Of a stretch of 26,284 nt of DNA, positions 1 to 26,284 are shown piece after piece (positions within the stretch are counted from its first letter, which is position 1; every line of letters starts with the position of its first letter). Source of the DNA: a virus. The position numbers were made by a program, and so were the translations under genes. The DNA lies in IMG/VR virus record IMGVR_UViG_3300009526_001889, positions 1 to 26,284 of that record; one strand, 5' to 3'. The notes beneath the pieces are model-generated. The model did no database searches and was not told the origin of the DNA. It saw only the letters and a list, made by a program, of their open reading frames with translations.

Positions 1-234
1 AAATTTCACTTTACTTTCAATTGTAAGTTCATTATTTGAATATTGTACATCAATATCATCTTTACTAAATCCAGCAACTGCTAATTGTAAACTAAACTTA
101 TAGTCATCTATCTTTACAATATCATATGGTGGGTACTGTGTTTTTGCGATTGGTTGCCCAACGATTGCCTCCATTGTATCGAAGATATCGTCAAAGCCTA
201 TGGTTACAGGTCGTAACCTATTAAAGTCTATCAT
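1..234 (-). CDS. hsp20: Small heat-shock protein Hsp20 (IbpA-like), N-terminal part only
   Basis: The first 78 residues of an Hsp20-family holdase chaperone; the C-terminus lies beyond the left edge of the window. The opening (MIDFNRLRPVTIGFDDIFD) has the GFD-LF pattern typical of IbpA-type proteins, followed by YPPYDIVKIDDYKFSLQLAV and AGFSKDDIDV, which match the start of the alpha-crystallin domain. The ATG at 234 has a clear AAGGAG site about 6 nt upstream. Hsp20 genes are a known part of marine T4-like phage genomes, where they are thought to protect proteins during infection or virion assembly; that role is inferred here. The gene has its own promoter region carrying both an early-type and a late-type element. 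Identity is fairly sure despite truncation. Confidence 0.88.
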   Translation of the reverse strand, partial: MIDFNRLRPVTIGFDDIFDTMEAIVGQPIAKTQYPPYDIVKIDDYKFSLQLAVAGFSKDDIDVQYSNNELTIESKVKF

Positions 235-264
235 TGTTTTCTCCTTTTTAAGCAAGTTATAGTT

Positions 265-283
265 GATACCCTTTCGGCGTATC
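265..283 (-). other. 5' UTR stem-loop with GAAA tetraloop upstream of hsp20
   Basis: On the minus strand GATAC and CC pair with GG and GTATC around a GAAA loop, with one bulged G. It begins close to where transcription from the late promoter at 289-296 would start, so it may cap the 5' end of the hsp20 transcript. It does not cover the ribosome binding site. Seen in sequence; the function is inferred. Confidence 0.4.
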
Positions 284-288
284 ACTTA

Positions 289-320
289 TATTTATATGGG
301 GGTTAGCAATCAAATGTCAA
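289..320 (-). promoter_or_regulatory. Composite early/late promoter of hsp20
   Basis: Reading the minus strand, TTGACA (320-315) is followed after 18 nt by TATAAATA (296-289). TATAAATA is the exact T4 late promoter box read by gp55, and its first six bases also serve as a good sigma70 -10 (TATAAA). The start codon of hsp20 is 55 nt downstream. One site could therefore serve both host RNA polymerase early and gp55-polymerase late. The sequence match is direct; dual use is inference. Confidence 0.65.
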
Positions 321-325
321 CCCCC
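298..325. repeat. 7-bp inverted repeat overlapping the hsp20 -35 box
   Basis: GGGGGTT (298-304) and AACCCCC (319-325) form a perfect inverted repeat separated by 14 nt. The right arm and adjacent loop contain the -35 box, and the left arm abuts the -10 box, so it sits exactly in the promoter spacer. It could be an operator for a repressor, or a stem in a read-through transcript. G-runs like this are unusual in such an AT-rich genome. Confidence 0.5.
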
Positions 326-343
326 ACACAAAAACTTTTTTTA

Positions 344-451
344 TTAACCTTCATCTTGAACTATTTTAATAGCTTTTTCCCAAGCCTCTTCATAAGAATA
401 CCCTTCGGCTTCTAACTCTTCGGCTATTTCGTAATATCTATTATAGTCCAT
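344..451 (-). CDS. Hypothetical 35-aa acidic helical protein
   Basis: A 35-codon ORF starting MDYNRYYEIAEELEAEG and ending IVQDEG. Its ATG at 451 lies inside the 3' end of the cobS gene (11-nt overlap) and is preceded by GAGG about 9 nt upstream, so it is well placed for translational coupling. The protein is acidic and likely one or two amphipathic helices. No family is recognised. Support comes from the ribosome binding site, the tight overlap and a plausible composition; it may still be a chance ORF. Confidence 0.5.
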   Translation of the reverse strand: MDYNRYYEIAEELEAEGYSYEEAWEKAIKIVQDEG

Positions 452-1622
452 TTGATTCATCCTCTTCATCTTGAACAATTTCATCTGACTGTTCAGGTTC
501 TGAAATATCAATACCTGCATCAATCTTAGAATAAAGATTTAAGAAAGAATCTTTAGTGTCATCATCAAATCTGGCGACACATAACTCAACTGCTTTCTTT
601 TTATCTGAAAAGATTGCATATGCCTTGACAATGTGGTCAAGTCTTCTGGTAGAGATGATTTCATCAATCCCACCTTCGAAAAAGGTCTTTCTAATAACCT
701 CTGCCCAAGTACATAGATTTTCAGCAAACGCCTCATCTATCTTACCATACTTTTTCATAGAACCAAGAATAATCTTTTCTTCTACTTTTTTTGCGGCATA
801 TGGTTGTTCAATAGTAATGGCAAATCTTTCTAAGAATGCTTCGTTTAAAACATTCGTTCCAATAAATCTACCATCCTCTGAACCCTTACCTTTAGTATTG
901 GCAGTGGCCATAACGTTAAATCCTTGTTTTGGTGTAACCCACTTATTTACTTTTTTCAAGTAAACGCCTTTTCCTTCAAGGACAGGTTGTAAACACATAA
1001 GTTTATTAGAACCTAAATCACACTCATCCAATAGAAGAGTACATCCTCTTTCCATTGCATCGATGACTGGGCCAGGTACAAACTTGGTCTCGCCGTTAAC
1101 AAGTCTGAAACCACCGAGTAAATCGTCCTCATCAGTTTCGATTGTAATGTTAACTCTGATTAAGTCTTTTTTCATTTCGGCATGAATTTGCTCAATCATT
1201 AAAGTCTTACCGTTACCAGATAGACCAGTAACAAACACTGGGTAAAACATATCAGACTTTGAAATCTGTTTAATTGTATTGTAGTGACCCCAAGGTACAA
1301 ATCCCTCAAACTTCGAAGGTACCAAATTTTGAACATCAATTGATTTCGCCATTAAGTTTACACTTGTCGGTGAAGGTGCATCTACAGGTTGATTAATAAT
1401 TGGTTGAACTGATTGCACAACCTCCTCGACTGATTTATCACCAGACGTTGGTAATTGATACTTACCATGACCACATTTGAATTGTGGTTTCTTTAACCAA
1501 GAAGGGTTTTGAAAACCATTCTTTTCTGCGAAATCGTTGATTTCAAATCTAGTAACTACGGCAGCATCGCCGTACTCTTTAGACATCGCAATCACGAACT
1601 CTTGTTTTTTAGGTGTTAACAT
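441..1622 (-). CDS. cobS: CobS-like MoxR-family AAA+ ATPase
   Basis: A 393-aa AAA+ ATPase of the type labelled CobS in T4-like marine phages. An N-terminal part of about 100 residues contains a small Cys/Trp-bearing domain (residues 25-55). The ATPase core has Walker A GLSGNGKT (133-140), Walker B LLLDECD (196-202), a sensor region ATANTKGKGSEDGRF (239-253) and an arginine-finger candidate in LERF (264-267). The C-terminus is acidic. True CobS is the ATPase of aerobic cobaltochelatase, but no CobN-like subunit is present here. The gene lies just downstream of a VWA protein, the usual AAA+/VWA pairing of MoxR systems, so protein remodelling is at least as likely as cobalamin synthesis. The ATG at 1622 has GAGAGG upstream. 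Confidence 0.88.
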   Translation of the reverse strand: MLTPKKQEFVIAMSKEYGDAAVVTRFEINDFAEKNGFQNPSWLKKPQFKCGHGKYQLPTSGDKSVEEVVQSVQPIINQPVDAPSPTSVNLMAKSIDVQNLVPSKFEGFVPWGHYNTIKQISKSDMFYPVFVTGLSGNGKTLMIEQIHAEMKKDLIRVNITIETDEDDLLGGFRLVNGETKFVPGPVIDAMERGCTLLLDECDLGSNKLMCLQPVLEGKGVYLKKVNKWVTPKQGFNVMATANTKGKGSEDGRFIGTNVLNEAFLERFAITIEQPYAAKKVEEKIILGSMKKYGKIDEAFAENLCTWAEVIRKTFFEGGIDEIISTRRLDHIVKAYAIFSDKKKAVELCVARFDDDTKDSFLNLYSKIDAGIDISEPEQSDEIVQDEEDESNGL

Positions 1623-1656
1623 TATAAAGTCCTCTCTTTAATTATCATCTATTATT

Positions 1657-1686
1657 AGAATATCAGGTAAATCTTGTTATTGTCAA
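1657..1686 (-). promoter_or_regulatory. Candidate sigma70-type early promoter for cobS
   Basis: TTGACA (1686-1681) followed after 18 nt by TATTCT (1662-1657) on the minus strand, 35 nt upstream of the cobS ATG. The -35 is perfect and the -10 is weak. It lies in the short gap between the VWA gene and cobS. Confidence 0.45.
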
Positions 1687-1694
1687 GGCCTAAA

Positions 1695-3944
1695 TTAGGC
1701 AATGTTTTCAATGAATTTGTTAAGTAATTGACGATTTAGTGTCTTTTTTGTGGCGTGTTTAAGGAATTCACGGGCCATTCCGGCAGATTTCATATTCTCT
1801 TTAAACTCATAATCAGATGATTCTTGAACATTTTCACCTCTAGGCAAAATATAAAATTCATCATATCCAGCAACTTTGCAAACTGACACTTTATCTTTTG
1901 ATAATTGTCTTTGAATTTTTGCAATTTGAGCATGGTCACTATCACTGTATTGATTTAAATGATATGCATTACAAATAACATTTAAAGGAACTTTTCCCTT
2001 TTTACCTGAACCTGCAATGAAGAAACCTAAAACAGAAATATTAGGTAATTGTTTTCTAAGTAATTGTAAATATGTTTTTGTTTGTTCAGAACCATACATT
2101 GCGCCACTAACTACTGTTGCACCAGTCTCTGGGCAAGTAATATGAACATCTTTACTACCAACTGAGTATGAACCATGTGGTTGTAAATAATCTTCACCAG
2201 AAGCACCAGAACTATCAGACCACCACTCACTATGAGTATGACTTTCACCATCTGTCAAATAAACAAGATTTAATTTTTGAACTTTGTTTTCTGACATAAA
2301 CTTTTTAGTAGTTTTGTAAGTAGTTATGATTGCTTGATTAAGTGGTGTGCCACCAAGATTGAATCTACTAGGTATCCATGTACTATTAACATAACCATAT
2401 TCGTCTTCTAAATCAGAATAACTCCATTGATAAGTCATTGAAAGTAATTCTTTCATCATCCACATGGTTTCTTGTTTAGTCATTTTATTAGTAAAGAACT
2501 CAAATAAATTAAAACGACCAAAAGTTAAATCATTACGTACCTTGTCTTGTACTTCTTCGTGGTCATTATTTGTATTATATTTGTATCTATCTGAAAAGGC
2601 AAAAACTTGAAAAGGAATTTTTACTCTTTGGCAAAACCAAATTAAGTTGTAAAGTTGAATAAGTGTAAATCTCATATTACCTGCCATTGAACCTGACCAA
2701 TCAAGATACATAATCATACCGTGATTAGTAGAACCGGGTATCGTAGTAATCTTTGCGAATAAATCTTCATTGTATCGATAACTATGGAGTTTAGTCATAT
2801 CAAGACTACCTGTCTTTGAAACAGTGGCTCTTTTGTATGCATCAGCAGACTTTTTCATTTCAAACTCTTTAACCATATACTGAACAACTTTTTTGTTTTC
2901 ATTAAAGATTTTATCCATTTCTTTTTGAACTGCGTTATCAAAACTCTTACTATGATTGATAGTATAGTCTTCTTTGAGTTCTTGCATAATTCTTTTATAT
3001 GATAAAGTAATTTTTGACATTTTAAGACTTTTAGGAATATTTAAGTACATACGGTCTTTTGCTTTTTCATCAATATGTGCTTTCATGGCATCATCATAAG
3101 CACTATCGGTAACTGATTTTAAATCACCATTAGTAGGGGCACCACCTTTTGAAGCAGTAGTTGATTGTTGACTTTCTTGTTCTTCACCTTCGTCACCTTT
3201 ATCTTGGTCACTTGTTTGAGTACCGTTAGAACTTTCTTCATCATCATCTTGAGATTTTGACTTGGATGAACTATCTTCACCTTCCTCGCCATCGTCTGAG
3301 CCATCGTCTGAGTTTTTTTGTTGTTGATTTTGTTGTTCACCATCATCGTCTTCTTTATCTACACCTGACATTGATTGTTGAGCATTATTATCTTGATTTT
3401 CTTTTTCTTGTTTTTCGTGAAACTCACAAAGTTTTGCCGCAAGACTAATTACATCTTCTGGTGTTTTACATTTTGAAACTTCTTCGATAAGTAATTTTTC
3501 TTCTGGTGAAACATCACCAAGAAGACCTGTCTTGTAAAAGATATTAATTTTATCAATGATATTAAGTTTTGAGATATCTTTATTATCTATACCAAAGAAA
3601 TTTTTCTTTAATAACTCTTTATAACCTTTTTGAAAGTTTTTAACAGAACCGGGGTATTTCTTTTGAAACATTTTTTCGATACGTGCATCTTCGATTACGT
3701 TAACAACACCATGGTCAATACCTTGATGATGAATTGCATCTAACATATCTAGAGGTGTATATAATGCATGACCAACTTCATGACAAACGAACATGTCATA
3801 AACATCGTTACTCATTTCTTCTTTGAAAATTGGTAAAACTAATTCTCTTGATTTAACATCAAAAGAAGCAGTCTGTGCTTTTTTGTGAACAACGTAAACG
3901 TTTTCTTCAGCAAGTAGTTTCGCAATAGTAGATTTTTTAGTCAT
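1695..3944 (-). CDS. cobT: CobT/NorD-like VWA protein with HEVGH zincin-like motif
   Basis: A 749-aa protein in three parts. The N-terminal domain has HEVGH (55-59) followed by NVIEDARIE (82-90); HExxH plus a downstream Glu-rich helix resembles a gluzincin metalloprotease site, while EDARIE is also typical of CobT/NorD proteins. A low-complexity acidic linker (about 180-265, rich in D, E, S, Q) follows. The C-terminal VWA domain has a full MIDAS: DWSGS (415-419), Thr in GGTPL (531-535) and TDGES (564-568). It is upstream of the CobS-like AAA+ ATPase, with which such proteins normally work as a metal-dependent substrate adaptor. The ATG has GAGG upstream. Calling it a cobaltochelatase subunit is the usual label; the HExxH suggests it may be or derive from a protease. 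Confidence 0.8.
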   Translation of the reverse strand: MTKKSTIAKLLAEENVYVVHKKAQTASFDVKSRELVLPIFKEEMSNDVYDMFVCHEVGHALYTPLDMLDAIHHQGIDHGVVNVIEDARIEKMFQKKYPGSVKNFQKGYKELLKKNFFGIDNKDISKLNIIDKINIFYKTGLLGDVSPEEKLLIEEVSKCKTPEDVISLAAKLCEFHEKQEKENQDNNAQQSMSGVDKEDDDGEQQNQQQKNSDDGSDDGEEGEDSSSKSKSQDDDEESSNGTQTSDQDKGDEGEEQESQQSTTASKGGAPTNGDLKSVTDSAYDDAMKAHIDEKAKDRMYLNIPKSLKMSKITLSYKRIMQELKEDYTINHSKSFDNAVQKEMDKIFNENKKVVQYMVKEFEMKKSADAYKRATVSKTGSLDMTKLHSYRYNEDLFAKITTIPGSTNHGMIMYLDWSGSMAGNMRFTLIQLYNLIWFCQRVKIPFQVFAFSDRYKYNTNNDHEEVQDKVRNDLTFGRFNLFEFFTNKMTKQETMWMMKELLSMTYQWSYSDLEDEYGYVNSTWIPSRFNLGGTPLNQAIITTYKTTKKFMSENKVQKLNLVYLTDGESHTHSEWWSDSSGASGEDYLQPHGSYSVGSKDVHITCPETGATVVSGAMYGSEQTKTYLQLLRKQLPNISVLGFFIAGSGKKGKVPLNVICNAYHLNQYSDSDHAQIAKIQRQLSKDKVSVCKVAGYDEFYILPRGENVQESSDYEFKENMKSAGMAREFLKHATKKTLNRQLLNKFIENIA

Positions 3945-3971
3945 TTGAATACCTCATCATCATCTATAGTT

Positions 3972-4001
3972 ATAATGACAGGCATTCGGGCCATTTGTCA
4001 A
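3972..4001 (-). promoter_or_regulatory. Candidate sigma70-type promoter for the VWA gene
   Basis: TTGACA (4001-3996), 18 nt, then CATTAT (3977-3972) on the minus strand, in the gap upstream of the VWA protein. The perfect -35 matches those before cobS, uvsY and hsp20; the -10 is imperfect, with TATAAC a little further down as an alternative. Confidence 0.4.
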
Positions 4002-4011
4002 GGGTTAAAAA

Positions 4012-5157
4012 TTAAAGGTGGTCGTTACCGTAATTCTTCCATATGTCAAAAACCTCAATATTTTCGGGCGTTTCATCACTTGGCCAAGATTTGAACAATA
4101 TGTCGCACCCTGTTTTTGCGTTGATTTTTACTATTTTTCCACCTAATTCTTTAATATAGTGTTGGATTAATAGGATATAACTGCCGTCTTCGTTCTTAAC
4201 ACCCTCTTTAAACCCTGTACTAGTAAATGCAACTTTAAGTGGTTGAACCTTACCTGACGGGTCTTGAAGCACTCTTCTTGCGACTGCTTCTGCTTGTTTT
4301 TCTCTGACAATCATTGTGTTGCCAAAATAATCATAAGTCATGTCTAATTTCTTAGTCAACCAACTTAATGCAATATTATCTCTAGGGTGACAACTTCCAC
4401 CATCACCTAAACCTGGTTTCATGTATTTTGGACTTATTAATCTATGAGTACACTTTGACAGTACATCGCAAACAAAATTTGCATCTGCATTTTTCATTTT
4501 ATCTGCTGCATGTTGAATCATGTTTACAAAGTTAATTTTTTGAGTAATGAAAGTATTATAGAATACTTTAATCATTTCTGCTTCTTTAAAGTTACATATT
4601 TGAATTCTTGGATTGTTTTCTGCGATTGTCTTATAGAAATCGATTAATATCTTTGGTCTATAATTTGGTCTTTCGCCATTTGAACCATCTCCACCATTTC
4701 TGTCTGCACCAATTACAAACAACTCAGGATTTTTGAAATCCCATGCAACGGTTCCTTGTGCTATGAAAAATGGACTATAAACAAAATCGGCATCTGTTAT
4801 AAGGTCTCTAAGTTTATTATCAATTGTCGTAGGTATTACATTTGAAATAAGAACAATCAATTGTGGTTTCTTTACGAACTTATTTAATTCAGATAGTGTT
4901 TCTTCAACTGCTGAATAATCGAAATCTTTTGCTGGTAAATCAGAGGTAGGAGTTTCTCCTCCATAACCATCTTCATGTGGTGTTGGTACTGAAACAAAGA
5001 TAATTTCTCTATCACTTATTGCTTCAAACAAATTTTTACGACAAATCGCAAGATTACTTACTTTTGGGTCGTACCCTGTTACATCGTGACCTTTTTCATA
5101 CGCCACATCACTGCATGGCTTTACTAGTTTTCCTAAACCAACAAATCCTACTTTCAT
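4012..5157 (-). CDS. UDP-glucose/GDP-mannose 6-dehydrogenase family protein
   Basis: A 381-aa protein of the nucleotide-sugar dehydrogenase family, which oxidises C6 of an NDP-sugar to a uronate with two NAD+. The N-terminal Rossmann domain opens MKVGFVGLGKLVKP, giving GxG but Val where the third glycine usually lies. SVPTP (56-60) follows. The central helix has KEAEMIKVFYNTF (191-203), carrying the conserved Lys and Asn. The active-site segment MKPGLGDGGSCHPRD (246-260) contains the catalytic Cys256. At 381 residues it is a little shorter than the usual 390-450, with a reduced C-terminal domain. It ends the accessory block and has its own AGGAG site. The substrate cannot be told from sequence. 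Confidence 0.85.
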   Translation of the reverse strand: MKVGFVGLGKLVKPCSDVAYEKGHDVTGYDPKVSNLAICRKNLFEAISDREIIFVSVPTPHEDGYGGETPTSDLPAKDFDYSAVEETLSELNKFVKKPQLIVLISNVIPTTIDNKLRDLITDADFVYSPFFIAQGTVAWDFKNPELFVIGADRNGGDGSNGERPNYRPKILIDFYKTIAENNPRIQICNFKEAEMIKVFYNTFITQKINFVNMIQHAADKMKNADANFVCDVLSKCTHRLISPKYMKPGLGDGGSCHPRDNIALSWLTKKLDMTYDYFGNTMIVREKQAEAVARRVLQDPSGKVQPLKVAFTSTGFKEGVKNEDGSYILLIQHYIKELGGKIVKINAKTGCDILFKSWPSDETPENIEVFDIWKNYGNDHL

Positions 5158-5192
5158 TTTAATACTCCTATTTCTTTAAATTAATTCTATAT

Positions 5193-5198
5193 ATTATA
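5193..5198 (-). promoter_or_regulatory. Possible -10 box upstream of the NDP-sugar dehydrogenase
   Basis: The 65-nt gap before the gene contains TATAAT within an alternating AT stretch, 35 nt from the ATG. No good -35 is visible at the right distance, so this is a weak candidate. It is the only gap in the chain from gp55 to this gene, which makes a separate promoter plausible. Confidence 0.28.
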
Positions 5199-5222
5199 TA
5201 TACGTGCTTATTTAGTCTTTCT

Positions 5223-6026
5223 TTATAGTGCAATATCAAGTTCTTTATAGATAAATTTCATAATATTTCTTTGAGATTCAGCATTTGGATGTGCATCTAT
5301 TCCACTAATTCTTTCATATTGACCTGCTCGTTCTAAAAAGTTTATCAGATGAAATCCACCTAATTCATTAAAACACGGCCATCCCATAAATGTATCTTCT
5401 TTTATCTGTAAAGATAATGGGTTCTTTATTAATTGTTCCATAGATTCTTTTTTAAACAACTTTGCTTCTTTATCATGTTCAAAGTAATTTGACATAGGAT
5501 TTAACATTTGAAACATTTGTAATTTTATATTTCTAGATTCGCAAATACATTGTAATGAATAAAACAATTGTAAATTCTTATTAATAATTTGTTTAGGTGT
5601 TGGATACTCACTAGAAAAAGTATTTAGATACCATTGATTTAAATATTCGTAATCAAAAACTTCTCTATCAAGTTTTTTATCTATCACATCTTTTCGTCTT
5701 GGTACAAGTGTTCTCCATTCAGGACCTCTTCCTTCGGACGGAAAGGGTCCAATACAGCAATCATCTTTATGTTTAATCATAAAATCTTGTCTTGTCCACT
5801 CTGTCCAACCAACTATTACATAATCAATTTTATCGTGTTTAGATATTTCAGAAACAACTCTATTAAAGATTATTTCGTTTCCAATACCACATATTGCAAG
5901 ATTGATAACATTAGTATTTGTTTTTTCAGAAAGTAACTCTGGCCACATTTTAAATTCAAGAGGCATTGGTTGTGCTGACTTTGGTTGTTCTTTATCTGTA
6001 AAACTGCAACCACCTACAATAATCAT
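5223..6026 (-). CDS. SGNH/GDSL-like protein, copy 1
   Basis: A 267-aa protein with an SGNH-hydrolase-like layout. Block I is GGCSFT with the nucleophile candidate Ser8 (Cys replaces the usual Asp of GDS). NLAICGIGNE (42-51) fits blocks II/III, VIVGWTEWTRQ follows, and DAHP (244-247) supplies the block V Asp-His pair. Members of this superfamily remove or add acyl groups, often on glycans; the exact activity is not predictable. It overlaps the upstream paralogue by an ATGA, so the pair is translationally coupled, and AGGAA lies upstream of the ATG. With a carbamoyltransferase and a sugar dehydrogenase beside it, a role in glycan decoration is the best inference. Confidence 0.65.
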   Translation of the reverse strand: MIIVGGCSFTDKEQPKSAQPMPLEFKMWPELLSEKTNTNVINLAICGIGNEIIFNRVVSEISKHDKIDYVIVGWTEWTRQDFMIKHKDDCCIGPFPSEGRGPEWRTLVPRRKDVIDKKLDREVFDYEYLNQWYLNTFSSEYPTPKQIINKNLQLFYSLQCICESRNIKLQMFQMLNPMSNYFEHDKEAKLFKKESMEQLIKNPLSLQIKEDTFMGWPCFNELGGFHLINFLERAGQYERISGIDAHPNAESQRNIMKFIYKELDIAL

Positions 6027-6733
6027 ATGTTATTTCCTAATATTTTTGCAAATTCTTTATGTGCTTTTGAAGTTGGATGAGCATCTGATGTATGATAAGA
6101 CTTATCATTTTTTTTGTTCCATGATTGAAGAGAAAATCCACCAACTTCTTTCATAAAAGGAAACCCTATTAAAGTACCATTATCCACAGTATCAAATCTA
6201 GGATGATTCATAACATGTTTGATGAACTCCATGTCATCAAAAATATTTGGTAAAGGATTTAATGCTGCAAAAATTTTATATGGTATTCCTATTTTTTCTA
6301 AAACAGATTGCATAGTTATAATTTGAGTATAAAATTTATATACCATTTTTTTAGTTCTAGGGTCGTAGTCTCTTATCATTTTTCCATTTAAAAGATTTCT
6401 TGTTATTTCCGTCATACCAATAACAACTAGACCATCTTTACTAAATGATAACAAATCATAATCGTCAATAATCTTTTGTATAATATGTTCATTTGAAGTA
6501 CCATCTTGCCCATGATTAACAACAGGTGTTTCTAATATTTCACCAAGATATTCTGGCCAACATTTTTGTATAACTCTTACATAGTTTGTAATATTACGTA
6601 ATTCGCCCAATCGTGGTATTTCAGTATCCTCATCAAAAATTGTTTGTGACAGAGAACTAACTGCTACATCAGTTTCATATTCATAGTGTGTAAAACTACA
6701 ACCATATGTAAATAATCTAGAATACTTTGACAT
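6023..6733 (-). CDS. SGNH/GDSL-like protein, copy 2
   Basis: A 236-aa paralogue of the next gene. It begins MSKYSRLFTYGCSFTHYEYE with candidate Ser13, then has NHGQDGTSNEHIIQ, VVIGMTEITRN and DAHPTSKAHKEFA (Asp217, His219), so the same SGNH elements appear in the same order. The ATG at 6733 was chosen because AAAGGAA lies 7 nt upstream; an in-frame TTG at 6748 has no such site. The 5' end overlaps the carbamoyltransferase by 17 nt. Retention of both catalytic-type positions in the two copies suggests both are active. No signal peptide is visible, so it likely acts in the cytoplasm. Confidence 0.65.
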   Translation of the reverse strand: MSKYSRLFTYGCSFTHYEYETDVAVSSLSQTIFDEDTEIPRLGELRNITNYVRVIQKCWPEYLGEILETPVVNHGQDGTSNEHIIQKIIDDYDLLSFSKDGLVVIGMTEITRNLLNGKMIRDYDPRTKKMVYKFYTQIITMQSVLEKIGIPYKIFAALNPLPNIFDDMEFIKHVMNHPRFDTVDNGTLIGFPFMKEVGGFSLQSWNKKNDKSYHTSDAHPTSKAHKEFAKILGNNI

Positions 6734-8039
6734 TATATTTCCTTTCAAAATTTAACGCATCTGACCATGTATTAACTATTGGTTGTCCTTTAATATTCAA
6801 AGAAGTGTTTAAAAGCATTGGACAACCTGTTTTAGCATAGAATTCTTCCAATATAAGGCGGGCTACAGAGGTATTTGTTTGTTCTACGACTTGTACTCTG
6901 GCAGTACCATCAATATGCGTTACTGAACTATAATCATGCATTGCTTTTGATACAAACTGCATATATCTATTCTTTCGTCCTTTAAAGTAGTCATCAAAAT
7001 GCTCCTCTAAAATCATAGGTGCAAACGGACGATATTTCTGTCTTTGTTTAATAGTATTAACTGTATCCTTTACATTGTATCTAGGGTCTGCAATTAATGA
7101 ACGATTACCTAATGCTCTTGGGCCAAACTCTGCACGACCATTAGCAATACCACAATACTTGTGTTTTAATAAATGTTCAACAACTTCTTTTGGGTTAACA
7201 TACTGATTAATATTATAACCAAGATACGGATGTTCCCAATCCAATCTTATACCATTAACTAATGCAGCTGCTCCTAACGATGAACCTGCATCACCAGGTG
7301 AAGGCATAATCCATATGTTATAATAATCTAAAAGTTTACTATTGGCAACACAATTTAAAGCACATCCACCTGCTAGTATTAAATTTTTCTTTGTTGTGTA
7401 TCTTAACAATTCTTTTAATTTTGTTTCATACAAATTCTGAATTGATGCAGCCAAATCTTCAGGTCTTGCATTTGGTAAAATGTTACCAACACCTCTGTGA
7501 TTATTTTGTTCTAACAAATATTCTAAATCGTATTTGGGTTCACCGAATGCAGCCATACCCATAGTAATATATTCTTCTTCATTTGGTTTCAATCCTAATC
7601 TTTGTGTAATCGCTGAATATAGTAATCCAAGTGAATAAGGATACCTAAATGATTTTATTTTTTTCATATTATCCCAAATGGTAATTGTTTCCCATTCACC
7701 TATGGCATCTATGACAATAATATTACAATCATGAAAAGGCGCCGTTAAATAACCTGCGGCTGCATGAGTTTGATGATGTCTAAAATAATAATCATATTTT
7801 CTTTCAGGCCATTCCATACCTTGACCTGCAAAAACTCTTCTAGTGTTTTTCCAAAATGGTGATTCGTAATATGCAATGTTATCGTAAGTGTGAGGTAATT
7901 GTTTTAATGATATCCATTTATCATTTTTAACTCGACTGTATCTTTCACTATGCGATGCATGTAAAATCTTTTTTCCTTCTAACACAGTTACACCTGCATC
8001 ATGAAATCCCTCTGATACACCGACATTAATCATCTTCAT
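6717..8039 (-). CDS. O-carbamoyltransferase of the NodU/CmcH/TobZ family
   Basis: A 440-aa enzyme expected to move a carbamoyl group from carbamoyl phosphate, through an adenylate, to a hydroxyl on a sugar or other acceptor. The Kae1-like N-domain has FRHHQTHAAAGYLTAPF (86-102, metal-binding His candidates), GGCALNCVANSKL (224-236) and PSPGDAGSSLGAA (246-258). The C-domain has GRAEFGPRALGNRSLIADPR (301-320), KYRPFAPMI (335-343) and LNTSLNIKGQPIV (410-422). All family signature blocks are present, although the protein is shorter than TobZ/NodU (about 560). It overlaps both neighbours. Some phage members carbamoylate 5-hydroxymethylcytosine in DNA, so the acceptor could be DNA as well as glycan. 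Family is sure, acceptor unknown. Confidence 0.93.
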   Translation of the reverse strand: MKMINVGVSEGFHDAGVTVLEGKKILHASHSERYSRVKNDKWISLKQLPHTYDNIAYYESPFWKNTRRVFAGQGMEWPERKYDYYFRHHQTHAAAGYLTAPFHDCNIIVIDAIGEWETITIWDNMKKIKSFRYPYSLGLLYSAITQRLGLKPNEEEYITMGMAAFGEPKYDLEYLLEQNNHRGVGNILPNARPEDLAASIQNLYETKLKELLRYTTKKNLILAGGCALNCVANSKLLDYYNIWIMPSPGDAGSSLGAAALVNGIRLDWEHPYLGYNINQYVNPKEVVEHLLKHKYCGIANGRAEFGPRALGNRSLIADPRYNVKDTVNTIKQRQKYRPFAPMILEEHFDDYFKGRKNRYMQFVSKAMHDYSSVTHIDGTARVQVVEQTNTSVARLILEEFYAKTGCPMLLNTSLNIKGQPIVNTWSDALNFERKYNVKVF

Positions 8040-8358
8040 TTACCGTACAATATTTTTTACATTTGTAATAAGCATCATCATAGTTTTCCCATGATTGAGG
8101 TAGTGTTTCATCAAACCACTTTCCCTTGAGTATTTTACTTAAAGGGTTTTTGTATATATTGTACTCATCTTTATTGTCCATATACTTTTTCATGATATGT
8201 TTATTTTTTGATTCTTTTCCTTTATACAATTCCTCAATGTCTGTATTATCAAACTTGTATGCCATGTTACTTAAATAACAACATGGAAAAACTTGTCCGT
8301 CTGGGTTAACAATAACAAGTTCATCGTTTTTCCATTCACAACTAATACACTTACTCAT
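8026..8358 (-). CDS. SPASM-like iron-sulfur protein (split partner of radical SAM)
   Basis: A 110-aa cysteine-rich protein. CISC (residues 4-7), the segment VNPDGQVFPCCYLSN (18-32) and a C-terminal CKKYC follow the usual SPASM/twitch pattern, a domain that normally forms the C-terminal end of radical SAM enzymes and binds an auxiliary 4Fe-4S cluster. Here it is a separate gene, starting in an ATGA overlap with the stop of the radical SAM gene. Its 3' end overlaps the carbamoyltransferase by 14 nt. Either the enzyme works as two chains or a frameshift broke one gene; the clean overlap favours two chains. Confidence 0.75.
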   Translation of the reverse strand: MSKCISCEWKNDELVIVNPDGQVFPCCYLSNMAYKFDNTDIEELYKGKESKNKHIMKKYMDNKDEYNIYKNPLSKILKGKWFDETLPQSWENYDDAYYKCKKYCTVNEDD

Positions 8359-9008
8359 TTTCGTAAAACCTTTTCTTTTCCATTTTCATCAACAAATTCA
8401 AATGTATCACTTTCTCTAAATCTATTAGAATCAAAATGACGCCAATATTTTGCACCATTGTCTTTTGCAAGATTTTCAATCTCTTTAAGATAAGGTCGAT
8501 TGTGTTCAAAGACAACTGTTTGTGCCATTGGTGTTGACCATGTTTCAGATAGTGATTTCATATTACTTAATGTTTTTTCTAAATTAGTTTTTCTACGATA
8601 GTGACTATGCATCTCTTGATTGACACCATCAATATCAAAATACATTTTTAATCTCTTGCCACATAGTATACCAAGTTTCCAATAATAATCCTCATCTCTG
8701 ATAGAACCATTTGTTGTGATTTCTATTCTACAATTACTTTCATCAATAATATATTCACACATAGGATACAAATCTTTAAGCATCATTGGGTCACCCCAAG
8801 TTCCACAGAATTTAATTTCATCTAACTCTTCTAATGTTTCTTTTGGAAATGCTTTTTTAAAATCTTCTATTGACCACTGTACAAGTGGCAACCATTCAGC
8901 AGTTCCACAACCATTTGGATTAATTCTGTCGCATTGAGGACAACCTGCATTGCAAAAATTAGTTATTGATAAACTAATCTTTCTTATTGGTGTTTCGTTC
9001 CACTTCAT
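8355..9008 (-). CDS. Radical SAM protein lacking its own SPASM domain
   Basis: A 217-aa radical SAM enzyme. SITNFCNAGCPQCDR holds the CxxxCxxC cluster motif (Cys19, Cys23, Cys26). EIKFCGTWGDPMM takes the place of the usual GGEP strand, followed by EITTNGS and FDIDG, all typical of the partial TIM barrel. The start at 9008 was chosen because GAGG lies 7 nt upstream; an ATG 24 nt earlier at 9032 is weaker. The protein ends where SPASM normally follows, and a SPASM protein begins in a 4-nt overlap. The substrate is unknown; its neighbours suggest modification of a sugar or small molecule rather than peptide maturation, as no precursor peptide is evident apart from the tiny ORF upstream. Confidence 0.85.
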   Translation of the reverse strand: MKWNETPIRKISLSITNFCNAGCPQCDRINPNGCGTAEWLPLVQWSIEDFKKAFPKETLEELDEIKFCGTWGDPMMLKDLYPMCEYIIDESNCRIEITTNGSIRDEDYYWKLGILCGKRLKMYFDIDGVNQEMHSHYRRKTNLEKTLSNMKSLSETWSTPMAQTVVFEHNRPYLKEIENLAKDNGAKYWRHFDSNRFRESDTFEFVDENGKEKVLRK

Positions 9009-9117
9009 GTTTATCCTCGTAAATATATACATCAGACTTTTCTCTAGGTTTAAAGTAACCTAAAAAAGTATTCCAATATAATAAAGTATATAATTTTATT
9101 CTTTTAAGTTTTTTCAT
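8974..9117 (-). CDS. Hypothetical 47-aa basic protein downstream of gp46
   Basis: A 47-codon ORF starting MKKLKRIKLYTLLYWNTFLG and containing YFKPREKSDVYIYEDKHEVE. Its ATG overlaps the gp46 stop as ATGA, the same arrangement seen at other junctions of this operon, and its 3' end overlaps the radical SAM gene by 35 nt. The N-terminus is basic and hydrophobic, the C-terminus charged. No family is recognised. Its position directly before a radical SAM/SPASM pair makes a substrate peptide formally possible, but nothing in it looks like a known precursor. Confidence 0.6.
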   Translation of the reverse strand: MKKLKRIKLYTLLYWNTFLGYFKPREKSDVYIYEDKHEVERNTNKKD

Positions 9118-10847
9118 GTTATTGCACTGTAACTGTTATTGTAATTAACTCTACTAAAGTTTTGTACTTTTTCAAACTTAATACTATTACTAAATTTATC
9201 TGCAAGTTGGTCACCTTTATGACTAATTACAAATATGTTTTCATTGTCTAGTGTGTTTAGTATTCTTAGAAACTCATCTGTACCTTGGCCATCTAATGAA
9301 CTGTCAAATATCTCATCTAGAATTAATAGATTTGTATTTGTTGAATTTTTCATTTTAGCAATTGCTCTCCAAGTAAACAATAATGCTAAATCAATTCTTA
9401 GTTTTTCACCTTCACTAAATGAAGCATAGTTAAAGTTATCTCTAAATCTAGACTTAATCGTTTCATTAAAATTTTCATCTAAATTAAAGTTTACATAAAA
9501 CTCCATAGACATAAGATACTTATTAATTAACTGATTCATAATTGGCAAGTATTGTTTAATAATTTTTGTTTTAATACCTGAATCATCTAACATATCTCTG
9601 ACTGCATGGGTATATGTTTTTTCTTCCTTCTTTTCACTTCTTGTTTGTTCAACACCTTTACATTCGTTTTTCATATTAGAAAGTTTATCTAAGTCTGTTT
9701 GTGATACTGAACCTTTTTCAAATGATGATATTTCATCTGATAATCTATTATTATACTTTTCTAATTCAGTAATTGCTGAAGTTAACTCTGCCCTTTGAAC
9801 TTCATTATCACGAATTTTTTTCATTATCGCATCAATGTCTTCTATTCGTTTATCAACTTCAAGAAGCTCATCTTTAAGTTTTGTTGCTCCGTCAAGTATA
9901 TCTTGTATTTTATTTTGTTTGTCTTCTACCATTGTCTCTTTATGAGATGTTTCAATATCTTGTTCACAGGTAGGACAACTTTCATTGTCTTTAAAAAACT
10001 CCATATCTTTTGTTAACTGTTTATGTTTTTCTGTTATTGTTGCTCTAATGTTACTTAACTTTTTTAATTTGTTTGTAACTTTATCTTTATCAGTAATACT
10101 TTCGTGTAAGTCATCTGAAACTGTTTTTAAATCATCGACTTGAGTATTTCTTTCATTTAATACAGTTTCATTTTTGCTAAACTCATTTTCTTTTTCAGAA
10201 ACAATTTGTTCTTTGTTTGCTTTCATGTCATCAATATAATTTTGTTGCATAGCAATTTTTTCACAAGCAAGTTCAAACTGATAATCTAAATCTTTTATAT
10301 CATCTGTTATTTCTTTAATCTTTTGTTTAAGTAAAAACCCCATAAGAGAAAATATTTTAATATCAAGAATTTCTTCAACAACTTCTCTACGATGACTTGC
10401 CTTTAATTGCATAAAAGGAATAAATGTCGATGAACCTAAAATAACAACCTGAGTAAATGAACGGAAGTTTAATCGTAATACATTTTGTTCTAAAAACTTT
10501 TGATAGTCTCTAGAGTTTGCATCTTGATTAACAAGAAGATTGTCACAATAGATTTCAAATATATTTGGTTTAATACCTCTTATGATTTTCCACTCTTTAG
10601 TACCTATACTAAATTCTACTTCGACAACTGCTTCTCTATCATTAATAGTATTAACTAATTGTGATTTACTAATAACACGAAATGGTTTACCAAATAAACC
10701 AAAACACAATGCATCAAGAATAGTTGATTTGCCTGCACCATTTTCACCAATGATTAATGATGTTCTATTTTCGTCTAATTTTATTTCTGTAAATTGATTA
10801 CCTGTAGAAAGAAAGTTTTTCCAACGAACACAATTAAAATTAATCAT
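9114..10847 (-). CDS. gp46: gp46 recombination nuclease ATPase subunit (Rad50/SbcC-like)
   Basis: A 577-aa SMC-type ATPase that with gp47 forms the T4 end-resection nuclease needed for recombination-dependent replication and host DNA breakdown. Walker A GENGAGKS is at 34-41, followed by FGLFGKPFR as in T4. Long coiled coils flank a zinc hook CPTC (291-294). The signature FSEGEKLRIDLALLF and Walker B LLILDEIFDSSLD lie near the C-terminus. The start at 10847 matches the T4 start of the ATPase domain and has GGAG upstream; the frame is open for 39 further codons, but those lie in the membrane-protein gene. Both ends use ATGA overlaps. Confidence 0.95.
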   Translation of the reverse strand: MINFNCVRWKNFLSTGNQFTEIKLDENRTSLIIGENGAGKSTILDALCFGLFGKPFRVISKSQLVNTINDREAVVEVEFSIGTKEWKIIRGIKPNIFEIYCDNLLVNQDANSRDYQKFLEQNVLRLNFRSFTQVVILGSSTFIPFMQLKASHRREVVEEILDIKIFSLMGFLLKQKIKEITDDIKDLDYQFELACEKIAMQQNYIDDMKANKEQIVSEKENEFSKNETVLNERNTQVDDLKTVSDDLHESITDKDKVTNKLKKLSNIRATITEKHKQLTKDMEFFKDNESCPTCEQDIETSHKETMVEDKQNKIQDILDGATKLKDELLEVDKRIEDIDAIMKKIRDNEVQRAELTSAITELEKYNNRLSDEISSFEKGSVSQTDLDKLSNMKNECKGVEQTRSEKKEEKTYTHAVRDMLDDSGIKTKIIKQYLPIMNQLINKYLMSMEFYVNFNLDENFNETIKSRFRDNFNYASFSEGEKLRIDLALLFTWRAIAKMKNSTNTNLLILDEIFDSSLDGQGTDEFLRILNTLDNENIFVISHKGDQLADKFSNSIKFEKVQNFSRVNYNNSYSAIT

Positions 10848-11119
10848 ATAAACAATCTCCAAAGAGCAATAGTATTCATTGTAGTAAACCATACAGTTAG
10901 TACCATAATCCAAGCAGATTTTCTGTAATATGCTCCAAAGAAACCACTTACACTTCCTACCCAATAAAATGGCATAAAGATATCTGGTCTTGGTTCTAAT
11001 ACTGTAAATGTTAATATTGCACTACCAATCATAACACTAAATGCACTTAGCATTTCTAGATAAAATGCTGTCACGTTTGTTTTGTAACTATCAATCCAAA
11101 AGTTTCTAACTCTGTTCAT
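10844..11119 (-). CDS. Small three-helix membrane protein between gp47 and gp46
   Basis: A 91-aa protein with three predicted membrane spans: about 17-41 (ending in SAILTFTVL), 47-65 (FMPFYWVGSVSGFFGAYY) and 69-90 (AWIMVLTVWFTTMNTIALW). It overlaps gp47 and gp46 by ATGA at each end, so it is made in step with the nuclease subunits. No family is recognised. The position suggests a link to the nuclease or to membrane attachment of replication, but this rests on context only. Confidence 0.8.
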   Translation of the reverse strand: MNRVRNFWIDSYKTNVTAFYLEMLSAFSVMIGSAILTFTVLEPRPDIFMPFYWVGSVSGFFGAYYRKSAWIMVLTVWFTTMNTIALWRLFI

Positions 11120-12177
11120 AATTCTAAATCCTGAGCTTCGTTGTATAAGCCACGCATTATTCTTTTTAGTCTATCCTTATCAAGAGTAATGTCTAATTCA
11201 TCAACATATTTGTTTAATAATGTAGTTGTATCTTCAGCATGTTTTACAATATCATCTGGTACAGTATCAGCATGTAAATCTGAAAAGTCTTCGATAACTT
11301 TTACTTCATGACAGTTTGCTTTCATTAGTCTTTCCATAAATCTATCAAACTGATATAAATCTTTTTTGTTTACTACAACTAACTTAACAAACTTGTTTTT
11401 GTATTGAGACACATCATGATTTTCATACATTGTATTAGTATCATCATAAAAAATCTTTTCATGCATTCTGATAGGGTTTACTATTCTTTCTAACTCTAAA
11501 GTTTCAGTATCAAATATATGAAATCCTTTTGTGTCATTGTAATCAGACCAAGTTATTTCATAGGGTGCGCCTAAATAGTAAATTTGACCATCATCTGATT
11601 TATGATGAAAGTGGCCAGAAAACACAGTATCAAATTTTTTAAACATTTCTTTATCATGACCATGGTCACTTACAATTCCCTTATTCATTTGAAAACCTTT
11701 TATTTCTAAATGCCCCATAGCAATATTTGCCTTTGATTCTAGAATTATTCCTTCAGCATAAATTGAGTTTTGAGAATTAATCCATGGCAAAAATAAAATA
11801 TCTAATCCGTCAAAATTAACTTCCGTTGCATCTTCATAAATGTGAATATGTTTTGACTTACCATCAATTAATTCTCTTAATGAATTAACATCATTTGTGT
11901 TCTTAAAAAATATATCATGATTACCAACAAGACAATGAAAGTTTATTTTTAAATGTTGTATTGGAAATAGAAATCTTTCTCTAAATTCTTTTGCAGTTTT
12001 AAAAGAAACATATTTACGTCTATCCATTAAGTCTCCTAAATGAATAACATTTTTAATATTATGTTTTTCTAAGTAAGGAAAAAATATACCCTCATAAAAT
12101 GAAAGCATATAATCTAAAAAGAAAGTATTATCGTTCCTTGCACCAAAATGAGTATCGGTGATTAGAGCGACTTTCAT
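11116..12177 (-). CDS. gp47: gp47 recombination nuclease subunit (Mre11/SbcD-like)
   Basis: A 353-aa metallophosphoesterase nuclease, partner of gp46. The metal-binding motifs appear in order: DTHFG (8-12), HLGDLMDRR, GNHD, GHLE and GHFHHK. Length is close to T4 gp47 (339). The gene starts in an ATGA overlap with gp55 and ends in another with the membrane-protein gene. Linking the late sigma factor and the recombination nuclease in one transcript matches the T4 link between replication and late transcription. Confidence 0.95.
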   Translation of the reverse strand: MKVALITDTHFGARNDNTFFLDYMLSFYEGIFFPYLEKHNIKNVIHLGDLMDRRKYVSFKTAKEFRERFLFPIQHLKINFHCLVGNHDIFFKNTNDVNSLRELIDGKSKHIHIYEDATEVNFDGLDILFLPWINSQNSIYAEGIILESKANIAMGHLEIKGFQMNKGIVSDHGHDKEMFKKFDTVFSGHFHHKSDDGQIYYLGAPYEITWSDYNDTKGFHIFDTETLELERIVNPIRMHEKIFYDDTNTMYENHDVSQYKNKFVKLVVVNKKDLYQFDRFMERLMKANCHEVKVIEDFSDLHADTVPDDIVKHAEDTTTLLNKYVDELDITLDKDRLKRIMRGLYNEAQDLEL

Positions 12178-12719
12178 TTTTTAGGTTCTTCCATAAAATT
12201 CTCTAAACCTGCTGGAGTTTTTTCTTCCTTTTCTTTTTCTTTTGTTTTGTACACAGGTTCACTAGGTAACATAATTGTAGCATCAAATCCATGAATACTA
12301 TAATTTGTAGTGTCTATTGGCATAACAACATGTGTACGATACTCTTCGTTTTCAATAATCTTATGTTTGATATGAGTTTGTTTTTTTTCTTTTTGTATCC
12401 TTCTAACAAAAGCATAATAGATTATTTGTGTAAAATACGCAAAAGGATTTTTTGATTTCTCAGGATTAAAGTTGTAAATATATTGGAGACAGTTTTCGAT
12501 ACCATCTGAAATCATTTCGTCTCTGTAAGTGTAATTAATAAAGTTTGGTCTATAAGATAAACCATTTGCAATTTTTAAGAAACACTCTCCTATGTAATGA
12601 GGTACTAGTGGCATTCGTTCGCCAACACCTTCTGCTTCTTTGCATTTCTCTTTGAACTTTTGCATTTCTTCAAAAAGTTTTTTGTTGTCAACGTAATGAA
12701 CTGAATTTTTTTTCTTCAC
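12174..12719 (-). CDS. gp55: gp55 late-transcription sigma factor
   Basis: A 181-aa homologue of T4 gp55 (185 aa), which directs host RNA polymerase to TATAAATA late promoters. The core has PHYIGECFLKIANGL, RDEMISDGIENCLQYI and NPEKSKNPFAYFTQI, matching the conserved sigma region 2-like part, followed by FVRRIQKEKKQ. The start codon is GTG at 12719, with AAGGA about 9 nt upstream; no in-frame ATG gives a full-length protein. Eight matching late boxes elsewhere in the window are its expected targets. A stem-loop lies just upstream. Confidence 0.94.
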   Translation of the reverse strand: MKKKNSVHYVDNKKLFEEMQKFKEKCKEAEGVGERMPLVPHYIGECFLKIANGLSYRPNFINYTYRDEMISDGIENCLQYIYNFNPEKSKNPFAYFTQIIYYAFVRRIQKEKKQTHIKHKIIENEEYRTHVVMPIDTTNYSIHGFDATIMLPSEPVYKTKEKEKEEKTPAGLENFMEEPKK

Positions 12720-12739
12720 AAGTCACATCCTTTTTCACT

Positions 12740-12760
12740 GACGCCGTATTGCACGGCGCC
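12740..12760 (-). other. Stem-loop in the gp55 leader
   Basis: On the minus strand GGCGCCGT and ACGGCGTC form an 8-bp stem (one G-U pair) around GCAAT. On the plus strand the G-U becomes an A-C mismatch, so the structure favours minus-strand RNA. No U-run follows, so it is not a standard terminator. It stands 20 nt before the gp55 GTG and could be a processing site or stabiliser. Its high GC stands out locally. Confidence 0.55.
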
Positions 12761-12777
12761 ATACTTAATTATAATTG

Positions 12778-13089
12778 TTAATTGCCGAATTCGTCTTTTG
12801 CGATGCTTTCATTAACATCATCTTCGTCATCGTAATTGTATTCTTCTTCGTTTTCCGTTTCTTCACCCCAACTAGCACCTGCTGGTGGAATTATTTCATC
12901 TTCGTCATATGCGTCTACTGGCACATTAATTAGTTGTATAACTTCTTCAAGTTTATCTTCTAGAGTATCAAGTCTTACTTCAAGTTCATCTCTTAGTTCT
13001 TCAACTGCTTCTAGATGTTCTTCACTTTCCTCAAGAGCTTGTATTCTCTCTTCTAACTCTTCTAACTTATTTTTATCTTCGTCTGCCAT
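12778..13089 (-). CDS. Acidic coiled-coil protein of unknown function
   Basis: A 103-aa, very acidic protein. Residues 1-55 have heptad-like Leu spacing (LEELEERIQALEESEEHLE and on), predicting a coiled coil. A Pro/Gly hinge (IIPPAGASWGEE) leads to an acidic tail that ends KDEFGN. The ATG has AGGAG upstream. It sits just ahead of gp55. An accessory factor for late transcription would fit the position, but I cannot match it to T4 gp33. Confidence 0.7.
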   Translation of the reverse strand: MADEDKNKLEELEERIQALEESEEHLEAVEELRDELEVRLDTLEDKLEEVIQLINVPVDAYDEDEIIPPAGASWGEETENEEEYNYDDEDDVNESIAKDEFGN

Positions 13090-13101
13090 TTTGTACTCCT
13101 A

Positions 13102-13130
13102 TTTTTATCATAGTTGACACACAATGTCAA
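13102..13130 (-). promoter_or_regulatory. Possible promoter for the acidic-protein/gp55 unit
   Basis: TTGACA (13130-13125) on the minus strand with an A/T-rich GATAAAAAT stretch 15-18 nt downstream as a loose -10, about 15 nt before the gene's AGGAG. The -35 is perfect, the -10 uncertain. Confidence 0.35.
13114..13130. repeat. Inverted repeat TTGACA-5-TGTCAA
   Basis: TTGACA (13114-13119) and TGTCAA (13125-13130) form a perfect 6-bp inverted repeat with a 5-nt spacer, so a -35-like hexamer appears on each strand. It may be an operator or simply back-to-back promoter elements. Confidence 0.45.
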
Positions 13131-13154
13131 GGTAATAAAAAATAAATTTAACCC

Positions 13155-13182
13155 TTGACATTTACACTTTTGCTCGTATAAT
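13155..13182 (+). promoter_or_regulatory. Perfect-hexamer sigma70 promoter facing antisense
   Basis: On the plus strand TTGACA (13155-13160), a 16-nt spacer and TATAAT (13177-13182), preceded by an A/T-rich stretch like an UP element. It points into the 3' end of the minus-strand gene at 13205-13630, and no plus-strand gene follows. If used, it would make an antisense or small RNA. Hexamer identity is direct; activity is inferred. Confidence 0.5.
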
Positions 13183-13204
13183 AGGTTAATGTACCTGTTT
13201 GAGT

Positions 13205-13630
13205 TTAGTGTTGGGTAGGTTTAATACCATCTAAGAATTTCTTTACTTCGCTCTCTTCCCATTCATCTTCATGGCTATCTCCGTAATCTTTATTTTCTTT
13301 ACTGTCAAAGTCTTCTTGAAAAGTTGAGTATCCTAACTTCATTGGATTTCTATTTGCAATTTCCATTTGTTTAACATAAAAAAGTTTCATACCTTCGGAA
13401 GCTGCTACTACTGTAATAATACTATCTTTTCTTATTTTGCAAACTGCTTGTTCTGTATATGGATGCATCCACTTATTTAATGATAATGATTCCACAACAC
13501 CGTCTTTCGTCATTCTTGGGTGAGTTGACATTTTCATTGGATTCTTTATTGTAAAATAGTCTTTATCAAATTTAACTATGTCTGTGATAATCTCTTCACC
13601 ACTATTAAACTTAATTATTTGTTGTGTCAT
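13205..13630 (-). CDS. Possible Sm-like (LSm) domain phage protein
   Basis: A 141-aa protein. The first half (QIIKFNSGEEIITDIVKFD, then DYFTIKNPMKM) has the strand-turn-strand spacing of Sm-like folds: a Gly-Glu-Glu turn, then a strand ending in NP. A middle part (SIITVVAASEGMKLFYVKQ) would complete the barrel. The C-terminus is acidic. Similar proteins are found in T4-like marine phages. It starts in an ATGA overlap with uvsW. RNA binding is possible but unproven; the fold assignment is tentative. Confidence 0.6.
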   Translation of the reverse strand: MTQQIIKFNSGEEIITDIVKFDKDYFTIKNPMKMSTHPRMTKDGVVESLSLNKWMHPYTEQAVCKIRKDSIITVVAASEGMKLFYVKQMEIANRNPMKLGYSTFQEDFDSKENKDYGDSHEDEWEESEVKKFLDGIKPTQH

Positions 13631-15063
13631 ATTTTTACCTCATCTATCCTATATGAGAAACTTTCCTCATTGTATATATTTATTCTTTCTTCAAAGTGTC
13701 TTAGTGTAAAATTCTTCTTAGTTTTGTATGTAAAATCATCGCATATATCCCATATTAGAACGGAACTTTTAGTGTTGGATTTACGCAACCCACGTCCAAT
13801 CGATTGTAACACTCGTATTCTACTTTTACTTGGACTTGCGAACACGATATTGTTAAGGTTAGGAATATTAATACCAGTGCTAAAAGTGCCATAAGACGCA
13901 ACAATAATAGAATTATCTGATAAATTGACATTTTCTCTTATCTTTTCTCTTTCTTCAGCGCTTGTTCCACCATACACGTAATAGGTATTATCACCTTTTA
14001 ACATATCGTATAGTATATTACCATGTTTCTCTACTAGTTGAAATAAACATAATGTATTACCTTCTAGTGTTTTACATAAATTGACAATAAAATTATTTCT
14101 TCTAGTATGACCTGCAAGATAACTTATCTCTTCAGCATATGTATAATCTTTAATTTGTTTACATTCTTCTTCTTTATGTTTTAAAACAACACAGTTTGTT
14201 GTTAATTGTGCAAGTGTTTTATCATCCATTAATTCTTTTGTAGTAGTTACTTTTTCTACTTTACCAAATAAACCTTCTAGAACTAATCGATGGGTTTGTG
14301 TACCATCAAGTGTACCTGTAAATCCGAAACGATAAGGACATTGCTGTAACTTTTCCATAATACCAGTTAAAGATTTTGCTTTAAACGTGTGTGCTTCATC
14401 GCCAAAGATACATTCATATTGTTTAAAATAATTCTTTTGCAATTTATATAAAGATTGCCAAGTTGATATGACAACAGGCTTATCTGATTCTTTATCATGA
14501 CCAGAATAAACTTTATGTATTTTATCTTCTTTCCAACCATAAGAAATAAAATCGCTTGTCATTTGTTCTACTAAAGAGGTTGTCGGTACTAATATTAATA
14601 TTTTTTTATTCATCATACTATAATAACGAACTAAACAATAAATGATAAATGATTTACCAGATGCAGTTGGACTTACAAACAATCTTCTAGAATTTTCTAT
14701 CGCAGTACAAATTGCATTGAATTGGTAATCTCTTGTTTCAAATGGTATCTTTAATGCATTAATAAAACCTTGAACATCTTCTACATTAACAGGCTTTACA
14801 TTTGAGTTAACACCCTCATGAAGAACATATTCTAAATTATTGTTTTTTAAAAAGTCTTCTAGGTAAGATAACAACCCTACATAAATCATACTTGTCTTTT
14901 GTGAAAATAAACGTATCTTACCATCCCACATTCTATTACGAAATGTTGGCATGAATTTAGCACCAGGCACTTCGAATTCAAAAAATGTACTTAGTTCTCT
15001 TGCAACATGTTGTTCGCATTCAACCATTAAATGTACATCGTTTATTTTGTGAATAAAAATCAT
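13627..15063 (-). CDS. uvsW: UvsW RNA-DNA and DNA helicase
   Basis: A 478-aa superfamily 2 helicase like T4 UvsW (about 500 aa), which unwinds R-loops and branched DNA and shifts replication from origin-initiated to recombination-driven mode. The N-terminal domain has RNRMWDGKIRLF (42-53), as in T4. Helicase motifs: Walker A SPTASGKS (131-138), GDEAH (221-225), FTGT (248-251) and the motif VI arginine segment QSIGRGLRKS. It begins in an ATGA overlap with the methyltransferase and ends in one with the Sm-like gene. Confidence 0.94.
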   Translation of the reverse strand: MIFIHKINDVHLMVECEQHVARELSTFFEFEVPGAKFMPTFRNRMWDGKIRLFSQKTSMIYVGLLSYLEDFLKNNNLEYVLHEGVNSNVKPVNVEDVQGFINALKIPFETRDYQFNAICTAIENSRRLFVSPTASGKSFIIYCLVRYYSMMNKKILILVPTTSLVEQMTSDFISYGWKEDKIHKVYSGHDKESDKPVVISTWQSLYKLQKNYFKQYECIFGDEAHTFKAKSLTGIMEKLQQCPYRFGFTGTLDGTQTHRLVLEGLFGKVEKVTTTKELMDDKTLAQLTTNCVVLKHKEEECKQIKDYTYAEEISYLAGHTRRNNFIVNLCKTLEGNTLCLFQLVEKHGNILYDMLKGDNTYYVYGGTSAEEREKIRENVNLSDNSIIVASYGTFSTGINIPNLNNIVFASPSKSRIRVLQSIGRGLRKSNTKSSVLIWDICDDFTYKTKKNFTLRHFEERINIYNEESFSYRIDEVKI

Positions 15064-15575
15064 GACTTTTTTAATGCAACTAAATTGTTTTGTTTATCAT
15101 ACAATGTGGCCATATCTAAATCTACCATAGAATCAACAAACTTTTCAACACCTGGTGTATTGTAATCGTGATATAAAATTAAACCATTATCAACAACATT
15201 GTTCCAATACGATAATGAATCTCTACGAACTGAAGTAAATGTGTGGTCACCATCAATTAATAACATTTCAAAATTAACTTTTTCTAAGTTATATTCATGT
15301 GAGTTTGCTTGAATAAAAGTAAGTCTTTCAAGATAGTCTTTTGGTATATAATCATAGTAATCTTTTAATTTATCTTTTAAGTCTATGGAATAAACTTTTC
15401 TATCTGTATCTTTTGTTGCATCTAAGAAAGCAAAAGTAGAACCACCCATACCTATTTCTAGAATATCACCCTCGGTGCTTTCAACCATTTTATAGAGAAA
15501 CTCTATCTCTTCGTTTCTCATTTGTTGAATATCATTAAACCATTCCGGCTTCAAATTTTTTCCATTCAATAGCAT
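15060..15575 (-). CDS. Class I SAM-dependent methyltransferase (Methyltransf_24-like)
   Basis: A 171-aa Rossmann-fold methyltransferase. Motif I is DILEIGMGGST (37-47), followed by an acidic strand end in VYSIDLKD. LLIDGDHTFTSVRRD (105-119) and LILYHDY (132-138) are typical of the Methyltransf_24 group, whose members often act on sugars or small molecules. It lies between uvsY and uvsW, overlapping uvsY by 41 nt and uvsW by ATGA. The ATG at 15575 is preceded by AGAGG at a long spacing; Met19 (15521) is an alternative start that reduces the overlap. The substrate is unknown. Confidence 0.78.
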   Translation of the reverse strand: MLLNGKNLKPEWFNDIQQMRNEEIEFLYKMVESTEGDILEIGMGGSTFAFLDATKDTDRKVYSIDLKDKLKDYYDYIPKDYLERLTFIQANSHEYNLEKVNFEMLLIDGDHTFTSVRRDSLSYWNNVVDNGLILYHDYNTPGVEKFVDSMVDLDMATLYDKQNNLVALKKS

Positions 15576-15963
15576 TTTTAATATCCCAACCTCTAGAAGA
15601 AATAGACTTTAAAACATAATCAATATATTTTGTTGTAGTTTCCAAGTAAACTATTTTATTTTCTGCATCAATAATTTCTTTGTCTGATTCAATATAAACA
15701 TGTAAATCATTTTTTAATACTTTTAAATCAAAAGGTTTTGTTGCATATACTTTGGCGTCTGCTTTTCCACCATAGTATTCCCATTTGTCTCTATATAAAA
15801 CTTTGTAATCTCCTTTTGATTTTGCAAGTAAAAATTCAAAGTTAGTTTTGTAATCAATAAACTTAGCATACAAATCTTGATTTCTTAAAGCCTCTGTATC
15901 TAAATGGTCTTTATTAACAGGTAATTCTTTGTAGACTATTTGTTTTAATTCATCTAATGTCAT
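15535..15963 (-). CDS. uvsY: UvsY recombination mediator
   Basis: A 142-aa homologue of T4 UvsY (137 aa), which loads the UvsX recombinase onto gp32-coated single-stranded DNA. Similarity is seen along the length: an N-terminal helix, a middle part WEYYGGKADAKVY matching the T4 YYSGRGDG segment, and a C-terminal ISSRGWDIKNAIEWKKFEAG matching T4 IKSRGFAIKHIQDMRAFEAG. A strong sigma70-type promoter lies just upstream. The 3' end is overlapped by the methyltransferase gene. Confidence 0.93.
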   Translation of the reverse strand: MTLDELKQIVYKELPVNKDHLDTEALRNQDLYAKFIDYKTNFEFLLAKSKGDYKVLYRDKWEYYGGKADAKVYATKPFDLKVLKNDLHVYIESDKEIIDAENKIVYLETTTKYIDYVLKSISSRGWDIKNAIEWKKFEAGMV

Positions 15964-15988
15964 TTTGTATTAGTATCCTTTGCTTTAA

Positions 15989-16017
15989 AATATACACTAT
16001 ATATTGTGTCTTGTCAA
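15989..16017 (-). promoter_or_regulatory. Sigma70-type early promoter for uvsY
   Basis: TTGACA (16017-16012), 17-nt spacer, TATATT (15994-15989) on the minus strand, about 26 nt upstream of the uvsY ATG. Best early-type promoter for a known gene in this window; early or middle expression fits a recombination protein. Confidence 0.68.
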
Positions 16018-16024
16018 GGGTTAT

Positions 16025-16645
16025 TTAATCACCACCACCACTTGATAGTACAGGTATTTCTCTAGAGTTGACAATCATCTTTCTTCTTTTAACTTTATTT
16101 GTATTGTGATAATTCCTATAGATTTTAGTTTCTATATGACTAAACACTGCAAGATTTTTTGTTGCAAACTGTAAAGGTATTTTTTTATCAAACTCTGTTA
16201 TCCATGAAAAGTTTTCTATCTTTCCATAGTGATAGAGAATATAATATTTTGGGGGATTAATTAATTCATAATCAACTTCTTCGGGGCCTATACAATCACA
16301 TACACAATCATAATAGTATGAAAATATTTTATCATTTGTAGCATCTCTATTGTCAAAATGATAATTGCCTTTGTAGTTAAATAAAGATTTGTAGTCTTCA
16401 ATTACTTCTGGTATATTAAGACCCATTCGATTAATTAAATTAATTTCTGTGTTAACGCAACTTGTAATATTATTATTACTTTGTGCGGCAAAAAAATCTA
16501 AATTAGTTCCACCACCGTGATATTTTACTGTTTGGATTTTAGAGAAGATGTTATTAAGAACTTCATATTCAAAGTACTCAATATCTATGTAGTTGTTGTT
16601 TCTTGAAAGAGACTTAAGCTCTTTCCACAAATCAATGTGTGTCAT
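16025..16645 (-). CDS. Unrecognised 206-aa protein, probably late
   Basis: A 206-aa protein I do not recognise. It has an N-terminal helical part, a Gly-rich HGGGTNLDFFAAQ (43-55), an Asn/Asp-rich middle, a CVCDC cluster and a basic C-terminus ending SSGGGD. The late promoter TATAAATA 36 nt upstream and AAGGAA before the ATG indicate late expression with structural genes. In related phages a tail completion protein (gp3) is found in this area between gp23 and uvsY, so it or the preceding gene may fill that role; this rests on synteny only. Confidence 0.75.
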   Translation of the reverse strand: MTHIDLWKELKSLSRNNNYIDIEYFEYEVLNNIFSKIQTVKYHGGGTNLDFFAAQSNNNITSCVNTEINLINRMGLNIPEVIEDYKSLFNYKGNYHFDNRDATNDKIFSYYYDCVCDCIGPEEVDYELINPPKYYILYHYGKIENFSWITEFDKKIPLQFATKNLAVFSHIETKIYRNYHNTNKVKRRKMIVNSREIPVLSSGGGD

Positions 16646-16658
16646 AATATAATTCCTT

Positions 16659-17246
16659 TTATAGGGTTACTATTTCATAATATTTATATGCGAATTCTGT
16701 CGTTGCTTTTAAGTATGTTATATCTGTTTCCTCTTGAGTAAAATCTAAAGCTGAAAGAGATAATGGATATAAGTCTTGAAATCTTACTTCGATTAAAGGA
16801 TTGTTTTTATTTGTTAGTAGTGTTAATGTTGCATCTGAAAACATTGCGTTTGCAGGTGTTCTTTCACTAGTATGTCCAACATCAGTACCTGAAGCAACAG
16901 CACCTCTAGTAGGTGAAGGTGTATTGGATGTAACTGCTCTAAAGTCGCTAAATTGTTTTCTTGATTTTGGAAAACCTATTGCTAATAACCAATTGTGTAA
17001 TTCAATGTAGTTTTCATAGCTTTCTGCTACTTGAAATCCAATGGTAAGATTGTCAAATGTAAGTTCATCACCCATCATAGGTATTTGTTTTAAAGGTGTA
17101 GGCATAAATGCTTCGCCAAGTGAAATACCAGGCAAATTACATTGCGTTACAAAGAACTCAACCTTTGGAAGTTGAGTAATTCCAAACTTAAATTGAGTTG
17201 GACTTGCAAAGTCCAATGTTGTTGGTTGTCTTGATACACTAGTCAT
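16659..17246 (-). CDS. gp19-family tail tube-like protein
   Basis: A 195-aa paralogue of the tail tube protein at 23129-23671. Shared features: an N-terminal F-I/V strand, NLPGISLGE (37-45; NLPGQTLGE in gp19), the MMGDE/IAGDR turn, then FDNLTIGF and a helix ending in a conserved Trp (HNWLLAIGFP). The C-terminus DITYLKATTEFAYKYYE is strand-rich. T4 gp48 and gp54 also use the tube fold, so it could be a tube-end or baseplate-junction protein. No clear ribosome site or late promoter precedes it, and a strong terminator lies between it and gp23, so its expression is puzzling. Confidence 0.82.
   Translation of the reverse strand: MTSVSRQPTTLDFASPTQFKFGITQLPKVEFFVTQCNLPGISLGEAFMPTPLKQIPMMGDELTFDNLTIGFQVAESYENYIELHNWLLAIGFPKSRKQFSDFRAVTSNTPSPTRGAVASGTDVGHTSERTPANAMFSDATLTLLTNKNNPLIEVRFQDLYPLSLSALDFTQEETDITYLKATTEFAYKYYEIVTL
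16681..16688 (-). promoter_or_regulatory. T4-type late promoter for the 206-aa gene
   Basis: Exact TATAAATA on the minus strand, within the last codons of the gp19-like gene and 36 nt upstream of the ATG of the 206-aa gene. Position and match support use by gp55-polymerase. Confidence 0.6.
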
Positions 17247-17261
17247 AATACTATTTAGTAG

Positions 17262-17291
17262 AAATAAAAAAGGGCGCCGAAGCGCCCTTTT
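17262..17291 (-). terminator. Strong intrinsic terminator after gp23 (UUCG tetraloop)
   Basis: On the minus strand AAAAGGGCGC pairs perfectly with GCGCCCTTTT around a TTCG loop closed by C-G, the very stable cUUCGg tetraloop common in T4 terminators. A T-rich run (TTTTTTATTT) follows. It lies 21 nt after the gp23 stop. Being symmetrical it could also stop plus-strand transcripts. Confidence 0.93.
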
Positions 17292-17312
17292 GGAATAAAA
17301 TTGTAATCGAGA

Positions 17313-18626
17313 TTACATTAAGTTAGCTACTTTAACTCTTCTGTAGTACTTGTTAGTGTTCGCTGTAATTGCGACACTTCCGTTAGTACTTGCACCCACT
17401 GTTCCTGTGTGGAATGGGTTTGAAGCGATACCGTATCTAGTCTTAAATCCAATTTTTGGTTGGAATGTGTTCTCGCCAACTGCTCTCACCATTTGTAGTG
17501 GAACATATGGACAGTAGAACATACCTGCGTCATAAGGTGAAGAACCTTTATAACCAACTACGTAGTATTGTGAAGCTGATACGTTGGCTGCATATGGGTC
17601 TACATATACTTTGTATCTGCCGTTTAACACACCAGCAAAAGTTGTTGATGTATCATCTACGTTTAAGTTAGTTGATAACGCTGGAGTGTAATCTAAAACA
17701 CCAGCCATTTGTAAGGCAGAAGCAACGTCAGCACTTGTAATGATGATGTTACCTTTCCCTCTTCTTGTCTGTTGACCGATTGCGTTAGCATCTCTTTCAA
17801 CTGCAAAAAGAAGTCCTTTGAACTTTTCAACTGACCAACGTCCGTTAGAATCAGTATCTAAATCAAAGACACCTGCGTTTGTTACATTTACCTGAGCACC
17901 TTTAACAGCTGAGTTATAGATGTTTCTGATAACTTCTCTGTTAATTTCTGTTAAGATTTCTGCTGATAAAATGTTAGCAAGTTCTGTTTCTGCGTCTAAA
18001 CCATGGATTGCTTTTAAGTCTTGAGCAAGTTCCATTGTGTATTCAGCTTTAAGAGCTCTTGATACAGCTGTAACTGTGTGCTTCTCAATTGAGAATGCCA
18101 TTTCTGCGAAAGCGTCAGCAGTAGTATCACCTAAAGCTTCACTTTGTGCAGTTGTCATACCAGTAACAGTTGAGTAAGTACCTGCAGGTGTATCGTTTAA
18201 CACTGCTGGGTTTGTACCAGATTGGTCGCCCGCACCAGTATTACCAGCTGCGTCTTGGTTAGATAGAAATGGAATTTCCTCATCTACTAACGCTTCTGCG
18301 CCTGCTTGTGAAATACTTCTTGCTCTCATTGCAAAGATAAGTCCTGTTGGACCAGTCATTGGTTGAACACCACATACATCGTATGCAATAAGGTTTGGCA
18401 TTGAACGTCTAACAAGAGAGATTAAAATTGGGTCCCAATTGTCAATTGATGAACCTGTTGCGTTTGTTGCTTCGCCTAAAAACGCTCTATCTTCTCTTAA
18501 TGCTTTTTCTTGGTTTTCCAAGATGACAGTAGTAACAGCTCGTCTGTATGCATCATCGATTTTTGGTAATTCGGGATGCTCTAGGACTGGCTGCCACTTT
18601 TCTTGTAAGTTTTGTGTTTGAAACAT
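17313..18626 (-). CDS. gp23: gp23 major capsid protein
   Basis: A 437-aa T4-type major capsid protein. The N-terminal delta region (about 1-52) ends in FLGEA; the LxE pattern is the expected gp21 cleavage site, after Glu52. Conserved blocks follow: RRSMPNLIAYDVCGVQPMTG, IFAMRARS, and near the C-terminus ASQYYVVGYKG and FQPKIGFKTRYG. AAGGAG precedes the ATG, a late-promoter variant lies just upstream and a strong terminator just downstream, giving a discrete high-expression gene. It is shorter than T4 gp23 (521), as usual for marine relatives. Confidence 0.96.
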   Translation of the reverse strand: MFQTQNLQEKWQPVLEHPELPKIDDAYRRAVTTVILENQEKALREDRAFLGEATNATGSSIDNWDPILISLVRRSMPNLIAYDVCGVQPMTGPTGLIFAMRARSISQAGAEALVDEEIPFLSNQDAAGNTGAGDQSGTNPAVLNDTPAGTYSTVTGMTTAQSEALGDTTADAFAEMAFSIEKHTVTAVSRALKAEYTMELAQDLKAIHGLDAETELANILSAEILTEINREVIRNIYNSAVKGAQVNVTNAGVFDLDTDSNGRWSVEKFKGLLFAVERDANAIGQQTRRGKGNIIITSADVASALQMAGVLDYTPALSTNLNVDDTSTTFAGVLNGRYKVYVDPYAANVSASQYYVVGYKGSSPYDAGMFYCPYVPLQMVRAVGENTFQPKIGFKTRYGIASNPFHTGTVGASTNGSVAITANTNKYYRRVKVANLM

Positions 18627-18651
18627 TAGTTTCTCCTTCTTATATTCTTAC

Positions 18652-18659
18652 TATTTATT
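18652..18659 (-). promoter_or_regulatory. Late promoter variant upstream of gp23
   Basis: AATAAATA on the minus strand, one mismatch from TATAAATA, 26 nt upstream of the gp23 ATG and overlapping the gp22 stop. Other late genes here have exact boxes at similar distances, and T4 gene 23 has its own late promoter. Confidence 0.5.
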
Positions 18660-20004
18660 AATTTGCACTATTCACTGTTCTGCCAATTGCAGACATGTAA
18701 GCTGCCATTGAACTATCTTCAGTGATGTCCTGTACAGGTGTGCCAGTTTCTACGTCATTATCAGTTGCTTCAGAAATTACTTGTTTTGGGAAGTAAGATT
18801 CTTTAAGGGTGTTTAACTTTTCAGCATAAACAGTTTCCTCTGTGAATTCTACGTCTTGTACAAGTGATTCGAACTTTTCAATCTCTGTGCTGGTTAAATC
18901 AGATGAAACATCTTTTAAAACCTTTTCCTGAACCAGAAAACCCTCAGCCTTTTTGGATTCAACAACTTGTTGAATTGTTGCTTCAAGTTTTTCCTCTAGT
19001 TTAGAAATCTTTTCAGCTTGTGCTTCAAGTACATCGTACTTGTCGTCAGGCACATCGATGTAGTGGTCTTCAAATAAAGTTTTTAGACCAGAGATGAAGT
19101 CTTCAGCGATTTCGCCTTTAAGGCCACGCTCAAGAGCAAGTTCGTTTTCTTTCATCCACTCTTCAACAACATAGTTTAAGTAGTTATCTACTTTTTCTGT
19201 TAGTGAAGTTCTTACATCAGCAACTTCTTCGATTAATTCAGATTTGTATTCTTCTTCTAATCTTTTAATCTCTTCTCTAATCTTGCTTTTTACAGCAGTT
19301 TCAAAGATTGTTGCAGCTTTTACTTTAAATTCTTCGGAAAGGTTAGTATCTGCACCTAAAAGAGCATCTACATGTTCTTTAACGTTAACAGACTTTAATC
19401 TTTCTTCGGTCTTAGCATCTTTTTCTTCGTCATCTGCGCCGTGAGCCATTTCTGAATTGTATGCTGCGTGTAGTTTTTCCATTTTGTCTTTTGACATTTT
19501 GGACATACCGTCTTGCATTTCTTTATACATTTCGTCTTTGGTTTTGTGCATTGCAGCCTTCATGTATTGAGCATATAATTCAGCCATGTCGTCTTTTTTC
19601 ATAGACTTCATTGCTTTAATCATAGTTTCTTTCATTTTATCAGGCGTCATTTGCTCATCGGTCTCATCTGCGTCATCAGAATCGTCAGAATCTTTGGACA
19701 TATCATCGTCATCGTCCTTTTCTTCTTCTTCTTTTAACTTAGGTGTCGCATCAGCTTTACCGGCCCCTTTTTTAGCAGGGTCGTTTGAAACTTCTTTGGT
19801 TCCTTTACCTGCAGCTACAGACGCATCACCAACTTCGGCTGGTTTTGCACCTTTATCTACTTTAGTCTTACCATCAGATACAGAATCAGCTTTATCAGCT
19901 GGAGCTGCACCTTTTTTTGGAGCATCAGCACCATTGGCTTCTTCAAGTTCAGCCAAAACTTCCGCTTCTAGTTCCTCAATGGTTTTGTCTAATTCATTAG
20001 CCAT
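18658..20004 (-). CDS. gp22: gp22 prohead scaffold with a long N-terminal extension
   Basis: A 448-aa scaffold protein, much longer than T4 gp22 (269). Residues 225-448 resemble gp22: long helices such as AATIFETAVKSKIREEIKRL, VDNYLNYVVEEWMKENELAL and FEDHYIDVPDDKYDVLE. The N-terminal part has a low-complexity Ala/Lys/Asp region (25-90), a Glu/Asp run (92-118) and a Met-rich helical region (119-187) with a 16-residue repeat at 132-147 and 167-182. The extension may do the job of the small acidic core proteins of T4. The scaffold fills the prohead and is degraded by gp21. Two late promoters lie upstream. Confidence 0.88.
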   Translation of the reverse strand: MANELDKTIEELEAEVLAELEEANGADAPKKGAAPADKADSVSDGKTKVDKGAKPAEVGDASVAAGKGTKEVSNDPAKKGAGKADATPKLKEEEEKDDDDDMSKDSDDSDDADETDEQMTPDKMKETMIKAMKSMKKDDMAELYAQYMKAAMHKTKDEMYKEMQDGMSKMSKDKMEKLHAAYNSEMAHGADDEEKDAKTEERLKSVNVKEHVDALLGADTNLSEEFKVKAATIFETAVKSKIREEIKRLEEEYKSELIEEVADVRTSLTEKVDNYLNYVVEEWMKENELALERGLKGEIAEDFISGLKTLFEDHYIDVPDDKYDVLEAQAEKISKLEEKLEATIQQVVESKKAEGFLVQEKVLKDVSSDLTSTEIEKFESLVQDVEFTEETVYAEKLNTLKESYFPKQVISEATDNDVETGTPVQDITEDSSMAAYMSAIGRTVNSAN

Positions 20005-20024
20005 GGGATTGTCTCCTTTAGTTT

Positions 20025-20032
20025 TATTTATA
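20025..20032 (-). promoter_or_regulatory. Late promoter 1 of gp22
   Basis: Exact TATAAATA on the minus strand, 21 nt upstream of the gp22 ATG, in the gap after gp21. AAAGGAG lies between it and the start codon. Confidence 0.7.
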
Positions 20033-20038
20033 CATCAT

Positions 20039-20046
20039 TATTTATA
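20039..20046 (-). promoter_or_regulatory. Late promoter 2 of gp22
   Basis: A second exact TATAAATA, 14 bp upstream of the first. Two exact boxes within 22 bp would be rare by chance, so a tandem late promoter for the abundant scaffold protein is likely. Confidence 0.65.
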
Positions 20047-20048
20047 AA

Positions 20049-20711
20049 TTAAAGCATTTTAAGGAACTTTGCAAACTCTAATGCTTGTTCCTTATCTTGT
20101 CTTGCTCTAACTTTTTGTTCAATTCTTTCTTTCATTTCGAAAACTTGTGCCTCGATTAGTGAACCATGGTTCCAAACCCATTCTTTTCCTTCCATAATGC
20201 CCTCTACGAAAGCGGAAGGTGCTGACGGGTCAGCCACAATATCACCTGCTGTTGCAAGTTTGAAATCACTTCTCACATAATTCACACCACCTTTTTGGTC
20301 TAAACTACCCATGCCTCTTGATGAAACGCCGAGTGTAGCACCCTCGTCCATAAGATTCTTTACAATTTCACCCATTGGAGTTGACATAATCTTTGCCTCT
20401 CCTATGAAGTTATCGCCTTCAGCCTTTAAACTTGTAATCATATGTGATACTCTATCTAAATTGACTGTTGGTCCTTCTGGGTGTCCTAGCTCTCCGAATG
20501 CTCTTTTCTTTTGAACATATTCTTCGTTATAGGATTTAACTTCTTTCATAAGGATATCTTTTGGATATACTCTGCCATTTCTATTCTTTATATTGGCTTG
20601 CATAAAGATTCCTCTTATTTTGTAATCCTTTTTGCCATCTTCCTTTTCTTCTATAAGATAGTTTTGAGAACTAAAATCGTTTGCTTCTGTGATTAATTTA
20701 ACTGTATTCAT
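20049..20711 (-). CDS. gp21: gp21 prohead maturation protease
   Basis: A 220-aa serine protease of the T4 gp21 type, which cleaves capsid and scaffold proteins in the prohead. GELGHPEGP (73-81) has the catalytic His77, and LGVSSRGMG (127-135) the nucleophile Ser (130 or 131). NRNGRVYPKDIL (43-54) is the family's N-terminal landmark. Length matches T4 gp21 (212). The start shares one base with the preceding stop (TAATG). Confidence 0.94.
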   Translation of the reverse strand: MNTVKLITEANDFSSQNYLIEEKEDGKKDYKIRGIFMQANIKNRNGRVYPKDILMKEVKSYNEEYVQKKRAFGELGHPEGPTVNLDRVSHMITSLKAEGDNFIGEAKIMSTPMGEIVKNLMDEGATLGVSSRGMGSLDQKGGVNYVRSDFKLATAGDIVADPSAPSAFVEGIMEGKEWVWNHGSLIEAQVFEMKERIEQKVRARQDKEQALEFAKFLKML

Positions 20712-21097
20712 TAGCTTATATTATCGAAACCCGATACCTTTCTACATTTTAGGATAATAAATCCTACACATGCACTATCATTTTCATAGAAAATATCACC
20801 AGTGATTCCGTCACCAGCGTTGTTTGCAATTGACGGCATTTGTTGACTACCGACATTATAACTACCATTACCATTTAGTGTAAGAGCAGTTATATTCGCT
20901 GTTGCGTCAAATTCTATTTCTGTTACGGAACTAACTGACCATTGACAAGCAACAATACTTACTCTTGGGTTGGTAGCGGCACCAGCTAATGCAGACACAT
21001 CAATAATCTTTAGTGCTGTTGCATTTGTACCTGTAATTGTTGTTTTAGTAATAACTTCAAAATCTGAATCTACTAAAGTTTGCGTTATATAAGCCAT
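20711..21097 (-). CDS. Putative head-associated beta-rich protein
   Basis: A 128-aa protein opening MAYITQTLVDSDFEV, rich in Thr, Ala, Gly and Asn, with alternating short strands (VSIVACQWSV, EIEFDAT, ACVGFIILK). It has no signal peptide or membrane span. It lies between the core-protein genes and gp21, with AAGGAG before its ATG, and overlaps gp21 by one base. The composition suits a small capsid or decoration protein, but I do not recognise a family. Confidence 0.72.
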   Translation of the reverse strand: MAYITQTLVDSDFEVITKTTITGTNATALKIIDVSALAGAATNPRVSIVACQWSVSSVTEIEFDATANITALTLNGNGSYNVGSQQMPSIANNAGDGITGDIFYENDSACVGFIILKCRKVSGFDNIS

Positions 21098-21107
21098 TTG
21101 TTACTCC

Positions 21108-21356
21108 TTAAATACCTAATGCTTCCTTTTCAAAGTAATCGTATAACTGTTTTTCAGGCACACGATTCTTTTTGGCGACATCAGATATTGCTTTTTCAAA
21201 ATTATTTAGGAAATTTGAACCTTTAGTATCTAATTTATTGAATAATTCATCTACTGCATTCTTCATCTTGGGCGATAGTTTCTTATAGGACTTAGTTTTC
21301 TTATGTTCATCCTTTTCAACAATCGAACTATAAATGTCTGCAAATTTCTTAGTCAT
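21108..21356 (-). CDS. Putative prohead core protein, 82 aa
   Basis: An 82-aa lysine-rich helical protein starting MTKKFADIYSSIVEKDEHKK and ending YDYFEKEALGI. The start at 21356 gives an 8-nt overlap with the preceding gene; the frame is open for 24 codons further, but those are the shadow of the neighbour and have no plausible start. No strong ribosome site is seen, so coupling is likely. By position (after portal, before gp21) it corresponds to the T4 67/68 region. Function is inferred from synteny. Confidence 0.62.
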   Translation of the reverse strand: MTKKFADIYSSIVEKDEHKKTKSYKKLSPKMKNAVDELFNKLDTKGSNFLNNFEKAISDVAKKNRVPEKQLYDYFEKEALGI

Positions 21357-21528
21357 CCGTTTTGTCTGTATCGTCAGGCAAATGGTCTCTAACAAAAGAT
21401 TTTGCAACTTCAGCTTTTTTAGTTTCAAGTGAATCTGCCATCTTTGCTTTCATTGTGCCTTTAAATGCATCTTCGGCGTCAAGTGTTTTTCCGTTTGCCA
21501 ATGCATCGATTATATCTTTACTGTTCAT
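21349..21528 (-). CDS. Putative prohead core protein (gp67/gp68-like), 59 aa
   Basis: A 59-aa helical protein MNSKDIIDALANGKTLDAED ending in an acidic tail. The segments DAFKGTMKAKMADSLETKK and EVAKSF follow a pattern common in small prohead core proteins of T4-like phages. The ATG at 21528 was preferred over one at 21534 because AGGAG lies 6 nt before it and directly abuts the other. It overlaps the portal stop by 11 nt. The assignment is from position and pattern. Confidence 0.62.
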   Translation of the reverse strand: MNSKDIIDALANGKTLDAEDAFKGTMKAKMADSLETKKAEVAKSFVRDHLPDDTDKTDD

Positions 21529-23077
21529 CGTCATCTCCTATTTCATCATCTTCTTCTGGTCCTTTAAGTGGTTCGTTGTTAATACCACTGTTTGGTTCTA
21601 AATTTACCCCACCGTCTTCAGGTTCGATTCCAGCCTCTGTGTTTATTTCTTTTCTCATTTCTTCCATTTCATAATCAGTCATCCTTAAAACGTTTTTATT
21701 AACCCAAGATTTAGAAAAGAATGTTCCAATATAACTTTCTATTGCTCCAAGTTGGTCTATTTTTTCTCTTAATAATTCTGCAGCTTTTAATTCTGCAAAA
21801 TGACCATCTTGCATAAAGTCATATTGTATATGCTCTTTAATTGAAGTCCACTCATTAATATTTATAACACCCTTTAAAACTAATTGTGTTTTTAATATGT
21901 CATTAAATAATGGTGTAAACTTTTTTCTTATTCTTTGAACGAACTTAGTAAACTTTAATTCGTCTCTAGTAATTTCCGTTGAACGACCTAAAGAAAAGCT
22001 TTGTTCTGCTTCTAATCTTGAAATAGGAACATTCAAAGAACGATAAAGTTTTCTTTGGAAATAAATGATATCATCTATCTCACCTAGATTTGAACCACCA
22101 GGCAATGTTGATATCTCTGTTCCTCTTCCACCTTCTCGTCTTGGTAACCAAAAATCTTCTAGCATTGACATATGATTTCTGTCATCTCTAATTTCACCAG
22201 TCTTTGCATCATAAACTAATTTGTTACGATATCTTTGCATAACATCCTTTAGATATTGTTCTGCTTTTACTTTTGGAAGATTACCCACATCAATGTAAAA
22301 TATTCTTCTTTCTGGTGCTCTTGATATTCTGTAAATAACTAAAGAATCTTCAATCATTCTTAATTGATTGACAGGTTTAATTGCTTTTTGTAAGTATGAT
22401 AAAACAAGATTTTTGTTTGCATCAACTAAACCAGAAGGTACATAAGTTACTGCATCAGGTGAGATACGAATACCTTGAGTACCATTTAAGTTTACACCTT
22501 TTTCGTTGTAAACATAATAGTCAGCAGTTCCAGCAATTAAGTCTGGGCCTGTTCCTCTATTTGGTTTCTTCTTTACTTCTTTAACTTTTTTAATTTTTCT
22601 TGGGTCTATGTATCTAAGTTCTACAATACCAAGTTTAGGATTTTTTGTATCAATTACTTTATGATAATATAATCGACCATCAACATACCATCTTCTAAAA
22701 ATGTCATGTCCTTTTACATCAAAATCTAAAAGTGATAATGTTTCATCAAAACACTTTCTTATTTCATCTTTAACATTTTTTTTATAAGGTAGTTGGTCAA
22801 GTATAATAGAAACTGCTTGGTCTCTCTCATTTGAAATAATTGATTCGTTAACGATATCTTCTATCGCACTGTCACATTCAGGTTGTTGGGATACTTCACG
22901 ATATCGTTTGACTAAGTCATATTCACTTTTGTCTCTTCCGTCTGTATCTAATACAGTTGCGAAGTGACCTCCACCTGATATTTCGACTGTGCCGTCATCA
23001 GGTGAAGGTTGTGTGAATTTCTGAACGCTATCGCTGTCTTTAATTCTTTCGAATTTAAATCCGAATAATTCTGCCAT
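21518..23077 (-). CDS. gp20: gp20 portal protein
   Basis: A 519-aa portal protein (T4 gp20: 524), the dodecameric DNA gate at the unique capsid vertex and nucleator of prohead assembly. Typical blocks: QPECDSAIEDIVNESI, RRWYVDGRLYYHKVID, LRYIDPRKIKKVK, MIEDSLVIYRISRAPERRIF, DFWLPRREGGRGTEISTLPG and LNVPISRLEAEQSFSLGRST. The C-terminus is acidic. AGGAG and a late promoter lie just upstream. Confidence 0.96.
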   Translation of the reverse strand: MAELFGFKFERIKDSDSVQKFTQPSPDDGTVEISGGGHFATVLDTDGRDKSEYDLVKRYREVSQQPECDSAIEDIVNESIISNERDQAVSIILDQLPYKKNVKDEIRKCFDETLSLLDFDVKGHDIFRRWYVDGRLYYHKVIDTKNPKLGIVELRYIDPRKIKKVKEVKKKPNRGTGPDLIAGTADYYVYNEKGVNLNGTQGIRISPDAVTYVPSGLVDANKNLVLSYLQKAIKPVNQLRMIEDSLVIYRISRAPERRIFYIDVGNLPKVKAEQYLKDVMQRYRNKLVYDAKTGEIRDDRNHMSMLEDFWLPRREGGRGTEISTLPGGSNLGEIDDIIYFQRKLYRSLNVPISRLEAEQSFSLGRSTEITRDELKFTKFVQRIRKKFTPLFNDILKTQLVLKGVININEWTSIKEHIQYDFMQDGHFAELKAAELLREKIDQLGAIESYIGTFFSKSWVNKNVLRMTDYEMEEMRKEINTEAGIEPEDGGVNLEPNSGINNEPLKGPEEDDEIGDDDEQ

Positions 23078-23098
23078 AATATTTACTCCTATACGCTT

Positions 23099-23106
23099 TA
23101 TTTATA
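23099..23106 (-). promoter_or_regulatory. Late promoter of gp20
   Basis: Exact TATAAATA on the minus strand, 22 nt before the portal ATG, and touching the stem-loop that follows gp19. Confidence 0.7.
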
Positions 23107-23124
23107 AGAGGCTGTAAGCCTCCT
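23106..23124 (-). other. Stem-loop after gp19, adjoining the gp20 promoter
   Basis: On the minus strand AGGAGGC and GCCTCTT pair (one G-U) around TTACA, 4 nt after the gp19 stop. The following TTATAAATA is not a full U-run, so termination would be weak. It may protect the 3' end of the sheath/tube mRNA or lower read-through before the portal promoter. Confidence 0.5.
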
Positions 23125-23128
23125 AAAT

Positions 23129-23671
23129 TTAACTTAGAGTGAAAGCATTAAGACCTTGAGATACAAAGTGTTGATATCTCCATGTGACTTCAAATTCCTC
23201 AATAGCATTTGTTGTTTCATATGACAAGTCAATCTGTGCGATTGTCTGTGGATATGCGTTAACAAATCTATATGTTTTTAGAATTGTGTCGTCTCTGTCT
23301 AATTGCTCTACTGTCAAATCAGTTTGATAGTCACCAAGTTCTGTAACACCAGTGTTACTTGCAAGGTCATTGATTCCGTTCATCCAACGTTCAATTGCAT
23401 TCCTTACAGAAAAGTCTGTATCATTAATGAATGTAGTTGACCATGTTTCGAACTCTCTATCACCTGCGATGTAGATGTTTCTTCCTCTGAAAGGTACAGG
23501 TATCTCGCCAAGTGTTTGACCTGGTAAGTTTGATGCCTTTGCTAAGAATGAAGACTTTCTTGTATCTAATCCAATTGCGATACCTGGTGGTGGTGTTATA
23601 GTTACTCTAAATTGGTTGGCTCTTGCGCCAGCACCAATCATATTTGCTTTAAAGTCATCTATGTTTGCCAT
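23129..23671 (-). CDS. gp19: gp19 tail tube protein
   Basis: A 180-aa tail tube monomer (T4 gp19: 163). NQFRVTITPP, NLPGQTLGEIPVPFRG, DREFETWSTTFIND and RNAIERWMNGIND are family landmarks. The gene follows the sheath with a TAATG one-base overlap and an AGGAG inside the gp18 3' end, as expected for two proteins made in equal amounts. The C-terminus ends FTLS. Confidence 0.94.
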   Translation of the reverse strand: MANIDDFKANMIGAGARANQFRVTITPPPGIAIGLDTRKSSFLAKASNLPGQTLGEIPVPFRGRNIYIAGDREFETWSTTFINDTDFSVRNAIERWMNGINDLASNTGVTELGDYQTDLTVEQLDRDDTILKTYRFVNAYPQTIAQIDLSYETTNAIEEFEVTWRYQHFVSQGLNAFTLS

Positions 23672-25680
23672 TATACTGCTCCTGCCACTTCAGTAAACGC
23701 TACACCAGTTCTTGTTGCAACGAAGTTTAATTGAATGAAGTTGATAGCTCTTGCAGGTTTAACAAAAATATCTGCAACGAATTCATTTCTATCAATGACT
23801 TCGCCAGTGTTATTTGTTGCATCTGCTACTACAGAAAAGTCTGTAATTCCTCTTCTACCTTGAACATCTCTTAGGAAAGGTTCTACTAATCCTCTAAACT
23901 GAGCTCTTGTAAATTCGTCATTGAATTCAAAGAGTTGGAATTTAGCGGCAGTAGCTACTGCTTTTTCTAACAAGATAAACAATCTTCTAACATTGATTCT
24001 ATCAAATGCTGAGGGTTGTGATAATGCTGTCTTGTCTCCGAATAAAAGCACACCTTGACCTGGTTGATTGATAACTGGGTTTACTCTTCCTCTGTACAAT
24101 CTATCTCTTTCAGATTGATTTGGATTGAAAGCAAGTTTAACTGCTCCTCTAATTCTACCTCTGTTATATCCAGCAGGTGAAAAGAAAGAATCAGCAACTT
24201 GGTCTGTTCTTGCACAGGTACCAGCGACATCACCATTTAATGGTACAAATCTGAAAGTATCATTATACTTGTCGTACATGTACTTGTAACCAGAATCTAA
24301 AACCATGAAAGATGAACTTGGAAGTGTATCAGCATCAGTTGTAACATTGTCTGCTTGTGATGTTGAATCTGTTACTCCAACTACTGCACCTCTTCTAGGT
24401 GAAACAAAACATAAACAATCTTTTCTAGCTGTTACAATGTCGTTAAGCATTGTTGCATGAGTAGTGACGCCTGCTGTAGTATCAGCAACGATTGATGATG
24501 GTCCACCTAAGATTAAGTTTACATCTTCTAATGCGTCATCTTGGAATTTCTCATAAGCAATTTGAATTTCCCCAGCAGTAACAGCATAATCGTCTGTTCC
24601 ACCAGTTAAAGTTCCAGCATCAACTCCAATAACATTTGTAAATGCAGTTGTGCCTGTAAGATTTGTTCCCCAATTGGTACCACCTGAAATGTGGTCAGTC
24701 CAATAAATTTGAGTTGAATTAGCGTAAAGAAAATCTGGGTAGTAAATTGATGAACCTGATTCGTTCTTTGCGTTTGGATGCTTAGATAAGTTTCCGAAAC
24801 TTTCGATAACTGAACTAGTTCTTCCACCTGCGGCTGTATTTGAAAAACCTGTTACTGAACCGTCTGTATCATAAACAACAACATGTAATTCATCATTTGT
24901 TCCTCTTTGATTTGATGACGCATATGTTGAAGTACCTGGGGCACCGTTAAATAAGTCATAAAATCTCCAACGTCTTTTGATGTATGAGTTGTCAGGTATG
25001 GTATTATGAACACCACCACCATTTGGATTATCTTTTTGTCTAATTGTTAATGTGTCTGTTGAAATAGAAACGACTTCATATTCTTTACCATTTTCGCCAG
25101 TTACAGGTGTTGTACCGGTTGAATCTGAAAAGAATGAAATTAAATCGCCAACATTAATTACATTGTTTGCTAAATCTGCATCATCAACTGCAATTGTTGT
25201 TGAACCTGCAGCATCTTCTCCAACTGTTAAGTTAGAACCTGATAATACTTGTTCGTATGCTGTTGCACTTGGGCAAAGCGAAACTCCTAGTGAGTTACCC
25301 CATGTTCCAGCAGTTCTTGCAGCCCATTCGCCGTGTGAACCTTGACCTGTTGAAAATGAGTTTAAGTAGTGGTCTGTGTCTCTTATTAAGATACCACTGT
25401 TTGCTCCAGCGTTTACAATACCTGATGCAGCTCTTACAACCTTTAAGGAGTTTGTATAACCTAAAAAGTTTGCAGCTGTAAAGAATGTTTCAAAGTTACT
25501 ACTATTTGGTTTACCAAATAACTTAACTAATTCTTCTTCACTTGATACTGTCGTTACACTAGAAACAGGGCCTTTTTCAAATGCACCTGCGATTGCACCA
25601 ATAGATGTTGCAACGGAAGGTACCACATTAGTTAAATCGACTTCTCTTACCTGTACGCCAGGTGATACTAGAAATGCCAT
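23671..25680 (-). CDS. gp18: gp18 contractile tail sheath protein
   Basis: A 669-aa sheath protein (T4 gp18: 659). The N-terminus FLVSPGVQVREVDLTN and GAIAGAFEKGP are typical. The middle, variable, surface-exposed part (about 90-400) is rich in Thr, Gly and Asp. The conserved C-terminal domain has AFNPNQSERDRLY, INVRRLFILLEKAV, FEFNDEFTRAQF and FLRDVQGRRGI. AAGGAG precedes the ATG and a late promoter lies 53 nt upstream. Confidence 0.96.
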   Translation of the reverse strand: MAFLVSPGVQVREVDLTNVVPSVATSIGAIAGAFEKGPVSSVTTVSSEEELVKLFGKPNSSNFETFFTAANFLGYTNSLKVVRAASGIVNAGANSGILIRDTDHYLNSFSTGQGSHGEWAARTAGTWGNSLGVSLCPSATAYEQVLSGSNLTVGEDAAGSTTIAVDDADLANNVINVGDLISFFSDSTGTTPVTGENGKEYEVVSISTDTLTIRQKDNPNGGGVHNTIPDNSYIKRRWRFYDLFNGAPGTSTYASSNQRGTNDELHVVVYDTDGSVTGFSNTAAGGRTSSVIESFGNLSKHPNAKNESGSSIYYPDFLYANSTQIYWTDHISGGTNWGTNLTGTTAFTNVIGVDAGTLTGGTDDYAVTAGEIQIAYEKFQDDALEDVNLILGGPSSIVADTTAGVTTHATMLNDIVTARKDCLCFVSPRRGAVVGVTDSTSQADNVTTDADTLPSSSFMVLDSGYKYMYDKYNDTFRFVPLNGDVAGTCARTDQVADSFFSPAGYNRGRIRGAVKLAFNPNQSERDRLYRGRVNPVINQPGQGVLLFGDKTALSQPSAFDRINVRRLFILLEKAVATAAKFQLFEFNDEFTRAQFRGLVEPFLRDVQGRRGITDFSVVADATNNTGEVIDRNEFVADIFVKPARAINFIQLNFVATRTGVAFTEVAGAV

Positions 25681-25732
25681 GGGTTGTCTCCTTTTAAATG
25701 ATTTAATATATCATTATTTCTTTATACACGTT

Positions 25733-25740
25733 TATTTATA
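25733..25740 (-). promoter_or_regulatory. Late promoter of gp18
   Basis: Exact TATAAATA on the minus strand, 53 nt before the sheath ATG. It is divergent from the plus-strand late box at 25783-25790, with 42 bp between them. Confidence 0.68.
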
Positions 25741-25782
25741 GTTTTTTATTTTTCACAACGCCATTTTTATAGACCGATTGTA

Positions 25783-25790
25783 TATAAATA
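25783..25790 (+). promoter_or_regulatory. Late promoter of the plus-strand gene
   Basis: Exact TATAAATA on the plus strand, 5 nt before the ATG at 25796. Transcription would begin at or near the start codon, giving a nearly leaderless mRNA. Confidence 0.5.
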
Positions 25791-25795
25791 AGATT

Positions 25796-26092
25796 ATGCA
25801 ATCACACTATGACAAATATAAAGAAACTATCAAGAAAGTGGCAAGACGACACTATAATAAACGTGTATCTTGGTTAAATTCCCACTTATCCGATAAATCT
25901 TGTATCAATTGTGGTGAATCTGAAACTATATGTCTCAAATTCTATCCAAATGATTCAGAAATTCGCAAAAAATCAAAAACTACTGCAATTAATGGTCAAA
26001 GAGACGAAATTTTAACTCTCATAGACAGTTCAAAAGTTCTTTGTCATAATTGTTGGATTAAATTAGATAGTGATTTAATCGAACTTATTTAG
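25796..26092 (+). CDS. Degenerate HNH-like zinc-ribbon protein
   Basis: A 98-aa protein and the only plus-strand gene of the window. A basic N-terminal helix (KYKETIKKVARRHYNKRVSW) leads to C36xxC39 and C83xxC86, the zinc pairs of an HNH nuclease. Between them CLKFYPNDSE stands where HNH proteins have an F-H-H-x-D type strand, and Trp87 follows the last Cys where His is usual, so the catalytic histidines seem lost. No Shine-Dalgarno is seen before ATG 25796; an in-frame TTG at 25778 is the only earlier start. Its stop overlaps the gp17 stop tail to tail. It may be a decayed homing nuclease or a DNA-binding protein. Confidence 0.72.
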   Translation: MQSHYDKYKETIKKVARRHYNKRVSWLNSHLSDKSCINCGESETICLKFYPNDSEIRKKSKTTAINGQRDEILTLIDSSKVLCHNCWIKLDSDLIELI

Positions 26093-26284
26093 TCATCTCT
26101 AGGAATTACAACTGTCGACCACTGACTTCCGTATTCTGTACTTTCATACGGGTCATTTAAACCATCATCTACAAATCCAAAAGGTGACATATCAGATTCT
26201 AATTGATTTTGTGTTTCAGAATACATTTTAGCACGAATATTCATATCTGTTAACTCTTTAAAGTATGTTTGGTCACATGCCCAA
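26089..26284 (-). CDS. gp17: gp17 terminase large subunit, C-terminal fragment
   Basis: The last 64 codons of a gene entering from the right edge. The visible tail (WACDQTYFKELTDMNIRAK, then SPFGFVDDGLND, ending VVIPRDD) resembles the C-terminal end of T4-type large terminases, where an aromatic W--Q-YF--LTD--IR segment precedes an acidic tail. Its place directly ahead of gp18 is the standard T4 order. The motor and nuclease domains lie outside the window. The stop (TAA at 26089-26091) overlaps the stop of the convergent plus-strand gene. Confidence 0.75.
   Translation of the reverse strand, partial: WACDQTYFKELTDMNIRAKMYSETQNQLESDMSPFGFVDDGLNDPYESTEYGSQWSTVVIPRDD

Follow-up and report, generated by a model that had tools for sequence, protein, structure and literature searches.

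Many genes related to sugars, their use unproven, are found in the phages that infect the dominant streamlined bacteria of the sea. In one T4-like virus a run of putative modification genes lies on the minus strand inside the gp46-gp47-gp55-UvsW block, between gp46 and a CobT/VWA-like peptidase gene, and raises the question of whether these genes form a unit and, if so, what it modifies. The window, meaning the whole stretch of DNA analysed, is a virus record of 26,284 bases that carries T4-like core genes. Its major capsid protein is 73% identical to that of Methylophilales phage Melnitz and 70-73% identical to those of Pelagibacter phages Mosig and HTVC008M; its gp46 shares 57% identity with Melnitz gp46. 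Related phages can be grown on Methylophilales H5P1 or Pelagibacter HTCC1062. The reading that we prefer, with about even confidence, is a modular cassette for tailoring a glycan precursor, probably of the host envelope, in the cytosol during middle infection.

Table 1. Features of the cassette and its surroundings, in window coordinates
Feature	Position	Strand	Remarks
AAA ATPase (CobS-like, phrog_249)	441..1622	-	Next core gene
phrog_459 peptidase (CobT/VWA-like)	1695..3944	-	Downstream flank of insertion site
NDP-sugar dehydrogenase-like protein (phrog_9148)	4012..5157	-	UDPG_MGDP_dh central E 6e-19, N E 2.5e-12
SGNH protein 2	5223..6026	-	AlphaFold mean pLDDT 92, TesA-like fold
SGNH protein 1	6023..6733	-	GCSFT block I, DAHPT block V; ATG start
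NodU/TobZ-type O-carbamoyltransferase, compact, 440 aa	6717..8039	-	Carbam_trans_C E 1.5e-48, Carbam_trans_N E 2.3e-36
SPASM half-enzyme, 110 aa	8026..8358	-	Pfam SPASM E 1.8e-6; 4-nt overlap with radical SAM gene
Radical SAM half-enzyme, 225 aa	8355..9032	-	Alternative start 9008; Pfam Radical_SAM E 2.3e-9
Small ORF, 47 aa, first cassette gene	8974..9117	-	ATG overlaps gp46 stop; motif KLYxLLYWNTFL...FIYE[DN]
gp46 (SbcC-like)	9114..10844	-	Upstream flank of insertion site
91-aa ORF	10844..11119	-	Between gp46 and gp47
Methyltransf_24 class I methyltransferase	15060..15575	-	Between UvsW and UvsY

A first-pass annotation of the window had described six overlapping genes running in one direction from the gp46 stop. 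All six are in place and belong to the families that it named, by Pfam or, for the SGNH proteins, by fold and motifs: a radical SAM (rSAM) protein, a SPASM protein, a NodU-type carbamoyltransferase (CT), two SGNH proteins and an NDP-sugar dehydrogenase-like (UGDH-like) protein. The overlaps hold from rSAM to the second SGNH gene (SPASM/CT 14 nt, CT/SGNH1 17 nt, and 4 nt at both rSAM/SPASM and SGNH1/SGNH2) but not beyond, where a 65-nt gap precedes the dehydrogenase gene. Nor is rSAM the gene that begins on the gp46 stop; a previously unlisted 47-aa ORF starts there, and also overlaps the start of rSAM.

The site itself is well defined. In 22 of 80 relatives found through gp46, the peptidase gene starts within about 240 bases of gp46, and because these relatives have the two flanking genes adjacent, the cassette is a true insertion. 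Wherever gp46 is at least 66% identical and the sequence beyond it can be read, as in 25 relatives, cassette genes are present without exception. Since dN/dS is well below 1 for every gene (0.09-0.50, purifying selection) and the empty site exists in relatives, the arrangement is not a chance one. We also searched with narrow alignments of the small ORF and of close SGNH relatives as independent probes, and both returned the same site. The description of a co-directional modification cassette behind gp46 in a T4-like core is thus borne out by the empty site and the linkage of the genes. Other gp46 relatives carry a peptide deformylase at the gp46-peptidase site, and some carry DNA methyltransferases there; DNA-methyltransferase-like genes (N6_N4_Mtase, phrog_799, phrog_11619) lie next to the CT gene at this site at L016:8727-9995, L022:9468-10001 and L029:11271-11825.

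Linkage is strong for part of the cassette only. Of 45 CT loci that extend 3 kb or more on each side of the gene, 41 have an SGNH gene within 1 kb of it. Over a range of CT identity of 66-98%, CT, SGNH and small ORF remain together and travel as one block, and the minimal form consists of small ORF, CT and two SGNH genes (L262-L264). The core of the cassette is therefore small ORF, CT and SGNH, and the other enzymes are exchangeable: rSAM/SPASM, UGDH-like protein, c6 (a candidate glycosyltransferase), methyltransferases, 2OG-oxygenases, a DegT-type protein, a second rSAM and an amidinotransferase-like protein all occur as options. (The last, c31, was considered as a true amidinotransferase; its match, E 2e-7 overall, is mostly C-terminal, so the weaker name is used.) The linkage of all six genes that the first-pass annotation expected accordingly holds for CT and SGNH and is optional for the dehydrogenase and rSAM/SPASM; as the latter two are replaced by other tailoring genes in relatives, the data do not establish a fixed six-step pathway. 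Linkage of CT to SGNH, and of CT to a dehydrogenase, is found again at unrelated sites and in other phages. Between the window and locus L001, dS is 0.125 for SPASM, 0.053 for CT and 0.021 and 0.044 for the SGNH genes, as against 0.378 for rSAM, 0.490 for the UGDH-like gene and 0.378 for gp46, so SPASM-CT-SGNH1-SGNH2 was exchanged as one block. The site of insertion is defined, relatives with the empty site serve as controls, and the minimal form needs only three gene families, which makes the cassette a small testable unit for asking what T4-like marine phages modify. In distant loci (L059-L074), large conserved proteins of cluster c8 (442-1111 aa), which match no Pfam or PHROG family, lie near the CT gene.

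The small ORF belongs to a family of 32-64 aa found in about 50 loci, many of them overlapping extracts of the same contigs, and only alongside cassette genes. Its substitutions are mainly synonymous per site (between L005 and L012, for example, pN 0.10 and pS 0.95); it is conserved and under purifying selection. The gene that follows it may be rSAM, CT, SGNH or a methyltransferase. In L105 and L106 the small ORF occurs twice per cassette, once before SGNH and once before CT.

The rSAM and SPASM genes had been listed separately. They are adjacent in all 20 loci counted and form a single ORF at L029:4986-6077 and L064:10487-11542, and so are halves of one enzyme. The radical SAM cluster motif CX3CX2C is present, its Cys27, Cys31 and Cys34 invariant in 21 sequences; the SPASM half scores above the Pfam cut-off, with Cys26, Cys27, Cys100 and Cys104 invariant and candidates for its auxiliary-cluster set. 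Campylobacter phage CP220 (L161:7243-15862) has a cluster of rSAM genes that fit the profile of the cassette rSAM; the same cluster encodes two nucleotide-diphospho-sugar transferases and an amidinotransferase-like protein.

By both of its domains and its motifs the CT is of the NodU/TobZ type and akin to solved sugar and antibiotic O-carbamoyltransferases, and transfer to a sugar hydroxyl is predicted. It shares both Pfam domains and the conserved active-site motifs HHxxHA and GRxExGPRALGNRS with NodU, CmcH, TobZ and GdmN, but is 440 aa long rather than about 570-700, and has I/V at the W408 position.

The SGNH pair are the weakest family assignments among the six. Pfam is almost silent on them (DUF6071 at E 3e-5 for one, nothing for the other). 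An AlphaFold model of SGNH protein 2, built on a 39-sequence alignment, resembles SGNH hydrolases, E. coli TesA among them, and a profile search reaches a GDSL protein at E 9e-4. In the same alignment Ser8 (GxS, block I) and His246 (block V) are invariant. The canonical block III GxND is absent from it; W[ST]ExxR with an invariant Arg79 stands instead, and a nearly invariant Gly47/Asn50 pair lies elsewhere. We assign these proteins to the superfamily by fold, and not to a known GDSL esterase family.

The UGDH-like protein has the NAD-binding and central domains and keeps the catalytic Cys and Lys. The NPEFLxEG motif reads SPFFIAQG in the window and NPYLIA[QM]G in its phage kin, with both Glu residues lost; for this reason we file it as UGDH-like only. 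The same state, Glu pair lost with Cys and Lys kept, is found in HTVC008M, Bellamy, L007, L021, L063 and L306. By alignment the pair corresponds to E161/E165 of the human chain, and changes at E161 trap the covalent intermediate in human UGDH. Judged by these residues, the phage enzyme may not be a normal UDP-glucuronate maker and may give no uronic acid product; it may stop at the aldehyde, use another base or pass the intermediate to another nucleophile. The cassette thus points to a phage UGDH-like subfamily with an altered active site as well as to an overlooked conserved small gene. Members of phrog_9148 without the Glu pair include those at L084:16251-17396, L162:9980-11218 and L063:6677-7906.

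No T4-type late promoter (TATAAATA) was found from 297 to 16680, and sigma-70-like sites were no commoner than in shuffled sequence. Control by a late promoter in or near the cassette was therefore rejected. Because the genes overlap and this promoter is lacking, expression with the gp47-gp46 unit, and so with the middle genes, is probable. No export or membrane domain was recognised in the products, which makes the cytosol their likely place of work. From the gene content, site, linkage, selection and motifs we infer an acceptor, an order of reactions and a benefit, as follows. The enzymes would act on a nucleotide-sugar or lipid-linked glycan precursor. The CT would transfer a carbamoyl group from carbamoyl phosphate, via ATP, onto an acceptor hydroxyl; one or more SGNH enzymes would add acyl groups to the same acceptor or remove them; and rSAM-SPASM and the dehydrogenase-like enzyme would change the oxidation state of the sugar. 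The outcome would be an altered surface glycan on the infected host cell, which would mask the receptor from superinfecting phages; a virion glycan is the less likely outcome.

Several described systems bear on this. UDP-glucose dehydrogenase and glycosyltransferases to which a role in changing the O-chain was assigned are reported from pelagimyophages (PMC7029224), and such sugar genes are known more widely in T4-like marine phages (pelagimyophages and cyanophages), where CT, UDP-glucose-dehydrogenase-type, rSAM and glycosyltransferase genes are thought to alter the host surface (PMC7029224, PMC3037559). Those genes have been described chiefly from the host-recognition cluster, which lies between vrlC and gp14, or from the vicinity of hli/phoH, whereas our cassette lies elsewhere, is small, is built on a CT-SGNH-small-ORF core and has no evident glycosyltransferase. 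HTVC008M has the run methyltransferase-CT-NadE-dehydrogenase, and cyanophage Bellamy the run kinase-nucleotidyltransferase-two epimerases-glycosyltransferase-CT-NadE-methyltransferase-dehydrogenase-glycosyltransferase. In both, as here, a CT is linked to a member of the dehydrogenase subfamily that lacks the Glu pair, but the CTs are only distantly related to ours (HTVC008M 31% identity), and no SGNH or split rSAM-SPASM was detected in these runs, which have NadE-like and methyltransferase genes instead. In Mosig EXVC030M a CT, an rSAM (MoaA) and an SGNH homologue (28%) lie within about 6 kb, again with a distantly related CT, but at another site (tail-fibre/vrlC) and with an aminotransferase and nitroreductases. 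The crocagin RiPP pathway (PMC10070186) resembles the cassette in having a carbamoyltransferase, a hydrolase and a small peptide gene; no CgnB-, CgnC- or CgnE-like proteins were identified, and the likeness of the hydrolase to SGNH protein 2 is a weak one of fold. The first-pass annotation knew of no described system with this combination of genes, and in the part of the literature covered we too found neither the combination nor a description of the gp46-peptidase site, the CT-SGNH-small-ORF core, the split rSAM-SPASM or the altered dehydrogenase, although gene sets of this general kind are known in pelagiphages and cyanophages.

The glycan reading is supported by Bellamy and HTVC008M, where a CT and a same-subfamily dehydrogenase sit among sugar genes; by contig L165, where CT, SGNH, rSAM and a nucleotide-sugar epimerase occur together; and by c6, a neighbour of the UGDH-like gene in variant cassettes whose product weakly matches a GT10 fucosyltransferase-like fold. 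Against it, the c6 match is weak (E 0.03, model pLDDT 62), the window's cassette has no glycosyltransferase, the dehydrogenase lacks its catalytic Glu residues, the CTs of Bellamy and HTVC008M do not group closely with the window's CT clade, and no O-antigen cluster is evident around the bacterial CTs nearest to that clade (Streptomyces, Plantactinospora), as far as those incompletely annotated loci go. A check for sugar and hydroxymethylase genes, suggested with the first description, gave little: in 20 related fragments (20-53 kb) GT2 and GT8 families fell below cut-off, an epimerase passed in only 3, counts that incomplete sequences make weakly informative, and PF00303 (thymidylate-synthase family) was found in 0 of 24 related records, all fragments. 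Decoration of the virion, in which a capsid or tail-fibre protein would receive the carbamoylated glycan made by these enzymes, is unlikely. The Mosig CT-rSAM-SGNH set does lie near tail-fibre genes and vrlC, and c8, which directly or nearly follows the CT gene in several distant loci, could be a structural acceptor; yet c8 lacks a family match, and in the window clade the cassette lies among DNA-recombination genes, with no gene for a structural acceptor close by. Least probable of all is DNA hypermodification, in which the CT would carbamoylate a hydroxymethyl base (compare 5-carbamoyloxymethylcytosine) and the other enzymes elaborate it, giving protection against nucleases. Formation of 5cmdC from 5hmC by phage members of this CT superfamily is documented (MetaGPA, PMC8670742), replication and recombination genes adjoin the cassette, and the site holds DNA methyltransferases in some variants. 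The same work links the TobZ G421/R423 positions to modification, its text leaving the direction of change unstated (PMC8670742). By our reading of the W408-G421-R423 spacing, which assigns the columns, the window clade has G/R with DPR kept, as against C/T in Bacteroides phage BF503P1, whose CT gene is two genes upstream of a dCMP-hydroxymethylase gene, and G/T in its relative HHU4. A fully supported branch of 2.87 substitutions separates the BF503P1 and HHU4 CTs from the window clade in the CT phylogeny. DNA carbamoylation is disfavoured because the CT keeps canonical residues, which are support but not proof against a 5hmC-type enzyme, and stands far from the hydroxymethylase-linked CTs. 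A DNA-modifying CT was set aside as the leading reading on these residues, the phylogeny and the PF00303 count in fragments; of the three acceptors first proposed, host glycan and virion stay as conjectures while DNA recedes. The presence of a CT gene alone does not mark a phage as one that modifies DNA.

The small ORF invites other explanations. SPASM enzymes often have peptides as their substrates, and the ORF, conserved, present only with the cassette and overlapping the start of the next gene, might encode a precursor or carrier that is modified by rSAM-SPASM, carbamoylated by the CT and cut by an SGNH hydrolase to give a phage-made modified peptide. Crocagin biosynthesis pairs the carbamoyltransferase CgnI with the hydrolase CgnD, a weak fold match of SGNH protein 2 (PMC10070186). 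We consider this quite unlikely: the CgnD match is at E 0.056, the ORF occurs without rSAM at the site in L014, L015, L105 and L262-L264, its FIYE[DN] motif is constant whatever enzymes accompany it, the gene that follows it varies, and there is no export or peptidase partner. Very unlikely is a pathway of a new kind, in which the 32-64-aa peptide would be substrate or carrier for CT, SGNH and the optional rSAM-SPASM, oxygenase, amidinotransferase-like and methyltransferase enzymes, the altered UGDH-like subfamily diverting a Cys-bound intermediate from hydrolysis. Finally, the genes may be unrelated auxiliaries with nothing in common but a site prone to insertion. In Synechococcus phages the gp46-gp25 interval has been named as such a hot-spot (PMC3037559), other relatives have the deformylase or DNA methyltransferases at the site, and the dehydrogenase and rSAM/SPASM are separable. 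The movement of CT, SGNH and small ORF as a block and the recurrence of CT-SGNH and CT-dehydrogenase linkages at unrelated sites argue against it and make it improbable, about as much so as a decorated virion.

Other genes of the block vary as well. The 91-aa ORF contains a stretch that is hydrophobic and membrane-like, and matches no Pfam or PHROG family; it was not found in L005 or L012 and is kept in L001 and L007. In L029 the fused rSAM-SPASM gene lies between gp47 and gp46 and so marks another point of insertion next to that of the cassette. The Methyltransf_24 gene, absent in L007-L010, is another accessory gene of the same block as the cassette.

Follow-up and report, generated by a model that had tools for sequence, protein, structure and literature searches.

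A compact class III carbamoyltransferase, encoded beside an SGNH-fold protein in a marine T4-like phage, probably acts on a sugar or sugar-like acceptor

Which molecule does a carbamoyltransferase carried by a phage modify? The window analyzed here, an entire virus record of 26,284 bases that represents a fragment of a genome, contains an open reading frame (ORF) at positions 6717-8039 on the minus strand. The original prediction described its product as an intact NodU/TobZ carbamoyltransferase with an open acceptor, either a glycan or hydroxymethylcytosine. In class III enzymes such as GdmN and TobZ, a C-terminal YrdC-like domain converts carbamoyl phosphate and ATP to carbamoyl-AMP, from which the carbamoyl group is passed to an acceptor hydroxyl by a Kae1-like domain that holds the iron. 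The ORF runs from ATG to stop without interruption and encodes a protein of 440 amino acids (CT). Both Pfam domains, Carbam_trans_C (1.5e-48) and Carbam_trans_N (2.3e-36), were matched over their cut-offs, and CT also matched phrog_1601, annotated as a Nol-like carbamoyltransferase (1.3e-81). The three signature blocks reported earlier (GRAEFGPRALGNRS, KYRPFAPMI, and LNTSLNIKGQP) were each found letter for letter in CT, and many of their residues are the same in every row of a 47-row alignment of relatives.

A structure model of CT built from 47 relatives had a mean pLDDT of 94.1 and showed a predicted Kae1-like plus YrdC-like fold. The model matched GdmN (Z = 42.1) and TobZ (Z = 41.0), within a range of Z = 40 to 42 over 432 to 435 residues for GdmN, TobZ, and NovN; when VtdB was included, the range was 38 to 42 over more than 430 residues. 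Using the residue roles described for GdmN (PMC9633730), we mapped the iron ligands H133, H137, D156, and D333 to H88, H92, D111, and D250 of CT, the general base H27 to H13, and Y82 to Y58, all of which were kept. With its domains, iron ligands, general-base His, and fold in place, CT is a complete class III (NodU/TobZ) carbamoyltransferase, confirming the earlier identification, and is ordinary within its superfamily. The kept catalytic residues and the fold match suggest that it is active as a carbamoyltransferase, as had been thought probable. CT is short because it is trimmed, relative to GdmN, between Tyr57 and His88 (31 residues versus 52), after Met160 (37 versus 65), and in the interdomain linker (51 versus 78). 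The region after Met160 is that of the acceptor-contacting loop 4' of GdmN. In one related locus (L066, 10001-11470), the CT gene was interrupted by an in-frame stop, so broken copies may occur in some phages.

The expectation that the host genome belongs to a T4-like phage was upheld. The window contains uvsY (Pfam), the order of its remaining core genes agrees with that of annotated relatives, and its gp23 is nearest, among isolates, to those of Methylophilales phage Melnitz (73% identity) and Pelagibacter phages Mosig (73%) and HTVC008M (70%), which are marine Kyanoviridae infecting methylotrophs and SAR11. CT is carried as cargo in a block of approximately 5 kb. The block is bordered on one side by a gp46-like recombination endonuclease subunit gene (9114-10964), assigned by position and neighbors as in relatives and probably annotated with too long a start, and on the other side by the phrog_459 peptidase (1695-3944; 2.6e-195) and CobS genes. 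In transcription order, the block encodes a radical SAM core protein of 225 amino acids with a CNAGCPQC motif (8355-9032; PF04055, 2.3e-9), a SPASM iron-sulfur domain protein of 110 amino acids (8026-8358; PF13186, 1.8e-6), CT, an SGNH/GDSL-fold protein resembling DUF6071 (SGNH protein 1; 6023-6733), a second SGNH/GDSL-like protein (SGNH protein 2; 5223-6026), and a UDP-glucose/GDP-mannose dehydrogenase-like nucleotide-sugar dehydrogenase (4012-5157; PF00984, 6e-19; PF03721, 2.5e-12; phrog_9148). All of these genes, including the borders given with coordinates, are on the minus strand. The ends of the first five block genes overlap, and the ATG of SGNH protein 1 overlaps the end of CT by 17 nucleotides. 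The order gp46-cargo-peptidase-CobS was also found in HTVC008M and S-SSM7; the slot is filled by three hypothetical genes in HTVC008M and by other genes in Melnitz.

Two features of the flanking cargo genes were also observed. The radical SAM core and SPASM domains (8026-9032) are two ORFs overlapping at ATGA and not one protein, and this split, with SPASM as a separate gene, is kept in most relatives of the viralA group that have them; in phage C48C1, the radical SAM and SPASM domains are fused in one protein encoded near its CT. In the dehydrogenase, the catalytic GDGGSCHPRD block is kept when compared across relatives. At positions 5118-5157, the window encodes GLGKLV where three relatives (L006-L008) have GLGKLG, placing Val for Gly in the GxGxxG NAD-binding motif; this is either a natural variant or a sequence error.

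We then compared CT with a phage member of the wider family that carbamoylates 5-hydroxymethylcytosine (5hmC), using the sequence from that study in our trees (PMC8670742; Yang et al. 2021). In a tree of 85 sequences, CT fell in a 44-row compact clade (SH-aLRT 100) that consisted of marine phage CTs, actinomycete CTs, and one Mesorhizobium CT, and the 5hmC carbamoyltransferase and its Xp15, Effie, and BF503P2 relatives formed their own clade with a support of 100. Both clades were recovered at 100/100 in a second, careful tree of 42 rows with AU tests. Phylogeny had been suggested as a way to tell a DNA-acting from a sugar-acting enzyme, and it placed CT outside the DNA-acting clade, since a position inside that clade was rejected (AU p = 0.0014). 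A sister grouping of the compact and DNA-acting clades survived the AU test (p = 0.30), so the two may share a deep origin. Individual residues gave the same division as the trees. The position of TobZ R423, named as a discriminating site (PMC8670742), is Arg in the window (R313) and in each of the 157 remaining compact and NodU-like rows, with Arg in 72 of 72 rows for the phage-compact set, whereas all four DNA-type rows have Thr. The equivalent of TobZ G421 is G311 in the window and Cys in three of the four DNA-type rows; thus, the departure at G421/R423 expected of a 5hmC carbamoyltransferase is absent from CT. In addition, the window residues R337, E115, and D377 are replaced in the DNA-type clade by Met, by Thr, Ser, or Asn, and by Tyr, Lys, or Thr, respectively. 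The TobZ W408 position was non-discriminating, being Ile or Val in compact and DNA-type rows alike. A helix motif on the acceptor side, E59-x4-K64-xx-R67 (E-x-P-x-x-K-x-x-R), is present in CT and most NodU-like enzymes and is missing from the 5hmC enzyme, NovN, and GdmN. By these trees and alignments, CT belongs to a distinct compact subfamily with members in phages, actinomycetes, and a Mesorhizobium. We found no characterized member of this subfamily here, so a sugar acceptor has to be read from the gene neighbors.

The most constant companion of the compact CTs in the viral loci counted was an SGNH gene. Of 81 viral CT genes, 58 are directly adjoined by one, compared with 71 of the 1063 other genes in these loci; as the loci are mutually related, these counts are descriptive. 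Beyond the phages, SGNH genes adjoin CT in L092, L093, L108, and L111 and in the Mesorhizobium locus (L094). Annotated DUF6071 neighbors of CT occur on the plasmids of Streptomyces Mg1 and S. goshikiensis and in Mesorhizobium, and a DUF6071/SGNH neighbor occurs likewise in S. hoynatensis and Nonomuraea. Whether the partner lies upstream or downstream of CT varies among lineages. These cellular neighbors and the variable side of the partner are independent support for the pairing. SGNH protein 1 has the GCSFT and DAHP motifs and the invariant residues G11, S13, N73, R112, and H219, which include the catalytic-set Ser and His. Its model matched GDSL esterases (best Foldseek E value, 3.1e-6), thioesterase I, and CE2 carbohydrate esterases. 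With the nucleophile block, the D-x-H block, and the predicted fold, it can be assigned as a putative SGNH/GDSL hydrolase. Its match to DUF6071 (PF19547) was 3.4e-5 and 24.0 bits, under the 27-bit cut-off, and its relatives in L111 and L112 exceeded that cut-off; DUF6071 was linked to GDSL lipase models in L078. Our search found no literature on DUF6071. SGNH protein 2 belongs to the same family by profile (3e-75) and has GCSFT and DAHPN motifs. A functional precedent exists in Pantoea, where pnp1B (SGNH) and pnp1D (NodU-type CT) are both required for the antibiotic PNP-1 (PMC4010436).

Direct action of CT on 5hmC, in DNA or as 5hmdCTP, would also need a source of the modified base. Because the window is the whole virus record, the presence of a dCMP hydroxymethylase elsewhere in the genome could be asked only of relatives; among the searched proteins of this genome fragment, no dCMP hydroxymethylase or other thymidylate synthase (TS)-family gene was recognized. 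A TS-family search found neither a TS nor a dCMP hydroxymethylase in the complete genomes of Melnitz, Mosig, and HTVC008M or in complete C48C1, which carries a relative of CT. A TS match was present in seven related records, and those readable at the site were of the Asn177 (dUMP) type. All three DNA-type genomes fetched had a TS-family match, one of which was annotated as dCMP hydroxymethylase. In two records (L071 and L072, from G003 and G001; 86479-88125), the thymidylate synthase was split by a long in-frame insert, leaving a 554-amino-acid open frame that matches the profile at 1-105 and 95-266; the insert is perhaps an intein. Although a phage enzyme from the broader family has this activity and the sister grouping was not rejected, the separate clade, the AU test, the differing residues, and the TS and hydroxymethylase searches led us to reject the 5hmC carbamoyltransferase as the main reading, and we consider it very unlikely. 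The original prediction was therefore borne out in its view of an active enzyme with an open acceptor, for which a sugar, a sugar-like molecule, or another small molecule are the candidates; hydroxymethylcytosine did not hold up as a real alternative.

A less direct link to DNA is that CT and the SGNH protein decorate a sugar attached to 5hmC, which would arise by C5-methylation, TET oxidation, and a TET-associated glycosyltransferase (TAGT, PF20691), yielding a carbamoylated, acyl-edited DNA glycan. Such a route has elements in this lineage. Melnitz has an HhaI-like C5-methyltransferase gene followed by a TET gene, another possible source of 5hmC, and C48C1 has a TET gene. In close relatives (G010, G012, and G028), a C5-methyltransferase gene lies near the DNA polymerase gene. 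At L197 (8000-10676), L200 (7144-9805), and L198 (9473-12319), the C5-cytosine methyltransferase adjoins the DNA polymerase in close relatives, and its flanking genes encode an Asn-synthase/QueC-like PP-loop protein and another methyltransferase. In the record of L030, CT and SGNH genes are followed by TET, nucleotidyltransferase, TAGT, and second SGNH genes within approximately 7 kb; downstream of the CT-SGNH pair (L199, 9505-14278), the genes for TET, nucleotidyltransferase/HAD, a cupin-like protein, TAGT, and SGNH stand in a row. Because of this cassette, carbamoylation of a DNA-bound sugar stays as a low-probability alternative. However, TAGT was found in only this one of 50 related records, TET in 2 of 30 (C48C1 and the record of L030), and other distinct TET loci had no CT in the available sequence; a systematic link to TET or DNA glycosylation was rejected on these grounds. 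CT and the C5-methyltransferase/TET route are also dissociated among the isolates: Mosig and HTVC008M have a CT, that of Mosig lying outside the compact kind in the 85-sequence tree, and TET, C5-methyltransferase, and TS were all not found in them, whereas Melnitz has the route and no CT was found in it.

As CT lies outside the DNA-cytosine-modifying group, a sugar or other small molecule is more likely to be decorated. Sugar-nucleotide or glycosyltransferase genes (dehydrogenase, GT8, epimerase, and DegT aminotransferase families) were present within 10 kb of CT in 45 of 79 viral loci, and the cassettes of the viralB and viralC groups contain GT8, epimerase, and DegT genes. The compact CTs of actinomycetes are near NRPS, P450, adenylation domain, and decarboxylase genes rather than glycan loci: the nearest cellular relatives stand beside NRPS/P450 (L108), an adenylation domain and a PLP decarboxylase (L111), and radical SAM (L112). 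A contig titled Chloroflexi, from a metagenome-assembled genome (L114), carries a compact CT with Trp halogenase, AMP-binding ligase, and aminotransferase-like genes and looks like a phage or mobile natural-product-like cassette. Given these natural-product settings, a small molecule other than a sugar is nearly as good a fit: CT would modify a natural-product-like molecule or peptide, possibly directed at the host, and the radical SAM/SPASM and SGNH proteins would act as tailoring enzymes. The Pantoea SGNH/NodU-type CT pair does make an antibiotic. We regard this as a possible but distinctly less probable reading, as the window cassette has a nucleotide-sugar dehydrogenase, the viralB and viralC cassettes have their sugar genes, and we found neither NRPS or halogenase genes nor an obvious precursor peptide in the window.

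We therefore favor, as probable, an active compact class III CT that shares a sugar or sugar-like acceptor of the cassette with the SGNH protein and is not a 5hmC carbamoyltransferase. The residues mapped from GdmN, the predicted fold, the clades, the acceptor-side motif, the SGNH adjacency, the sugar genes, and the Pantoea precedent all point in this direction. Against it count the 34 of 79 viral loci with no listed sugar genes in the available sequence, many of which are contig ends, and the Val in the GxGxxG motif of the dehydrogenase. By analogy with characterized enzymes, the YrdC-like domain of CT would use carbamoyl phosphate and ATP to form carbamoyl-AMP; His13 would deprotonate the acceptor hydroxyl, which would then be carbamoylated in the Kae1-like domain. 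The acceptor may be a sugar, which could be free, linked to a nucleotide, or part of a glycan, either at a surface or on the virion; it may also be a sugar-like small molecule on which the cassette acts. The nucleotide-sugar dehydrogenase would provide an oxidized sugar. The SGNH protein would work on the substrate of CT, either attaching or cleaving an ester there or taking off the carbamate.

Phage carbamoyltransferases thus fall in at least three groups: the DNA type with TS-family genes, the cyanophage Nol type, and the compact type with SGNH. Because the groups have different partners, the superfamily name alone misleads annotation. Cyanophage NodU-type carbamoyltransferases have been named aspartate carbamoyltransferase and assigned to pyrimidine synthesis (PMC10436341, PMC9146016), which is apparently a misannotation. 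An aspartate/ornithine-type enzyme for pyrimidine supply, as assumed for these cyanophage relatives, has almost no chance of explaining CT: its sequence and predicted fold are class III (Kae1-like plus YrdC-like), class I domains gave no Pfam match in it, and the PyrB type was ruled out by domain content and fold, making a pyrimidine-pathway role inapplicable to the window enzyme. The CT-SGNH unit, common to marine phages and actinomycetes, is defined and open to testing, and it may reveal how these phages change the surface chemistry of the host or the virion.

Finally, CT was compared with known systems. The cyanophage Nol CTs (P-SSM2, S-SSM5, and S-SSM7) belong to the same superfamily and also occur in T4-like phages, with that of S-SSM7 nearby, between uvsW and gp55; however, they lie outside the compact clade, have Ser at the Glu115 position, and had no SGNH partner that we found. 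The 5hmC carbamoyltransferase and its Xp15, Effie, and BF503P2 relatives (PMC8670742) have the superfamily chemistry and the iron site in common with CT but form another clade, carry Thr in place of R313 and Met in place of R337, and have a TS-family gene in each genome fetched. TobZ, GdmN, NovN, and VtdB share both domains, the four iron ligands, and the general-base His, but are approximately 560 to 700 amino acids long, compared with 440 for CT, and differ in the acceptor-side helix. The NodU/NolO-like enzymes have the E-x-P-x-x-K-x-x-R motif, Glu115, and Trp116 in common with CT, which is approximately 130 residues shorter, 30 to 34% identical, and placed in the separate, 100%-supported compact clade. 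The PNP-1 cluster of Pantoea is bacterial, and unlike the window cassette, it has no described radical SAM protein or sugar dehydrogenase; like the window, it has a CT together with an SGNH hydrolase, and in Pantoea the two serve a single pathway that needs both (PMC4010436).
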